Shown here: piece after piece, positions 1-64,000 of the stretch
Numbering within the stretch: position 1 is the first letter of the stretch
Layout: each line of letters opens with the position of its first letter
Assembly (NCBI GenBank): GCA_021647705.1
Contig: JAKIUF010000015.1
Span: 1 to 64,000, forward strand
Direction of reading: 5' to 3'
DNA: 64,000 nucleotides
From: Gammaproteobacteria bacterium
GTDB lineage: Bacteria; Pseudomonadota; Gammaproteobacteria; SZUA-152
Notes under the pieces: generated by a model
The model's database searches: none
Seen by the model: the letters and a program-made list of their open reading frames with translations, nothing else
Told to the model about the DNA's origin: nothing
Position numbers and translations under genes: made by a program

Positions 1-1
1 T

Positions 2-295
2 CCGCCCCCTCATTCCCGGCGTAACCCCGCCGTTCCAGCTACCCCCCCCCCAGCCAGCAAACCCAGGTTGGAAGCCCATGAAAACGGCAAACAACCCAGC
101 CCCAGCGGTACCGAATTACCTGATATAGACGATAACGAAAACATACTGGGGGAAACACAACCTGCCCCCTCCACCCCTCCCCTGTACAATCGCCGAAAAG
201 GCGATAACAGCATTCTGCCACCACTCAAAGTCATTTCACTGGCTGTGCTTGTCACCGTCATCACCTTCACCCTGCTGATGCTGATTTTCAAATAA
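2..295 (+). CDS. C-terminal part of a proline-rich tail-anchored membrane protein
   Basis: The frame is open to the left window edge, so only the last 97 residues are visible; a TTG at 68 is in frame but has no convincing ribosome site. The visible part is rich in Pro, Ser and Asn, has an acidic patch (DIDDNEN) and ends in one hydrophobic segment of about 20 residues (VISLAVLVTVITF region) followed by FK and the stop. That places a soluble low-complexity part in the cytoplasm with a C-terminal membrane anchor. I do not recognise a family. It lies about 310 bp before pilU and is separated from it by a dispersed repeat, so co-transcription is uncertain. Confidence 0.5.
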   Translation, partial: PPPHSRRNPAVPATPPPASKPRLEAHENGKQPSPSGTELPDIDDNENILGETQPAPSTPPLYNRRKGDNSILPPLKVISLAVLVTVITFTLLMLIFK

Positions 296-309
296 GCCTC
301 CCGACTTAA

Positions 310-445
310 ATTGTGAATTAAGCGCTGAAAACACGCTGCTTTTAAGAACCACCGAGTATTTAACGCAGAGAGCACAGAGTATTTAGTGTTTTTCTCTGCG
401 TCCTTTGCGTCTCTGCGATCTCTGCGTTGATAACACCTCACCGGT
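310..445. repeat. CGCAGAG-rich dispersed repeat, copy 1
   Basis: Begins with a GTGAATTAAGCGCT-like head, continues through ACCGAGTATTTAACGCAGAG, and then carries alternating CTCTGCGTC and CTTTGCGTC units. Related copies are at 2725, 17316, 22559, 22822 and 49970. It fills the gap between the partial gene and pilU. The ORFs it contains are by-products of the repeat and not genes. Confidence 0.75.
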
Positions 446-608
446 CAATGCCACGAGTGGATCCTGCTTACAGGCCTTAGGTTTAACCTAAATTAATCAG
501 TCATTCGCCTCACGTAGAGCCATCCGCGCTTTACAATTTTTGGTACACTGGCGCGATCGGCTAACAGTAAAAGCCAACATGAGTCACACGCGGTAGAGGA
601 ACCCGACG

Positions 609-1709
609 ATGGAACTATTATCAAAATTATTAAAAATCATGGTGGCAAAAGACGCCTCAGATCTGTTTTTATGCACCGCCTCCCCTCCCGCATTCCGCAT
701 CAACGGCTCACTGCAAACCTATGCCATAGAACCGCTGAACGCAGGTACCACAGAAAAAATGGCTCAACTGGTGATGCGCCCGGAACACGTTGCCGCCTTC
801 AAAGAAGATCTCGAAATCAGCCTGGGTTACACCGTGCCGGGTATTGGCCGCTTTCGTTTCAATGTATTTCACCAACGCGGCGAAGTCAGCCTGGTCATTC
901 GTCTGGTACCACTGCAAGTGCCAGGATTTGAGACCCTGGGCATTCCCGAATTGCTCAAAGATATCACCATGCTCAAACGCGGACTGATACTGGTCGTGGG
1001 GCCCTCCGGAGCAGGCAAATCCACTACACTGGCGGCAATGATCGACCATCGTAATATCAATACCACCAGTCACATCATCACCGTAGAAGACCCCATCGAA
1101 TACATTCTGAGTGCCAAACAATCCGTGATTAATCAACGCGAAATCGGCGTTGACACCCATTCCTACCACAAAGCACTGATCAATGCCCTGCGTCAGTCAC
1201 CGGACATGCTGATGATCGGTGAAATTCGTGAGCATGAAATCATGGAAGACGTATTGGAGTTTTCTGATACCGGCCACCTCTGCCTTGCCACCCTGCACGC
1301 CAACAACGCCAGTCAGGTATTCGAGCGTATTGTGCATATGTTCCCGCAGGAAAAACGCGAGTTGCTGCGCTATTCACTGTCACAAAATATCAAGGCAGTC
1401 GTATCACAAGTCCTGGTACCCACCCGGGACGGTGGCCGCACCGTGGCGGTGGAACTGCTCATCGCCACATCCCGGGTACGCGACCTCATTCGCCGTGGTG
1501 ACTTTACCGAACTGGCCGAAGTGATGGAAAAAGATACCAACTCCGGCATGTGTACCATGGATCAATCGTTGTACCTGCTGTACGCCGACGGTAGAATCAG
1601 TGAAGAAACCGCCCTGACTTACGCCGAGTCTCGCAGCAACATGCGTCTGCAAATGCGTTTGTCAGGAGTATCGCCCCACACTTCTGTCGATACAGATATC
1701 AATTCCTAG
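609..1709 (+). CDS. pilU: Type IV pilus retraction ATPase, PilT/PilU family (PilU-like)
   Basis: Hexameric secretion-superfamily ATPase that powers pilus retraction (twitching) at the inner membrane. The 366-residue protein has an N-terminal PAS-like region (1-110), Walker A GPSGAGKST at 131-139, an Asp-box region ITVEDPIEY near 157-165, Walker B LMIGEIRE at 201-208 and the His box HLCLATLH at 223-230. The GEIREHEIMEDVLEFSDTGH stretch is more typical of PilU than PilT, where GEMRD is usual. Length fits PilU, and an AGAGGAA ribosome site precedes the ATG at 609. No pilT is adjacent, although pilT-pilU pairs are common. PilU normally works with PilT, so a pilT elsewhere is expected. Family call firm, PilU versus PilT paralogue likely. 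Confidence 0.9.
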   Translation: MELLSKLLKIMVAKDASDLFLCTASPPAFRINGSLQTYAIEPLNAGTTEKMAQLVMRPEHVAAFKEDLEISLGYTVPGIGRFRFNVFHQRGEVSLVIRLVPLQVPGFETLGIPELLKDITMLKRGLILVVGPSGAGKSTTLAAMIDHRNINTTSHIITVEDPIEYILSAKQSVINQREIGVDTHSYHKALINALRQSPDMLMIGEIREHEIMEDVLEFSDTGHLCLATLHANNASQVFERIVHMFPQEKRELLRYSLSQNIKAVVSQVLVPTRDGGRTVAVELLIATSRVRDLIRRGDFTELAEVMEKDTNSGMCTMDQSLYLLYADGRISEETALTYAESRSNMRLQMRLSGVSPHTSVDTDINS

Positions 1710-1836
1710 GAAGCCCTCCGAGAATACAAAGCCTGTCTCAAAATGGCTTTCCCTCGCGACGACCCTACATTCTCGGACAGGCTCCTGGTTAAACTATTCA
1801 CTGCGCCACTGGCGCATGACAAAACAAAGGAAAAAC

Positions 1837-2658
1837 ATGACTACAACACAAATTCCCCTTGTCATTGAGCCCGAGCAATTACAAGCACTACTCAACACAC
1901 CTGACCTGCTGATCGTAGATCTCTGCAAACCCTCAACCTACGCCAGAGCCCACGTACCTGGCGCAATTCACCTGGGCTACGCAGACATTATTGCCATAAA
2001 AAAACCAGCAATGGGTCTGCTGCCTGATGCCACCACTCTGAGCCAAACGTTTTCCAATATCGGTCTCACTCCCGAAACCCATGTCGTCGCCTACGACGAT
2101 GAAGGCGGTGGTCGTGCAGCCCGACTGCTATGGACACTGGATGCCATCGGTCATAAAAAATCCTCACTGCTCAACGGCGGTATCGGTGCCTGGTTCAATG
2201 AAGGCCACCGTACAGAAGACACACCGGTACAAGCCACACCCAGTAAATACCAGGCAACGATCGTAGGCACCGTTGTTGCAGACCAGCAATTTATTCATGA
2301 ACACCTTGATGATGACAACGTTATGCTGCTGGATTCCCGCTCCCCGGAAGAATATCGCGGTGAAAAAAAATTCGCCGAACACGCCGGACATATCCCCGGA
2401 GCCGTAAACCTGAACTGGCTTGAAATAATGGACCAATCACGCAACATGCGGCTCAAACCGGAAGCTGAATTACGTGCAATGATGGAAGAACGGGGTTTGA
2501 CGAAAGACAAAACCATCGTCACCTACTGTCAAACTCATCACCGTTCCGCGCTCACGTATTTTGCATTGAAGGTGTTAGGTTACTCCAAAATAAAAGGATA
2601 TCCAGGCTCCTGGTCCGACTGGGGAAATAGTGAAGATGTGCCAACAGAAACCGGGTAA
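1837..2658 (+). CDS. rhdA: Thiosulfate sulfurtransferase, RhdA-type tandem rhodanese
   Basis: Two rhodanese domains (about 10-125 and 145-265). The C-terminal domain carries the active loop CQTHHRS with catalytic Cys231. CQTHHR is the distinctive loop of Azotobacter vinelandii RhdA, whose catalytic residue is Cys230, so the match is close. The enzyme moves sulfane sulfur from thiosulfate to thiophilic acceptors through a cysteine persulfide. The N-terminal domain lacks the Cys loop, as expected for the structural half. I chose the ATG at 1837 rather than 1816 because AAAGG lies just upstream of it; the protein is then 273 residues, close to RhdA at 271. It appears to be a single-gene unit. 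Confidence 0.88.
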   Translation: MTTTQIPLVIEPEQLQALLNTPDLLIVDLCKPSTYARAHVPGAIHLGYADIIAIKKPAMGLLPDATTLSQTFSNIGLTPETHVVAYDDEGGGRAARLLWTLDAIGHKKSSLLNGGIGAWFNEGHRTEDTPVQATPSKYQATIVGTVVADQQFIHEHLDDDNVMLLDSRSPEEYRGEKKFAEHAGHIPGAVNLNWLEIMDQSRNMRLKPEAELRAMMEERGLTKDKTIVTYCQTHHRSALTYFALKVLGYSKIKGYPGSWSDWGNSEDVPTETG

Positions 2659-2724
2659 CCGAATATACCCTTGCTGTCTTTTTCAGACTCGGGGTGTTCG
2701 TCGCAAGTAAAATACAGCGCGTAG

Positions 2725-2850
2725 CTAAGTATGTTGTAGTGACACTGACAAGTGGCGTGTTATAAACGCAGAGATCGCAGAGGCGCGGAGGATGCAGAGA
2801 AAACCACTAAAAACGCTGTGTCTCTGCGACCTCTCCGTGACATTTCGTTT
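2725..2850. repeat. CGCAGAG-rich dispersed repeat, copy 2
   Basis: Contains GTGACACTGACAAGTGGCGTG, then GTTATAAACGCAGAGATCGC, then a degenerate return arm with CTCTGCGACC. It shares the TTATAAACGCAGAG core with the copies near 22725, 22990 and 50060. Confidence 0.7.
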
Positions 2851-2896
2851 AGTGCTGTTAGTTATGTGCAGCTTAAACAAAAGGAGACGCTGCTCA

Positions 2897-3026
2897 ATGT
2901 CATTAAGTTAACAAAGTCGTAGGTTGGTGGTGAGCTTGCGAACCCCAACATCAGCGACTTTGTTGGGATTCGCAAGCTCACCACCAACCTACAACAAGCA
3001 GAAATTTTGGCTTAACTTAATGACAT
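2897..3026. mobile_element. MITE-like element family A, copy 1
   Basis: About 130 bp, bounded by a 15-bp inverted repeat (ATGTCATTAAGTTAA at the left, its complement at the right). The inside is a long hairpin with arms GTAGGTTGGTGGTGAGCTTG and its complement. No coding capacity. Other copies are at 8741, 21481 and 55198, and a lone end at 49954. This is the best preserved pair of ends. Confidence 0.8.
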
Positions 3027-3402
3027 ATGAATATCAATATTTTCCTCTACATTGAGCAATGAACTTTTAGGGACATCAGCTGATCAGTAATTATTAATTT
3101 GATCATAATGACTGCATATACGTTTAACATGTTTAGCATGAGTCGCGCTTTATTAGACCCAGATTTTTAAGAAAAAAACTTCATTTTCGAAAAACATAAC
3201 ACATCAAATATCCTCTAACGACTGCCTCCCTTTGATGTGCAGAATCACGCTTTGCACAAACAAAATATCGTCATTGCCCTCTTTGTGATCGACAATGACC
3301 TCCTCCGTACAACTCAATTCAATCGGAGAAGGTCAGTTGCGATATATTCATCTACCAAAGTAAAAGAGCATCACCATGTTGTGGCATGCTGCATGTACTG
3401 AG
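3027..3402. other. Gap without a recognised feature
   Basis: AT-rich stretch between the MITE-like element and the 3' end of the cytochrome lipoprotein gene. I see no gene, clear terminator hairpin or repeat in it. Confidence 0.5.
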
Positions 3403-6021
3403 TTACAGGTTCAGGATAAAGTCAACCAGCGCTTCAATATTTATATCTGATACCTGCGGTGAATATGGAGGCATTGATGCACTGCCCCAGTTACCGCTGC
3501 CACCATTTTTAACTTTTTCAATTAACATCGCCTTTGCATCAGCGTCACCTCTGTATCTGTTGGCAACATCTTTCCATGTCGGCGCTAAAATTGCAGTTTC
3601 AATGCCGTGGCATAACAAGCATCCACTCCTCTCTGCCAGGGCAAGATCACCGATAACAGGATCAATAGCCACAGCCACTGTCTTTACACGATCGATATCA
3701 CCTCCTAAACCCGCCGCAGTAACACGGACAGGAACGGTGATCAAACCACCATTCAACAAGCCGGCAGCTGCCAGGGCATCCACCGTAATAGTGCGACTTG
3801 CGCCACCATCCAGTGTACCCAATATCCAGAAAGCTTCCTGGCCACCTATACAGGCTGCCCCACAACCCGTCGCATCGGGTTCGGCATCATTTTCAGCGTC
3901 AAATTGAAGCTCAAACGGTACACGAAGCAACACGCTGACATCATTGACGGGCACAGTGGATACATTGCTAATGATAAGTTCGTAACGCAGCCGCTTACCC
4001 GCCTCGACTGACTCGGCGGCGGTGTTGATAGCGAGCATAATAGGAAAGGCTTCTTCGACGACGGTGACGACTTGCTCGGCGCTGGCATCAAAAGTTACAT
4101 TTCCGTCATGGCGTAACTCTGCGCGGGTGACGAGGATCTGGCCAGCAATGGCAGTCGCACTTACGGTAGCATCAATGGTACGCCAAAAGGTCTTACCCTC
4201 GGCAAGGCTGCTTAGCCCCCAAACAACGTCGCCAGTAACGGCGTCCTCGGTGCCGCTATCGCTGATGTTGTCCACGCTAATACCTGCGGGCAAAATAGCA
4301 CGCAATTCCAAGTTATTAAGCATCGCATTATCGATATTGCCAACACCAACAGTGAAAGTCAGGCTGTCACCCGGCATGAGCGGATCCACCGAGACACTCA
4401 TCGCCAGCTGAGACTTGGGATTGTTGTCCACCACCACCGCTCTGGACACACTGACGATGTCGGTGATGCTGGAAGAGGTGACCCGTACAGGCACAACGAT
4501 CTGGACATCTGTGTTCACACCCGAGAGAACCTGTGCATTGATAGTGATGGTACGACTCTCACCACCCGCCAGCGCACCCAATGCCCAGGAAGCTTCCACA
4601 CCATCAGTGCATGTTGTTTCACAACCTTCTGCATTTGGTTCAGCATCATTTTCAGCATCAAACTGAAGTTCCGCAGGTACCGTATACATCACGGAGACAT
4701 CATCTATCGACTGTGCGGATACATTACTCACCGTCATTGTATAAAGCCCTCTCCCGTCTGAGCTCACTGGCCCATTAACAGAAACATCAAGTAAAAGGGG
4801 TGACTTGACTGCCAACGATAATGAGGTTTGTACTTCATTGACGCTATCTTGAACTGTCAGCTGCGCAGTGAAATCTCCATTTGAAGCATAAATATGCTCC
4901 TGAGATGCAATGTTGACACAGTCATCAATAGTGTAATCATCTGATCCATCATTGTTAACATCAAGCGTACAGGTCAGCGTATCACCCTCTGGATCGCTGA
5001 CCTGCCAATAAAAGGTAGTTGCCACTGTTGAATAGGCCGGGTCTGGGTCAACAGTGAATTGACTGATGGCCGGTGATGCCGATGACACCGTCAGATTAAT
5101 TGATGATTGCACTGGAGAATTTATACCATCGTCAACAGTCAGTTGGATCTGATAAACATCCGCCTGTGTATAGATATGTGCTTGTGAAGAATTATTGGCA
5201 CAATCGTCGATAGTGTAGTCATCCGTACCATCGGTATCGATATCTAGTTTACACGTTAGCGTGTCGCCATTGGCATCGCTGACATCCCAACTGAAGGTTA
5301 TGGGTTTGCTGGTTTCTGCTGTCTCGGGAGTGGCAGAAAAATGAGCAATTTCCGGTGCATCACCCAAATCAATAACCGTCACGCTCACACTCTGCTGTAC
5401 CTGTGCATTAATACCATCCACAATGGTCAGACGTATCTGATAATCGCCTGCCTGCGTATAGGTATGTATTTTCGAGGTATTGTTGACGCAATCATCAATG
5501 GTGTAGTCATCTGAACCATCAGCATCAACGTCCAGATTACAAATTAGTGTATCGCCTTCTGCATCAGCAATATCCCAGCTAACAGTAACGGGCATGTCGG
5601 CACCCACGCTAGCGGGAGTTACCGTTACATTGTTGATAACCGGTGCGGCATTAACAGTAATGGTGATTGTATCAGTATCTGTCGCTCCACCACTGTCCGT
5701 AGCTTCAAGCGTAATGGTATGACTACCTACGGAAAGTATAGAGGAAACATCTGTACCGGTGCCTAGTTGACCATCGGCATGAGAAGACCAGTCAAAACTG
5801 GTTCCTGTCAATGTGCCGTCTTCCTCATCCGAGCCAGCACCGATGAAAGAAATATCGCTGCCCTCTGGATAAGTGCCTCCATTCGTCGGACTGCTGATAG
5901 CTACGGTAGGTGCCGAGTTGAGCGTGTCACCTCCACCGGAACCTCCCCCTCCTCCACAAGCCCCCAATAGCAACGAGAAAAAAATAACAACACTCTGAAT
6001 AATCCATTTCACTGGCAACAT
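3403..6021 (-). CDS. Lipoprotein with PKD-like repeats, DUF11-like repeats and a C-terminal cytochrome c domain
   Basis: The 872-residue precursor has a lipobox LLLGAC (Cys22) followed by a Gly/Ser tether. Residues about 35-125 form an Ig/PKD-like domain. Three near-identical units of about 95 residues follow (about 127-405), each with a DxDxDG(S/T)DDYTIDDC motif and a paired Cys, suggesting Ca2+ binding and a disulfide. Residues about 408-790 are DUF11-like Ig-fold repeats, two containing LQFDAENDAEP. The last 73 residues are a class I cytochrome c with haem motif CLLCH (801-805) and probable axial Met850 in SMPPYS. I infer a membrane-tethered stalk holding one haem away from the surface. 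I chose the ATG at 6021 because GGAGG precedes it; an in-frame TTG lies at 6033. Partner proteins are unknown. Confidence 0.8.
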   Translation of the reverse strand: MLPVKWIIQSVVIFFSLLLGACGGGGGSGGGDTLNSAPTVAISSPTNGGTYPEGSDISFIGAGSDEEDGTLTGTSFDWSSHADGQLGTGTDVSSILSVGSHTITLEATDSGGATDTDTITITVNAAPVINNVTVTPASVGADMPVTVSWDIADAEGDTLICNLDVDADGSDDYTIDDCVNNTSKIHTYTQAGDYQIRLTIVDGINAQVQQSVSVTVIDLGDAPEIAHFSATPETAETSKPITFSWDVSDANGDTLTCKLDIDTDGTDDYTIDDCANNSSQAHIYTQADVYQIQLTVDDGINSPVQSSINLTVSSASPAISQFTVDPDPAYSTVATTFYWQVSDPEGDTLTCTLDVNNDGSDDYTIDDCVNIASQEHIYASNGDFTAQLTVQDSVNEVQTSLSLAVKSPLLLDVSVNGPVSSDGRGLYTMTVSNVSAQSIDDVSVMYTVPAELQFDAENDAEPNAEGCETTCTDGVEASWALGALAGGESRTITINAQVLSGVNTDVQIVVPVRVTSSSITDIVSVSRAVVVDNNPKSQLAMSVSVDPLMPGDSLTFTVGVGNIDNAMLNNLELRAILPAGISVDNISDSGTEDAVTGDVVWGLSSLAEGKTFWRTIDATVSATAIAGQILVTRAELRHDGNVTFDASAEQVVTVVEEAFPIMLAINTAAESVEAGKRLRYELIISNVSTVPVNDVSVLLRVPFELQFDAENDAEPDATGCGAACIGGQEAFWILGTLDGGASRTITVDALAAAGLLNGGLITVPVRVTAAGLGGDIDRVKTVAVAIDPVIGDLALAERSGCLLCHGIETAILAPTWKDVANRYRGDADAKAMLIEKVKNGGSGNWGSASMPPYSPQVSDINIEALVDFILNL

Positions 6022-6611
6022 GACATCCTCCAATCCGTGGTTTTACGTCTGCTATTGTTTAACTATCCGAGCTAAACCTATTTCCGTCATTAATGAGTGC
6101 ATCAAGCAAAATCATTGTATCGTGCATACCCTTGCAGCAAATACATCCACTCCCGGTTAGGGTATCGATTAAATTACATTTTGTTAATGAGGAAAAACCC
6201 TTGATTCCTCATTGAAACTTATTAGTCTTCTTTAAAATTAAAACAACCGCCTTTAGGTGGTCAGGTTTATTGACGGTACTTTTAGCCATCATTTAAAGAG
6301 ATGCACGGTCATAGAATATCGTTATGGAAGTCATATCGTTTTTTAAGACTCAGCATCATTTTATATTTATCAAAAAATATCGATACCCGGTTTTGAAGGG
6401 AAATGTGGACATAGAGATCCCGGGGCTGACACGTCAGACTTGTAATGCCGTTGAAATTGAAATATTGAAAAATATAGTGAGCAAGACCATGCTCACTTGT
6501 TGATGTCAGCACCGATGAATATCGGTAGAGGAAGGTACTTTTCTGTTACTTCAGGAAATTTAACAGAAGAGATGATCAAAGCAAGATTACTTAAATCATC
6601 TCTTCTGGCAC

Positions 6612-6665
6612 TAAAAGGAATACGGACACAATACTTAATTGAATTAAATATTGTGTCCCCTTATT
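6612..6665. repeat. Hairpin repeat with GGACACAATA arms, copy 1
   Basis: GGACACAATA and its complement TATTGTGTCC flank an AT-rich loop, and CCTTATT follows. Related copies lie at 9768 (nearly full length) and 10515 (right arm only). The rest of the 6022-6675 gap shows no gene to me. Confidence 0.6.
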
Positions 6666-6675
6666 GAAAATATAA

Positions 6676-8055
6676 CTAGCTTGACACGTAGGAAACGATA
6701 TCCCGCAGAGATAATTCGTGATCAGATGATACGATATCAATGCTAGGTTCCCAACAGCCTGCATTGATATAAGAGTTTTCACAGTGTGTAAGCATAGCGC
6801 CAAAAACTTCCATTAATATTGCGCTACCAACACGACCAAGCCCCTCACTAAACCTCGATTCTCGCAATATATAGAAAAACAGTGGCGTCTGTTTTTTTAG
6901 CTCTGCTCTAAGCTTACCCGGCATATCACTGAAACCATCGATTTTTGATAACCCTAAATTTAAATCAGTAGGGATATCATACCCACACTCAGCCAGCGCT
7001 TCTGCAACATCCTGCCCTGACGGTAAGCCCAGGCTTCTGCCCCGCAACAGATTTCTGAAAGATAATGAGCGCTTGTTAGGATCAGGCTCGCTATCACGCA
7101 TAAAGGGTAAATCATTGAGTTCTTTAGTAATCAGCTCATCAATTCCCTTGCTTTTTGCATACGGTGTTTTATCGACATCTAACAAAAAGCGCCAATCTAC
7201 CGTAAGTTTTTCAGGGACCGCACTAAACCCTAATGTGCCAAAATCCTCATCGAATAAACCGATTTTTTTACATTTACTATTGACAGGATATTCAGGCCTA
7301 ACCATCGAGTGGCCAAACCGGAATGCAGCAACACTGAACTCTACCGGCATGATGAGTTTACCGCACTCATTCGTGCATAATTTGAACGGGTAATTATGAC
7401 GATACAAATTTTCCAGTGCAAAGTTATAGATCACTGGATCACAAATGCGTTTCAGAAAATCATGCAAAACGATATACTGATAATGGTAACGTGCTTCAGT
7501 TTGGGCTTCTTCAAAACCCAGCCCTGAATCAATCAGCTTGTTATGGAAGCGGATAAAGAGCAACTGTATCTGAGAGATAAACAAGTTTTCATCATTACGC
7601 GGATCCCCGATAAGTGCAGTTCCGTCTTTTGCACGAGCCAAGTCATTGGGGTTGGTAGCGTTGCCGGTTAATAACTTGCCGCTGTGCCCATCATACAAAT
7701 GCGGCGAAGCTTCCGGGCCAAAACCGTATACGCAATCCAGGTCAAGACTGGCAGAACGAAGATTAGGTAGTTTTTCAACCTTCTGCACCTGATCGCTTTC
7801 TAGGCAGGACGTGACATCCAGAGTAACATCATGATCTACAAACTGGGAAAAAAATATATATGCCGCAGGAATATTACTGTCCGGGCTATTTTTGTCAGCA
7901 TCCATCATACCGCCAGGGCTGCCAAGCGCTTCCATAAGTTTTTTAGAAGTGAAGAGTGGATCCAACTCCGGGAACATTCTCCCAAAAGTACCCAACCCCA
8001 TATGACTACAACCGCGTGCAGTTGAAGTACCGTGATGACAAACAGATGATTTCAT
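6676..8055 (-). CDS. Animal-type haem peroxidase (peroxidase-cyclooxygenase superfamily)
   Basis: A 459-residue protein with the family signatures in order: QFVDHD at 71-76 (distal His75; Asp74 in the position that ester-links haem in myeloperoxidase), GDPRNDEN at 150-157, FIRFHNKL near 167-174 in place of the usual REHN segment, and RFGHSMVRPEY with proximal His249. These residues predict covalent or tightly bound haem and H2O2-dependent oxidation. The substrate cannot be told from sequence. There is no signal peptide, so the protein is cytoplasmic or uses a non-classical route. GGGAGAT precedes the ATG. The gene stands alone, flanked by hairpin repeats and AT-rich gaps, which suggests acquisition. 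Cys is frequent (for example CHHG, LCTNECGK). Confidence 0.85.
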   Translation of the reverse strand: MKSSVCHHGTSTARGCSHMGLGTFGRMFPELDPLFTSKKLMEALGSPGGMMDADKNSPDSNIPAAYIFFSQFVDHDVTLDVTSCLESDQVQKVEKLPNLRSASLDLDCVYGFGPEASPHLYDGHSGKLLTGNATNPNDLARAKDGTALIGDPRNDENLFISQIQLLFIRFHNKLIDSGLGFEEAQTEARYHYQYIVLHDFLKRICDPVIYNFALENLYRHNYPFKLCTNECGKLIMPVEFSVAAFRFGHSMVRPEYPVNSKCKKIGLFDEDFGTLGFSAVPEKLTVDWRFLLDVDKTPYAKSKGIDELITKELNDLPFMRDSEPDPNKRSLSFRNLLRGRSLGLPSGQDVAEALAECGYDIPTDLNLGLSKIDGFSDMPGKLRAELKKQTPLFFYILRESRFSEGLGRVGSAILMEVFGAMLTHCENSYINAGCWEPSIDIVSSDHELSLRDIVSYVSS

Positions 8056-8740
8056 AACTATCTCCCTATAACATAGTAAAAGTGCCAGAAAATCCGTTAT
8101 GTCTTCCCTGGCTATTGGTTACATCAGTACGTGTAATTAAAACAAATAAAAACAACCATAAATTTTTACCTCCTTGAATATCTTCTGAGTCCATTCAGTC
8201 ATTCACATTATTTTTAATGTAAAACTTTTTTCGACAACTAACTGATTCCCCTTCCGAAAGGCAATAGACAGCACACATTGCACATTTAACTTACAAGTAA
8301 ATCCATTATCAGGAACACACGAATCAATTTATCCGTATCCAGCGTATATTCACCATTATCACAGATGGTGACTTACGATATTTCATACCATTAACACTTA
8401 TTTATGAAATTTAAAATACGGTGAGACTACGACATTTTTATTTCTGAATTATCCGTTCGACAGAACAGAGAATAATATCTTCAGACATGTCTTTTTTATA
8501 ATTTTTTCTAAACACCCGGCGCATATATAACGCATATCAAAATATATGTAATGAGCAATATTACCATTTGTTAAATCAACAAGATTAGATTCGATAGTTT
8601 TCAAGCTATCGATCCCTCTTCATTATTTTTTTGCAGAACCCGGGGTTGACAAAAAAGATGATACAAAAAGTATCTTTAGCACTACGTTAAACCAAAAAAA
8701 ATGGTAACTTTAAAAAAGAAAATCAAACGGGTCGTTAGCC
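8056..8740. other. AT-rich gap without a gene
   Basis: About 700 bp upstream of the peroxidase gene with stops in all frames. The promoter of that gene should lie at its left end, but I cannot place boxes with confidence. A short inverted repeat (TCGATAG / CTATCGA near 8591-8612) is the only local structure seen. Confidence 0.4.
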
Positions 8741-8868
8741 AACATCATTAAGTCCACAAATCCGTAGGTTGGTGGTGAGCTTGCGAACCCCAACATCATT
8801 GGCTTCGTTGGGGTTCGCAAGCTCACCACCAACCTACACCAAACAGGATTTTTATTAACTTCTAACCG
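8741..8868. mobile_element. MITE-like element family A, copy 2 (ends degraded)
   Basis: Keeps the long hairpin with GTAGGTTGGTGGTGAGCTTG arms and an almost perfect complement. The outer inverted ends have decayed to CATCATTAAGT at the left and ATTAACTTCTA at the right. Non-coding. Confidence 0.7.
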
Positions 8869-9000
8869 TCTATCAGCTTTAGCTAAAGGCTGTTGATTTC
8901 TATATGACCCCTGATCATTACTTGGTTTTTTGTATTATTTCAGGGAAAAAATTAACTCTCTGCTGGATCAGATCGATTAAAACAATAAAAATAGAAAGCC

Positions 9001-9600
9001 TGTAAGTCGGATTCCAGGGTTTATCAATATCAAGTCAATTTTGCTTATCCCTGGACGGAATTACCAGAAAGTATCAATGGACATTTTGCGAAGAAAGACG
9101 AGATGATAGAAAATCTGAGAGCTGAATTTATTATGCATAGCCAAAGACCTTCTAAAAATCGAGAGAGGTGAATTAATAAAAAACTCAACCACTGGTTAAG
9201 TTCAAAAAATGAAAATTTGATTTGGTTTGCAAGTGAAATAATTAGCTGTTTCAAAATACCAGAACTGGAAAATGCATTTTGTCTATTATTACCAGAAAAT
9301 AATCTTGGTAAACTGAAAGAATACCCATTAAATTATATATGGCATATTCTCACTTAACCACTATAGAATCACTTTCCAATTTTCTCATGAAAACAAACAA
9401 TGAGGAAAATCAAATTTGGGTACTATTCGTATACAAACAAATACCATATGATGATGAAAATATTTCGGATGATAAACGAAAATAAACAATCAACAACTTT
9501 TTCCAAAGTTGACATTAGTGATAAATCTCGAAGTGAGGCTACTAATATTATGGATCAGATAAGAATAAGGGATGAGAATGAACAAGGAGCCAAATCCTGA
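9001..9600 (+). pseudogene. Decayed coding stretch or string of tiny ORFs, product unknown
   Basis: Reading frame 1 is protein-like from about 8998 to 9357 but has one in-frame TGA at 9169-9171; segments include YQYQVNFAYPW before it and LNHWLSSKNENLIWFASE after it. From 9339 the sense moves to frame 3 (ATG-AYSHLTTIESLSNF, stop at 9485), then an open stretch in frame 1 runs to 9600 (FSKVDISDKSRSEATN). The alternation of coding-like text with stops suggests one gene broken by a nonsense change and frameshifts. Separate short genes remain possible. I do not recognise the family. Confidence 0.35.
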
Positions 9601-9767
9601 CAACTCCCACAAAACCAGATTCTACTCATGTAGACAAGGAGTCAAAGCTCTTTCATGCAGTGATAATTTACGTTAACGAGGCTACTCATAGCCTCACTCA
9701 CGCTATGGCTAGCAACTTCACCCTTAGGAAACGCGCAATCCCTGACTATTCAGATGCTGTTTCCCAG

Positions 9768-9832
9768 CGCTACCAAGGCATACGGACACAATACTGAATT
9801 TAATTAAGAATTTGTATCCTCTTATTTTATAT
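9768..9832. repeat. Hairpin repeat with GGACACAATA arms, copy 2
   Basis: Shares CATACGGACACAATACT and the trailing TCTTATT with the copy at 6612, with a less perfect right arm. It sits in the 9601-9931 gap, in which I see nothing else. Confidence 0.55.
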
Positions 9833-9931
9833 TTTCTTACCGGAATAATGAAATCCCAAGAACTCGCGATAATACAAAATTTCATATTTTCAGCTATAGG
9901 AATATGACGACAACTGATTAGAGTATTTATA

Positions 9932-10465
9932 ATGAAACTTTTTGCAATGGTAAATATTTTTCGTTTAACACTGCTCATCATGTGCGGTTTTAATTTTGGC
10001 ATAGCCCATGCGGATGTTTCAAAAAAATCGGGACTGAATTTACCTTTAAGCAGTGAATGGGGTGAGCCTGTATTTAACCAGCACACAATCCTTGATGAAG
10101 TTAACGAATGGCGGTGGCGCTATACACGGAAAAATTCCACATTAATCATAATTCAGGCTGAATGTGAAAAATGTAAGCCTATTACACAACAAGAAGTGGA
10201 TGAGTATAATAGTCGAGCAGCTCAAACCACAGGAAAAAACAGTGCCCTTCTGCTTAATTATAGAGGAATTCCGGCCATGCTAAGGATTCACGCCAGTCAT
10301 AAAAATGTAAATCTTCGTATATTTCAGATTAATACCAATGGTTTTTATTACAAAATACAACTGGGTGTAAATAGCTCGGCAACCCAAGACTTCAGCTTTA
10401 AGTTAGAAAATGAATTTATGGAAATGGTTAATGGATTTGTGCCGCAACCCCTTATTTCCCATTGA
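9932..10465 (+). CDS. Secreted protein of unknown function
   Basis: A 177-residue precursor with a clear signal peptide (hydrophobic FRLTLLIMCGFNFG, cleavage probably after IAHA before DVSKK). The mature part is hydrophilic, has one C-x-x-C pair (CEKC) and several aromatic beta-strand-like stretches (WRWRYTRK, GFYYKIQLG). It resembles small periplasmic hypothetical proteins, but I cannot assign a family. It sits between two copies of the GGACACAATA hairpin repeat, which suggests insertion as part of a small accessory block. Confidence 0.6.
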   Translation: MKLFAMVNIFRLTLLIMCGFNFGIAHADVSKKSGLNLPLSSEWGEPVFNQHTILDEVNEWRWRYTRKNSTLIIIQAECEKCKPITQQEVDEYNSRAAQTTGKNSALLLNYRGIPAMLRIHASHKNVNLRIFQINTNGFYYKIQLGVNSSATQDFSFKLENEFMEMVNGFVPQPLISH

Positions 10466-10514
10466 TTTATTATTCAGATACACTTCCAATAACTCCTTGT
10501 TCTGGCCTATAGAA

Positions 10515-10545
10515 AAACGGGTATTGTGTCCTCTTATTTTTTCTT
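10515..10545. repeat. GGACACAATA hairpin repeat, right-arm remnant
   Basis: GGTATTGTGTCCTCTTATTT matches the right arm of the copies at 6612 and 9768. No left arm is visible. Confidence 0.45.
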
Positions 10546-10616
10546 CACTTAAATAATCCTATGAACATCTGAAAGACTATTTCTAGTGCCGAGTATTCTA
10601 CAACTTTCTTACTTGT

Positions 10617-10952
10617 TTATTTTTCTTGGTTGCGGAATACTTCTTCAAACTCATTCTTGTCAAAAAATACACCATTACATTCATTACATATATCAATTTC
10701 AACACCTTTGATACTATATGCTTTTAGCTCTATTTCTCTATGCTTCGAACATAACCTTTTAGTATCGAATTCAACTCCACCCTCTTTCAATACTGGAAGA
10801 TCGTTCATTGACAGAGGCATAGAATGCTCTCGAAGAATTCTTTCAATCTGATTTCCAGGAACCCATACCCCATTGCAATTATCACAAGAAAACACCTCAT
10901 ACATTTGGATTTTGTTTTCTTTCAACCTACTTTCGCAATTTGGATAATTCAC
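10617..10952 (-). CDS. Zinc-ribbon protein of the zf-TFIIB type
   Basis: Two half-similar zinc-ribbon units. The first has CDNCNGVWV followed by an acidic/basic helix (NQIERILREH). The second has ICNECNGVFF followed by NEFEEVF, the typical zf-TFIIB pattern. The ligands are unusual: the N-terminal CPxC pair is YPNC, so one Cys is lost, and the second unit has CSKH. The likely start is GTG at 10952. Its GTGA overlaps the stop of a 14-codon upstream reading frame that begins MYIELLQEKG, which could be a coupled leader or the true 5' end cut off by a frameshift. Role unknown; zinc binding is inferred. Confidence 0.6.
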   Translation of the reverse strand: MNYPNCESRLKENKIQMYEVFSCDNCNGVWVPGNQIERILREHSMPLSMNDLPVLKEGGVEFDTKRLCSKHREIELKAYSIKGVEIDICNECNGVFFDKNEFEEVFRNQEK

Positions 10953-11131
10953 TGTTCTAAAAACCCTTTTTCTTGCAACAATTCAATATACATAATCACT
11001 AATTATGGAGCTAAATAAAATTGGTATATTACATAATTACGAACTTCCTATTTCTGCATAATAAAATGGACCTTGCTTGGCCGCACCCCCGTATTTCTGG
11101 GTTGGTTGAGCACTTACGTATATTAAGGCAG

Positions 11132-11166
11132 TGAAAAAAAGTCCGCTTACCTAGGTAAGCGGACTT
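11132..11166 (-). terminator. Rho-independent terminator after the PEP-CTERM gene
   Basis: A perfect palindrome with arms AAGTCCGCTTAC and GTAAGCGGACTT around CTAG (11139-11166). On the minus strand it is followed by a run of seven T. It lies about 57 bp past the stop of the gene at 11223 and is correctly oriented to end that operon. Confidence 0.8.
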
Positions 11167-11222
11167 CCCGCTTCAAACAAATATCTACAGACAACAAGCT
11201 GTGGAAATACGAAAAACTTCTA

Positions 11223-11870
11223 TTACATTAGCCGACGTCGCCCTGCAATACCAATTAACCCCAAGGCCAGCAGCGCAAGAGTAGTAGGCTCAGGCACGCT
11301 GGTCGCGGGATTCTGGATAATGGCGTTAGTAAGATTATCTATCGCAAGCGGATTACCAAAACCATCACCCAGCGCAAAAACCGTCGCAAAAAATACGGTA
11401 GTACTGGAACCAACTGCAAGAGTATCGACCTTGAACTCAAGCGTTGCCAATGTGAAAGAGTCTAATTGTATATCATCCAGATACGGTCCAATACAAAAAA
11501 CACACGAGGTGGCATCTGTTTCCAGAAAGCTAATTTCGGCGAGATTCACTATACCACCACCAAGATTCCCCGAACTAAAGTCACCAGCTTCAAATAAGTT
11601 AATATCGCCAAGTGATGTTCCTATGCTGTAACCCTGAAAAGATAGGGCATTGGAGTCAAACCCAATATCGATATCAAAATCTCCCAGAGAATTCGGGCCA
11701 CCGGCACTTAGCCCGCTAATGACCAAATTTAGACTGATATTATCGGTGGGAACTGCCGTCTGTACTGTCGGTTGAAGGCTTAACATGACTGCCGATGTTG
11801 GCATTGCAGCCAGAACCAGCATAGTTGCACTAAAAATTCCTATCAGTAATTTTCTTAAACTGTTTTCCAT
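11223..11870 (-). CDS. PEP-CTERM surface protein with a cohesin-like domain
   Basis: A 215-residue protein. The start at ATG 11870 has AAAGGA about 8 bases upstream; a longer frame would overlap the preceding gene. A signal peptide (LLIGIFSATMLVLAAM) is followed by a beta-rich domain of about 145 residues whose opening (ISLNLVISG, DFDIDIGFDSNALSF) matches cohesin-type folds. The C-terminus is a textbook PEP-CTERM sorting tag: VPEPTTLALLALGLIGIAG then RRR. Such proteins are processed by an exosortase, not encoded here, and go to the cell surface or extracellular matrix. It lies 56 bp downstream of a dockerin-like protein in one transcription unit, which suggests the two bind each other. The PEP-CTERM call is sure, cohesin probable. 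Confidence 0.85.
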   Translation of the reverse strand: MENSLRKLLIGIFSATMLVLAAMPTSAVMLSLQPTVQTAVPTDNISLNLVISGLSAGGPNSLGDFDIDIGFDSNALSFQGYSIGTSLGDINLFEAGDFSSGNLGGGIVNLAEISFLETDATSCVFCIGPYLDDIQLDSFTLATLEFKVDTLAVGSSTTVFFATVFALGDGFGNPLAIDNLTNAIIQNPATSVPEPTTLALLALGLIGIAGRRRLM

Positions 11871-11926
11871 TAGTTTATCCTTTTCTTTCTCATACACTCT
11901 AAAGAGTATTGTTTTATCAAGAACCG

Positions 11927-13756
11927 TTATTGAATTGCGCATCGTGAATGGGTGCATTGCAGCACACATTGGCGAGAATCATTGGCATTGATAATACCGT
12001 TGCCGTCAGAGTCTCGCGGGTCGTCAAACCCAGAAGCTGGGGTATTACGCGCTGCCATAATTAAATCGATATCATTTCGGTCGACGTCATTATCGCTGTC
12101 GATATCGCAACGTACTATTGTGATTGAGGTCCATTCACTTGTGGCCGTATCCGAAAAGCCACCTACGCTGGCGATAATCGTATCCATACCCACGTTAGTA
12201 CCGATATAGCAAAACTCACTGTTACCACTGGTATTTGTGAAGACAAATCCAGAACTCGGGTTTACTCCGGTGACATCGAAGTCAACACGAATTCCTGACA
12301 AGGGCACGGTATCTTGATCGGTTGCTGTAGCAATGACACAATGCTCAGTGTTGACCGGGTTGGTCGCCGTCGTCGGCGTCAATATCAAATCAGTCAATTC
12401 CGCCACGTCAGCCAGCGCCAGACCTCCGGGATAACCATAAGAGTCAAAACTGGCAAAACCATAGACAGTGACACCAAACGGTATTGGTGCGTTTAAGGTA
12501 TGACTGCCGAGCAGTATCGGTACCTGGGCACCGGAAAAGCCACTGCTGCCGATAGGAACAAAATCAGCTGCTGGAATCACAATACCATCCAGCGTGATAC
12601 TACCGACTGCTGCGTTCGATGCTACCACGTTGATAAAATTTGCGGTAAAACCGCTAGCTGGTGTCGTAATCGTGTAGCCTGCAAGAAACTGCTCAAAGGG
12701 CGGGACTACAACCTTAAAAGGATCTGAAGTAACGTTATCGAAAGAGGAGCTGTTGGAATATTGACTCACCAGCGCTGGTGCATCGGTGTTAATCGTCGCT
12801 GGATTCGTCAGAATGGTTTCATAGATACCCCCACGATTAAGGGTTGCGACAACGACACCGTCAATGGAAACCGTTGTCACATCCTGAGATGCCAATACCC
12901 GGAAAGTGTCTCCACCCGTCCGAGTCGCCAGTGGCATTGTCACGAATGATTGCCCCCATGTGCTTGCAGGTGGTAATTGTTCGACAATGTGATCGCAAGC
13001 AAAAAAACCTTGGGGAATATTGGCGCACTGATGCCCTCCGAAAACAGCAATCGGTAGATTCGATTCAATGATTGACCCACTCAAGTCGGCAGGTGCAGGC
13101 AGGCTGTTGCGCAACTGATAAGTCTGTCCCTGATTCATATTGATCGTGTACGGAATGCCTGCCAATCGACTACCAGTGGTAACAGTCGGTGTAATGGTCA
13201 CACTGGTATTATCCTGAGCCGCTACGATGCCAAACTGTGTGGCATTAACAATATTTACATTTTTATAGCCCTGATTAATATATTCGGTACCCAGGATATC
13301 AGTTGGTAATCCCAGGAATGCATCGGTTGTAAATTCCACCTGATTGAGGCCATACACCGTCACTTCATCCTCTGCGGTAACATGCACTCCCTTATCCCCA
13401 ACTGTATCTACTCTCGTTACTGAGACAGTATTGGGAAGTGTTACCGTCGTTACAGTTCCGGGGATAACTGTGTAGGGAGTAGAAAAAGACAATCCAGGGA
13501 TTTCCACGATACCCGTAGTCGCAATGTCACCAGTGATAAACAGGGTGGCATTTGGAGTCCCCAGATTGCCATTAAACATCAACCAGAAATCAGTGCCTTT
13601 GCTATCAGGCAAAGCCATCGCTTGTCCAGCGCTCAACACTGACACGCCAAAAAAACCAGTTGCAAACCAAGCTGTCTGAAAGACAAGCCTAATGGCCTTA
13701 CGGGCAAGATAGCAGGATTTTGTTATACATTTATTAATACTAAGTAGTGTGAACAT
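11927..13756 (-). CDS. Secreted IgGFc-binding-like adhesin with dockerin-like C-terminus
   Basis: A 609-residue precursor. AGGAGG precedes the ATG at 13756. The long signal peptide ends near QAMA/LPDSKG. Residues about 50-460 resemble the bacterial IgGFc-binding N-terminal domain (GTDFWLMF opening, repeated GI-VAAQD and VYGLNQ-type beta strands). An invasin-like Ig domain follows (TATNPVNTEHCVIATATD to SGFSDTAT region). The end has two EF-hand-like dockerin loops, DIDSDNDVDRND and DSDGNGIINAND, then a Cys-containing tail. Expected location is outside the cell, where Ca2+ would fold the dockerin-like part. The next gene encodes a cohesin-like PEP-CTERM protein, the natural partner. The domain order is clear; the ligand is unknown. 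Confidence 0.78.
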   Translation of the reverse strand: MFTLLSINKCITKSCYLARKAIRLVFQTAWFATGFFGVSVLSAGQAMALPDSKGTDFWLMFNGNLGTPNATLFITGDIATTGIVEIPGLSFSTPYTVIPGTVTTVTLPNTVSVTRVDTVGDKGVHVTAEDEVTVYGLNQVEFTTDAFLGLPTDILGTEYINQGYKNVNIVNATQFGIVAAQDNTSVTITPTVTTGSRLAGIPYTINMNQGQTYQLRNSLPAPADLSGSIIESNLPIAVFGGHQCANIPQGFFACDHIVEQLPPASTWGQSFVTMPLATRTGGDTFRVLASQDVTTVSIDGVVVATLNRGGIYETILTNPATINTDAPALVSQYSNSSSFDNVTSDPFKVVVPPFEQFLAGYTITTPASGFTANFINVVASNAAVGSITLDGIVIPAADFVPIGSSGFSGAQVPILLGSHTLNAPIPFGVTVYGFASFDSYGYPGGLALADVAELTDLILTPTTATNPVNTEHCVIATATDQDTVPLSGIRVDFDVTGVNPSSGFVFTNTSGNSEFCYIGTNVGMDTIIASVGGFSDTATSEWTSITIVRCDIDSDNDVDRNDIDLIMAARNTPASGFDDPRDSDGNGIINANDSRQCVLQCTHSRCAIQ

Positions 13757-14465
13757 TTTCTTTCTTCCTCCTGAAGATATCCTTGAAAACACAGTAAAAT
13801 AATATTTTTCGCACGATTGCGACAACATTAAGGGTACATATTGAAACGAAATGGAACCCGAAAATAATTGAGATAACGTTTCCCAATGTTTCGTTAAGTT
13901 ACATTCAGATGACCAGCTGAACCTTTTACGATTGAACTCCGATAAGGAAGAGTTATGCCCATGGTAGTAGTTGGTCGGTTTGACAATAATTACAGGCCAC
14001 AAAGGAATCGAATCTTCAATAATTAATTTTTCTATTTTTCGATTCCTGTAAGTGCCGAATGTACTCTAGGCAAAAGGCGTGCCATATATTCAACTTGTTG
14101 AATAAAAAGAAAATTTTTACATTACCGTTTATATTAAATAATGTATGTAAAATATTCCGACATAATACAAAGGAGAAATAAATGCTTTTGGTTCACAATC
14201 AAAAATGATGGATAAAACATATTTGGATGAAAATTGCTATCGATTAACACCCCTTTCAGTTAGTGATACGACCACCAACTACTCAGCCGATAGCTAATGA
14301 AAAAATAATCTTTTTTATAACTCGCGCCTTCGGAAAAGATGACGGTGTATTACTTAGGTTCGTTAACGATTTATTTTACGCTCGCCATAAACCTTCGTGC
14401 AATGAAAACCACTTCCACAAACAAAATGATATGTGATCATGTTAATAGCCTGTCAGTTTACAAAG
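13757..14465. other. AT-rich gap without a gene
   Basis: Contains the promoter region of the IgGFc-like operon, but no boxes can be placed with confidence. The reading frame upstream of the 13756 start stays open to 14002 but lacks protein-like character. No repeat is recognised before 14466. Confidence 0.4.
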
Positions 14466-14622
14466 GAATGAAAATTAAATAACTTATACAATTGGCATCC
14501 CTGCTTTAGCCCATTTTTACCTAAAATCACCTATTTTTGTGTGGCACCCGTTCCTCAATTAGAACAAACGAACACGGACTAAATCAGACGACTGCATGGA
14601 TCCAGGAGGTACTAACTTATGG
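14466..14622. mobile_element. MITE-like element family B, internally deleted copy
   Basis: The left end AATTAAATAACTTATACAAT matches the full copy at 31425, and the right end retains TACTAACTTAT. The middle lacks about 55 bp between two TCAAT direct repeats present in the full copy (CCTCAAT joined directly to AGAACAAAC). This looks like a slippage deletion. Confidence 0.6.
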
Positions 14623-14727
14623 GCGGGCGAAGATAAAACAATGCAGGAGAAATTATCGAGAGCGATTCAGGAAACAAAGCCGATCGTCACTTGTATAAAT
14701 TATATAATTTCCGTTCCTGATATGTTT

Positions 14728-15417
14728 TCAACTTGCCGTAATAAAACGCGATTGAAACCAGAGTATGGATGGATAAGCGGCAATCCATATCCAGAAAAAC
14801 CGATTCAGGCCAAACAGGCAAGCATTTGCGAAATGAAAAACTGCGGCAATAATCAATGCGATAATCAAGCTAATACGTGATAACAATAACAACGGGAAAA
14901 TCAATTCAAAAATCATCACTCCCCAGGCCATCACAAAAAGCACACGGGGTGATTTCGACCATTGCCGTAAAGATTCACTGGCGGGATAGACTGAAAACTG
15001 AAACACATCGCACAAGGCCCGGCCACTTCGCCATTCCGGGTTTACTACCTTTACCCAGCCTGAAAAAAAATACGAAAAAACCAACTGTATGGCGAGATAA
15101 CCAAAAGCGATTTCCTGCCAACGTTGTGCGGGGGCAAGATACACCAGACACAGGCAGAACAGGATTAACAAACTCATGCGATCAGAGCCGCCATTATACG
15201 GACCCTGAAAACGATGCAGTAATGCCAGACCCAATAAAAACAACAAAATGGCAACCCAGGCGGTTTGAAAACCGATTATCAGCAACACAGCCAAAATAAA
15301 ACGCGGTATAAACAGGCGTTGTTCATTGGGAAAACTTTTGAAATGCTCAATGCTTTGCTGAGCAAAAGCAAAGCCCAGTAAAATTTCTGTCAACCGAATG
15401 GCATCATCGAAGCTCAC
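14728..15417 (-). CDS. Multi-spanning membrane protein, HTTM-like
   Basis: A 229-residue protein with about six hydrophobic helices. The segments NGGSDRM, SGWVKVVNPEWRSGRAL and HFANACLFGLNRFFWIW resemble the HTTM family, named for vitamin K-dependent gamma-carboxylase-like membrane proteins. The bacterial members mostly have no known reaction and here only the membrane part is present. Its ATG overlaps the stop of the upstream 151-residue gene by 4 bp (ATGA), so the two are translationally coupled. The pair lies just downstream of ygfX-sdhE-sdhB, so it may be co-transcribed with the succinate dehydrogenase operon. Confidence 0.6.
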   Translation of the reverse strand: MSFDDAIRLTEILLGFAFAQQSIEHFKSFPNEQRLFIPRFILAVLLIIGFQTAWVAILLFLLGLALLHRFQGPYNGGSDRMSLLILFCLCLVYLAPAQRWQEIAFGYLAIQLVFSYFFSGWVKVVNPEWRSGRALCDVFQFSVYPASESLRQWSKSPRVLFVMAWGVMIFELIFPLLLLSRISLIIALIIAAVFHFANACLFGLNRFFWIWIAAYPSILWFQSRFITAS

Positions 15418-15869
15418 GTTTTATCCTGTGCGGATAACGGTTGAATACGTGAATGAAAAACCACTTGTTGCTGAAGACGGGAGTCTTGTCGCTGCACCAG
15501 CAGCAGTCGAAATTGTAAGTGTGTTGTTTTTTCCGTCAAACCGGAATGATTGCTCTTGAGTTCGGTAATAATACGTTTCAGGATTTCATCTTCACTGTGC
15601 TGTGTTGGCTGTTGCACAATGCGCTCGGCACAGCTAACCAGAAACAGTGATTCATTACGCTCCGGGTTCCAGAGCATGCGTCCGAGCATTTGCAGAAATG
15701 AAAGATGTGCCGGGCATGGACGAAATTCGCGCCATTCACAGTGCTCATCCGAAGGTGGGTTTGCTGAATTCAGCAGTACAAACTGTATGCGCGGCGAAGG
15801 TGCGATCACGTCAAAGAATCGCCAGGAAGGAATCACCGCAGGCAGGAGCAGTTTCAGGATATGAAACAT
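15414..15869 (-). CDS. Hypothetical protein coupled to the HTTM-like gene
   Basis: A 151-residue protein that starts with a hydrophobic stretch (FHILKLLLPAVIP) and continues with a basic/aromatic region (PSWRFFDVIAPSPRIQF), Cys-containing loops (HCEWREFRPCPAH) and a C-terminal beta-rich part. This layout is common for small proteins encoded next to HTTM proteins, which probably form a complex with them. No catalytic motif is visible and I do not recognise a family. It overlaps the next gene by 4 bp and lies 16 bp after ygfX. Confidence 0.55.
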   Translation of the reverse strand: MFHILKLLLPAVIPSWRFFDVIAPSPRIQFVLLNSANPPSDEHCEWREFRPCPAHLSFLQMLGRMLWNPERNESLFLVSCAERIVQQPTQHSEDEILKRIITELKSNHSGLTEKTTHLQFRLLLVQRQDSRLQQQVVFHSRIQPLSAQDKT

Positions 15870-15885
15870 GGTCAGAGAGCCATGG

Positions 15886-16344
15886 TTAACGACCCTTTTC
15901 CGCTTTTCCTGCCATTTTTAAGCGTACACGTAATTCCCGGAAAGTTTCCCGGTCCAGGGCATCCGGGGCCAACGTAAACGTTAACATACCGGGTTTGTTT
16001 TCCTGCCGAAAGTTCAACACTACCAGCCATGGATGCACATAGGTGGACTCGTGCAGGCTTGCTTCCATTTTTTCACCTCCAGCGGTTTCCAGAAGCCACT
16101 CACCATCCGTCTGCCAGGTGAGTGTCTGCACGCCGCCCTCCCCCATTCTGCCCGGCTGTTTGCGCAGCGCAATGACCAGACTCACCAGCAACACTACTGC
16201 AATGGTGATTTTTATCGGCAGGCTTAAATCCAGTGGGAACAATACCGCAATAGCGCCGAGATGACCGGCGATCAAAAGCCCGATAAGAATGCGGGATGCT
16301 TCAGGTTGCAGCTTGAGCGGCTGCGCGTATTTTGTTGACGACAT
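15886..16344 (-). CDS. ygfX: YgfX/CptA family inner-membrane protein
   Basis: A 152-residue protein with two close transmembrane helices (about 19-40 and 43-60), then a cytoplasmic beta-rich domain containing WLLETAGG and a HPWLVVLNF-like strand, as in YgfX (CptA). In Escherichia coli the ygfZ-sdhE-ygfX neighbourhood is conserved, and CptA was proposed as a toxin acting on the cytoskeleton with SdhE/CptB as antitoxin; the flavinylation role of SdhE is better supported. The start overlaps the end of sdhE by 44 bp. No better-placed start is visible. Confidence 0.75.
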   Translation of the reverse strand: MSSTKYAQPLKLQPEASRILIGLLIAGHLGAIAVLFPLDLSLPIKITIAVVLLVSLVIALRKQPGRMGEGGVQTLTWQTDGEWLLETAGGEKMEASLHESTYVHPWLVVLNFRQENKPGMLTFTLAPDALDRETFRELRVRLKMAGKAEKGR

Positions 16345-16558
16345 TGGCAGTATCCGGGTCTGCGGGCACGGTTCGGCCCATCAGGTATTCGAGTAACAGA
16401 TTATCGTGACAGGTTAACAAGTTTTCAAACTGATCGCGCTCATTTTCTGCCAGCTCATCAAAACCTTGATTGAGAAAACCGTGCAGCATGTCATCCAATT
16501 CCAGCATACCCCGGCGGCATTGCCAGTGTATGCGATTTTTACTGGCAGTGGATATCAC
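16301..16558 (-). CDS. sdhE: FAD assembly factor SdhE
   Basis: An 85-residue helical protein with the signature RRGMLELD and the downstream FLNQGFDEL and DNLLLEYLMGR segments of the SdhE/YgfY family. It binds SdhA and promotes covalent attachment of FAD. It overlaps sdhB by 4 bp, so it belongs to the succinate dehydrogenase operon, which fits the role. Length matches the family (about 88). Confidence 0.92.
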   Translation of the reverse strand: MISTASKNRIHWQCRRGMLELDDMLHGFLNQGFDELAENERDQFENLLTCHDNLLLEYLMGRTVPADPDTANVVNKIRAAAQAAT

Positions 16559-17250
16559 ACCAGGTGCTTCAACATCATTTTCTTGATGTTACCAATTGCC
16601 TGGGTGGGATTAAGTCCCTTGGGGCACACGTCCATACAGTTCATGATGCTGTGACAACGGAATAAACGATACGCGCCTTCAAGTTCCTCAAGGCGTTCGG
16701 CGGTGGCCTGATCACGACTGTCTGCCAGGAAACGCCAGGATTGCAACAAGGCTGCCGGGCCACGGAATTTGTCCGGGTTCCACCAAAACGAGGGGCAGGC
16801 CGTTGAGCAGGCACCGCATAAAATACATTCGTACAGGCCATCGAGCTGATCACGTTGCTCAGGTGTTTGCAGATATTCCGTTTCCGGCTCGGGATCATGC
16901 ACGGTGAGCCAGGGTTTGACGGAGCGGTACTGGTGATAAAACTGACGCATATCAACAACAAGATCACGCACAATGGGCAGGCCCGGCACCGGGCGTACTT
17001 CAATCGGTTCTTTGAGTGACTTCAGCGGGGTAATGCAGGCCAGTCCATTACGGCCATTGATATTCATCGCATCAGAACCACATACGCCTTCGCCGCAGGA
17101 GCGCCGAAAGCTCAGGCTGTCGTCTTCCTCTTTAATACGAAACAGTGCATCCAGCAGCATGTCTCCCGAGTTAAACCCATCCAGCGTGTATTCCTGCATA
17201 CGCGGCTTTTTATCGGTCTCGGGGTTGTAGCGGTGAATCAAAAATCGCAT
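16555..17250 (-). CDS. sdhB: Succinate dehydrogenase iron-sulfur subunit
   Basis: A 231-residue electron-transfer subunit of complex II. The N-terminal [2Fe-2S] motif is CGEGVCGSD with a following Cys in GLAC. The [4Fe-4S] motif is CILCGACSTACP, and the [3Fe-4S] ligands are in CHSIMNCMDVCP. Electrons pass from SdhA FAD to quinone at SdhCD. The gene is separated from sdhA by 376 bp containing a dispersed repeat, unusual for this operon. sdhE follows with a 4-bp overlap. Confidence 0.96.
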   Translation of the reverse strand: MRFLIHRYNPETDKKPRMQEYTLDGFNSGDMLLDALFRIKEEDDSLSFRRSCGEGVCGSDAMNINGRNGLACITPLKSLKEPIEVRPVPGLPIVRDLVVDMRQFYHQYRSVKPWLTVHDPEPETEYLQTPEQRDQLDGLYECILCGACSTACPSFWWNPDKFRGPAALLQSWRFLADSRDQATAERLEELEGAYRLFRCHSIMNCMDVCPKGLNPTQAIGNIKKMMLKHLV

Positions 17251-17315
17251 GGTACGGTTCCCTTAATAAAACACTCTCTTGATAAAAAGTCTCTTATAAC
17301 TAATGTCACGCAGGC

Positions 17316-17490
17316 TTCAAATGTGAATTAAGCGCTTAAAACACCTGTTTTAAGAATCATCGGGTATTTAACGCTGAGGTCGCAGAGGCGCTGAGGCGCT
17401 GAGGACGCAAAGAAAAACACTAAAAACTTTGCGTCCTCTGCGTCTTTGCACCCTCTGCGTTTATGACACACCACTTGTCAGTACCACTGA
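17316..17490. repeat. CGCAGAG-rich dispersed repeat, copy 3, inside the sdh operon
   Basis: Head GTGAATTAAGCGCTTAAAAC, then units GAGGTCGCAGAGGCGCTGAG and the return arm CTTTGCGTCCTCTGCGTC. It occupies most of the 376-bp gap between sdhA and sdhB. It can fold on itself and may affect transcript stability between the two genes. Confidence 0.75.
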
Positions 17491-17626
17491 CAACATAACC
17501 TCCCAATACACTGAAACGATTGTCCGAGAGCTTCTGCTATTGCTCAAGTTTCAGTTAGAATGCGAGTTGTAGCATCATGTAAAAACCATCAGTCATTGAT
17601 TCATTATTCCAAGTGCGCAACATCAG

Positions 17627-19396
17627 TTAATAAACACGCGGTTTGGGTGGAAAGGTGTCTACCGTCATCGGCTTGGTGCGCACTGGTTTGTATTCGATGT
17701 GACCATCGGTGTGGTACAGGCTGTGTTTCATCCAGCGTTCATCATCCCGCTCAGGGTAGTCCATGCGGGAGTGCGCGCCACGGCTTTCCTCTCGCGCCAG
17801 CGCGCATTCAACGGTGGCAAGCCCTAGCCCCATGAGATTTTCCAGCTCCAGTGCTTCGATGCGTGCCGTATTAAATACTTTGCTTTGATCTTTCAAGCGG
17901 GCGTCTTTTACCCGTGCCACCAACGCTCGTACTTTTTCGACACCTTCGCTCAAAATGTCTTTGGTGCGGAATACACCACAATAGTGTTCCATGGCCCTTT
18001 GTAATTCATCACGCAAACCATCAACAGATTCACCGTCTCCGGTTTTTTGCCAGTGGCCGATACGTTTCATGGCTTCTTCAACCGTGGACTCATCAAATGG
18101 CCGGTGATAACGGTTTTCTTTAAGATATTCGATCACATGATTACCCGCTGCACGACCGAACACCACAATGTCCAACAGCGAGTTGCCTCCCAGGCGATTG
18201 GCTCCATGTACTGACACGCAAGCACATTCACCCACGGCATACAGGCCGGGAATGGCTTCTTCGGCACTTTGTTCCAGCGGCACCACTACCTGTCCATAAC
18301 GATTTGTGGGAATCCCTCCCATGGTGTAATGCGCAGTGGGAAATACCGGAATGGCCGTTTCGATGGGGTCTACATGCGCAAAGGTCATTGCCATATCCCG
18401 AATGCCGGGCAGACGTTTTTTGATCACATCCGAGCCCAGGTGATCCAGTTTGAGCATCACATGGTCGGCATCGGGCCCACAGCCTCGGCCCTCACGCACT
18501 TCAATGGCAATGGCACGGCTCACTACATCACGGCTGGCCAGATCTTTGGCATGCGGTGCGTAACGTTCCATAAAACGCTCGCCATTTTTGTTCACTAAAT
18601 AACCACCTTCGCCGCGCACGCCTTCGGTAATCAGCATGCCCTTGCCAGCGATACCCGTGGGATGAAACTGAAAAAACTCCATGTCCTGCACGGGAATACC
18701 AGCACGCAAGGCCATGGCAATACCATCACCGGTATTGATGCGTGCATTGGTATTGGTGCGAAACAATTGCCCCACGCCACCGGTTGCCAGCAATGTGGTT
18801 TTTGCTTCGATGATCAGCGGTTCGCCCGTTTCGATGCACAGCACCACCGCACCGAGAATGTAACCGTCAGCGTCTTTCAGCAAATCAATGGCGAAATATT
18901 CGTCAAAAAAATGGGTTTTGGCGCGGATGTTCTGTTGATACAGGGCATGTAAAATGGCATGCCCTGTACGGTCTGCGGCTGCACAGGTACGTGCGGCCTG
19001 CTCGCCGCCAAAATCCCGGCTTTGTCCACCAAAGGCTCGTTGATAAATCTTGCCATTGGCCAGACGGGAAAAAGGCACGCCGGCGTGCTCCAGCTCCACC
19101 ACCAGATGTGAAGCGGCTCGGCACATGTATTCAATGGCATCCTGATCACCGAGATAATCACTGCCTTTGACGGTGTCGTACATATGCCAGTGCCAATTGT
19201 CCGGCATCACATTACCCAGTGCCGCATTCATGCCGCCCTGGGCTGCAACGGTGTGTGAACGCGTGGGAAAAACCTTGGATACCACCGCCACATTGGCTTC
19301 AGCCTCAGACATCTGCAAGGCTGCACGTAAACCGCCCCCACCTGCACCAATCACCAGCGTGTCAAACTGCCGCCGTTCAATATTCAAAGCACTCAT
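17627..19396 (-). CDS. sdhA: Succinate dehydrogenase flavoprotein subunit
   Basis: A 589-residue FAD subunit that oxidises succinate to fumarate at the inner membrane. The dinucleotide fold [10 protein letters not shown] lies near the N-terminus, the covalent FAD His in [16 protein letters not shown], and active-site and FAD contacts in FHPTGIAG and RLGGNSLLD. The start at ATG 19396 overlaps the sdhD stop by 4 bp (ATGA). An upstream in-frame extension is less likely. The C-terminus [15 protein letters not shown] is family-typical. Confidence 0.96.
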
Positions 19397-19734
19397 TCCA
19401 TTCCTACCAGCAACAATATACGCAAGGTCCACAGACCCATGATGCCTAACCCCAAAGCAAATATGATTAACAACACATAGCGCGTAGAAGCGGATTTAAC
19501 GTAGTCGATCACCACATCCCGCCCACCGACCCAGGCATGCATCAGCAACGAAAAAATAAACAATAACAGTGCAATATTGGCCGCCGGATGGGCGACCCAG
19601 GCACGCCATGTTTCAAAAGTAATCGTCTGCCCGCCCCAGACAAAGGCAAACATCACCAGAAAAACCACGATGTAAAGCGCTGTCAGCCGTTGCATCAACC
19701 AGGAGCGCAGGCCGGAAGATGCCCGCCAACTCAC
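19393..19734 (-). CDS. sdhD: Succinate dehydrogenase membrane anchor subunit D
   Basis: A 113-residue protein with three transmembrane helices. The start GTG at 19734 overlaps the sdhC stop by 4 bp (GTGA) and gives the usual opening [20 protein letters not shown]. The haem b/quinone region has [13 protein letters not shown]. It anchors SdhAB together with SdhC. A longer upstream frame overlaps sdhC and is not protein-like. Confidence 0.92.
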
Positions 19735-20135
19735 AACGGCATCCCGGGCAATACACCAAAAATCAGACCTGCAAGCACAGCGGTCAGTAGCAGCGCACCC
19801 ACATGTACCAGCCATGCGGTTTTTCGTGCGACAGCACGGTCAATACCCAGATCAAAGTCCAGCAGCATAAAACGAATACCCGCCAGAATATGGTGCGTCA
19901 GGGCCCAGCCCAGCAACACGGCGAGAAGTTTAAGTACGGGACTGGCGAGCAAATCCGCCACCTGTGAAAAGCCCGCCTGATTGCTAAGGGATAAATTCAG
20001 CAAATAAACCAGACCAGGCAACGCCAGAATCATTAACACACCGCTGATTCGGTGAAAAATGGAGACCACTGCCATCACCGGCTGGCGTATCCGAAGAAGA
20101 TTAAGAAAAACCGGTCTGCTGTCAGTGGTGCTCAT
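19731..20135 (-). CDS. sdhC: Succinate dehydrogenase cytochrome b556 subunit
   Basis: A 134-residue protein with three transmembrane helices. It carries the quinone-site motif SIFHRISG and the haem-ligand region THHILAGIRFMLLDFDLG. It is the first gene of the operon sdhC-D-A-(repeat)-B-sdhE-ygfX. The promoter should lie in the 115 bp shared with divergent ygfZ. Confidence 0.94.
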   Translation of the reverse strand: MSTTDSRPVFLNLLRIRQPVMAVVSIFHRISGVLMILALPGLVYLLNLSLSNQAGFSQVADLLASPVLKLLAVLLGWALTHHILAGIRFMLLDFDLGIDRAVARKTAWLVHVGALLLTAVLAGLIFGVLPGMPL

Positions 20136-20250
20136 TGATTATCTATGCAGGTTGAAATTCTGTTTATTTTGTTTATTCAACATATTCATAAATCGATATT
20201 ACGAGCCGAATCATTATTCGCTATCATTAACCGAACTCTACACAAGGTCA

Positions 20251-21360
20251 ATGAGCAAACTCAAAAACATGACACACAATAACTGGCAACAATTTCTAAC
20301 CACGCAGGGTGCCCATTGGGATGACACCGGAAATAGTGATACGCACCACAGTCAGGTACAGTATTTCGGCGATGACCCTGGCAATGCCACAGCAGAAAAA
20401 CGCATGGCATTGGCGGGAAAGCAAACCATTCTATGCGACCTCTCTCACTATAGTTTGATTCAGGCCGTTGGCCCGGAAAGCGAAAGCTTTTTACAAAACC
20501 AGTTTTGTAACGACGTGCATCAGGTCTCAACACTACAAAGCCAACTTAACGCCTATTGCACCCCCAAAGGACGTGTACTCGCCTTTTTCCGTTTATTTCA
20601 ACGTGAAGATACTTATTACCTGCGGTTACCCCAAGAAATTCTCGAACCCACACTCCGTCGTCTGCGCATGTATGTGATGATGACAAAGACCACATTAAGC
20701 GATGCCAGCGACACCCTGGCACGCATGGGTTGCGCAGGTCCGCAAGCCGGTCAACAGCTTCGCGCATTGTTTGATGCCGTAGCCACCACCACCGATGCGG
20801 TTACACACACCGCTGGCCTGACGATAATCTGCATTCAGGCCGATACCCGTTTTGAGATTTACGGTGATGAAACGGCGCTGCAAAATCTCTGGCAGCAACT
20901 GGCCGATAACGCCACACCCGTGAGTGCCGGTGCCTGGGAACTGCTCGACATTCATGCCGCCCTGCCCGATGTTTATACACAAACTCAGGAAGCCTTCGTG
21001 CCGCAAATGCTCAACCTGCAAGCCATCAATGCCCTGAGTTTCAAAAAAGGCTGTTATCCCGGACAGGAAATTGTCGCGCGCATGCATTACCTGGGCAAAC
21101 TCAAACGACGTATGTTTATCGCACATACGGAGGATGCCTCACCGATTCAGGCCGGAGACACACTGTATGCCGAAGGTTCCGAATCCGGCCAGGGTGTCGG
21201 CAAAATAGTACGCACCCAGACCAGCCCGGAAGGCGGCAGCGACATGCTGGCGGTTATCGAAATCAGCAGCGCTGAAGAACGACCATTACGCTTACACGAC
21301 ACCAATGGCCCATTGCTAAAACTGTTAACCTTGCCCTATGTGATAGAAAAAGCACAATAA
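20251..21360 (+). CDS. ygfZ: Folate-binding Fe-S cluster repair protein YgfZ
   Basis: A 369-residue protein of the GcvT-like fold family with the invariant motif KGCYPGQEIVAR near residue 270. It helps assemble or repair certain Fe-S enzymes in a tetrahydrofolate-dependent way. It is divergent from sdhCDAB, matching the known genomic association with sdhE and ygfX. I chose the ATG at 20251 because ACAAGG precedes it and the upstream frame crosses the intergenic promoter region. Confidence 0.9.
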   Translation: MSKLKNMTHNNWQQFLTTQGAHWDDTGNSDTHHSQVQYFGDDPGNATAEKRMALAGKQTILCDLSHYSLIQAVGPESESFLQNQFCNDVHQVSTLQSQLNAYCTPKGRVLAFFRLFQREDTYYLRLPQEILEPTLRRLRMYVMMTKTTLSDASDTLARMGCAGPQAGQQLRALFDAVATTTDAVTHTAGLTIICIQADTRFEIYGDETALQNLWQQLADNATPVSAGAWELLDIHAALPDVYTQTQEAFVPQMLNLQAINALSFKKGCYPGQEIVARMHYLGKLKRRMFIAHTEDASPIQAGDTLYAEGSESGQGVGKIVRTQTSPEGGSDMLAVIEISSAEERPLRLHDTNGPLLKLLTLPYVIEKAQ

Positions 21361-21370
21361 ACAGTGTATT

Positions 21371-21478
21371 TTTCAATCACAAAAGCGCGAATGTAGAACA
21401 ACTATTCCTGCACTTTTGTTCAATCAGAAAGAACGAATACGCACTAAATCCGGGCGCTAAACCGAGAAGTTATTATAT
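21371..21478. mobile_element. MITE-like element family B, right-hand part
   Basis: CTATTCCTGCACTTTTGTTC and the following AATCAGAA..GAACGAATACGCACT match the middle and right of the copy at 31425. The end GAGAAGTTATT is a decayed terminal repeat. The left terminus is missing. It abuts a family A element directly. Confidence 0.55.
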
Positions 21479-21480
21479 GC

Positions 21481-21612
21481 ATGCGCCTAAGTTAACAAAT
21501 TCGTAGGTTGGTGGTGAGCTTGCGAACCCCAACATCAGCGGCCCTGTTGGGGTTCGCAAGCTCACCGCCAACCTACAACAAGCAAGAAGTTTTGGCTTAA
21601 CTTACATAGCAT
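21481..21612. mobile_element. MITE-like element family A, copy 3
   Basis: Arms GTAGGTTGGTGGTGAGCTTG and complement (one mismatch), loop around ATCAGCGGCCCTG, outer ends CTAAGTTAA and TTAACTTA. It lies between ygfZ and the HDOD gene and may separate their transcripts. Confidence 0.75.
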
Positions 21613-21654
21613 GGGTGCATGCACTCTGAAGAGCACACCAAAGGATGTAGAAAA

Positions 21655-22488
21655 ATGGATGTCGTAAAGCTGATTACAGAAATCCTGACAGACCTGAAAG
21701 CAAACCGTCTCAAGCTCCCCGCGCTACCCCAGGTAGCGCTAAAAATAAATAGCATCATTGATGGCCCGGATGCCACCGCCAAAAAAATTGCCCAGGTCAT
21801 CAACACTGATACCGCACTCTCTGCCCGCATGATTCAGGTAGCCAACAGCCCGATGTTTCGTGTCGGCTCGACGGCAGAAAATGTGCAAACCGCCGTTACC
21901 CGTATGGGCATGGGAACCATACGCAACATTGTGACTTCATTCTTGGTCAGCCAGCTTTTTCGCACAAAACATGATGTACTCAAAAAACGCCTTATGCGAG
22001 TGTGGAGCCACAGCGCCCATGTGGCCGCCATCAGCCATGTACTCGCTAACCGGTTTAGCAAATTAAAACCGGATGAAGCCATGCTGGCAGGACTGGTACA
22101 TGACATTGGAAAGCTGCCACTGATCCTGAAAGCTGAAGACCATACAGAACTGGCTAATGATTCCGCATGTCTGGATACTCTGGATGAAAAACTGCATCCG
22201 GCACTGGGTAAAGTGATTGTACAAACCTGGGGCTTTGCACCCGACATGGTGACCGCCGTCGCCGAACATGAAAACCTCACACGCGATTCAGAAAAAATCG
22301 ATCTCGCCGATATTGTCACCGTTGCTAACCTGCTCAGCTATGTCGGTAAACAGCGCCATAATACCCAAACAAACTGGGCCGAAATACCCGCCTTCAATAA
22401 ACTCGATCTCGGCCCGGAAGATAGCATTGCCGCACTGGAAGAGGCGCGTGATGAAATTGCAGAAATCGTGAAGTTATTGAGCCCCTGA
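21655..22488 (+). CDS. HDOD domain protein
   Basis: A 277-residue signalling protein with one HDOD domain (about 20-215): LPALPQVALKIN opening, TALSARMIQVANSP, and GLVHDIGKLPLI in the region where related HD-GYP enzymes bind metal. HDOD proteins mostly lack hydrolase activity and act as regulators of second-messenger or chemotaxis responses. I chose the ATG at 21655 because AAAGGA precedes it; an upstream ATG at 21619 has no ribosome site. The gene stands alone between repeat elements, so its partner is unclear. Confidence 0.88.
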   Translation: MDVVKLITEILTDLKANRLKLPALPQVALKINSIIDGPDATAKKIAQVINTDTALSARMIQVANSPMFRVGSTAENVQTAVTRMGMGTIRNIVTSFLVSQLFRTKHDVLKKRLMRVWSHSAHVAAISHVLANRFSKLKPDEAMLAGLVHDIGKLPLILKAEDHTELANDSACLDTLDEKLHPALGKVIVQTWGFAPDMVTAVAEHENLTRDSEKIDLADIVTVANLLSYVGKQRHNTQTNWAEIPAFNKLDLGPEDSIAALEEARDEIAEIVKLLSP

Positions 22489-22558
22489 CAAACCCACACC
22501 AACCACACAGAAAACCATCGCTTTCATTTTGCGCGTTTTATAAAAAACATATTTCCTT

Positions 22559-22800
22559 AAATGTGAAAATTAAGCGCTAAATCACTCTGTAAGCACTTTT
22601 TACTGAAAATACCGTCATTCCGGCAGTTGTTGACCGGAATCCAGAGATTTACACTCTTGGGGAAACCGTTTCAGCACATTGGAAACTTATATTGTGGTGG
22701 TGCGGACAAGTGACGTGTTATAAACGCAGAGATCGCAGAGACGCAAAGAACGCAGAGAAAAACACTAAAAACTTTGCTTTCAGCACTTAATTCACATTTG
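22559..22800. repeat. CGCAGAG-rich repeat, tandem unit 1 (copy 4)
   Basis: Consists of an ATTAAGCGCTAAA head, CACTCTGTAAGCAC, a short hairpin-like GTCATTCCGGCAGTTG stretch, CTCTTGGGGAAACCGTTTCAG, then TTATAAACGCAGAGATCGC. A second unit in the same order starts at 22822. Together they fill the 700-bp gap between the HDOD and cytochrome genes. Confidence 0.7.
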
Positions 22801-22821
22801 AGACCCGCGTAACATCCGTCT

Positions 22822-23110
22822 TTAAATGTCAATTAAGGACAGAAACCACTCTGTAAGCACTCAACATTTTTTACTGAAAACACCGTCATTCCAGCAGTTG
22901 TTGACCGGAATACAGAGATTTACGCTCTTGGGGAAATCGTTTCAGCACATTGGAAGTTTATATTGTAGTGGTGGTGACAAGCGACGTGTTATAAACGCAG
23001 AGACGCAGAGACGCAGAGACGCAGAGAAAAATACTAAAAATCTTGTGCCCTCTGCGTTAAATACCCGGTGTTTTTTTTAAAAATAGTGTTTTTAGCGCAT
23101 CATTCACATT
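22822..23110. repeat. CGCAGAG-rich repeat, tandem unit 2 (copy 5)
   Basis: Same order of blocks as the unit at 22559, with diverged bases and a longer array of GACGCAGA units near 22998-23025. It also carries the distal arm ACTAAAAATCTTGTGCCCTC, which unit 1 lacks. It ends shortly before the cytochrome gene. Confidence 0.7.
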
Positions 23111-23201
23111 TCAAATATGGAGTGAAAATTACTAACCCGCTATATTCTGTGCAGCCTCCAGAAATTCGGGAATTATTTTGAGGCATAAAAAAAATATAAA
23201 T

Positions 23202-24251
23202 ATGAGCCCTATTGTTTTCAATAAAAACAAAAAGTCACTAGGTGTTTCCCCGGTAATTTTATGCTTGCTGGCTTTACTATCGCCATCGCTAGCTGTTTTT
23301 TCAGATGAGATGTCATCAAAAAACACTGCCCCACTATTACAACCTGAACTGCGCTATGAACCCATCCAGCCACTGAGGCAGGCAAAAGGACTAAACCCGC
23401 ACAAAATCAGTCTGGGTGAGCGTTTGTTTCATGACCGCCGCCTGGGGCGCGACAACGACATGGCCTGTAGTAGCTGTCATGACATCAAAAATAACGGTGC
23501 CGACCATCATATTTATGCTCCAGGCCGGGATGGCACTACCCTGGATGTTAATACCCTGACCGTCTTCAACAGCAGTCTCAATCATCAACAGTTTTGGGAT
23601 GGTCATGCCCGTAACCTGGAAGACCAGATTGATACTGTAGTAAGCAACGCCAAAGAATTTGCCACGACCTGGGCCATGATCATTAACAAACTGGAACAGG
23701 ATACAGGCTATGTCCGCAGTTTCTCAGAAATCTACCCGGAAGGTATTACAGCAAATAACATTCGCAATGCCATTGCCACCTTTGAACGCAGTTTGATAAC
23801 CATCAATTCACCCTTTGATCATTTTTTACTGGGTAATGCCAACGCCATCAGCCCGGAAGCAAAGGCGGGTTACCGCCTGTTCAAAACTTATGGCTGCGTC
23901 GCTTGTCACCAGGGCAGCAATGTGGGGGGCAATTTGTTCGTAAAGCTTGGTGTGTTCAAAGACTACTTTGCGGTGCGTGGGAATCCCACTCGTGCAGACC
24001 TGGGGCGCTTCAATGTCACCGGCAAAGCACGTGATCGCCATGTATTTCGTGTACCCAGCCTGCGGCTCGCCGCACTGACGCCCCCCTACTTTCATGATGG
24101 CAGCGTCACAACACTGGCAGAAGCCGTGAGTATAATGGCAGAGCATCAACTGGGACGTACGATTCCGGGGCAGGATATCCTGCATATCGTCGCCTTTCTG
24201 GAAAGTCTTCCGGGTGAGTATCGCGGACAGCCGCTGGGACACAAACCATGA
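23202..24251 (+). CDS. Dihaem cytochrome c peroxidase/MauG family protein
   Basis: A 349-residue periplasmic precursor with a signal peptide (PVILCLLALLSPSLAVFS) and two haem motifs, CSSCH and CVACH, with the CcpA/MauG pattern (GERLFHDRRLGRDNDMACSSCH, FWDGHARNLEDQ, RVPSLRLAALTPPYFHDGS). It reduces H2O2 with electrons from small cytochromes, or performs MauG-type oxidation. The ATG at 23202 is preferred; a TTG at 23178 is in frame. The stop overlaps the ATG of the sensor kinase by 4 bp, so the cytochrome and kinase are coupled and probably belong to one redox-sensing unit. Confidence 0.88.
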   Translation: MSPIVFNKNKKSLGVSPVILCLLALLSPSLAVFSDEMSSKNTAPLLQPELRYEPIQPLRQAKGLNPHKISLGERLFHDRRLGRDNDMACSSCHDIKNNGADHHIYAPGRDGTTLDVNTLTVFNSSLNHQQFWDGHARNLEDQIDTVVSNAKEFATTWAMIINKLEQDTGYVRSFSEIYPEGITANNIRNAIATFERSLITINSPFDHFLLGNANAISPEAKAGYRLFKTYGCVACHQGSNVGGNLFVKLGVFKDYFAVRGNPTRADLGRFNVTGKARDRHVFRVPSLRLAALTPPYFHDGSVTTLAEAVSIMAEHQLGRTIPGQDILHIVAFLESLPGEYRGQPLGHKP

Positions 24252-27200
24252 ACCGAAACTGGGTCAAGTTTCTCATGCTTGGGATAGGAGTGCTGCTCCT
24301 CATGTCTTTCCTTTATATCAAAACCCAGGCCACTGACCTCGACAAACACAATCAGGTGGTCAGCCATGCCAACCAATTCAAGCGGGTGGATGCCATTCTT
24401 AACCAACACATCCTGGAGATACGCCAGGGTCTGCTGCCCTACTATGACTCCACCGTAAACAATATGCTCGAACTTGAAGAGCACCTGGATGCCACGGCTT
24501 TGATCGCAATGCAATTGTATCCCGTACTCCCAGGCAAAATCGCACAACACCTGCAAGCAACCACTCAGGCGCTGGCACAAAAGCAGGAGTTGCTTGAAGA
24601 TTTCAAATCCAGCAATGCCGTACTGCGTAATTCGCTACGTTATCTACCCATTGCAATCACCCAATTCAATGCCCGACTCCCTTCGGAAACCCGGGTTAAC
24701 AAACTGAAACAAACCCTGAACACCTTGTTACGCGATACGCTGGTCAGCAACCTCAACAATGATGTGTCATTCAGTCCAGCGCTGATGGCACGTAGCACGG
24801 AACTGAACAGCATGCTGGCCCGCTACGCGCCTGAACTGCAACAGGAGCTGGATATACTGCTCGCCCATGTGCGCATTGTGCTCGACAACAAAAAACAAAC
24901 CGACAAACAGGTGCAACAATTGCTCAACCTGCCCACAGCGCAAAACATGGAAGCGCTGCTCACCGCCTATGGTGTCGAATACGCTAAAATAATCCAAAGT
25001 GCCGACACTTATCGCTTGGCCCTATACGGACTGTCAATTCTTTTGCTGGCTTACATCGCAGGCATCCTGTTCCAGCTCAACCGAACCGCTTCCATCCTGC
25101 GTCAAACCGTCACTGACCTGAACTATCAGAAGTTTGCGCTGGATCAGCATGCTATTGTCAGTATCACCGATCAAAATGGCACCATCACCTATGCCAACCA
25201 GAAATTTTGCGACATCAGCCAACGCCCCGCCGCAGAACTCATCGGACAGAATCATCGCATTGTAAAATCGGAGCATCACTCTCCTGAGTTTTTCAAACAA
25301 CTGTGGGACACCCTTGCCCAAGGCAAAGTCTGGCACGGGCAAATACAAAATCAGGCCAGTGATGGTAGTCGCTACTGGACAGACACCACCATCGTCCCGT
25401 TTATGGACAACCGCAACAAACCCTACCAATACGTTGCCATTCACACCGACATCAGCGCCAGCAAACTAGCCGAACAATCCCTGCAACGTCTGAATCGCTC
25501 CCTGCAAGCCCTCAGTGCTTGCAACGAAAGTTTGGTAAAAGCCACAGACGAAGCAACATTACTACACAGCATTTGCAACGTTATCGTAAAAGATGCCGGT
25601 TACCATCTTGCCTGGGTCGGCTATGCTGGAAATGACAGGAAGAAAACAATCCGCCCCATGGCCCAAGCTGGCTTTGAACAAAATTACCTCGATGCCCTGA
25701 ACCTCACCTGGTGCGATAATGTACAAGGAAAAGGAGCCACGGGCACAACCATCCGTAATGGTGAACCCAACATTATTCGCAATATCACCGAAGACCCACA
25801 CCTTGCCTCCTGGCATGATGCCGCGATGAAATACGGCTACCGTTCATCTATCGCACTGCCACTCAAGGAAAAAAACCAGACTTTTGGCGCGCTGAATATT
25901 TATGCGCGTGAAGCTGATGCCTTCGATGATGATGAAGTGAAATTTCTACAGGAACTGGCCGGTAACCTCGCCTACGGCATCAACACACTGCGCGCACACG
26001 AAGAACGCGAACTGTTGCAAAAACAACTACAGCAAGCACAAAAAATGGAAGCCATTGGCCAGCTCTCCGGCGGTATTGCACACGATTTCAATAACCAGCT
26101 CAGCGTCGTCATCGGCTACCTGGATTTTCTGCGTGAACACCTGAAAGATACAGGGCAGCCACAACAATGGGTGGAAATTGCCACTCGCTCCAGCCTGCGG
26201 TGCATTAACCTGACCCGGCAATTACTGGCCTTTTCCCGCCATCAACCCAGAGAAAAAACCGTGGTTAGCCTCAATGCCACGATCAAAGAAATGGAAACCA
26301 TGATCGAACGCTCGCTCACCCCGGAAGTGGAAGTACAGTATTTTCTCAACAACTCCCCCTGGCTGACCGAAATCGACCCTAGCGAATTCCAGGATGCCTT
26401 GCTAAATATGGTGATCAATGCACGCGATGCCATGCCAGAAGGCGGCAAACTGCTCATCGAAACCCGTAATAAATACCTGGATAACGACTATGTCACCCTC
26501 AACCCCTGGCTTGAAGCAGGTGAATATGTACAACTGATACTGAGCGACACTGGCACCGGTATGGACCAGGAAACCCTGGAACATGTTTTCGAACCTTTCT
26601 TTAGCACCAAACCTGAAAGTAAAGGCACCGGCCTGGGCATGTCCATGGTCTACGGCTTTGCCAAACGCTACCGTGGCCATATCAAACTCTATTCAGAGCC
26701 CGGTGTTGGCACCACCATTCGCCTGTATCTGCCACGCACTCGCGCCCCCAAACTCGATGCTAGTATTCAGGACTCCCTCCCAGCACCGCTGGCCACCGGC
26801 AACGAATCCATCCTCATCGTTGACGACGAAGCCGGCCTGCTGCAACTGGCCGATCAATATCTGCGTTCATTGGGCTATCGCACCCAGCTGGCAGAAAATG
26901 CCGCGCAGGCACTGGAAAAACTGAAGGCCGACGACAGCATCGATCTATTATTCAGTGACGTAGTCATGCCGGGCGGTATGAACGGTTACGAGCTGGCACA
27001 ACAAGCCACCCAGCTCGCACGCTTACATCACCGCCCCGAACCCAAAGTGCTACTGACTTCGGGTTTTACCTCCAAAACAATGGTACACAATGGCCTCGCC
27101 CGATTTTCCGCCCACTTACTCAGCAAGCCTTATCGTAAACACGATCTGGCCCAACGTATCCGGCTGATACTGGATGAAAAAAACGAAGACACGGCACAGC

Positions 27201-27607
27201 AGAGGCCGATAAATAATCCTGTGGACACACTTACCGGTCGCAATATTCTGGTAGTTGATGATGATCAGGACATACAAAAACTGTTTCAATTCAATCTGCA
27301 AAAACTGGGTTGCACCACTATCCTCGCGAGTAATGCAGACAAGGCTATCCACCTCTTCCAAGAATCACTGCGCAACAAACAACCCATTGATATCGTGATC
27401 CTGGACCTCACCCTCCCCGGCAGCATGGGCGGTGTTGAAATTGCCAATAAACTGAGAATCATAGACCCAGACATTAAAATCATTGTTGCCAGTGGTCATA
27501 CAGAAGGCCCGGAAATGACTCAACATAAAAATTACGGCTTTCAAGCCGCATTGGAAAAAAACTCCAACCGAGAAAAAATCCGGCAGGTGCTGGAACACGT
27601 ATTATAA
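24248..27607 (+). CDS. Hybrid sensor histidine kinase: DAHL-like sensor, PAS, GAF, kinase and two receiver domains
   Basis: A 1119-residue inner-membrane kinase. TM1 (about 7-24) and TM2 (about 257-276) bracket an all-helical periplasmic sensor of about 230 residues, like DAHL domains. Next come PAS (about 290-405), GAF (about 430-580) and the HisKA box GGIAHDFNN with His612. The ATPase has N box NMVINARDAMP, G1 DTGTGM and G2 GTGLGMSM. Receiver 1 has phospho-acceptor Asp904 (FSDVVMPG) and Lys960; receiver 2 has Asp1053 (ILDLTLPG). The HDFNN phospho-box and the order kinase-receiver-receiver are typical of PAS/GAF hybrid kinases. No response regulator with an output domain is adjacent. Coupling to a peroxidase-like cytochrome hints at a redox or peroxide signal. 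Confidence 0.88.
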   Translation: MNRNWVKFLMLGIGVLLLMSFLYIKTQATDLDKHNQVVSHANQFKRVDAILNQHILEIRQGLLPYYDSTVNNMLELEEHLDATALIAMQLYPVLPGKIAQHLQATTQALAQKQELLEDFKSSNAVLRNSLRYLPIAITQFNARLPSETRVNKLKQTLNTLLRDTLVSNLNNDVSFSPALMARSTELNSMLARYAPELQQELDILLAHVRIVLDNKKQTDKQVQQLLNLPTAQNMEALLTAYGVEYAKIIQSADTYRLALYGLSILLLAYIAGILFQLNRTASILRQTVTDLNYQKFALDQHAIVSITDQNGTITYANQKFCDISQRPAAELIGQNHRIVKSEHHSPEFFKQLWDTLAQGKVWHGQIQNQASDGSRYWTDTTIVPFMDNRNKPYQYVAIHTDISASKLAEQSLQRLNRSLQALSACNESLVKATDEATLLHSICNVIVKDAGYHLAWVGYAGNDRKKTIRPMAQAGFEQNYLDALNLTWCDNVQGKGATGTTIRNGEPNIIRNITEDPHLASWHDAAMKYGYRSSIALPLKEKNQTFGALNIYAREADAFDDDEVKFLQELAGNLAYGINTLRAHEERELLQKQLQQAQKMEAIGQLSGGIAHDFNNQLSVVIGYLDFLREHLKDTGQPQQWVEIATRSSLRCINLTRQLLAFSRHQPREKTVVSLNATIKEMETMIERSLTPEVEVQYFLNNSPWLTEIDPSEFQDALLNMVINARDAMPEGGKLLIETRNKYLDNDYVTLNPWLEAGEYVQLILSDTGTGMDQETLEHVFEPFFSTKPESKGTGLGMSMVYGFAKRYRGHIKLYSEPGVGTTIRLYLPRTRAPKLDASIQDSLPAPLATGNESILIVDDEAGLLQLADQYLRSLGYRTQLAENAAQALEKLKADDSIDLLFSDVVMPGGMNGYELAQQATQLARLHHRPEPKVLLTSGFTSKTMVHNGLARFSAHLLSKPYRKHDLAQRIRLILDEKNEDTAQQRPINNPVDTLTGRNILVVDDDQDIQKLFQFNLQKLGCTTILASNADKAIHLFQESLRNKQPIDIVILDLTLPGSMGGVEIANKLRIIDPDIKIIVASGHTEGPEMTQHKNYGFQAALEKNSNREKIRQVLEHVL

Positions 27608-27768
27608 ATGCATTCAGCCACTCACATATCAGTGAAGTGTTAAAACCTCTTCTACGCAGGGCTTTAACAATCACTTTGACCAAAACCAGGAAGAGTTATT
27701 TCCACCCCCTGCCAGAATGACGATATAACCGGCATTAAATATAATATTCATAACGTATGATTAAACCA

Positions 27769-28317
27769 TTACTTGGCATCGGTACTGTTTAGCCCTGAAG
27801 TATCTGCTTCAATTTTTTCCAAGTCTTTGTTATGCATGCTTGCAAGCAGCAATTCTCCCTCGTTATCCACACGAAACAGGCCGTATTGTGCCGACTCATA
27901 ATATTTCCCATGTCCTTCCTGAAAAAAATACGCATTGGTAGCAAACTTTACTTTTCCATTACGCACTCGATAGCGCATCAGGACATCATTATTTGACAGA
28001 GGTTTATTTTCGTAGAGACCTTTAAAGGTGCCAATGTTTTGTTCATTGACACTCACAATGACATACCCATCGGTTGCCTCTACTTTCTGGCGCCACCGTC
28101 TGGACTTATCAGCCTTAGGCAAGGCATCGTATACTGCCGTAGCGACACGGAAGTTCAATGCCATATAGTCACCTTGCATTAATGAACGCGGATCGACCGG
28201 TGCCAGTTCCAGATAGACAATTTTGCCTTTTGCCAGGTGATTTTCCTTGCCCGCAATGGACCAGTTCACAGCACCGAGAATGATGACCATGGCAACCAGA
28301 GCAATCTTGCTAGCCAT
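27769..28317 (-). CDS. GDYXXLXY domain protein
   Basis: A 182-residue protein with an N-terminal membrane or signal helix (IALVAMVIILGAVNW), then the family motif GDYMALNF after LAPVDPRSLMQ, which defines the GDYXXLXY proteins. It ends a three-gene operon with DUF4401 and DUF2157 genes, a widespread grouping with unknown function thought to act in the envelope. It overlaps the upstream DUF4401 gene by 8 bp. Confidence 0.82.
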   Translation of the reverse strand: MASKIALVAMVIILGAVNWSIAGKENHLAKGKIVYLELAPVDPRSLMQGDYMALNFRVATAVYDALPKADKSRRWRQKVEATDGYVIVSVNEQNIGTFKGLYENKPLSNNDVLMRYRVRNGKVKFATNAYFFQEGHGKYYESAQYGLFRVDNEGELLLASMHNKDLEKIEADTSGLNSTDAK

Positions 28318-29380
28318 CTCCCACCTCCTCCTTAAACGGTAATATGTAGGGCAGTAACCAACGGATCATTAACAAAAGTAGACCAACGACAAGCAGCGTT
28401 TGCGATTTTGCCAATAAAGTGGTTTCCATTAGGTAATAATACGAGGAGATATAAAATAGCAGTGACGTTATCCCGAGCCCTTGAAGAACCCGGTTACTAC
28501 CTGCATACCCCAATAGCATTATGACGATCCCAACGGTGATGCCCCAGACCTCAAGAGACACCGCGCAGATAATCAATGTGAAGCTTAGGGCCGTGATTGC
28601 AACACGGCTATTGAGTGTTTGCTGATAGCGTTGTAATAACTGCCAGGTCACATACAGCGTAACGATAGCGGCAAGCACCTCACCCATCCAGGGTTGGATC
28701 CACAATTCAGGCAGACTCTGGTCAGGTCGCCATCCAATGATGTTCGAGCTAAATAACATCGTCGCCTTTAAGGGGATTAATGCCAGGATCAGCCCATAAC
28801 CCATGGCTCTCATTTTTTGCATATGTGCCACATAGCGGAATTCGTTGAGCCATAACCAGGCCGCAAGAAACATAATAATGCCGCTAACGATGTAGGATGC
28901 ACCCATAGACGACAAAACCATGGAGAGCGCATAGGCCGCAACGGCAGATGAAAAAACACGATGCACAAAACTTGGAATAACAATAGCCAGAAAGGATTGC
29001 AATAAAGCCACTAAAATCCAGACAACAACACTCTCTCTATCAACTATTTGGAATATCGAATAAATAATCAGGGCCTGCCCTGCTAAACTGATGGCCAGCG
29101 CAACATGTTCAAAGAACTCATTCTTTGGCATGCGTAATATGGCATAAGCACCAGCGATCATTAGGCTCCCGATGACCACAGAAACGACATTATTTTCAAA
29201 AACAAAAACAAACCCTACACCCATAAACCCAAGTAAAAAAAGTGACGCAAGCCAACCAGAAAAAGCTAATAAGGTTTTGACATACCAGGGGGACTCCAAA
29301 GTGATTTGTTCCGGTGCTGGCCCCTCTACCAATCCGGCATCACGTAAGGTCACCCAAAGCTTATCGTCACGTTGATTCAC
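28310..29380 (-). CDS. DUF4401 polytopic membrane protein
   Basis: A 356-residue protein, almost entirely transmembrane helices (about 10) after a 30-residue soluble head (NQRDDKLWVTLRDAGL). The GTG at 29380 overlaps the DUF2157 stop by 4 bp (GTGA) and is preferred to the longer frame. The DUF4401-DUF2157-GDYXXLXY trio is known, but no reaction has been assigned. It probably forms a membrane complex with both neighbours. Confidence 0.8.
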   Translation of the reverse strand: MNQRDDKLWVTLRDAGLVEGPAPEQITLESPWYVKTLLAFSGWLASLFLLGFMGVGFVFVFENNVVSVVIGSLMIAGAYAILRMPKNEFFEHVALAISLAGQALIIYSIFQIVDRESVVVWILVALLQSFLAIVIPSFVHRVFSSAVAAYALSMVLSSMGASYIVSGIIMFLAAWLWLNEFRYVAHMQKMRAMGYGLILALIPLKATMLFSSNIIGWRPDQSLPELWIQPWMGEVLAAIVTLYVTWQLLQRYQQTLNSRVAITALSFTLIICAVSLEVWGITVGIVIMLLGYAGSNRVLQGLGITSLLFYISSYYYLMETTLLAKSQTLLVVGLLLLMIRWLLPYILPFKEEVGDG

Positions 29381-30348
29381 GAATGCCACTCTCGATGCAC
29401 ATTGCGAAGCCACATAGCAGCACCGGTGCCCAATCCAATAACCACAAATGCAAGCAATAAAAATGCTCCCGCGCCCCCCCTCTCCAGCAAATGTTTACTC
29501 AGAAACATGACGACGACGATGATTCCGGACAAACAGCCTCCGGCAAGCATAAATAGATCAGGTTTTATTTTTTGATACGCGTAATACACAGCCCCCAGCC
29601 AGACGACCCAAACCAGACCAGAAATTGCGCTGCCAGCTTGATGCTCAAAAATGGCGGTCACACATAACCAGGTTATGGGAATACCGCTACCGGTGACCAA
29701 CAGACGGGCTCCCCACCGTTCAGATAGCCAGTGCCATCGAATCGCGAGATACTCCCAGATAATCAGAATGACGGTGTTAAAGGCAAAAGTCAGCCATAAC
29801 ATGTTGGCCTCAGAACCAATCATCAGCCAGAGAGCGCCTCTAAAGGTCTGGTGATATAACACAATGGAAAGATTGATAAGGACAACCCACACGATCCATA
29901 TCGCGGGAAAACGGCTGACGATGGCCCAGGGTAACATCAACAATGCCCAGGTAAAGAACAACTGCCAGGTATCAGCACCGGTTTGGTAAGTCTGTCCGTA
30001 TAAGGCCAATAACACACCTAAAAATACCGTGGCGACGAGGAGTGATACCTTGCCTATGGTCTTATTCTCACCTAGCTTCCAGTAACTACCGACGGCCAAG
30101 ACAATAAGCACCTCCACCATACCGAACTTCGCAAAACGGTCAATATCATCCCAGTTATAGGCAATAAAAAACAACGCCGAAAACGCCAGAGCGAGACCGC
30201 CAAGCCACAACAGGATGGCATCAAGAAATGCCCTCCAGTCATTTGGTACAGGGGTAATTTTTACCGTGGACAGAGCCGCGTCAATTTTATCTGCTGGAAT
30301 TTTTCCATGCTCGATAAGATTAATGATCTGCTTGCGAAGTGTCGTCAT
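29377..30348 (-). CDS. DUF2157 polytopic membrane protein
   Basis: A 323-residue protein with a short cytoplasmic head (TTLRKQIINLIEHGKIPADKI) of the DUF2157 type, followed by about nine hydrophobic helices (AFLDAILLWLGGLALAFSAL first). It is the first gene of the trio with DUF4401 and GDYXXLXY. Upstream, 187 bp separate it from the amidase gene on the same strand. Confidence 0.82.
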   Translation of the reverse strand: MTTLRKQIINLIEHGKIPADKIDAALSTVKITPVPNDWRAFLDAILLWLGGLALAFSALFFIAYNWDDIDRFAKFGMVEVLIVLAVGSYWKLGENKTIGKVSLLVATVFLGVLLALYGQTYQTGADTWQLFFTWALLMLPWAIVSRFPAIWIVWVVLINLSIVLYHQTFRGALWLMIGSEANMLWLTFAFNTVILIIWEYLAIRWHWLSERWGARLLVTGSGIPITWLCVTAIFEHQAGSAISGLVWVVWLGAVYYAYQKIKPDLFMLAGGCLSGIIVVVMFLSKHLLERGGAGAFLLLAFVVIGLGTGAAMWLRNVHREWHS

Positions 30349-30535
30349 GGTTTGATTGACGTATGTTGAATCTCAATTATTATATACCTGCAACAAGATA
30401 CCTTAATCTGACACTAGGTCATTTGCGGCGATAAAGCTTAAGGCATGGTCAGATAGGCGAGGTCAGGTATTTTTTTATGAGAATAAAGCGACCGGGCTTT
30501 ATTCCGCCATTTCAGATAACAGATTCCCCTTTACA

Positions 30536-31345
30536 TCACACCCTTTCCACTATCGCCAGCACTTCCTCTTCAAAGTCCGAAAAATTAACGTGTTTTCCTG
30601 GACATGATTTGGTGGTTTCTGGATCGTGGCGATGGAAGTTGAGTTTTGCTGTGCTAATCCCGGCGTACTTCATCAGAACTGCAGCAGCAAACATACCGTG
30701 GGATCGTGAAGATAAACCTCGTTCGTGAGAAAAATCCGCTGCATTGTCAAAATTACCGAGCATTTCTATCCCATAGCGAGTGGAATTGTAAGAAACAGCG
30801 TGGACACCTCGGATCGACAGCGGGTTGAAGACCCAGATACCGTGATCATCTACAAATAAATGTGGACCGTGACGCCATCCGTTGTCGTTGATATAACCGT
30901 GACGCATGTTGAGCATATGCTGCTCAGTAAACCCATTAGGGCGAATCGAAAGGTTCGGGAAGCCGGTGTGGTGCATAGTGATACCTGTCGGACTCCAGGT
31001 GTAATGCTCATTTACCCGTACCCACTTCACATATTCAATAAACTCTGCCCGGCTGAACCGCCTTCCAACGATTGGAAAGTTGTCGTTCTTCACCAGCCAT
31101 TCTGGTGGTGTAAAATTATCGGGTACAGCGACGTCCAAAAATTCCGCCTGCGGTGCTTCAGTTACCGTGACTGGCTCTACGGTCTCTCCCGTAGCAATTG
31201 CCAAAAGCCTGTCTGCCACCCGCTTTGCATTTTCCTGTTGTTCCTCAACCGTCCAGCGGTTTTCAATAAACCAACGGTTCTTATAGGCGAGTTTTTTGAG
31301 CTCTTCTTTTATCGAATTTTCACGTTCAGATTGACTCTGGCCCAT
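30536..31345 (-). CDS. Amidase_2/PGRP-type N-acetylmuramoyl-L-alanine amidase, endolysin-like
   Basis: A 269-residue zinc amidase predicted to cut the MurNAc-L-Ala bond. Zinc ligands are in ITMHHTGFP (His125 or 126), His240 and Cys248 in HRHDPETTKSCPG, spaced as in T7 lysozyme. GIEMLGNFD supplies the conserved strand. Residues 1-115 are a charged helical head with no signal peptide, so release would need lysis or a secretion system, as for phage endolysins or T6SS effectors. No holin, immunity or secretion genes are adjacent. A degraded copy of its first half is at 33156. Confidence 0.8.
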   Translation of the reverse strand: MGQSQSERENSIKEELKKLAYKNRWFIENRWTVEEQQENAKRVADRLLAIATGETVEPVTVTEAPQAEFLDVAVPDNFTPPEWLVKNDNFPIVGRRFSRAEFIEYVKWVRVNEHYTWSPTGITMHHTGFPNLSIRPNGFTEQHMLNMRHGYINDNGWRHGPHLFVDDHGIWVFNPLSIRGVHAVSYNSTRYGIEMLGNFDNAADFSHERGLSSRSHGMFAAAVLMKYAGISTAKLNFHRHDPETTKSCPGKHVNFSDFEEEVLAIVERV

Positions 31346-31424
31346 ATTGATTACCTTAAGTTGTAGTGTTTACATCTTGGCAAAAGTCAGGGATATCAAA
31401 GGGGCATTGCTTGATATTTATTCC

Positions 31425-31612
31425 AACTAAGAAATAGAAATTAAATAACTCATACAATTGGCGCTCTACTTCAGCCCGCCCTCGCCCGTTCCTCAATCAC
31501 AAAAACTCGGAATAGAGTGACTATTCCTGCACTTTTGTTCAATCAGAACAAACCAATACGAACTCAATCAGAGCGCCACGTATACTAAGTTATTTAATTT
31601 CCACTTCTAAGT
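31425..31612. mobile_element. MITE-like element family B, most complete copy
   Basis: About 188 bp with imperfect inverted ends (GAAATTAAATAACTCATAC at the left; complement of GGAAATTAAATAACTTAG at the right) and GGCGCTCT inner arms. It includes CTATTCCTGCACTTTTGTTC. The right end contains the last codons and stop of the cold-shock gene at 31607. Partial copies are at 14466 and 21371. Confidence 0.7.
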
Positions 31613-31876
31613 CATAACCCCAATAAATTTAGTCCCGCCACCTTTGTTGTGGTTACCACCAGATCCCCGTCCGCCTTTATTTTCTCGAACAAGGGTTACC
31701 TTTTTAGCGATTAAGCCTTCCTTAACTGGATGACACTCAAACTCAACAGTTGTTCCAGCCTTTAAATACTGGCATCGAACAAGGTCTGATTTACGAATTA
31801 ATATGTCTGGGCCTGATCCATTGTCAAGGAATCCGTATTCTTTATCTTTGAGCCACTTTTTAACGACAGCTTGCAA
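31607..31876 (-). CDS. Divergent cold-shock domain protein with Gly-rich tail
   Basis: An 89-residue protein. Residues 1-65 form a cold-shock fold with RNP1-like KEYGFLDNG and RNP2-like DILIRKSDL, both differing from CspA. The tail GGRGSGGNHNKGGG is Gly/Asn/Lys-rich, as in RNA-chaperone-like proteins. It should bind single-stranded nucleic acid. Its final codons lie in the end of a MITE-like element, so the natural C-terminus may have been altered. Confidence 0.7.
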   Translation of the reverse strand: MQAVVKKWLKDKEYGFLDNGSGPDILIRKSDLVRCQYLKAGTTVEFECHPVKEGLIAKKVTLVRENKGGRGSGGNHNKGGGTKFIGVMT

Positions 31877-31986
31877 TTTTCACCTCTAAAACTTATTAGC
31901 CTTTATTTCAATGTTGCAAGTATGCCCAATAGCAGCCACTTACAAATAATTTTTAACTTCAGCATTAATAACACTTGTCAGAAACT

Positions 31987-32481
31987 TTATACTCGGCACT
32001 TTGCCGCCCTTAATAGCAATTTGTTTTCAATGGGTACATATTTTGATGCCGCTTTGATTAATGAGTTCGCTGTAAATTGAGGAACACCATAAACTTCTAC
32101 CGGAACGCTGTAATCCGTTTGAATTTTTGTGACGAGCAAATCAAAATCGCCATCCCCGGAAGCTAACACCACTAAATCTGCTCCTTTCGCGTATTCCATA
32201 GCATCAATGGTTATCCCAACATCCCAATCGCATTTGGCAGAACCATCAGATCTTTGTATATAGGGCTTTAGCTTCACCTCGAACCCTATCGCTCTAAGAA
32301 TATTTTGAAATTGCCTTTGTTTTTCGTCACCCCGATCAGTGGTATAGGCAATAGCTTTCATGACATTTCTATTTTTCGTCACTCCAGCCCAGAACGCGTT
32401 GTAATCAAAATTGCAATTGTGAGCTTGCTTTGTTGTATAGTAAATATTCTGGACATCAACAAGTATAATAACTTTTTCCAT
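31987..32481 (-). CDS. NYN domain (LabA/PIN-like) protein
   Basis: A 164-residue protein of the PIN-like nuclease superfamily. Acidic metal-binding residues lie in ILVDVQNIYY, DVGITIDAM and LASGDGDFDLLV, which is complete for the LabA/DUF88 subgroup. It is likely an RNA nuclease or RNA-binding regulator. The start at ATG 32481 is preferred over an upstream frame that adds eight residues. It sits between two cold-shock genes, suggesting RNA metabolism as a shared theme. No antitoxin-like partner is visible. Confidence 0.8.
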   Translation of the reverse strand: MEKVIILVDVQNIYYTTKQAHNCNFDYNAFWAGVTKNRNVMKAIAYTTDRGDEKQRQFQNILRAIGFEVKLKPYIQRSDGSAKCDWDVGITIDAMEYAKGADLVVLASGDGDFDLLVTKIQTDYSVPVEVYGVPQFTANSLIKAASKYVPIENKLLLRAAKCRV

Positions 32482-32649
32482 CGATTCTCTAAATCCTAGT
32501 ACCACGACTCATATGCCGAACCTCGGCGGTAAGCGGCAGACCACAGCGATGAGAGGCTTGTGCTATTCAACACAAACGCACACCGCAAAGGGCCGTCCGC
32601 TTAACCTGTAATGTGCTGCTGCTTACGAAAACCGGTTTAATGACTGGAG

Positions 32650-32856
32650 CTAGACTGCCACCACCTTATTAGCGCACGGCCCTTTTTGACCTTCCCCAAC
32701 TTCATATTCCACTTTCTGACCATCACTCAGAGTTGCATAGCCACCGCCAGCTTGGATTTCAGAATGATGAACAAACAGATCTGCACCACCATCATCGGGA
32801 GCAATGAAACCAAAACCTTTATCCGCGTTGAACCATTTTACTGTACCTGTACTCAT
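32650..32856 (-). CDS. Cold-shock protein, CspA family
   Basis: A 68-residue protein with canonical [18 protein letters not shown] (RNP1) and DLFVHHSEI (RNP2). It is an RNA chaperone that melts secondary structure. It follows a 55-residue basic protein by 48 bp on the same strand, probably one transcript. Confidence 0.95.
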
Positions 32857-32904
32857 GTCGTATTTTCCTTTGTGTATTTAATATTTGTTGACTTCGGTTG
32901 CTTT

Positions 32905-33072
32905 CTATGTATTGCCAGTTGTTGCCGCTTTATCATCATTTCCTGATGTAGGTTGAACATCCTGTGGCTTACTATCGTTTACCCCTGCTTTTTGCAAGCG
33001 CTTTTCTTCCTTTTTTTTCCTTTTCGCGATTTCCTTCTGGCGCTTTTCAAATGCGTAATTGGGTTTAGCCAC
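32905..33072 (-). CDS. Small basic protein of the csp-linked KRQKE type
   Basis: A 55-residue gene found by reading the minus strand. GTG start at 33072 with AGAGGAG about 7 bases upstream, stop TAG at 32905. The protein opens MAKPNYAFEKRQKEIAKRKK, is highly charged and helical to about residue 28, then polar (DSKPQDVQPTSGNDDKAATT). Small MAK..(S/A)FEKRQ(R/K)E proteins are common in gammaproteobacteria, often next to csp genes, with no assigned function. The strong ribosome site and family resemblance support it as real. Confidence 0.75.
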   Translation of the reverse strand: MAKPNYAFEKRQKEIAKRKKKEEKRLQKAGVNDSKPQDVQPTSGNDDKAATTGNT

Positions 33073-33155
33073 TCGTATTCTCCTCTACATAATTCCAGGA
33101 TTAGATCTGTAAGAATACAGCATTTTCCAACCGATTTCGCTCTACATGGTACCGA

Positions 33156-33425
33156 AACCCATCAGAGGACGAATCGAAAGACACCGGAAAGCCGGTGTGG
33201 TGCATAGTAATAGCTGTCGAACTCCAGGTGTAATGCTCATTTACCCGCACCCACTTCATCACATTTAATGAACTCTGCCCGGTCTAATTTCCTCCCAATG
33301 ATTGGAAAATTGTCGTTCTTCACGCGCCATTCTGGTGGTAATAAATTCAGGCACAACGACTTCCAACAATTCCGCAGCGGCATCTCTCAGTCAGCGTGAC
33401 TGGCTCTACTGTGTCTCCTGTAGCC
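33156..33425 (-). pseudogene. Degraded copy of the amidase gene (5' half)
   Basis: Roughly 80% identical by eye to 30935-31195 in the same orientation: shared AGCCGGTGTGGTGCATAGT, CTCCAGGTGTAATGCTCATT, GATTGGAAA-TTGTCGTTCTT and GTGACTGGCTCTAC. It has small indels that break the frame and lacks the 3' half with the zinc-binding HRHDP..CPG. It is a relic and makes no amidase. Confidence 0.8.
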
Positions 33426-33427
33426 CT

Positions 33428-33592
33428 TAAACCGCCCGCTGACCCGCAACGTCGAGCCGTTGCGTACCGTCATGCCCTGCTGCGTCTGCTCGATGGAGAA
33501 CAGGCAAAGCATATGCCCGCTCGCCGAGGGTACAGGATATGATCCACCGCCCCCCATACGCGCAAGGTTTGTTCGGCATCGCTAATAATAAT
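33428..33592 (-). pseudogene. Degraded copy of the alpha-amylase gene (3' end)
   Basis: Matches 45633-45808: CGAGCCGTTGCG, TGCCCTGCTGC, ATGGAGAACAGGCAAAGCAT versus GTGGAGAACAGGCAGCGCAT, and GGTTTGTTCGGCATCG. It has many substitutions and indels. It abuts the amidase relic within 3 bp and keeps the gene order amylase tail then amidase head in the minus direction. The remaining bases to 33747 show no gene. Confidence 0.75.
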
Positions 33593-33747
33593 TGACGAAC
33601 CCCATCAATTATATCTCAATATGGTTTTTATTGGTGCAATATCAAGCAATGTTCCCCCTTCTCATCATATAACAGGCACCGGGTGGTCATTCGCTTTGAT
33701 AGATAGCGCCGGGACTTGCTGATGAGCGGACATTCAAGACTAACGTA

Positions 33748-34527
33748 TTATTTGCTCGATTTTGATATGATTTCCTCTATGTCGTCATACCTATAAACCG
33801 TATCAAAACCACCATCATTATCTGTATCTACTTCAGCTGAAACCATTTTTGTAGCTCCAAACTTCTGTATCTTGAGCGCCATTTTTGTTGTTGGGTCAAT
33901 AAAGGTAATCGTATCAATTACACCAAATGTAAAGTCCATCCGGTAATCATTAAACCCATCATTGTTTGTGTCTGATTCCAACCAAATTATATTCCCTCGC
34001 CTAAATTTAGACTTGGTTTCAAATATCCCATTGAAATCTTCATCTGATTTTGATGATTTAATTATCCCCTGGCGGTCAAATTTATAGATTAAATCAACTT
34101 CACCATCCAGGTTTCTATCGATTTCCGACGCAGATAATCGCCCATCCATATATGTCCACTTTTCATCTAATTTTCCATCACTATTATAATCAACACCATC
34201 ATTTGTGATAGGAGTGTTATAAAATACTGCCATAACAATTATGCCCAATATAAATCCAAATATTCCTGATGAAAAAGAACTGTTATTTTTCGGCGGATTT
34301 ATTTCTACTTCATCAGGTTGTCTAGCATCCCATTCCTTTACAATCTCATTGGCTGCATCATAATTAGATTTATCGACCATGACACGAGCAAAGCCGTTCG
34401 CTTGTAATTCACCAATACCACCTTGCAGGTACTCACCGTCTATCCTTCCTGATATTCCCACCTGTTCGAGCAGGTTTAATATCATATGTGCTTCTATAGT
34501 ATTCGATGCTTCATATACTAATTTCAT
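33748..34527 (-). CDS. DUF2007-like head, one membrane helix and calcium-loop-like C-terminal repeats
   Basis: A 259-residue protein. Residues 1-70 (KLVYEASNTIEAHMILNLLE, GFARVMVDKSNYDAANEIVK) resemble DUF2007, a small domain proposed in signal transduction. A membrane helix at about 88-103 follows. The outer part has five repeats ending DxNxDGxxD plus an aromatic (DYNSDGKLDEKWTY, DRNLDGEVDLIYKF, DTNNDGFNDYRMDF, DTDNDGGFDTVYRY and a weaker one), similar to EF-hand or thrombospondin-3 calcium loops. I infer a Ca2+-binding periplasmic domain tied to a cytoplasmic head. The function is unknown. Confidence 0.65.
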   Translation of the reverse strand: MKLVYEASNTIEAHMILNLLEQVGISGRIDGEYLQGGIGELQANGFARVMVDKSNYDAANEIVKEWDARQPDEVEINPPKNNSSFSSGIFGFILGIIVMAVFYNTPITNDGVDYNSDGKLDEKWTYMDGRLSASEIDRNLDGEVDLIYKFDRQGIIKSSKSDEDFNGIFETKSKFRRGNIIWLESDTNNDGFNDYRMDFTFGVIDTITFIDPTTKMALKIQKFGATKMVSAEVDTDNDGGFDTVYRYDDIEEIISKSSK

Positions 34528-34644
34528 GAAATTTTACTCATATAAATTGCGCACAATATCCTAAGTTACGGGTACCTATGTTTATTCATGTTCTGACTAT
34601 ATCATTTCAGCAGTTGAACATCCGCTTTCAATATTCTAGCGCAT

Positions 34645-34713
34645 AAAAAAAGGGGTTATCATATTAACTAATTTAGTTTATAAAGAGACAATATGATATT
34701 GGCCCCCTTTTTA
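34645..34713 (-). terminator. Long hairpin terminator, usable in both directions
   Basis: The arms AAAAAAAGGGGTTATCATATT and AATATGATATTGGCCCCCTTTTT pair almost completely. On the minus strand the stem ends in CCCCTTTTTTT, fitting termination of transcripts from the genes at 34949 and beyond. The plus strand also ends in a T-rich run. It lies next to one copy of the 12-bp boundary motif. Confidence 0.6.
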
Positions 34714-34717
34714 TTTC

Positions 34718-34729
34718 TTTATTCCAATG
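34718..34729 (-). repeat. 12-bp boundary motif CATTGGAATAAA, site 1
   Basis: Exact copy on the minus strand. Identical copies are at 36710, 38189 and 39711. No gene starts immediately after it; the terminator hairpin follows on the minus strand. Confidence 0.6.
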
Positions 34730-34863
34730 ATATTTTTGTGTGCCAATTTGACTACTTTCAGCGTGAAGGAGTCATTCCTACCCCCTACCCAGTTGTCTAC
34801 ATAGCAGCGTTAGCGGACCATGAAATTTTGTAGCTAAAATCTGTTTATTTACCGGTTGCAGAC

Positions 34864-34945
34864 ATTCAACGGTTGAATTGTGGGGCCGGAGCGAAGGTCT
34901 CACACGAATAATTTTTTAGACATTTTTGTCATTTAGTTGTTAAGC
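34864..34945 (-). other. Possible integron attC site after the GIY-YIG-like gene
   Basis: On the minus strand it starts with GCTTAAC (fits RYYYAAC) 3 bases after the stop codon TGA and ends with GTTGAAT (fits GTTRRRY), 82 nt in all. Inner pairing is weak, so this is less certain than the site at 36032. The 34528-34948 gap also holds the terminator and boundary motif above. Confidence 0.4.
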
Positions 34946-34948
34946 AGC

Positions 34949-36031
34949 TCAAGAGGGGTAATCAGCATATTCTCCCCTGTTATATGTTTCTCCGGCAATG
35001 ACCTTTTTAACCTGTGTCTCGTTGAGCGCATTGACTTCAGATACAATAGCTTCAACTGCCCAGCCAGATCTGGCTAGTTCTCGAATCTGGCTGACCTGGC
35101 CAACAGAAAGTGATTTAGGTCTTGCTTCAATAACTTTTGAATAGTGGCTATCGTCTTCCCAAAGCTTTGAGATGAATGGATTTGGTATACCTTTCCTAGG
35201 ATGCTGGCGTATATATTCGTCAATAGCTGCATCTCGCTCTTTTGCAGATATTTTTACTCGTTTTATGATACCTAACTTGTGTAGATTTTTAAGTCCTTTG
35301 AAGCCGCCTGGAATCATATTCAAGCCATTTGCACCGCTTCCTATCATATCGACAAATGTTTCTTCCCAGTTCATTGCATCTTCATATTCCATATTTATTT
35401 CAGACAATTGAGAGACAAATGCTACGCTATCTAATCCTAGATTATCACGCCACGCTTGATAGAAAGTACGTCTACTACCATTATGAATCTCGCGCATGTG
35501 TTCACTCAGCCTTAGTAACCAGTTACGACCTGTGATCCCAACATATGTATAGTTTTCGCTTTTATCTTCCTCGCGCTCAACGAGTTGTTTAACTGTGCCA
35601 ATTCGAGGCATATTACGACATATCGAATGTACATAACATTGATAGCCACTATTTGCATCACCCCAGCCTTTAAGGAGATACTGTAAGGGTAGTATTGTCT
35701 TCCATGACATATCCATCTCATGGTCATATATCATATGTAGCAAGAGCGGTGATGGTTCTGGCCTCTCTAAGGCTTGTGTATTGATTGCTCCTTCAATGAC
35801 GTTGATACCTTGTGCTATATCTAGCGGTACTTTGACAAGCCTACGTGTAGAAGACGCCACTTTACTTGTCTTCTTATTATGTTCTATCAGGCTGTCAACT
35901 AATCCATAAGTGTTTTTGTTATGCCTATTGATGTGATGCAAGCACTCTTCCAGCCTCTTAACTGTAGGTAAGCTATAACCTGACGGCAGAAGAGAATGGC
36001 AATTCCTAATATCCAAGTATTTAGATTTCAT
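34949..36031 (-). CDS. GIY-YIG-like nuclease protein in an integron-type cassette
   Basis: A 360-residue protein. The middle (about 166-255) has YTYVGITGRNWLLRLSEHM and a downstream WEETFVDMIG with a conserved-type Glu followed by GLNMIPGG, consistent with a GIY-YIG fold with altered first motif. The N-terminal third is helical. The C-terminus (SLSVGQVSQIRELARSGWAV) looks like a helix-turn-helix. I infer a DNA-cutting or DNA-binding enzyme. The ATG lies directly after an attC-like site, the usual arrangement for an integron cassette gene. It differs from neighbours in being AT-rich. Confidence 0.55.
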   Translation of the reverse strand: MKSKYLDIRNCHSLLPSGYSLPTVKRLEECLHHINRHNKNTYGLVDSLIEHNKKTSKVASSTRRLVKVPLDIAQGINVIEGAINTQALERPEPSPLLLHMIYDHEMDMSWKTILPLQYLLKGWGDANSGYQCYVHSICRNMPRIGTVKQLVEREEDKSENYTYVGITGRNWLLRLSEHMREIHNGSRRTFYQAWRDNLGLDSVAFVSQLSEINMEYEDAMNWEETFVDMIGSGANGLNMIPGGFKGLKNLHKLGIIKRVKISAKERDAAIDEYIRQHPRKGIPNPFISKLWEDDSHYSKVIEARPKSLSVGQVSQIRELARSGWAVEAIVSEVNALNETQVKKVIAGETYNRGEYADYPS

Positions 36032-36108
36032 GAAACTAACGCCTCAATAACCAGCGCAGCTTTTCTGCGTATGGCACCGAAGGCGCGAAGATGATTGATT
36101 TGTTAGGC
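36032..36108 (-). other. Integron attC-like recombination site
   Basis: A 77-nt site on the minus strand: GCCTAAC (R'' box, consensus RYYYAAC) containing the stop codon of the upstream gene, then AAATCAATC, a non-conserved middle, TTATTGAGGC and GTTAGTT (R', one base off GTTRRRY). TCAAT and ATTGA pair as L boxes. The next gene's ATG follows directly. Position between two genes and symmetry are as in integron cassettes. Confidence 0.65.
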
Positions 36109-36345
36109 ATGTTTATCGATGAAGCCCAATGTATGATCGTATTTTATGCGAACATCAGCCGGAGATTCTTCTCTCATTTTAACCAAAGCACTACGAAAGT
36201 GATTCTTACCATTTACAGACCCATTATTAAAAGCATATGAATATAGATAATCGGATGGTGCTTTTCTTAAGATAGCTCTGCCTGATACTTTTCGATAGAA
36301 AGGTCTCTGCTCTAAAGGTAATTTTGATTTCAACCTCTCTTCCAC
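36103..36345 (-). CDS. Small hypothetical protein, cassette-like gene
   Basis: An 80-residue basic protein starting at GTG 36345. Text such as LPLEQRPFYRKVSGRAILRK and YLYSYAFNNGS is not recognised. The stop codon lies inside the GCCTAAC box of the attC-like site, as in many integron cassettes. GGGGT..ACCCC bases form a small hairpin just upstream. Function unknown; it may be the end of a longer gene. Confidence 0.5.
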   Translation of the reverse strand: MEERLKSKLPLEQRPFYRKVSGRAILRKAPSDYLYSYAFNNGSVNGKNHFRSALVKMREESPADVRIKYDHTLGFIDKHA

Positions 36346-36398
36346 GCTTGGGGTTTAACTTGACCCCTTTTTTCTATGCACTGTCTAGTACAGTACAT

Positions 36399-36695
36399 CT
36401 ATTCAATTTCTTCGATATACGTACGAAGGATCGGCACCTGAACATACATTGATTTACCATTTACTTTTGTCCAAAAGTAATAATAGCCTTTGGCTGGCTC
36501 TGTAGTTACTTTTCCTCCCCTGACCACCCACGACTTTACGTGGGACCCATCTGCATAGGTAACCTTGTAGTTACCTTCCAACCATGTGACTCCAAGTCGT
36601 GAAATTTTGTTTTGCTGTTCTTCGGTACACCCAGCCAATATTGCTACGAAGATAACCAGCAATACACTAATAATCAGAGATTTTTTCTTTTTCAT
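36399..36695 (-). CDS. Small lipoprotein of unknown function
   Basis: A 98-residue precursor. A signal peptide (SLIISVLLVIFVAILAG) ends at lipobox LAGC, then TEEQQNK. The mature part is beta-rich with YKVTYADGSHVKSW and a YYYFWTKVNGKSMYVQ stretch. I chose the ATG at 36695 to begin MKKKKS, although an ATG at 36710 (MSIETM) directly follows boundary motif site 2. It may be membrane-anchored on the periplasmic side. No family recognised. Confidence 0.6.
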   Translation of the reverse strand: MKKKKSLIISVLLVIFVAILAGCTEEQQNKISRLGVTWLEGNYKVTYADGSHVKSWVVRGGKVTTEPAKGYYYFWTKVNGKSMYVQVPILRTYIEEIE

Positions 36696-36709
36696 AGTTT
36701 CTATACTCA

Positions 36710-36721
36710 TTTATTCCAATG
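36710..36721 (-). repeat. 12-bp boundary motif CATTGGAATAAA, site 2
   Basis: Exact minus-strand copy. The final A of the motif is the first base of the ATG at 36710-36708. Confidence 0.65.
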
Positions 36722-36889
36722 TGTTTTATACACGACGGTCGACAACTAATGTTCTCATGAAAAATAACCTTTTTGATAGACTTCTCATCGTTCCTTTTGC
36801 ATTCCTTCTCCCAGTTTTAGGTAATGCTCCTGTTTTTATTCTATGATTCATATCCGTGACAATTCTTGTTAATTTTGTAAACGTCATTC

Positions 36890-38080
36890 TTATTCTTGGG
36901 GTATAGGTTGTTTTGCTAAAACAGGAAAGTAATAGACCGCGAACACCATAAAGGCAAGCCCCCACATAAGCTGTGAGATAAAAATCCAGGCATTGTAATA
37001 CTGAGTCGCAAAAAGAGGTAACACGACACGAACAACACCACCGACAAGCACCAGCAGGAACACAGGTCCTAATAAATACGGTGGGTTAAAGACATCGCGC
37101 CCAGTGTGGCCAAGCGATATGCGAGCCATCATGCCAATGGTCACCATGCCAATACCACCATAGGCAAAAGCATGTACCGCCAACATGGGATCTGTATTCA
37201 GAAAATAGGCTGAAGCGTTCAAAGCAAACCCAACAATAATCCAACCATAGCCAATATAGAGAACCCATAGCAGGGGTTTTTTCCAAATTCCCCGGGTATG
37301 CCAACCAACCAATCGTACCGTATGAATAACCGCTAACGAGATTGCGGCAACAGCAGCGTACAAAGGCAACGGATAATAAACTTCAGTCACAAGAAACACG
37401 AGCATCAGCACAATGCTCACGAAATTAATCCATAAATAATCCCGAAGTTTGACGGGATGACCAACGCCCTTTTCAATAAAGAATGGAATCACCCTGTGCC
37501 CCATCAGCATGATCAGTGAAATAGTGATGTACAGGCCGGTATAGAGCCCCATGCGAATACCGTTATCCAAAAGATTGAACAGCCCAAGGTAGAACAAAAC
37601 ATTCCCGGCAAAAAGAAGACCCAGCATTGACCAGATACCCATCTGCTTCCATTGTTTCACCTTGGCTATGGGTAACAACACCAGTATACAAACCAGCAGA
37701 TTAAAAAGCAGATCAAAAGCCGCCATAACCAGCAGGGCATTATTAAATGGCAGGTAGGGCATCACCCTCGCCATCCCCCATATCGCAGCAAGTATAAATA
37801 AAGGAAAACCATGAATGGTTTGAATGCCTGTCCAGTTTTTAACAGCCGTTAACAGAAAACCAGTGATAATGGCTATGCTATAACCGTAGATCATTTCATG
37901 GGCATGCCAATGAACACCGGTAAGTCTGGCGTCGGGCAATATTGTTAGATTGTATTGGTAGAACTGTATCCATAGGACAACGGAAATAATCGCGAACATG
38001 CTGCCCAATAAGAAAAATGGCCTGAAGCTCAGATCGAACAATGCGTATCGTGATGTAGCTTGTGGTTCGGTGATTTTCAT
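36890..38080 (-). CDS. nnrS: NnrS family haem-copper membrane protein
   Basis: A 396-residue protein with about twelve transmembrane helices. Family features are the opening SRYALFDLSFRPFFLLG, WHAHEMIYGYSIAIITGFLLTAVKNWTG, MGHRVIPFFIEKG, and HAFAYGGIGMVTIGMMARISLGHTGR. NnrS proteins are linked to nitric oxide resistance and denitrification, protecting against nitrosative stress. No nitrite or NO reductase genes are adjacent here, and it sits within accessory genes, flanked by boundary motif sites 2 and 3, suggesting it arrived as a module. Confidence 0.9.
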   Translation of the reverse strand: MKITEPQATSRYALFDLSFRPFFLLGSMFAIISVVLWIQFYQYNLTILPDARLTGVHWHAHEMIYGYSIAIITGFLLTAVKNWTGIQTIHGFPLFILAAIWGMARVMPYLPFNNALLVMAAFDLLFNLLVCILVLLPIAKVKQWKQMGIWSMLGLLFAGNVLFYLGLFNLLDNGIRMGLYTGLYITISLIMLMGHRVIPFFIEKGVGHPVKLRDYLWINFVSIVLMLVFLVTEVYYPLPLYAAVAAISLAVIHTVRLVGWHTRGIWKKPLLWVLYIGYGWIIVGFALNASAYFLNTDPMLAVHAFAYGGIGMVTIGMMARISLGHTGRDVFNPPYLLGPVFLLVLVGGVVRVVLPLFATQYYNAWIFISQLMWGLAFMVFAVYYFPVLAKQPIPQE

Positions 38081-38188
38081 GGATTGCTCACTCTAGCAGG
38101 TCGGCTTCACGTATTCTCTGGAAATTTACAACTATCTTCATATGTGCATCATCGTATTCTTTATACGGTTCTAATGCCTAAAATGTGT

Positions 38189-38200
38189 TTTATTCCAATG
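38189..38200 (-). repeat. 12-bp boundary motif CATTGGAATAAA, site 3
   Basis: Exact minus-strand copy 108 bp upstream of the nnrS start. A small hairpin (GGTTC AAA GAACC) lies about 20 bp to its right. Confidence 0.6.
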
Positions 38201-38242
38201 ATCTATTCATATATAGAAAGGTTCTTTGAACCGTCAGGTTGA

Positions 38243-39181
38243 TTATAATTTCCTCTCTATTAAGCGTCTTGTAAGGTCTTCGATAATCTCCTTGCTAAGC
38301 GTAAATCCATCGAAGACTTCATAAAGTGGAACAACTACCTGAGCCACATACTCGCTCAAAGCTGACAAGGGTGTTTCAAGAGGTACGTTGACGAGCGCGG
38401 TAAAATCATCCTGGTAGGCCTGTCGTCCTGGAGATATATAACGACCGGGCTGTGCCCAAGATGCCAATTCGCGTCCCTGAAGCTTTGTCCACCGAAATGC
38501 AAATGCAAGATTAGTGGCTTCTGGATCGCATTGCATGGCCTTGGCAAAAGCTATACCCACTGCAATAGCTTCTGCGCACCGGATAACCGGTAGACCAAAA
38601 TCAAGCGTAGACAATGGGGCTGGCGAACTGGAGTTTTCAGAGATATCATCTTCTAAGGCACGATGGAGGTAAAAGCAACCTTTAGGGTCGAGCCTCATAA
38701 AATCTATATGGTTGCTCCAACTTGAGCCGACGCTGGCAATAAGTGCTTCCCAAACCCCCTCGAAGACGCATGGCTTTGCACTTTCCTCAGAGAATCCATG
38801 ACTGTCAAACCAGACCGGCCAACCTGTATATTCTGGATTGCTTGAATCAAGCAAATTTAGGAATTGTCGATTGGCCGAGTGATTTGGCACATCACCTACA
38901 ATCAGTAAAGCCACCTCCCATGATCCATGCACAGGAAGACTTGCGCCCTTTTCTTCAACCACCTTATTGAATCGAGCACAACCATCTTGGGGGTACTGTC
39001 GTAAAAGGCTTTCTGTCGAAGCTTCAGGTTCTGCTCCCTTTGAAATTACAGCTGTAAAATCGTGTAGTAATTCTGATCGAATGCCACTCAAATGACGACG
39101 CATGAAGCGACCAATATCTGCCTCACGATTATCAAAACACACTTCAACCAGATTTGGCCAGTCTTTCCAACCGGGGTCTCT
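38243..39181 (-). pseudogene. Truncated protein joined in frame to an IS relic
   Basis: Codes for about 312 residues from RDPGWKDW to LTRRLIERKL. Text such as GWPVWFDSHGFSEE, FEGVWEALIASVGSSWSNHIDFMRLDP and FGLPVIRCAEAIAVGIAFAKAM resembles the C-terminal part of putative AlbA-like ATP-binding/transcription regulators, recalled without a search. The N-terminal catalytic part is missing: the frame continues into a transposase fragment. Any product would be a chimera. No intact start of its own is visible. Confidence 0.5.
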
Positions 39182-39470
39182 GACCTGTTCCGGGTATAGC
39201 CCTTTCTCGCGACAATACTCGCTCAGCTCAGATTCACTCAAAACAGCTGTTTCAATGACCACGGCCAACTTCGCTTCCGCTGACCAGTGATCGCTGATTT
39301 TTCCACTTCCCGGCACAGGAATTCCTTGTTGTTTGGCTTGATTGCGCCAATTATACAAGGTCCGCCTGACTGATACCTTCCAACTCCGCTATTTCAGGCA
39401 CCGACTGGTTGTGAGGAGGTAACAGTTTCTTTAATACAGCAGCCTTTCGCTCTTCCGAATAACGCGGCAT
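39182..39470 (-). pseudogene. Transposase OrfA-like relic with a frameshift
   Basis: Reads MPRYSEERKAAVLKKLLPPH, then an HTH (PEIAELEGIS), a one-base insertion in GCGGACC, and LYNWRNQAKQQGIPVPG to YCREKGLYPEQV. This is the start of a common IS transposase OrfA. It stops at the joint with the next segment at 39182. No downstream transposase or right end is present. The original gene probably started at ATG 39470. Confidence 0.75.
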
Positions 39471-39499
39471 TTCAAACCCTTTCTCCGCTCCCTGTCTGA

Positions 39500-39691
39500 T
39501 CATTTAAAGATTTCAACTGAGGCGACAACTATCCTGACACAGGGGGATCCAGGCCACCTACCTATCTCCCAATAATGGGCATCTACACTTCTATACTCAA
39601 AGCGTGAAATATTAGAAAATGCTTTAGCAAGATTTATCTCAATAGGAGTTGTACAGCGATCTATTCCTACGCTCGATTCAAAGAATTTCAT
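39500..39691 (-). CDS. Short ORF behind boundary motif 4, possibly not a gene
   Basis: A 63-residue frame opening MKFFESSVGIDRCTTPIEIN. A tiny frame (ATG-GAG-AGA..., product MERIYQK) begins just after the boundary motif and its stop overlaps this ATG by 4 bp (ATGA), which suggests coupled translation. The last codons (VRIVVASVEIFK) may belong to the IS relic's left end. Function unknown. Confidence 0.35.
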   Translation of the reverse strand: MKFFESSVGIDRCTTPIEINLAKAFSNISRFEYRSVDAHYWEIGRWPGSPCVRIVVASVEIFK

Positions 39692-39710
39692 TTTTGATAA
39701 ATTCTCTCCA

Positions 39711-39722
39711 TTTATTCCAATG
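39711..39722 (-). repeat. 12-bp boundary motif CATTGGAATAAA, site 4
   Basis: Exact minus-strand copy. It lies about 90 bp after the stop of the NACHT-LRR gene. A short hairpin (TGTCCGC / GCGGACA) is about 20 bp to its right. Confidence 0.65.
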
Positions 39723-39813
39723 TTCCTTTAATTGCTCTGTCCGCTTTTGGTTGCGGACATACACAATTCGAGATTTTCCCCATTTTTCCTACAAAGGGTA
39801 ACAACAGTATGTT

Positions 39814-42800
39814 TCAAGACCATTGACGATGTAGTTTGTTTGCCAACTCCTGTTCACCAGCTACCTCTAACCCACTCAAGTTCGTTCGATTTAAGTTAGG
39901 AAGTCCCATTAGTGGAATGACATCTATCACTCCTGTGAAAGAGATATCAATCGAGGCCAATTTTTTACACTCCAACAAACCTTCTAGATTATTAACTTGT
40001 GTTTTAGCAAGATCAATTTCCACAAGATTTTTGCAGGGAGACAATGGATTTATACTAGAAACCTTCGTTCTAGCTAATTTAAGTGATTCAAGATTTATTG
40101 TAACCGACAGTGGAGATAAATCTTTCACCTCGCTATCTGTTGCATTCAGCGTTCTTAAATTTACCAGTTTGCTTAATGGGCTAATATCATTAATTTTTGT
40201 TCGACTTATATCAAGAAATTGTATATCTGTATTCTTAGATAATGAATCTAATCTGAGGACTGGCGTATTTGCTAACGATAGCTTGGTTAAATTCTTCAGT
40301 GAATTAAGTGGCGAGAGATCTTCAACTTTTGTTCCTGATAAATTAACATATTCTAAGTCTGTAAATTTCGTAATTAAACTTATATCCCGAATGAAACGCC
40401 GGACAAAATCAGGAAAAGGTTTTCCTGATAATAAATAGTCTTGTACTACATGTACCTCGAAAGGGTCTATTGATTGAACCAGTTCTGAAACAACTGAAAG
40501 CCGAGAGTCATATTTATAGCCAAGAAGATAACGATATGCGTCTTTTGTGCCGATCAAACGCAGTGTCCTGACGCTCGCAGCAGTAGAATTCTCATCCATT
40601 TCTGAAGAGTACTTCAAGAGTGAAACAGCATCATTTCCACAATCGGCTAATGCTTCTGCGTCTGACATATTTTGAGGTGGAAATATCGATTCCTGAATTT
40701 CTCTAATTGTTGAATCTATTTCAGGATTTAAATGGAGAGCTACTGCCCTGCAACGTATTGCCAATAACACATAACGCCGCAGGGTTTTATCATCTAGAGC
40801 ATGTCTTATGGCTGCTGGTTGAATTTTATTTTCATTACCTTGCGCCTTTTTAAGTACCTTTGAAACAAACTCGCTAGCAAATGACTTGTGGCGCGTCGCT
40901 ACAGCGAACAGGATAACTGGCTGCCATGTAGGGTCTAAACATCGTTTGAAGAGTAGGCCAATAGAATGGTCATGAACAATACAGTCTGCAGCAAGATAAT
41001 CCTTGAGGGTATTATGCACAAAATCAATTTTTCCAGGTCTATTTTCCCTTAACAATCCACTCCGTTCTATTAATATTCGAGGGATAGTTTCGGTATTATC
41101 TGCTGAATGACCAGGAAAACGACTTAATTGTTGGCCCAAAATATCCTCTGTGCGCTGATAATCTAATACTGACTCTTCATTTAGTACCATATGGTGGGCA
41201 AGATGCTGTATTAGCGCTCGCTTTTGATCATAATGAAAGTTTGAGTATGCGCTTGCTTGAGCTGCTTCATCAATTCCACTTTCTTCGTCCCTTCTATGCA
41301 GCAACATTTCGCATAGGGCTTCACAGAGTGAAGATTGGCTCTGAGGTAATTTTTTTCCACGATCACGGTGTAGAGCACAAATTGCTGCACACAATAGTGG
41401 ATTACTCGCTAATCTCGCTATCTGTGGATTTCCTAACAATGTACTTTTCAATTCGCTCGAAATAGTAGCTAAATCCACGATTTTCCCTTGACGTTTCAGC
41501 TCAGCAGAAACGGCCTCATGCCAACGGTCTATAAAGTGCTCTCTATCAATAGCAGACATAGGATTAATATGTGCCTCTGAGAACCCTTCGGCTGACAGCC
41601 ACTTATCAGAAACAGCGGTAGGACGTGTACTAACGATAAATATATTGTTGGGGAATGTACCAATTAATGCTTTCAATTCTACTTTTATAGTTTCTCGGCG
41701 ACTTTTTGGTACCTCATCAACACCATCTAAGAGTACCAACCCACGACCTTGCCTCAATATAGATGATACCCAGCTTTGCGGGGGTTGCCCAATATGTTTG
41801 GCGATATAAAGTGGGAATTCATCAGGTGTTGGAAGGTGTCCCTCAGAAAAATCACGTAATCGCAACAAAAATGGAATTCTATTTATATGTGGCTCATTCC
41901 CATTTGATTTTTTTTTCATTGTAGAGAATGTCTTAATAGAAGGGATGCTAGATTTTCCTCGAAAGTCTTGTGCAGCCATTATCGCAATCCAACGGAAAAG
42001 CGTGCTTTTACCGCTGCCAGCTTCACCACGGAGGAGTAGCCGGTTACCAATCGTGTGTAAATTCCTGAAAAGTTCATCTGCTATAAAAACATGTGGTGGG
42101 CCTTTCTTATTATTATGTTCTAAGTTTAGTGACACATATCCTACAGAAAGACGATTATGCTTTGACTCCGGTTCAACATTAATTCCAAGCAATTCTAGAT
42201 AATCCAGATTTCTTAGTAGATATTGTCGATAATCTGATTCATATCTCTGGTCAGAATTATTCGCAACAAGCTTACTAGTGTCTATTAGAATTCGATTGAC
42301 TTGCGCGATAGTGTAATCAAGATCGCCCTGTATTCGAGAAAGCCTATTAAGACTTTCTGTCGCTATTCCAACTTCAAAACCAGGTAAACTATCGACAATA
42401 TTTACTAAATACCGAACAGCATCACTCAACCCTAAATTGAATAAATATTTTTCATCCTCTGATAAGCGTGACGTGAAGCTAGGAGAAATATTTTGTAAGT
42501 CTTGCTCAATCTGAGCAGGCTCAAGATTTTTATCAATAAGAAATTCTGTTGAAGCTGCCGCGTATAATGTATCTGAAAGAGCATCGGCTACTCGGGCGAG
42601 AATTTCACTTTTGTTTTTCCTTAGGGTTTTTCCCGCTGATTTTTCTTCACCCCAACCTGCTTCAATATTTTCTAATTGTTTTTCTAAAACCGGTGCTATC
42701 TCTCCGACAACTTTATCACTTATAGACTCAAATAATCTCACTGTTTTTCTTTGCTCATGATAATCAGTAATTTTATTTTTCGCTACATCAAGGAGGCCAC

Positions 42801-42912
42801 TCCCTAATACTTCGCCAGCCACACCAAAATAGGTCTTCAATAAGAGTTTTGCGAGAGGGAAACCTAAAGAATTAGTTAACGATTCTTTAAGATTAAAGTT
42901 GCCTGACTCCAT
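39814..42912 (-). CDS. NACHT NTPase with C-terminal leucine-rich repeats (bacterial NLR)
   Basis: A 1032-residue STAND NTPase. The helical N-terminal domain (1-230) contains an amphipathic/hydrophobic patch (LAKLLLKTYFGVAGEVLG) and resembles NACHT-linked helical domains. The NACHT core has Walker A GEAGSGKST (296-304), Walker B GLVLLDGVDE (391-400) and FIVSTRPTA. A helical linker follows. LRRs occupy about 860-1020 with repeats like LEYVNLSGTKVEDLSPL, IQFLDISRTKINDISPL and LVEIDLAKTQVNNLEGL. This is the domain order of animal and plant NLR immune sensors; bacterial NACHT proteins act in anti-phage defence. It is the last gene of an operon with a recombinase and an AAA/TOPRIM-like protein, 32 bp downstream of the latter. 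Confidence 0.88.
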   Translation of the reverse strand: MESGNFNLKESLTNSLGFPLAKLLLKTYFGVAGEVLGSGLLDVAKNKITDYHEQRKTVRLFESISDKVVGEIAPVLEKQLENIEAGWGEEKSAGKTLRKNKSEILARVADALSDTLYAAASTEFLIDKNLEPAQIEQDLQNISPSFTSRLSEDEKYLFNLGLSDAVRYLVNIVDSLPGFEVGIATESLNRLSRIQGDLDYTIAQVNRILIDTSKLVANNSDQRYESDYRQYLLRNLDYLELLGINVEPESKHNRLSVGYVSLNLEHNNKKGPPHVFIADELFRNLHTIGNRLLLRGEAGSGKSTLFRWIAIMAAQDFRGKSSIPSIKTFSTMKKKSNGNEPHINRIPFLLRLRDFSEGHLPTPDEFPLYIAKHIGQPPQSWVSSILRQGRGLVLLDGVDEVPKSRRETIKVELKALIGTFPNNIFIVSTRPTAVSDKWLSAEGFSEAHINPMSAIDREHFIDRWHEAVSAELKRQGKIVDLATISSELKSTLLGNPQIARLASNPLLCAAICALHRDRGKKLPQSQSSLCEALCEMLLHRRDEESGIDEAAQASAYSNFHYDQKRALIQHLAHHMVLNEESVLDYQRTEDILGQQLSRFPGHSADNTETIPRILIERSGLLRENRPGKIDFVHNTLKDYLAADCIVHDHSIGLLFKRCLDPTWQPVILFAVATRHKSFASEFVSKVLKKAQGNENKIQPAAIRHALDDKTLRRYVLLAIRCRAVALHLNPEIDSTIREIQESIFPPQNMSDAEALADCGNDAVSLLKYSSEMDENSTAASVRTLRLIGTKDAYRYLLGYKYDSRLSVVSELVQSIDPFEVHVVQDYLLSGKPFPDFVRRFIRDISLITKFTDLEYVNLSGTKVEDLSPLNSLKNLTKLSLANTPVLRLDSLSKNTDIQFLDISRTKINDISPLSKLVNLRTLNATDSEVKDLSPLSVTINLESLKLARTKVSSINPLSPCKNLVEIDLAKTQVNNLEGLLECKKLASIDISFTGVIDVIPLMGLPNLNRTNLSGLEVAGEQELANKLHRQWS

Positions 42913-42944
42913 ATCATTAGTCCTTTTATTCGATTTATTTCAAT

Positions 42945-44582
42945 CTAGTGTTCCACAATAGCCGCATCAAACTGTTCAACATCAGTAGATAGTAGGTCTG
43001 ATACAGGGCTTATTATATTACGCAATATTTTTCGATCTTTTTCTGAGTCACTCAACATCTTTCTCACAGCCTGCTCATAATTACTCTGTGACTGATACCC
43101 CAGTGACTGGGATACACATTCTAGTGCAGGCGTCTCTCTAACCGGGTATCTTGATATAAGTGAGCCAACATCCTCTTCACCTATAAACTCTTCGATTAAT
43201 TTGGCTTCTTTAGCAAGTATTTCATCTGCTGATATTGATATATTCGTCTTACCGTTGAGAATCTCTTTCCAGTTCGGCGCATCATATAATAATTTATCCT
43301 TAATCCGCCTTTCTACTAATCGAGATATCATACGATCCTTGTGTTCAACGATTGAGGAAAGTACGCCTGAAATTATTTTAGAAAAGGCTTCAGATGAATT
43401 AATGCCGTTTATATCAGACACTCTCAAGATCATAATTTCAATAACAGCCGGATGATAACAAAGAGATTCAACAGAGTATTCCTTCAAGGCAATAACGCCG
43501 TTGGATTCCAGTCTTTTGCAGTCTTCATCAGACCTATTGTCTCTGTCTATTATCCCGTACGCAGAAACCCAATGATTTTCCTCGGATGATCTTAATCCCT
43601 TTACTATTCGTTCTACAACAATACAGCTGCCAACGGGTTTGACCGACACATTAGGATATAATATTTGATAAATCTGAATATCCAAACTAGATGGATCGCC
43701 TTCAATAAATAATATACTTCGGCGAGAGCCGAGCAGTGCGATGGCTATCTCATTATCTAATTCTTCAACAGATTCAATGTAGTCGGTCTCCCATTGTTGT
43801 GGGTCATGAGAATATGAACGAACCAATAAACAGGATGCATTAAGCTGATCCATAGGAAGTGATACATCGTGCGTAAAAATAACAAATGCGCAATCTTCCC
43901 TGTATGCTAGTAACGTACTTAGAAGTGGTGAGACAATTGAGCGGTGTAAATGACGCTCAGGCTCATCTAACAAAATTAAAGTATCACTAGGAGCTGTCAA
44001 CACATTTGCGATAATCAAAAGCGCATTTCTTTCGCCATCTGATAACTCTGCAATACTATATCCAGGAAGATCACCGCGCTCGGCAATAAGTTTACTGCCT
44101 TCATCTACCCTAATTTTAATATCCAAGTTTGATATCTTAAGGATATCATTCATATTTGACATAGGAGACTGTATTGAAGCGAGGTATTTTACTAGATTCA
44201 TTTCACCAGACCTGGCAGCTTCAGCAATTTTCCTCGCGTCGATATTTTCAACATCAACCAAATCAAATATGGTTACTTGGGCACGTTGAGCCGCATGATC
44301 ATCTTTCCATCTAGAATCTGTCTGCTGGTCTCTGTTATTTATGTTTTGTTGTGTTTGTTCTCTAGCGGTAGGAGTTATATCGATTGTATTCGAACTTAAC
44401 CATACTTGCCTATGAGCGGTTATGCGTCTTACTCGATTAGTATTTTGTGTGGCGAATTTATGCATTAGTGTAGATTTTCCAGTGCCATTTTCTCCAACAA
44501 GAAACATAATGTGCCCTGACTCAATTGATTGCTCTATGTTTTGATCATCGAACCCAGAAAAATTTAATCGAAATACACTCAT
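42945..44582 (-). CDS. AAA ATPase (ABC-type) fused to a TOPRIM/DUF4435-like domain
   Basis: A 545-residue protein. Walker A GENGTGKST at 30-38, signature ELSDGER at 179-185, Walker B LILLDEP at 202-208 and HD switch THD at 237-239 make an SMC/ABC-like ATPase. Residues from about 285 hold SRRSILFIEGD with Glu294 and AYGIIDRDNRS with Asp346 and Asp348, the acidic pattern of TOPRIM/DUF4435 domains. This architecture is like OLD-family nucleases and the AriA-AriB pair of the PARIS defence system, here in one chain. It follows the recombinase by 22 bp and precedes the NLR by 32 bp. The defence role is inferred. Confidence 0.78.
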   Translation of the reverse strand: MSVFRLNFSGFDDQNIEQSIESGHIMFLVGENGTGKSTLMHKFATQNTNRVRRITAHRQVWLSSNTIDITPTAREQTQQNINNRDQQTDSRWKDDHAAQRAQVTIFDLVDVENIDARKIAEAARSGEMNLVKYLASIQSPMSNMNDILKISNLDIKIRVDEGSKLIAERGDLPGYSIAELSDGERNALLIIANVLTAPSDTLILLDEPERHLHRSIVSPLLSTLLAYREDCAFVIFTHDVSLPMDQLNASCLLVRSYSHDPQQWETDYIESVEELDNEIAIALLGSRRSILFIEGDPSSLDIQIYQILYPNVSVKPVGSCIVVERIVKGLRSSEENHWVSAYGIIDRDNRSDEDCKRLESNGVIALKEYSVESLCYHPAVIEIMILRVSDINGINSSEAFSKIISGVLSSIVEHKDRMISRLVERRIKDKLLYDAPNWKEILNGKTNISISADEILAKEAKLIEEFIGEEDVGSLISRYPVRETPALECVSQSLGYQSQSNYEQAVRKMLSDSEKDRKILRNIISPVSDLLSTDVEQFDAAIVEH

Positions 44583-44604
44583 GTTTATTCCTTGCTAAAT
44601 ATAT

Positions 44605-45384
44605 CTAAGATTTTACGTTTAAAGTGTTGCCATTATTGAAATTTGGAAGATTGACGCCTTTCCATAAATTTTTATAGGCCGCATCAATACGATCCATGTC
44701 TGGATCGACATACTCTAAAGTCATCTCTTCATCTTCATGGCCTAATATTTTCTGGATCAATTTAAGGTCATAACCCTTACGGTCCATCTTTGTTGCTATG
44801 CTTCTTCGTCCTGAGTGCGAACTGCCACCTTGAACGCCTGCGCTTTTTATAATGTCTCTAACCGTATTTTCGAGTGAGGCACAAACCATCGTTTCTTTGA
44901 TGCCACCTATAGTCTTATATTTTTTAGTATTAAATGCGAACTTTCGCCAAACTCCTTTCTTTGAAAGGAATAACGGGCTGCCACCATCCAACAAACCACC
45001 ATATAAACCATCTTCTGATAACATTGCACCTTCAGCTACACGTTGTTGTTGCCATAGACCTAAAGCTTCTCTTTGTTGTTTGACCTTGATATAGGCTGGC
45101 CTTGGTTTGCCCATTTTGGTGTATGTTCCAGGAATAATGAAAGCCGTCTTAAGTTCACCAGAAGGGTAATACGCATCTGAGACTTTCAACTGTGCAACTT
45201 CATTAATACGCAATCCAGTGCCAAATAGCATCCATAAGATGGATACGTTACGACGGCCCAGCTCACCCCTGGAGGCCACAAACAGGATGTGGCTCAATTG
45301 ACTAGGGGTGTTCACTATCTGTGCTTTGCCAGAGCCAGGCTCGTATTCACCCAAAAGTCTTTTAATTGGTCTTCGATTAGCCAT
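44605..45384 (-). CDS. Short tyrosine recombinase/integrase
   Basis: A 259-residue protein (ATG 45384). The catalytic set is Arg59 (GTGLRINEVAQL), His190 and Arg193 (SHSGRRS), His216 (LGHEDEEMTLEY) and nucleophile Tyr225. Only about 25 residues precede the catalytic domain, so the arm-binding and most of the core-binding domain are absent, as in FimB/FimE-type inversion enzymes. It should act on sites with short inverted repeats. An inverted pair of ATTCCAATG/CATTGGAAT lies directly upstream (45405-45473), and the same core occurs at four other module borders. It is the first gene of the operon with the AAA and NLR genes. Confidence 0.82.
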   Translation of the reverse strand: MANRRPIKRLLGEYEPGSGKAQIVNTPSQLSHILFVASRGELGRRNVSILWMLFGTGLRINEVAQLKVSDAYYPSGELKTAFIIPGTYTKMGKPRPAYIKVKQQREALGLWQQQRVAEGAMLSEDGLYGGLLDGGSPLFLSKKGVWRKFAFNTKKYKTIGGIKETMVCASLENTVRDIIKSAGVQGGSSHSGRRSIATKMDRKGYDLKLIQKILGHEDEEMTLEYVDPDMDRIDAAYKNLWKGVNLPNFNNGNTLNVKS

Positions 45385-45404
45385 TTTCTTCTCAAAATTG
45401 CCAA

Positions 45405-45473
45405 ATTCCAATGTTGCCCAGATGCGGCCTGAATGTCCATGCGTTACGAGGGTTTATGCGGGTTCATTGGAAT
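45405..45473. other. Inverted-repeat site upstream of the recombinase, possible att site
   Basis: ATTCCAATG at 45405-45413 and CATTGGAAT at 45465-45473 face each other around 51 bp. They are the inner 9 bases of the 12-bp boundary motif. The left copy lies 21 bp upstream of the recombinase start, a usual place for a core att or regulatory site. Confidence 0.5.
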
Positions 45474-45618
45474 ATTAGATACATGACAACAGTGATTGTC
45501 GGAAAGTATTTTTTGTATCACTTATTGTACTGCGCATGTGTAGTGCCTAATTAGTGAAACAAGTGAGAAAACACACACGCCCCACTACACTGCCAGTAAC
45601 TGGAAGAATACCCATGGT

Positions 45619-47571
45619 TTAGTGATACACCACAAACCCCGCTGGCGGCACACTGATCCGCAGCGCCGAGCCGTTGCGCGCCGACACTGTCACCGTCGTG
45701 CCCTGCTGCACCGGGTCGGTGGAGAACAGGCAGCGCATCTGCCCACCCGCCGGGTGCAGGGCATTATCCACTGTCACCCATACATGCAGGGTTTGTTCGG
45801 CATCGGTATTAATCGCACACAGGTATTCCTGATCTGCAAAGATGCGCGACCAGGCCACTACCCAGCGCAATTCCCCGCCCAAGGGCTGCGGGTAGTGAAA
45901 ATCCCCTGCTTCACCGCTGGCGGAGATTTCGCGCAGATACTGACGCCCGCGACGCAGGGCGATGTGTTGCCGTCGCAGGGTGCAGACTTTTTGTACAAAG
46001 CGGTAAATTTCGTGTGCTTCTGTGAAGAAGTGCCGTCCTGTGCTTTGTAGTGAGCCAAACGGTCCGCCGAACATACATTCGCGCAGAAAGACATCACTAT
46101 AGGCATCGTCATCACCACGACGCTGATCGGCACCATTGAAGCCTTGCTCCGTGCCGTAATAGAGACAGGGGATTCCGGCGCTGGTGAGGTTGAGGCCTAG
46201 GGCACAACGCAGATAACGATAACCATCGTCGCTGCCGCTGAAACGAAATTTGCGTTTCACGCCTACCTGGTCGTGGTCATCAAATAGGGTGACCACATGT
46301 TTGCCGTACCATTGGTGGCTGTGTTTTTGGTCGAGCAGGCTGTTTTTGAACAGGTCGAAGTAACCTTCCTGGGCTTCGGTACGTGGGTCGCCGGGGCTGC
46401 TCTGCCCTTTGGCGAGGGATTCCAGTTTGTGAGGGATGTCGTTAATACCCAGTGCTGCATCGATGCCGGTGGTGTTGACGATGTGCACTGCGTGCTGGCG
46501 ACCCCCTGTTACTTCACCGATGAGGTAGAAATTCTCTTTGCCCAGGGACTGGGCGTATTCATGGATGATGTTGGCGAAGATCCGCACGGCACCCGGTTCC
46601 ATATGTTTGACGGTGTCGATACGGTAGCCGTCGATGTCGGCGTAAGCGATCCAGAACTTGTGGACTTCGGCGAGGTGCAGCAGCGCCGGGGCTACGCCAT
46701 ATTCGCGGATGCGGCGTTGAAGATCCCAGTCCAGTGCGGGGTCGCGTAGGGAACGGCCATGGTTAATGTCCTTGAGTGACAGGAAATCACCGTCCAGATA
46801 GTTCGGGGAGGCATCCCAGTTACTGATTTCGCCGCGCCGGGTCCAGGTTTCCGGCCTCTGAAGTTCGGCTGGCCATACAGCACCGTCCGGCCAGGCACTG
46901 TCATCCACGGGCCCCAAGGGCAGGCTGCCCGCATCGTCGATCCTGCTGCGAAATCCTTCCACTGGCCACTGGTTGCCCTGGTGATAGAAATAACGCTGGT
47001 TGTTGTCGTAGGCGAAAACATTACCGGCATGATTCAGGATAATGTCCAGGATGACGCGGATACCTGCCGCGTGTGCTGCGGCAACGAAATCCCGCAGTTC
47101 GTCGCGGGTGCCGAAATGCGGATCTACGTCGAGAAAGTTCTGCACTCCGTAGCCGTGGTAATCCTGGCTGCCCGTGACCTGTTTAAAGACCGGACTGAGC
47201 CATATGACACTAATGCCCAGGCGTTGCAGATACCCTAGCTTGTCCCGGAGCCCGGCCAGGGTTCCGCCGCACCAGGACTTGCCAGCTTCGAACCAGGGTT
47301 GGCGGTCTGCGCCCCCGGCGTCAGTCTGCAATTGAAACAGCGGCGTAGTACGTTGCCCTGTTGGCCCTTCCACTGGCACATCGGCCCCGTCAGCAAAACC
47401 GCCGTGCTCTCTGCCGTCGGAGAAACGATCCACAAACAGGAAATACAATACCTCATCTTCCCAGGCGGCTGGTGAGGGAAAGTAGTCTCGCCCGGCGCTG
47501 ATGGTGGACCAGTCAATGTCCTTGAGGCTGCGCTCAATGTGCCGTTGAGTGTCGGCTGGATTGTTGGGCAT
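45619..47571 (-). CDS. GH13 alpha-amylase family glycosidase
   Basis: A 650-residue cytoplasmic (no signal peptide) GH13 enzyme. Region markers: YHGYGVQNFLDVDPHFG, DIILNHAG, nucleophile Asp319 in DGYRIDTVKH, acid/base Glu353 in LIGEVTGG and third acid Asp434 in FDDHD. A C-terminal beta domain completes it. It should cleave or transfer alpha-glucans; exact specificity is unclear. The ATG at 47571 has AGGGAGG 8 bases upstream. Copies of parts of this gene lie at 33428 and 47829. Its GC-richer base composition contrasts with the accessory genes to its left. Confidence 0.85.
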   Translation of the reverse strand: MPNNPADTQRHIERSLKDIDWSTISAGRDYFPSPAAWEDEVLYFLFVDRFSDGREHGGFADGADVPVEGPTGQRTTPLFQLQTDAGGADRQPWFEAGKSWCGGTLAGLRDKLGYLQRLGISVIWLSPVFKQVTGSQDYHGYGVQNFLDVDPHFGTRDELRDFVAAAHAAGIRVILDIILNHAGNVFAYDNNQRYFYHQGNQWPVEGFRSRIDDAGSLPLGPVDDSAWPDGAVWPAELQRPETWTRRGEISNWDASPNYLDGDFLSLKDINHGRSLRDPALDWDLQRRIREYGVAPALLHLAEVHKFWIAYADIDGYRIDTVKHMEPGAVRIFANIIHEYAQSLGKENFYLIGEVTGGRQHAVHIVNTTGIDAALGINDIPHKLESLAKGQSSPGDPRTEAQEGYFDLFKNSLLDQKHSHQWYGKHVVTLFDDHDQVGVKRKFRFSGSDDGYRYLRCALGLNLTSAGIPCLYYGTEQGFNGADQRRGDDDAYSDVFLRECMFGGPFGSLQSTGRHFFTEAHEIYRFVQKVCTLRRQHIALRRGRQYLREISASGEAGDFHYPQPLGGELRWVVAWSRIFADQEYLCAINTDAEQTLHVWVTVDNALHPAGGQMRCLFSTDPVQQGTTVTVSARNGSALRISVPPAGFVVYH

Positions 47572-47828
47572 GTGCAAAACCTCCCTGGCGGGTTTGTTCT
47601 TTCATTTCCTGATTCCCGGAATTTAATTTATAACACCTGTGCAATACAAAAGCCCGATTTTGATTCCTCAAATATTCAGCTGGAAATCTTTCCTGAAGGC
47701 ATCAGGATTCTGCTTCCAATCATAGCGAGGAGTGTCTACTCTTCCACCTCTTCTTGATTTTTAGAGACAAGTGAAAATTGTCGATTTAATGCAACGTGGC
47801 TTTCCATTCGCATTCTCTACATGTGTGT

Positions 47829-47950
47829 TTGAGGGAAAGGAGTCTCGTGTGTCACGCCGTTAGTGGAGATTTCGCACAGATATTGGCGTCCACAGCGCAA
47901 GGTGATGTATTCCCCCGACACAGAGTGCAGACCACCTGTACGAAGTAAAA
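47829..47950 (-). pseudogene. Rearranged fragments of the amylase gene upstream of its own start
   Basis: GAGGGAAAGGAGTCTCG matches 47471-47487 and the next stretch (GGAGATTTCGCACAGATATTGG, CAGCGCAAGGTGATGTATT) matches about 45923-46000 at roughly 75% identity by eye. Two distant parts of the gene lie side by side. The remaining gap from 47572 to 47828 shows no gene. Confidence 0.65.
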
Positions 47951-47988
47951 TAGTGCATTGAATAAAATGTGCTGGTTACCGTATTAAA

Positions 47989-48010
47989 AAGTATACCATA
48001 TGGTATACTT
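47989..48010. promoter_or_regulatory. Palindromic operator of the toxin-antitoxin operon
   Basis: A perfect 22-bp palindrome with half-site AAGTATACCAT, 6 bp before the DUF6516 start codon. It fits a dimeric regulator site at the promoter, most likely for the HVO_A0114-type protein encoded second. Repression is inferred. Confidence 0.6.
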
Positions 48011-48016
48011 TGCCAT

Positions 48017-48310
48017 ATGACGACACAATTAACCTTCCGGGATAAATTCATCTACGCCGATGGGGCCATTCGCGAGATGGTGATTTGGCGTCTACCTGAC
48101 ACCGATAGCGAGAGGCCGCATGGTCTTAAGTACCGGCTATATTATGGCTATTCTGGCAAGTGTCTGGTGCGTTATGACAATGAACGAGGCAAAGGTGATC
48201 ACCGACATGAAGGCAACCGGGAAACACCCTATATCTTCATCTCGGTTGAACAATTGGTCCAGGATTTTAAGGCGGATATCGAACGCTTACGAGGTGAACA
48301 ACATGAGTAA
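48017..48310 (+). CDS. DUF6516 family protein, probable toxin
   Basis: A 97-residue beta-rich protein (FRDKFIYADGAIREMVIWRLPD, KYRLYYGYSGKCLVRYDNERGKG, YIFISVEQLVQDF) of the DUF6516 type, which pairs with an HVO_A0114-like protein in predicted toxin-antitoxin modules. ATG at 48017, preceded by a palindromic operator. Overlaps the next gene by 8 bp. Mode of action unknown. Confidence 0.65.
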   Translation: MTTQLTFRDKFIYADGAIREMVIWRLPDTDSERPHGLKYRLYYGYSGKCLVRYDNERGKGDHRHEGNRETPYIFISVEQLVQDFKADIERLRGEQHE

Positions 48311-48665
48311 ACAACATATTCATATTAGCGTGGAAGATGCGGACCGTGGCTTTGAACGTTTCACTGAAGCTTGGCACAAGTTTGAGGCTGGTGAGACCGA
48401 ACAAGCAGAAATACATCTCAACTTCGAGGACTTTGCCATGCTGGCTTCGGTACTGACACCCAAGCGTCTGGAGTTGATGAAAACATTACGTCAATATGGG
48501 CCGCTGAGCGTCCGGGCATTGTCGAAACAATTGGAGCGTGACTACAAAAATGTCCACGTTGATGCTGGCGCTCTGGAGGAAGTAGATCTTATCCATCGTA
48601 CCGCAAAAGGATTATTGGTCGCCCCCTGGGATGTGATTGATGCTCATGTACGGTTAGTGGCCTGA
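48303..48665 (+). CDS. HVO_A0114-type winged-helix DNA-binding protein, probable antitoxin
   Basis: A 120-residue protein. N-terminal half has HISVEDADRGFERFTEAW. The C-terminal winged helix has PKRLELMKTLRQYGPLSVRALSKQLERDYKNVHVDAGALEE split across two helices. ATG at 48303 with GAGGTG upstream. It should bind the upstream palindrome and neutralise the DUF6516 protein. Confidence 0.7.
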   Translation: MSKQHIHISVEDADRGFERFTEAWHKFEAGETEQAEIHLNFEDFAMLASVLTPKRLELMKTLRQYGPLSVRALSKQLERDYKNVHVDAGALEEVDLIHRTAKGLLVAPWDVIDAHVRLVA

Positions 48666-48794
48666 GCTTCCGGGTTTCCCTGGTAGCGCCCCTACCCTAC
48701 ACTCAAAGGAGAGGAGCAAAGCTCTTCCCTTTGGTCATCGATGGAACCTTAACTCCGCAATCGGCTTTTAGCCGTAAACAGACGGCGGGAGTGA

Positions 48795-49850
48795 TCAGGC
48801 GGGATGACAACCTGTCTGCTGTAACCCGGCAGTACGATCAAGCCCGAACATCAGATTCATATTTTCAATACCGACCTGTGCTCCACCTTTTCCAAGACTA
48901 TCCAGTACACTAAACACCACTACCCGGTTTCTTTTTTCATCCACATCCAGTCCGATATAACAGTAATTAGTGCCTGAAACTGTACTCACCCAGGGATAAG
49001 CTCTGTACTGCCAGGCATCATTTTGATTTACAGGAAGGTCATATACCTTGATAAACGGGTGATCGTGATAGAAGTCACGATAAAGCTCCAGCAGGCTTTG
49101 CCGTGAAACCGTTTTGAGGTTAAACGCATGACAAACATTCAGTATGCCTCGTGTAATGGGCACATAGATCGGTGTGAAGTGTATACATACATCGTCATCG
49201 GTCAGTCGTGACAATTCCTGCTCCATTTCATAACTGTGTCGATGATCCACCACGTTATAGGGCACCAGGTTATTGCCGATTTCGGGGTGGTGCGCCGCAC
49301 GGGATAATTCAGCCCCTACACCGGCCGTACCCGACAGACCATTGATCACCAGAGAATGGGTATCTACCAGACTTTCTTTGAGCAGAGGTGCCAATCCCAA
49401 TATCGCTGCTGAGGAAAAACAGCCAGGGTTGGCGATCAGTCTCGCTTGTTTAATATCATCAAGGTGAAATTCAGAAAGGCCATATACGGATTCTTTTGCC
49501 AGCGACCATTCGGTATGGGACTGGCCGTATACCCGCTCCCAGGTGGACCGGGAGTCCAGACGGAAAGCTGCACCCAGGTCAATGACTTTACAGCCGGTTT
49601 CCAGCAGTTGGGGAGCCATTGCCAACGAAGCCGATGTTGGTAGGGCCATGAATACTACATCGCATGCGGATATGTTATCAGGATGAATCAGCTCAATACC
49701 CTGGCCATAGAGGTTTGGGTGATAGTTTTCGATTTTACCTGGTGTACGACTGGTGGCCCAGGCAAGCTCCGTTTCAGGGTGGTTTAATAACACCCGGATA
49801 ACTTCTCCTCCCATGTAACCGGTTGCCCCAAGTACACCGACGTTAATCAT
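48795..49850 (-). CDS. argC: N-acetyl-gamma-glutamyl-phosphate reductase
   Basis: A 351-residue NADPH-dependent arginine biosynthesis enzyme that makes N-acetylglutamate semialdehyde. Nucleotide fold VGVLGATGYMGGEV, catalytic Cys in NPGCFSSA, and conserved His in VDHRHSYE before FTPIYVPITRGI. GGAGG precedes the ATG at 49850. No other arg genes are next to it. Confidence 0.92.
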   Translation of the reverse strand: MINVGVLGATGYMGGEVIRVLLNHPETELAWATSRTPGKIENYHPNLYGQGIELIHPDNISACDVVFMALPTSASLAMAPQLLETGCKVIDLGAAFRLDSRSTWERVYGQSHTEWSLAKESVYGLSEFHLDDIKQARLIANPGCFSSAAILGLAPLLKESLVDTHSLVINGLSGTAGVGAELSRAAHHPEIGNNLVPYNVVDHRHSYEMEQELSRLTDDDVCIHFTPIYVPITRGILNVCHAFNLKTVSRQSLLELYRDFYHDHPFIKVYDLPVNQNDAWQYRAYPWVSTVSGTNYCYIGLDVDEKRNRVVVFSVLDSLGKGGAQVGIENMNLMFGLDRTAGLQQTGCHPA

Positions 49851-49953
49851 GATGCATGTCCTCCATTTTTATTCCGGGATATGAAACAACCGTAACCAGA
49901 AACCAGCACGCATTACAGATACAGTCTATGGCTTATTTGACCAGTACAGATCG

Positions 49954-49969
49954 AATGTCATTAAGTTAA
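49954..49969. repeat. Solitary end of a family A MITE-like element
   Basis: AATGTCATTAAGTTAA is identical to the terminal inverted repeat of family A but has no hairpin next to it; it runs straight into a CGCAGAG-rich repeat. Confidence 0.55.
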
Positions 49970-50168
49970 ATGTGAATCAGGAATAGATGTTCCCTCCCCT
50001 CGGACAAGCGCCCCAGTACGGGAAGTTATTCTGTAGTGGCACTAACAAGTGACGGGTTATAAACGCAGAGGTCGCAGAGAAAAACATCAAAAACTTTGCG
50101 TCTTTGCGTCTTTGCGACCTTTGCGTTAAATACCCGATGTTAAAAAAGAGTGTTTTTAGCGCTTGTTC
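49970..50168. repeat. CGCAGAG-rich dispersed repeat, copy 6
   Basis: Contains the GTGACGGGTTATAAACGCAGA stretch, then AAAAACTTTGCGTCTTTGCG and the TTAAATACCCGATG tail. It fills the argC-RND gap together with the family A end. Confidence 0.7.
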
Positions 50169-50173
50169 CATAA

Positions 50174-53100
50174 TCATCTGGGTATCAGTTTAGCTTTTCG
50201 CTTGAATAAATGACGGATGTCTTCTCCAATCATATACAGGCAGGGAAGCAACAATAATGTTAAGGGTGTGGCAAATAATAATCCCCACCCCAAAGCCAGC
50301 GCCATAGGTCCCATGTAGGGATCAGAGCCTCCGATACCATAGGCAAGCGGTAACAACCCGGCAACTGTGGAGACGGTTGTTAATAACACTGCGCGTAGCC
50401 GGTTGGATGTTCCTTCAGCAACAATGTCTCTTAATGGCCGCTCCGGGTTTTGTTGTTTAAGCTGATTGATATGGGCTACCAGTACAAGGGAGTCGTTCAC
50501 CACGACACCAACCAAAGCAAAGGGGATGGCGGTCATGACCATCAATGGTTGCCATATTGAATTGAATAAAAGGGTTAATAGTAAATAGATACCAATACAG
50601 GAAATGCCCATAATAACCATTAATTCATCAACGGATTTTTTACTCTCTTCCGCTTCACCACCGACATACAATGCCATGCCGGGATAATCACGTTCGATAT
50701 CAAATTGTGCCAATACGGCTTGAGATACCTTTAGTGGTGTGGTGATGTCTTTGTCGATATCCCCGCTTATGGTGACCGCGCGGTCTCCTTTGTAGTGGGT
50801 GAAGTTTGCCGGACCAGGAGAGGTGACAAAATGTGCCATTTCACTCAGGGGGGTAAGATAACCATTACGATTAGGTAGCGTCATCTCTGCCAGTGATTGC
50901 GGGTTTTTGCGTACGTCTTCGGTAAAAATCACCCGAAAATCCACATCTTCATCGCCATAACGCACACTGGTCACAACTTCTCCGTCGTAGGCAATGCGCA
51001 CATTGCGGGCTACGTCGGCGACGGAAATACCAACACGCGCCAGTTTGTCGTAATTGAATTTGATTTCGACTTGTGACTTCCCTTCCTTGTCATCACGGTC
51101 AATATCTTTGGTGCCTTCCAGTGTGTTGAGATAGGCAACAACGTCATTAACCAGTCGTGTACGTTCGGCATCATCAACGCCCACTACCCGTAAAGCAATG
51201 GGACGACCAACCGGTGGGCCACCACTGTCAATCATGTAAAAAATACGCTCTACACCTTTTAGTGCATCCGTTTTTTCACGCAGGCTTTCGACGATGTCAT
51301 CCGCCGTACGTTGACGGTCAGAAAACGGGGTTAAACTGACAAACACTGCTGCGTTGTTTTCGCGCTCACTGGAACCAATATCACCAAACGTGCCAATACG
51401 GGTCACAAAGGAATCAAGCTCTGACTTCCCCAGTTCTGATACCAGAGACTCAACATCACGGGCTCGGTCTGCCGTGGCTTGTAACGAGGTGCCTACGGGT
51501 GTTTCAATCAGGATCATAAAACGCTCGGCGGTTGATGATGGAAACAGAACAAAATCCATGTATTTGACAGCATAAGTCAAAGCGCCTCCCAAGACGGCAA
51601 CAAACATAACAACCAGCACATAACGTGCGGGCAGTAACCGCAGCAGCACGGCTGTGTAAAATTGACGCAATTTATTAAAATACCGTTGGCGTCGTGTCGG
51701 TCCGTTATGTGGTTTCATGCTTGCAGCAATATGTGCAGGCAAAGCCAGGGTGGATTCAATCAGAGACACTGCCAATGCAATGGTAATCACCAGCGGAATC
51801 ACTGTGACAAACTTACCTAGCATGCCGGGCATAAAAAACATCGGTAAAAATACAACAAAGGTCGTCAGGATGGTGGTTATCACCGGTTTGATGACATCAC
51901 GTACCCCGGCAACAGCGGCCGGAACCGCAGACATACCCTGTTCATATCGCCGATAGATACTTTCGGCAATAATAATCGCATCATCAACAATAATGCCCAG
52001 TACAAGCACCATAGCTGTCATGGTAATACTGTCAAGAAACCCACCAAAAAACGGCAGCATAAAAACAGTACCAAGCAATGCAACCGGAATACCCAATGCA
52101 ACCCAGAAAGCCACACGAAAACTTAAAAATACGGCCAACACAATCATCACAAGAGACAGACCGATCATTCCGTTGTTTGCAACAATGGACAGCCGGTCTT
52201 TTACAAATTTTGACTCGTCATTGGAAAACATGACTCTGACTTCTGATGGCATATGTTTCTGCTCATTTTCCACCAATTCTTTTATAGCATCGACAGTGCG
52301 CACGATATCTGCGTTATCAGCCTTGAACGCAACAAACGATATGGCTTTTCTGCCATTCACATGTGACAGCACTTTTTCTTCTTCGTAACCATCCACAACC
52401 ACCGCCAAATCCCGTACCTTCACTGAAGGCCCGTCAAAAGTGGTGCGCACAATGACATCCCCTACTTCACCAGGGTTGCGAAATTGTGACAGGGTGACGA
52501 TATTTTTTTCACTGGTATAAGATTCAAATGACCCACCGGTCGAACGAATATTACGCTGTCCAATCGCCCTTACCACCTCAGCAAGGGAAACATCGGCTTT
52601 GTCCAGTTTATCGGGGCTGATTTCAATCTGAATTTCGCGTGTACGGTATCCATAACGATTAACACTCGACACACCGTCCACATTTTCCAGTTTGCGCTGG
52701 AACTGTCTGGCAATCTTTCGCAGCTCCGCATAAGGCAGATCACCTGCCAGACCAATCTCGATCATGGGAAAACTGGACGTACTCAGTTCCGTTACCAAAG
52801 GAGATTCTGTGACTTCTTCCGGAAAATCCGTCACTCTGGAAACAGCCTCACGAATTTCACGTATGACTTTTTCTTCGTCTTCCACATCCGGGTCAATAAC
52901 GATATGGATATTGGACAGGTTTTCCATGGACCAGGACACGTAGCGTTTGATACCGGTAACTTCTTTTATCTCTTTTTCAATTTCATTAGTGACCGTCAGT
53001 TCCACGTCTTCCGGTGAAGCACCTGGGTAAGTCGTGGTTATCAGCAGTTCACCAAATTCCACACTGGGAAAGGCATCCCTTTTAATGGTTAACATGCTGC

Positions 53101-53179
53101 CAATGCCTAACAGAATAACCAGAAAAGTAATGACGCAGGCCAACAGGTGGCGTTCAGCAAAGAACTTGAAAAAACTCAT
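50174..53179 (-). CDS. RND superfamily efflux pump
   Basis: A 1001-residue inner-membrane transporter of the AcrB/HAE-like type, driven by proton motive force. It has the start MSFFKFFAERHLLACVITFLV cut by one TM, TYPGASPEDVELTVTNEIE porter text, the proton-relay motif GIIVDDAIIIAESIYRR with paired Asp, and a second TM bundle with FALVGVVVNDSLVLVAH. Drug or metal specificity is unclear. It is translated 14 bp after a TolC-family gene; no periplasmic adaptor gene is next to it. Confidence 0.9.
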   Translation of the reverse strand: MSFFKFFAERHLLACVITFLVILLGIGSMLTIKRDAFPSVEFGELLITTTYPGASPEDVELTVTNEIEKEIKEVTGIKRYVSWSMENLSNIHIVIDPDVEDEEKVIREIREAVSRVTDFPEEVTESPLVTELSTSSFPMIEIGLAGDLPYAELRKIARQFQRKLENVDGVSSVNRYGYRTREIQIEISPDKLDKADVSLAEVVRAIGQRNIRSTGGSFESYTSEKNIVTLSQFRNPGEVGDVIVRTTFDGPSVKVRDLAVVVDGYEEEKVLSHVNGRKAISFVAFKADNADIVRTVDAIKELVENEQKHMPSEVRVMFSNDESKFVKDRLSIVANNGMIGLSLVMIVLAVFLSFRVAFWVALGIPVALLGTVFMLPFFGGFLDSITMTAMVLVLGIIVDDAIIIAESIYRRYEQGMSAVPAAVAGVRDVIKPVITTILTTFVVFLPMFFMPGMLGKFVTVIPLVITIALAVSLIESTLALPAHIAASMKPHNGPTRRQRYFNKLRQFYTAVLLRLLPARYVLVVMFVAVLGGALTYAVKYMDFVLFPSSTAERFMILIETPVGTSLQATADRARDVESLVSELGKSELDSFVTRIGTFGDIGSSERENNAAVFVSLTPFSDRQRTADDIVESLREKTDALKGVERIFYMIDSGGPPVGRPIALRVVGVDDAERTRLVNDVVAYLNTLEGTKDIDRDDKEGKSQVEIKFNYDKLARVGISVADVARNVRIAYDGEVVTSVRYGDEDVDFRVIFTEDVRKNPQSLAEMTLPNRNGYLTPLSEMAHFVTSPGPANFTHYKGDRAVTISGDIDKDITTPLKVSQAVLAQFDIERDYPGMALYVGGEAEESKKSVDELMVIMGISCIGIYLLLTLLFNSIWQPLMVMTAIPFALVGVVVNDSLVLVAHINQLKQQNPERPLRDIVAEGTSNRLRAVLLTTVSTVAGLLPLAYGIGGSDPYMGPMALALGWGLLFATPLTLLLLPCLYMIGEDIRHLFKRKAKLIPR

Positions 53180-53193
53180 AAAAGTAACTCCTG

Positions 53194-54660
53194 TTAAATT
53201 CTGTCTGAACCCGGTAAAAGAGCGTCGGTAAGTGCTTCGAAACGTAGCCAGAGTTTTTGATAATTGGCGGCGTTGGCGGCATAAATCAGTTGGGCATTTT
53301 GCTCGTTATCACGGCTTTGGATTACAAAACTCAGTTCACTACGCCCCTGGTTGTGACGTTTTAACTCTTCCTGCGTTCTTAAACGTGCCACTTCAATTTG
53401 CTCTTTGTTCAGTTCAATGATTTCGCTCAATTCCGTTAACTGCACCACCAGATTGCGCAATTGCGCTTCCAGCTGGCGAAACGCACTGTTTTTTGCTTCT
53501 CTGATCTGCCGTTTTTGCAGGCGTGCCCGGTTAAGGTCTGCTGTGGCGGTACGCTGACCCAGGGGATAACGAAAATTCACACTGATCATGTATTGTGGTT
53601 GATCAAACTTGGCAGAGCCCGACAAATCACCCGCTTCGCTGCGTAAGCCACCTCCCAGCACCAGATTCAATTCCGGCTCCTTCTGATTGTCATAGCCGTT
53701 TTGCAGGCGCTCTGTCTGTGCCAAACGCACATCAAAAGCCTGTAACTCACGCGCATTGTGTTTCAGCACGCTCAATGCCTGCTCCAGTAGCGGAGCCGGT
53801 TTTAACGTATAGAGATCCAGCGCGGGCTCCATTTGATATAAATCCAGGCTGGCACTCTGGGTTGCCAGCTCTGCCTGTATTGCCCGCCACTGGCTTTTAA
53901 TGGTGCTCAGGTTTTGTTTGGCATTGATCACCGCATCCCATGCTCGTAACACATCCACTTCTGCCACCAATCGGCTGCGGCGCTTTTTCTTCGTTCTTAT
54001 CAGTTCTTCATCGGCCAATGCCAGTCGGGTTTTGGCAATGAGGCGTTGCTCCGTGACAAACACCCAATCGAGAAACATCAGTCCCTGTTGTTCGAGAAAG
54101 CGCTCCTGATTTTCGATACTGTTAACCTTGCTGAGATCGATATTGTATGACTGCAATTCGTAATCAAGGCGACTTAACACACCTCCTTTGTTTTTCATCA
54201 GGGGAATACTGTAACTGGCGCTGAGCCCATTGCCATGCTCAGAAAAAGAGCCAACAGGTGCTGCAAACTGTTGCTCCAGGTTGTAGTAGTCATAATCAAT
54301 GGAAAGACTGCTACCATTTGACCAAAAGCGGCGTTCCAGCCCGGCATTCAATGTCAGGTTGTCCTGTTCCTCTGCCACAAAGGCAATGCTGGCACTGCGC
54401 TCTTCATGACGATAGCCTGGGCTTGCCTTTATCACCCAGTCTTCATCACCCAGATAGCGATCCTGTTGTGCCTGTTCAATTTCATGATTGAGGTTCTGTT
54501 GAATAAAAAAGGGATGATTGGCTTTCACCCGTTGGAGGTATTCATGCAGCCCGATGTTGTCTATCTCAACGATATCCGCCAGTAGGGACATGGGTGTACC
54601 GATAACAGCAATCATGCAAAAACCAACTGAAATATTCCGTAAATATTGTCTATTTTTCAC
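53194..54660 (-). CDS. TolC-family outer-membrane efflux protein
   Basis: A 488-residue precursor with a signal peptide (NISVGFCMIAVIGTPMSLLA) and the two-fold TolC pattern of long alpha-helical hairpins (LEYLQRVKANHPF opening, ALADEELIRTKKKRRSRLVAE, ARLRTQEELKRHNQGRSELS). It forms the outer exit duct for the RND pump downstream. The GTG at 54660 overlaps the stop of the SRPBCC gene by 4 bp (GTGA). Confidence 0.85.
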   Translation of the reverse strand: MKNRQYLRNISVGFCMIAVIGTPMSLLADIVEIDNIGLHEYLQRVKANHPFFIQQNLNHEIEQAQQDRYLGDEDWVIKASPGYRHEERSASIAFVAEEQDNLTLNAGLERRFWSNGSSLSIDYDYYNLEQQFAAPVGSFSEHGNGLSASYSIPLMKNKGGVLSRLDYELQSYNIDLSKVNSIENQERFLEQQGLMFLDWVFVTEQRLIAKTRLALADEELIRTKKKRRSRLVAEVDVLRAWDAVINAKQNLSTIKSQWRAIQAELATQSASLDLYQMEPALDLYTLKPAPLLEQALSVLKHNARELQAFDVRLAQTERLQNGYDNQKEPELNLVLGGGLRSEAGDLSGSAKFDQPQYMISVNFRYPLGQRTATADLNRARLQKRQIREAKNSAFRQLEAQLRNLVVQLTELSEIIELNKEQIEVARLRTQEELKRHNQGRSELSFVIQSRDNEQNAQLIYAANAANYQKLWLRFEALTDALLPGSDRI

Positions 54661-55097
54661 TTTCCCGCCTCCACACGCTGTTTAAGCGCAGCATTCATGG
54701 CATGAAACCCGGCCTCAGTAGATTTACCCACTAGCTTCAAAATAAGCTTTGATAACAAGCCATTGAAAGCCTCACTGTGACAAAAAGTAACATGCCCATT
54801 CGTCAGGGGTTTGATCACAAAACGATGTTCACCATCAAATAACCCGGGAAACAGTACTCTGTCCACCCATACAAGCTGTCGTCCGGGTTCAATACTGATA
54901 ATCGTGGGATTAAATACCATGGCCTTTCCTTCAGGGGGTTGTAAAAAAACCTGCAAACAACTGCCTTCGCATAATTCTCCTTTAATGGTTCTGACGAAGG
55001 GATTCCAGTCAGAGTAGCGCTTAAAGTCAGTCAGTACATTCCAGACCTTTTCTGCGGGTGCGCTGATTTCTATTCTGGTGTTAATGACTTGCGACAT
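54657..55097 (-). CDS. SRPBCC (START-like) lipid/hydrophobic-ligand-binding protein
   Basis: A 146-residue SRPBCC protein (ISAPAEKVWNVLTDFKRYSDWNPF opening, GRQLVWVDRVLFPGLFDGEH, FNGLLSKLILKLVG end). The deep hydrophobic pocket of this fold holds lipids or aromatic compounds. It overlaps the TolC gene, so it may handle the pump substrate. Which substrate is not shown by the sequence. Confidence 0.75.
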   Translation of the reverse strand: MSQVINTRIEISAPAEKVWNVLTDFKRYSDWNPFVRTIKGELCEGSCLQVFLQPPEGKAMVFNPTIISIEPGRQLVWVDRVLFPGLFDGEHRFVIKPLTNGHVTFCHSEAFNGLLSKLILKLVGKSTEAGFHAMNAALKQRVEAGK

Positions 55098-55197
55098 CCT
55101 GACGGCCCTTTCCCGGATATTCTAAATATGCTCGTATTTTGGCAGGTATACGGAAGTCATGAATCACCCGGCAGGGTGATTTAAGGGGGTGAATCAC

Positions 55198-55338
55198 AAT
55201 GTTATTAAGTTAAGCCAAACTTCCGGCTTGTTGTAGGTTGGCGGTGAGCTTGCGAACCCCAACGGAATCGACGATGTTGGGGTTCGCAAGCTCACCACCA
55301 ACCTACGGTACGCCGTTTTTTGTTAACTTAATGACATT
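55198..55338. mobile_element. MITE-like element family A, copy 4
   Basis: 16-bp inverted ends AATGTTATTAAGTTAA and TTAACTTAATGACATT (one mismatch). Hairpin arms GTAGGTTGGCGGTGAGCTTG and complement. Inverted in orientation relative to copy 1, as seen from the flanking TTAAGCCAAACTTC sequence. It fills the gap between the LuxR and SRPBCC genes. Confidence 0.78.
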
Positions 55339-55457
55339 GGGGTGAATTAGGAGAACGGGACAGGAAAATTCCCGGGTAAAATTGCCTTGCAGCTAAAATA
55401 GAATAAAGTGAAAACGGGAATGAGTTTCCGGTGTGGTCACATACTGTCGCTGCAAAC

Positions 55458-58163
55458 TCAGGCCGGATTCACAAACCCTGCCCCTTTTGCCACTGCCTCA
55501 ACACGACTGTTGACCCCCAGTTTTCGATATATGCTTTTTACATGGGTTTTAATGGTATTAGGGGATACGAACAGCTGTTCAGCAATTTCCTTGTTCGTAA
55601 GGCCAGCAACCAGTAATGCCAATGTTTTCCGCTCTTTATTACTGAGAGGCTCAACCGGCAAATCATTGATTTGATTTTTCGCGGGTTCGTTGCTCATTTG
55701 TTGCAACAGGATTTGTGCATATTCGGATTGACGCCCGGCAAGCGTATGTTTTAACAATGCGGCCATCGGAGCACCTTCATCAAGAAATACCCGAATATGT
55801 TGTTCTGATTTTGCAGCGTTCAGCGCACGCTCTAAAGACACGATTGCGAGGCGTGTTTTTCCCTGTGACTGGCGAGCCATGGCCTGCAAAACAAGTAATT
55901 CAATAGCAAGAGTCTGGTGGCCTTCCTGTTCCGCCCGCAAAAGCAATGGTGAAATCACATTCAGTGCTTTGTCTGCCTGGCCTTGTCTCACCAGTACCCG
56001 GGCAAATAAAACACTTTCGCCCTCCCGCTCAAAATTAGCTTCATGACTAACGTCAAAATTCTTTGTGGCCAGCCAATGTTCGACCTGACTCATATCCCCC
56101 AGTTTGATTTGAGCCGAAAGTAGATCATCTTCACTAATTGGAAAAATGGGTAACAGAGAAGGCTTTATTTCGGGTTGTTTGATGGCTGCAATACATTTCA
56201 TTGCTTTTTCAACATCTCCCCTGGCGAAATAAACACTTGCCCGGCGTATATCGATCATGGACGGCAGTACATTCCAGGTATCCTTGTGTTCTATCGCCGC
56301 AACATTTTCCAGGTATTGCATACACTCATCCAGATTATTTGTTTGGTAAGCCAGTTCGCTTAATGCCATATAGAGCCATGCGGTATCCGCCAAATATTCA
56401 TCCCAGCCCTTTTCTTGCAAACGACGCAAGTTATCAGTGAGCTGATTCTTTGCTTCATTCAGATGCCCCTGTTTCGCCAATACACGGGCAAAGCCACAAA
56501 TGGAGGCATTGAGCGCAATAAGATATTCATTGGAAAATGAATCATCGATAAGCAGACGAAATATCTCACCGGCCTTATCCAGTCTGCCTCGGACGAAATG
56601 GGCCGATGCCAGTAACAGGCGTGGTGGTATGGCACCGGACATTCCGATGGTTTCGCAAAATTGTATAGCCCTGTTGGCACAATCCTCGACGACTGCAATA
56701 TCTCGTTGCTGCATGGCAAGAAACCCTTTCATCAGGGCGAGGTCAATTTCTATTTTGGCATGTTCTTCATCAGACAATTCAAGCTGACCGGAATCAAACT
56801 GCCGCTGAAGTTCTTCAACCAGATCCAGTAAAATTTCCCCACAACCCAAAAAATGACTCCAGGTACAACGAAGCATGTGGCATGGATGATTTTTGATGAT
56901 GGATTTCGGGAGTTTTTGGTAGTACGTCATTAACTCAAGGAGTTGACCGTCTTCAAACATGCGTTGGCCATGTTTTTCCAGCACCGTTGCTGCCTGCTCA
57001 AAATCTTCAATCTCAAAAGCATGTTTTATCGCTTCGTGAGGGAGTCCTTTTTCATTAAACCATTCACTGGCATGACGATGAAGCGGGACAATTTTCGCCG
57101 GTTGCAAGCGGACAAGTTGTTCACGCAGCAATTCGGAAAACAAATGGTGATAACGATACCAGTGACGTTTGTTATCCAGCGGAATAACAAACATGTTGGA
57201 TTTTTCCAGTTGTTCCAGAAGTTCCAGACTGTTTTTTCGTTGAGTCAACTTGTCACACAAAGACCCGCACAATTGATTCAGTACGGATGTTTGTAACAGA
57301 AACTGTTTTATTTCTTCCGGCTGCCGACGCAATACTTCATCGGTGAGATAATCCATAATGTAACGATCATCACCTGCAAATGCCTGAATGAACGCTGTTT
57401 TGTCACTTTCAGCTTCGAGTGAAATTGCCGCAAGTTGCAAACCTGCAATCCAGCCTTCCGTACGCGCTTCCAGCACTGAAATATCCTCAGATGACAAATC
57501 CAGGCCGGTAATTTTATTGAGAAATTGCGCAGCTTCCTCATAAGTAAAACGTAAATCCGATTCCCCTATTTCTGTCAACTGTCTGCGCACCCGCATGCGG
57601 GATAATGCAATGGGCGGTATGGAGCGGGAGGTCATCGCTACATGCAATTGAGAGGGCTGGTGATCAATAAGATAATTCAGCATTTCATGAACAGCATCAT
57701 GTTCAATGACATGATAATCATCCAATGCCAGGAAAAAACGGCTATCCAGGCTGCTGATTTGATTCACAAGAGAGCGCAGTAAAGAAATAACATTGGGAGG
57801 CTGAGCCAGGGTAAGAATACTGGCTTCCTTCAGACCAAACTGCGGATAAATACACTGAATAGTTTTTATCACATAATGAAGAAAACGAGTGGGATCATTA
57901 TCATCTTCATCCAGAGACAGCCATGCAACCGGGATTTTTTGCTGTTCCAGCCAGCGGGTTAACAGGGTTGTTTTTCCAAAACCGGCAGGTGCGCAAACAA
58001 GGCTCAGAGACTGGGGTTCTGTCCCTAACTTGTCAAAAAGCCGTTGACGATGAACAAGCTGGCCATGACAACGCGGCAAAATTAATTTAGTCGATAACAG
58101 CGAGTCATCATCGTTATCCATCTGACTACTGAGATTAGTGCTGTCTGACGGGTTCATGCGCAT
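55458..58163 (-). CDS. MalT-type large ATP-binding LuxR regulator
   Basis: A 901-residue LAL regulator. Walker A APAGFGKTTL (59-68), Walker B FFLALDDYHVI, NB-ARC-like middle, a long TPR-rich helical region and a C-terminal LuxR helix-turn-helix (LSNKERKTLALLVAGLTNKE..VSPNTIKTHVKSIYRKL). Such proteins act as ATP- and ligand-gated activators. It lies just upstream of the SRPBCC-TolC-RND genes on the same strand and may control them; that is inferred from position. Confidence 0.88.
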   Translation of the reverse strand: MRMNPSDSTNLSSQMDNDDDSLLSTKLILPRCHGQLVHRQRLFDKLGTEPQSLSLVCAPAGFGKTTLLTRWLEQQKIPVAWLSLDEDDNDPTRFLHYVIKTIQCIYPQFGLKEASILTLAQPPNVISLLRSLVNQISSLDSRFFLALDDYHVIEHDAVHEMLNYLIDHQPSQLHVAMTSRSIPPIALSRMRVRRQLTEIGESDLRFTYEEAAQFLNKITGLDLSSEDISVLEARTEGWIAGLQLAAISLEAESDKTAFIQAFAGDDRYIMDYLTDEVLRRQPEEIKQFLLQTSVLNQLCGSLCDKLTQRKNSLELLEQLEKSNMFVIPLDNKRHWYRYHHLFSELLREQLVRLQPAKIVPLHRHASEWFNEKGLPHEAIKHAFEIEDFEQAATVLEKHGQRMFEDGQLLELMTYYQKLPKSIIKNHPCHMLRCTWSHFLGCGEILLDLVEELQRQFDSGQLELSDEEHAKIEIDLALMKGFLAMQQRDIAVVEDCANRAIQFCETIGMSGAIPPRLLLASAHFVRGRLDKAGEIFRLLIDDSFSNEYLIALNASICGFARVLAKQGHLNEAKNQLTDNLRRLQEKGWDEYLADTAWLYMALSELAYQTNNLDECMQYLENVAAIEHKDTWNVLPSMIDIRRASVYFARGDVEKAMKCIAAIKQPEIKPSLLPIFPISEDDLLSAQIKLGDMSQVEHWLATKNFDVSHEANFEREGESVLFARVLVRQGQADKALNVISPLLLRAEQEGHQTLAIELLVLQAMARQSQGKTRLAIVSLERALNAAKSEQHIRVFLDEGAPMAALLKHTLAGRQSEYAQILLQQMSNEPAKNQINDLPVEPLSNKERKTLALLVAGLTNKEIAEQLFVSPNTIKTHVKSIYRKLGVNSRVEAVAKGAGFVNPA

Positions 58164-58271
58164 TCCAGGCTAATACTGTATTTGAATAATTCAACGGGTG
58201 AGAATATACAATAATGCGATGCCCGATGGGCATTTTGCAGCCTCTGGAACTGCTTTCAGATTTGTTTTCTT

Positions 58272-58423
58272 GATAAATTAATCTTATGTTTCATGCGGTT
58301 GCATAACTTAGGTGAAGTGATTTCAATTGGTGCTCAACAGCCGTTTAGATAAATTAATCTTATATTTCATGTGGTTGCATAACTTAAGTGAAGTGATTTC
58401 AATTGGTGCTCAACAGCCGTTTA
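58272..58423. repeat. Tandem direct duplication of 76 bp covering the truB 3' end
   Basis: Unit 1 58272-58347 and unit 2 58348-58423 differ at about four bases. Each begins GATAAATTAATCTTAT and ends GCTCAACAGCCGTTTA. Unit 2 contains the last codons and stop of truB; unit 1 keeps a dead copy of them. Confidence 0.85.
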
Positions 58424-59319
58424 GGCGCAACTCGCCCGTCATCCAGCACGGTACCCAAACCCAGAAAGCGTTTGTCGCTGGCATACAATCTCACCCAGCC
58501 ACGGTCCTTAAGCTGCGGAACAAATACCGCCTGCCCCTGACAAAGATAAAAACTGGCATCTTCCGGGAGGCACACCTCTGGCCAATCCGGCAGGGTGGAT
58601 TCCATGGGTAACAGCAATTCATCCAGTGCGTGTGAACCTGATTGCTCCACAATGGCTTGCAGAAACTCCAGTGTATATATGACATGTCCATCCAGAGCAC
58701 CGACACCGGTACGTCGCAAAGCGGCGACATGAGCACCACAACCCAATGCTTCTCCGATGTCCTCAGCCAATACACGAATGTAGGTGCCTTTACTGCACCG
58801 CACGTCCAGTTCCAGTTCATCACCCTCAAGTCGCAGTAACTTCAGGGAATGAATGGTGATATCACGCGGCTCACGCTCGACTTCAATACCTTGATGGGCC
58901 AATTTATACAGAGGCTGGCCTCCCTGTTTGATGGCGGAATGCATGGGAGGCGTTTGCTGGCTCTTACCCAGAAAACTTTCCAGCACTTCTTGTACTTGTG
59001 CGACAGCAAATTCCCCTACGGGGCGTGTTTCGCGGATTTCACCATCGGCATCACCACTGTCGGTGGTTGCTCCCAGCTTACAGGTTGCGCGATATTCTTT
59101 ATCCGCAGAAAGCAGAAAACCGGAAATTTTGGTGGCCTCTCCAAGGCAAATGGGAAGCATGCCGGATGCCAGCGGATCAAGACTGCCGGTATGCCCTGCC
59201 TTGTTCGCATTAAAAAGCCGTTTGACTATTTGCAGGGCAGCATTGGAGGTAATACCGGTGGGTTTATCCAACAGCAATACACCATTCACACTTCGGCCAC
59301 GGTTACGACGACGCGCCAC
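58399..59319 (-). CDS. truB: tRNA pseudouridine(55) synthase TruB
   Basis: A 306-residue enzyme that makes pseudouridine-55 in the tRNA T loop. Motif HTGSLDPLASGMLP holds the catalytic Asp. The C-terminal PUA domain is present. GTG 59319 with GGAG seven bases upstream is the best start and gives MARRRNRGRSVNGVLLLDKP, matching known TruB openings; an ATG six bases upstream lacks a good spacing. The 3' end lies in a tandem duplication. rpsO, usually next, is absent. Confidence 0.9.
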   Translation of the reverse strand: MARRRNRGRSVNGVLLLDKPTGITSNAALQIVKRLFNANKAGHTGSLDPLASGMLPICLGEATKISGFLLSADKEYRATCKLGATTDSGDADGEIRETRPVGEFAVAQVQEVLESFLGKSQQTPPMHSAIKQGGQPLYKLAHQGIEVEREPRDITIHSLKLLRLEGDELELDVRCSKGTYIRVLAEDIGEALGCGAHVAALRRTGVGALDGHVIYTLEFLQAIVEQSGSHALDELLLPMESTLPDWPEVCLPEDASFYLCQGQAVFVPQLKDRGWVRLYASDKRFLGLGTVLDDGRVAPKRLLSTN

Positions 59320-59369
59320 AATCATTCTCCAAAAGCATTAAAAAAGAAACGGGAGGGTTGCTGCTCAAA

Positions 59370-59804
59370 TCACTCTGATTTTTCAGACTGGGAGTCAGCA
59401 GGTTTGTTGGTTGGCTCATCAACTTCGGCAGAGGCTGTGCCTGACTGTTTGATCAGGTCCGTCAAACGATTCCCGTATTCCATTGAGGAATCGTAAATAA
59501 AAACCAGCTGAGGCGTGGTACGCAACTTGAGACGCCGGGCCAATGCAGTACGCAAATAACCGGCGGCCTTGTTCAGGGCCAGCGTACTGTTTTCAACGGA
59601 TTTTTTCGCCTGTTCTTTATCTGCCAGATTTTCATCCAGCACGGTAAAATACACACGCGCCCGTTCAAATTCATGCGTGACATCGACACCAGTGACGGTG
59701 ACCATGCCTACCCGCGGATCACCCAGCTCCATCTGGATCAGCTCAGCCATGTGCCGCTGAATCTGATCTGCCACTCGGCGTGTACGACTAAATTCTTTGG
59801 CCAT
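59370..59804 (-). CDS. rbfA: Ribosome-binding factor A
   Basis: A 144-residue KH-like factor for 16S rRNA 5' end maturation and 30S assembly. The fold is shown by FSRTRRVADQIQRHMAELI, DPRVGMVTVTGVDVTHEFERA and LRTTPQLVFIYDSSMEYG. It is extended by a Pro/Ser/Glu-rich tail of about 20 residues. It lies in the nusA-infB-rbfA-truB order. Confidence 0.94.
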   Translation of the reverse strand: MAKEFSRTRRVADQIQRHMAELIQMELGDPRVGMVTVTGVDVTHEFERARVYFTVLDENLADKEQAKKSVENSTLALNKAAGYLRTALARRLKLRTTPQLVFIYDSSMEYGNRLTDLIKQSGTASAEVDEPTNKPADSQSEKSE

Positions 59805-59836
59805 GGCTATTTACTCCACAAATCCACAAGCAAGTG

Positions 59837-62365
59837 TTACAGGGTACGTTTAACTTCGACTTGTTCGAAGACTTCAATCTGGTCGCCTGCTTTTATGTCG
59901 TTGTAGTTTTTCACACCGATACCACATTCTGTACCGGAACGAACGTCCTGCACGTCATCCTTGAAGCGACGCAGCGATTCCAGTTCGCCTTCGTAAATCA
60001 CCACATTGTCGCGCAATACGCGAATGGGATTGTTTCGTTTCACCACACCTTCCGTCACCATGCAGCCTGCGATAGCGCCCAGCTTGGGAGAACGGAAAAC
60101 ATCGCGCACTTCGGCAAGACCCACGATTTGCTCTTTGAATTCTGGTGCCAGCATGCCGCTCAGTGAATTTTTCACTTCATCAATGGCATCGTAAATCACA
60201 CTGTAATAATGCAGGTCGATACCATCTTCTTCGATGATGCGTTTCGCCGATGCATCAGCACGCACATTAAAGCCAATCATAACTGCGGAAGAGGCCACGG
60301 CCAGATTGACATCAGATTCATTGATACCACCCACACCACTGGCGACAATTTTCACCTTCACTTCGTCTGTGGACAGCTTTGTCAACGACTCATTAAGGGC
60401 TTCCACTGAACCTTGCACATCCGCCTTCACCACCAGATTGAGGGTATTCACTTCGCCCTCTTCCATTTGCGAGAACATGCTTTCCAGTTTGGCTTTTTGT
60501 TGACGCGCCAGCTTTACATCACGGAATTTCCCCTGACGGAACAACGCCACTTCACGCGCCTTGCGTTCATCGTCCACTACCAGCATTTCATCGCCTGCAC
60601 TGGGCGTACCTGAAAGGCCCAATACTTCCACCGGAATCGATGGACCTGCTTCGGCAGTCGGTTGGCCATTTTCGTCCAACAACGCGCGCACCCGGCCATA
60701 TTCCTGACCAGCAAGTACCATATCACCCTTGCGCAAAGTACCGCTTTGCACCAGCACCGTTGCTACCGTGCCTCGTCCTTTGTCCAGACGTGATTCGATC
60801 ACCACGCCGCGTGCGGGTGCATCTTGTACTGCACTAAGTTCCAGCACTTCTGCTTGCAGGGAAATTGCTTCCAGTAACTTGTCAACACCTTCACCGGTCA
60901 ATGCGGACACATGCAAAAACTGTGTATCACCACCCCAGTCTTCCGGCACCACTTTTTCGGCCACTAATTCCTGTTTGACACGATCTGGTTGTGCGTCTTC
61001 TTTATCAATTTTATTCACCGCCACCACTAACGGCACACCGGCAGCCCTGGCATGTTGAATGGCTTCTTTGGTTTGGGGCATAACACCGTCATCAGCGGCC
61101 ACAACCAATACAACAATATCAGTGGCTTTCGCGCCACGCGCCCGCATCGCAGTAAATGCCGCATGTCCAGGCGTGTCCAAAAAGGTGATCGGGCCACGGT
61201 CTGTATCCACGTGGTAGGCACCGATGTGCTGGGTAATGCCTCCCGCCTCGCCTGCGGCCACTTTCGATTTTCGAATGTAATCCAACAGCGATGTTTTACC
61301 GTGGTCAACATGCCCCATAATGGTGACGGCAGGCGCACGTGTTATCTGCTCACCTTCACTATCGGATGCCTGCGTAATACTTTCTTCCAGCGCATTGTCA
61401 CTCACCAGTACGGCTTTGTGACCCATTTCTTCCACAACAATAGTCGCGGTTTCCTGGTCAAGCACTTGGTTGATCGTCACCATGCTGCCCATACCCATCA
61501 TCACTTTGATGACCCCAGCCGCCTTTACAGCCATTTTTTGTGCAAGTTCGCCAACAGTAATGGTTTCGGGAATGTTGATATCACGCACCACAGGTGCCAC
61601 AGGCATTTCAAAACCGTGCTCAGTCGGTCCGGAAGACACCGCACCACGAGTACGTCGGGGTTTCTTCTTGCGACGACCTGATTTACTGGCATCGACATGC
61701 AGTTCTTTACGACCATATTTCGTCGGTTTTTCAGCTTTTCCTGGCTTATCTGCACGCTCACGCTTCGCACCACGTTTCTCAGTGCTTTTCTCCGCCGCAG
61801 CGGGTTGGGCGGGAGTCGCAGGGGCCGCGGCTGCCGCCACTGCTGCTGCTTTTAATGCGACCTCTTCTTCCCGTTTTTTGGTCTCTGCTTCTGCCAGACG
61901 TTCCTGTTCTTCTCGGGCTTTTGCCTCGTTTGCATCAGTGCGACGTTGACGCTCAAGCTCGGCCATTTTTTCTGCATCAACACGATCCTGTGCAATTTTA
62001 TCCGTTTCCACCTTAAGCTTTTCAGCTTCTTCGGAAACCACTTCGCTGCGTTTCATGTAAGTGCGTTTTTTACGCACTTCAACATTCACTGTTTTGCCGC
62101 GCGTTGCACTACGCCCAGCACCGCTCGGTTGTTTCAGTTCAGAAACAGTCTTGCGACGCAGGGTAATTTTTTTCGGTTCACTGGCCTTGACTTCCCCACC
62201 GCCGTGGGTATCTCGCAGAAAATCCAGCAACTTCATTTTTTCTTCGTCGCTAACGATTTGCTCGCCGCTTTCAAACGACATGCCAGCCTTGTCCAGCTGT
62301 CCCAGTAAACGGTCCACTGGAACACTCAAAACTTCAGCTAATTGTTTTACACTTACGCCTGACAT
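59837..62365 (-). CDS. infB: Translation initiation factor IF-2
   Basis: An 842-residue GTPase that brings fMet-tRNA to the 30S start site. IF2_N domain opening [17 protein letters not shown], long charged alanine-rich linker, G domain with [17 protein letters not shown] and NKID, then domains II to IV. ATG 62365 with GGGGGAA upstream preferred to an in-frame TTG. Confidence 0.96.
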
Positions 62366-62381
62366 AACTTCCCCCAATCAC

Positions 62382-63902
62382 TTAACCCTGTTGTTCGCCA
62401 GCCGCTGTATCTTCAGCAAACCAGGGAGCTCGTGCGGTCATAATCAATTTACCGGCCCGTTCTTCATCCATATCTTCGATGTCCATTAATTCGTCAACGG
62501 ATTGCTCCGCCAGATCTTCCATGGTGATCACATTACGACTGGCCAGGACAAAAGCCAGATGCTGATCCATTCCTTCCATTGTTAGCAAGTCTTCTGCTGG
62601 CTGTTTTTCCTCCAGCACTTCTTCCTGCACCAGTGCCTTAGTCAGCAATACATCTTTGGAACGGTTACGCAATTCATTCACAATATCTTCGTCAAATTCT
62701 TCAATGCCCAACATCTCTTCCAATGGCACATAAGCAATTTCCTCGATACTGGTAAAACCTTCCTGTACGAGAATACCGGCAAATTCTTCGTCCACATCCA
62801 ATTGCGACATAAACAATTGCAAAGCGGCCTTGCCTTCCTGCTCACCTTTTTCCGACAGTTGCTCGTCAGACATCACGTTAATCGTCCAGCCGGTCAACTC
62901 ACTGGCAAGGCGTACATTTTGCCCGCCACGACCAATGGCCTGCGAAAGCTGTTCCTCTTCCACAGCAATATCCATGGCATTGTTTTCTTCATCCACCACA
63001 ATGGATACCACTTCTGCGGGCGACATGGCGTTAATCACAAACTGCGCCGGGTTTTCATCCCAAAGAATAATATCCACACGTTCGTCGGCCAATTCGTTGG
63101 ACACCGCACGCACCCGTGAACCCCGCATGCCAACACAGGCACCCACCGGATCGATACGGGCATCATTGGATTTAACCGCAATTTTTGCGCGAGAACCGGG
63201 ATCGCGTGCAGCCGCCAGAATATCAATCAGACCTTCACCCACTTCGGGGATTTCCAATTTGAACAATTCGATCAATAACTCCGGTGCCGTGCGACTCACA
63301 AATAATTGTGGGCCACGCATTTCGGAACGTACGTCTTTCAAATAACCTCGTACACGATCACCAGGGCGCACAGCCTCACGCGGTATCATATCTTCGCGCG
63401 GCACCAAGGCTTCCACATTTTCGCCAAGGTCCATAATGATGTTGCCCTTGTCCAGGCGCTTGACCACACCCATAACCAATTCGCCAATTCGCCCCTTAAA
63501 GGCTTCGACAACGTGCGCGCGCTCGGCATCACGCACCTTTTGCACGATAACCTGCTTCGCCGCCTGTGCCGCAATACGCCCAAACTCGGCAGACTCCATC
63601 GGCTCTTCAATGAACTCTCCGGCTTTAATATCCGGATCTTTCTTCAGTGCATAAGTCAGCTTGATTTGTGTATCGGGATCTTCAAAATCCTCGGAGTCAT
63701 CCTCAAACACTTCCCAGATACGAAAGGTTTTGTATTCACCCGTTGTTCGGTCGATATCAACACGCACATTGATATCCACACCGCTAAGCTTTTTGCTGGC
63801 TGTCGCCAACGCTGCTTCGATGGCACCAAAAATCGTCTCTTTATCGAGTCCCTTCTCATTCGATACGGCATCTGCAACCATCAATATTTCTTTGCTGTTC
63901 AT
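62382..63902 (-). CDS. nusA: Transcription termination/antitermination factor NusA
   Basis: A 506-residue RNA polymerase-associated factor. The N-terminal domain ([18 protein letters not shown]), S1 and two KH domains ([34 protein letters not shown]), and two C-terminal acidic helical repeats are present. The start ATG 63902 has GGCGGAGAG just upstream. It precedes infB by 16 bp, the usual operon. Confidence 0.96.
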
Positions 63903-64000
63903 CGCTCTCCGCCTCATCATAGCCGTGGCCTGTTACCCAGGGCATTTAGATTTTTTTCTAACGTGTTGCTCTCAATTTACTACTATTTTTACAAGTCTGT

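Follow-up and report, generated by a model that had tools for sequence, protein, structure and literature searches.

The textbook example of a system that captures single genes and stores them is the integron. Other tyrosine recombinases with short sites, among them the Rci shufflon recombinase and FimB/FimE, the latter likewise short proteins, invert the DNA that lies between inverted sites. PARIS, one of the families met below, is defined by anti-phage toxicity, exerted via tRNA cleavage upon sensing of a trigger. In the pdif modules of Acinetobacter plasmids, gene modules are bounded by short tyrosine-recombinase sites served by XerCD (PMC12907356, PMC9455709).

Here, we describe a locus in the window, the whole 64,000-nucleotide stretch of DNA that was analysed, in which a short tyrosine recombinase gene is followed by two defence-type genes and a series of further genes on the same strand. 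We consider it likely that the three genes form the head of an integron-like cassette array run by a short, non-IntI tyrosine recombinase, with the PARIS and NACHT-LRR genes as cargo. The features, in the direction of the genes, are as follows.

45405..45476, minus strand: putative leader site, attI-like, inverted pair ATTCCAATGAACCC ... CAACATTGGAATTTGG; same pair in 8 of 8 recombinase loci
44605..45384, minus strand: short tyrosine recombinase, 259 aa, catalytic domain only (Pfam PF00589)
44584..44594, minus strand: variant cassette site CAAGGAATAAA, immediately before the AriAB start; identified by resemblance
42945..44582, minus strand: fused PARIS protein AriAB, ABC ATPase plus DUF4435 TOPRIM (PADLOC, Pfam)
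42934..42945, minus strand: variant cassette site GATTGAAATAAA, overlapping the AriAB stop codon; resemblance to the site motif
39814..42912, minus strand: NNH1-NACHT-LRR protein, 1032 aa, bacterial NLR-like (Pfam)
39711..39722, minus strand: cassette site CATTGGAATAAA, exact copy
38243..39358, minus strand: cassette gene, 371 aa, phrog_38563 over residues 65-371
38189..38200, minus strand: cassette site CATTGGAATAAA, exact copy
36890..38080, minus strand: cassette gene, NnrS protein (Pfam PF05940, 1.1e-96)
36710..36721, minus strand: cassette site CATTGGAATAAA, exact copy, overlapping the next start codon
36399..36710, minus strand: cassette gene, small predicted lipoprotein, 103 aa
34949..36031, minus strand: GIY-YIG-like protein in the next interval (E 0.00047, just under the Pfam cut-off)
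34718..34729, minus strand: cassette site CATTGGAATAAA, last exact copy
31902..31913, minus strand: variant site CATTGAAATAAA, possible distal array end
31417..31428, minus strand: variant site AGTTGGAATAAA, possible distal array end

Putative leader site and head genes

An earlier note on this DNA had described the three head genes as a same-strand trio spaced by 22 and 32 bp; the open reading frames of the window are so arranged, and profile searches bore out its gene-by-gene description. The first gene, put forward as a short single-domain tyrosine recombinase, matches Phage_integrase (PF00589) at 4.6e-18 and carries the complete R-K-H-R-H-Y catalytic set (R59, K90, H190, R193, H216 and Y225, conserved in alignments). 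The catalytic domain is preceded by approximately 35 residues, and a Pfam profile search returned no match to a core-binding domain family. Because homologues align from there, translation most likely begins at the ATG at 45384 rather than at the TTG at 45411. AlphaFold models for the tyrosine recombinase fold were too poor for use, with mean pLDDT values of 35 and 47. The second gene, described as an ABC-type ATPase with a TOPRIM/DUF4435-like tail, matches the fused AriAB of PADLOC (1.7e-69, residues 17-521), Pfam AAA_21 (4.5e-12) and DUF4435 (28.1 bits, just over the cut-off of 27). Its ATPase motifs are the Walker A sequence GENGTGKST and LILLDEPERH, its DUF4435 TOPRIM motifs LFIEG and IDRDN, and the joining of an ABC ATPase to DUF4435/TOPRIM by which PARIS is recognised is present. 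The third gene, described as NLR-shaped with a helical head, NACHT and LRR, matches NNH1 (2.6e-18), NACHT (1e-16) and LRR_4 (5e-15), and so has the helical N-terminal domain, NACHT NTPase and C-terminal sensor repeats that mark the bacterial NACHT defence proteins. These PADLOC and Pfam matches also support the placement of both proteins in defence families.

Directly upstream of the recombinase start, TTCCAA and TTGGAA lie 61 bp apart. The stretch flagged earlier at 45405-45473 is a perfect 9-bp inverted repeat, ATTCCAATG...CATTGGAAT, and ATTCCAATG occurs six times in the window against 1.25 expected (at most 4 copies in 100 shuffles). An inverted TTCCAA/TTGGAA pair at 60-61 bp directly upstream of the recombinase is found at every one of the eight loci tabulated for the window's clade; a clear pair is absent at a Microbulbifer locus, whose recombinase is damaged, and the exact pair was not found in viral contigs. 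The two ends of the leader, which form an inverted repeat, are able to pair with each other, with folding z-scores there of -0.1 to -4.5, and the leader shares its core with the array sites described below. At no locus read does a cassette lie between the leader and the recombinase.

Direct-repeat sites in the window and in a second genome

Sites in the window were located by a repeat search and a motif scan. Successive gene blocks are separated by single copies of CATTGGAATAAA on the gene strand, with variants following the recombinase and AriAB genes. The exact motif occurs four times on the gene strand and not at all on the opposite strand of the window, and it is absent from 300 Markov-simulated sequences with the window's dinucleotide make-up. 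The whole 4.4-Mb genome holds six exact copies, four of them within the array of the window; judged by eye, one of the other two apparently falls within a coding sequence and the other is intergenic.

Several further repeats were noted in the window. The start of the 371-aa cassette gene (39182-39548) is approximately 69% identical to IS3-family (ISAs20-like) sequences of Aeromonas plasmids, and a DNA search of plasmids for conserved cassettes, conducted with the window, matched mainly this stretch. The 3' end of an amylase-like gene (45619-47577) is copied on the far side of the array (33439-33589 and 45653-45813, 75% identical). Near-palindromic repeats of ~120-140 bp occur on both strands (2895-3026, 8745-8861, 21488-21604 and 55197-55339), possibly a family of a small non-autonomous element, and a second dispersed family of short repeats is present in both orientations (298-447, 2730-2828, 17303-17528, 22546-23122 and 49999-50164). 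Long direct-repeat ends of a single large element were considered and rejected, the repeat search having given the short motif alone.

A genome scan with three recombinases identified a recombinase 70% identical to that of the window in a second gammaproteobacterial metagenome-assembled genome, G389 (locus L020). All nine copies of CATTGGAATAAA in this 4.3-Mb genome lie behind the recombinase, on one contig and one strand, and a reversed-pattern control gave none; over 41.7 kb, the broader motif (C/T)ATTGGAATAAA occurs 13 times forward and 0 times reverse, and the listed array genes share a direction with a single exception. The array contains a duplicated 820-bp unit (29902-30721 and 40693-41499, 89% identical), the similarity of which begins at TGGAATAAA and ends just past the next site, and a duplicated 244-bp unit (4756-4999 and 39159-39402, 91% identical), which extends from TATTG(A/G)AATAA to a degenerate site. 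The variant TTGAAATAA, comparable to the GATTGAAATAAA of the window, serves as a duplication boundary. A third repeat, non-coding, 157 bp long and 73% identical, does not end at sites. The duplicated cassettes begin and end at the sites. One suggestion of the earlier note, that the recombinase moves units, is supported. The cargo includes Ppl, DUF4917/PDC-S21 and a short Argonaute with its REase-TIR partner, together with a DpnII/MboI-type nuclease, a weak HEPN match and a PAAR-like protein; defence genes recur as array cargo while the particular genes differ, as cassettes would predict.

The earlier note had also envisaged a dedicated three-gene system, or control of expression by switching of an upstream site. 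The single strand, the 22- and 32-bp spacings and the perfect 9-bp inverted repeat directly upstream fit a single defence operon in which the recombinase, PARIS-like and NLR proteins work jointly, or a recombinase that inverts an upstream expression switch. We regard this as very unlikely: the trio of recombinase, AriAB and NACHT-LRR was not met again in the genomes and plasmids searched, and it is on this account that a dedicated trio is rejected. An AriAB 64% identical to that of the window, from the same genus, has neither the recombinase nor the NACHT partner, a 43% identical AriAB beside Gabija-like genes is likewise without both, and relatives of the recombinase head arrays with different cargo and unrelated neighbours. 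Downstream, copies of the motif lie between the genes as direct repeats, an arrangement that fits cassette exchange better than inversion. Scanning for the array motif beside the AriAB genes of G002 and G216 revealed no site flanking the gene. At L011 (5346-11435), a fused AriAB gene immediately follows two genes that, going by sequence, resemble a Gabija pair.

Distribution of the recombinase and its relatives

Across 144 genomes (the window's own and 143 relatives), AYATTGGAATAAA clusters on one strand in the window's genome only, the 143 relatives without the recombinase showing no same-strand site clusters. The recombinase itself was found nowhere else in a search of 96 genomes of relatives and, among 369 sampled genomes of the class, in the window's genome only; in another family it was present in 4 of 347 genomes, two of which were already known. 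Among the genomes searched, the sites cluster solely where the short recombinase occurs.

Further arrays carry motifs of their own. The Microbulbifer plasmid pTHAF38_a, the recombinase of which is 57-60% identical but split by a frameshift (L008, 11824-12590), has 16 copies of GGAATATG forward and 0 reverse in its array, most of them at an ORF start. Three of its units are duplicated and reordered (c1-c2-c3 versus c2'-X-c3'-c1'), with all six ends at the motif; a DNA search detected no conserved cassettes of this array elsewhere on plasmids. The G540 array contains TTGGAAAA (9 forward, 0 reverse) and the viral contig L053 contains TTGGAATA (5 forward, 0 reverse); G698 and L022 hold one or two sites only, and L009 shows little. 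Many plasmids (at least 151 records at E 1e-15) and some phage contigs encode more distant recombinases, ~31-38% identical. Downstream of several lie long runs of small genes on the same strand, at the junctions of which GGAAAA-type words overlap the ribosome-binding sequence.

In the Microbulbifer plasmid and in the distant clade, the motif is placed right at start codons and has the look of a Shine-Dalgarno sequence. It could accordingly be read as a regulatory or RNA-processing element (promoter, operator or ribosome-binding context) of an ordinary island, the duplications having some other cause. This reading is unlikely. The distance from site to start codon is variable in the window and in G389, extending to hundreds of bp, and the same core is present in the leader pair before the recombinase; since duplicated cassettes begin and end at the site, a regulatory motif fails to explain the boundaries of the duplications.

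Two Paraburkholderia plasmids have the recombinase and the first cassette in common, the similarity running from the leader arm TTTTCCGA to the array site ACGGAAAA, with divergent sequence outside; apart from these plasmids, no cassettes common to the arrays of different genomes were found. Between two other closely related Paraburkholderia plasmids, L077 and L078, the difference is an indel that does not coincide with sites. In a permutation analysis, a locus's own leader arm scored its own array above permuted arms (P 0.00015, 17 loci), and much more weakly within the distant clade alone (P 0.04); given the selection of arms by eye and the relatedness of the loci, we treat this as supporting evidence only.

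A model for the cassette array emerges in which the recombinase gene stands behind the leader site with its inverted TTCCAA/TTGGAA pair, and genes of the same direction are strung after it with single short sites between them. The recombinase most likely binds the TTGGAA core and recombines the sites, whereupon cassettes would be inserted, lost, duplicated and rearranged; on this model the NACHT-LRR gene and the fused PARIS gene would each be a cargo cassette of its own, expected to work against phage independently of the other. The array of sites, its bias to one strand, its association with this recombinase and the boundaries of duplicated cassettes from site to site are observed directly, whereas we infer the recombination by the short recombinase, the order of these steps, the point of insertion and the defence function. 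By the usual standard of tyrosine recombinases, a ~12-bp core is a single half-site, and its size counts against the model, as do the L077/L078 indel, the 157-bp G389 repeat that does not end at sites and the frameshift in the Microbulbifer recombinase. With one short core alone, the reaction might proceed between half-sites, or the leader might contribute the partner site.

More broadly, it is somewhat probable that short, catalytic-domain-only tyrosine recombinases build arrays of genes, defence genes included, independently of integrons at sites of ~8-13 bp, the core being clade-specific and tending to match the locus's own leader arm. Relatives of this kind reside on chromosomes and in at least 151 plasmid records. 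If true, integrons would be joined by a second cassette system, set apart by its recombinase and by sites that are much smaller, and some of the plasmid arrays of small unknown genes would be explained. Such a system would also furnish a marker for hidden defence genes and possibly a compact recombination tool, and would make directly testable the long-standing question of how defence islands gather and reshuffle genes.

Comparison with integrons and other known systems

No description of such a system was found in the open-access literature searched; preprints and most subscription papers lay outside this coverage, and the novelty of the cassette system is therefore provisional. Both cargo proteins match PARIS (AriA/AriB) and bacterial NACHT proteins by domain; they differ in appearing here as separate cassettes. 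The array sites are direct repeats, in contrast to the inverted sites between which Rci and FimB/FimE invert DNA, and an inversion switch was rejected as the main reading on this ground. Short tyrosine-recombinase sites bound gene modules both here and in the pdif modules; relative to the latter, no dif-like two-half-site was recognised here, a dedicated recombinase heads the array, and the sites share one orientation (PMC12907356, PMC9455709).

Integron-like matches accompany the short recombinase: all six recombinase genomes searched contain IntI-like matches, five of them over the cut-off, and IntI may for this reason contribute to recombination at the sites. Three integron integrase matches in the window's genome exceed the cut-off, all of them on contigs other than that of the window, and on the G389 array contig (C33, L038-L040) one such integrase lies ~11 kb beyond the array's last site. 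Beside the GIY-YIG-like gene of the window, at 36036-36108, a stretch that by eye resembles attC (TAACGCC...GTTAGGC) has inner complementary arms. These observations could point to an ordinary integron array or fragment on which IntI acts in trans, the short recombinase being an unrelated neighbour, a reading that we hold to be most unlikely. The sites do not have the attC ends GTTRRRY/RYYYAAC, no complementary upstream arm is present at the cassette junctions of the window, and 14 G389 sites fold no better than controls; moreover, among the genomes searched, site clusters accompany the short recombinase only.

The preferred reading, a cassette array run by the short recombinase, nevertheless shares much with integrons: a tyrosine recombinase gene beside a putative leader site, a long one-directional array of mostly single-gene cassettes, duplication and reordering of cassettes, and defence genes among the cargo. 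It differs in that the window recombinase is short, scoring 36.5 bits against TIGR02249 (IntI), below the cut-off of 265, that its gene points into the array, and that the sites are single ~12-bp motifs rather than attC-like elements with paired ends and folding. As a candidate counterpart of the leader attachment site of integrons, the present loci have a conserved inverted pair at 60-61 bp (eight loci), but the cassettes lie behind the recombinase gene.
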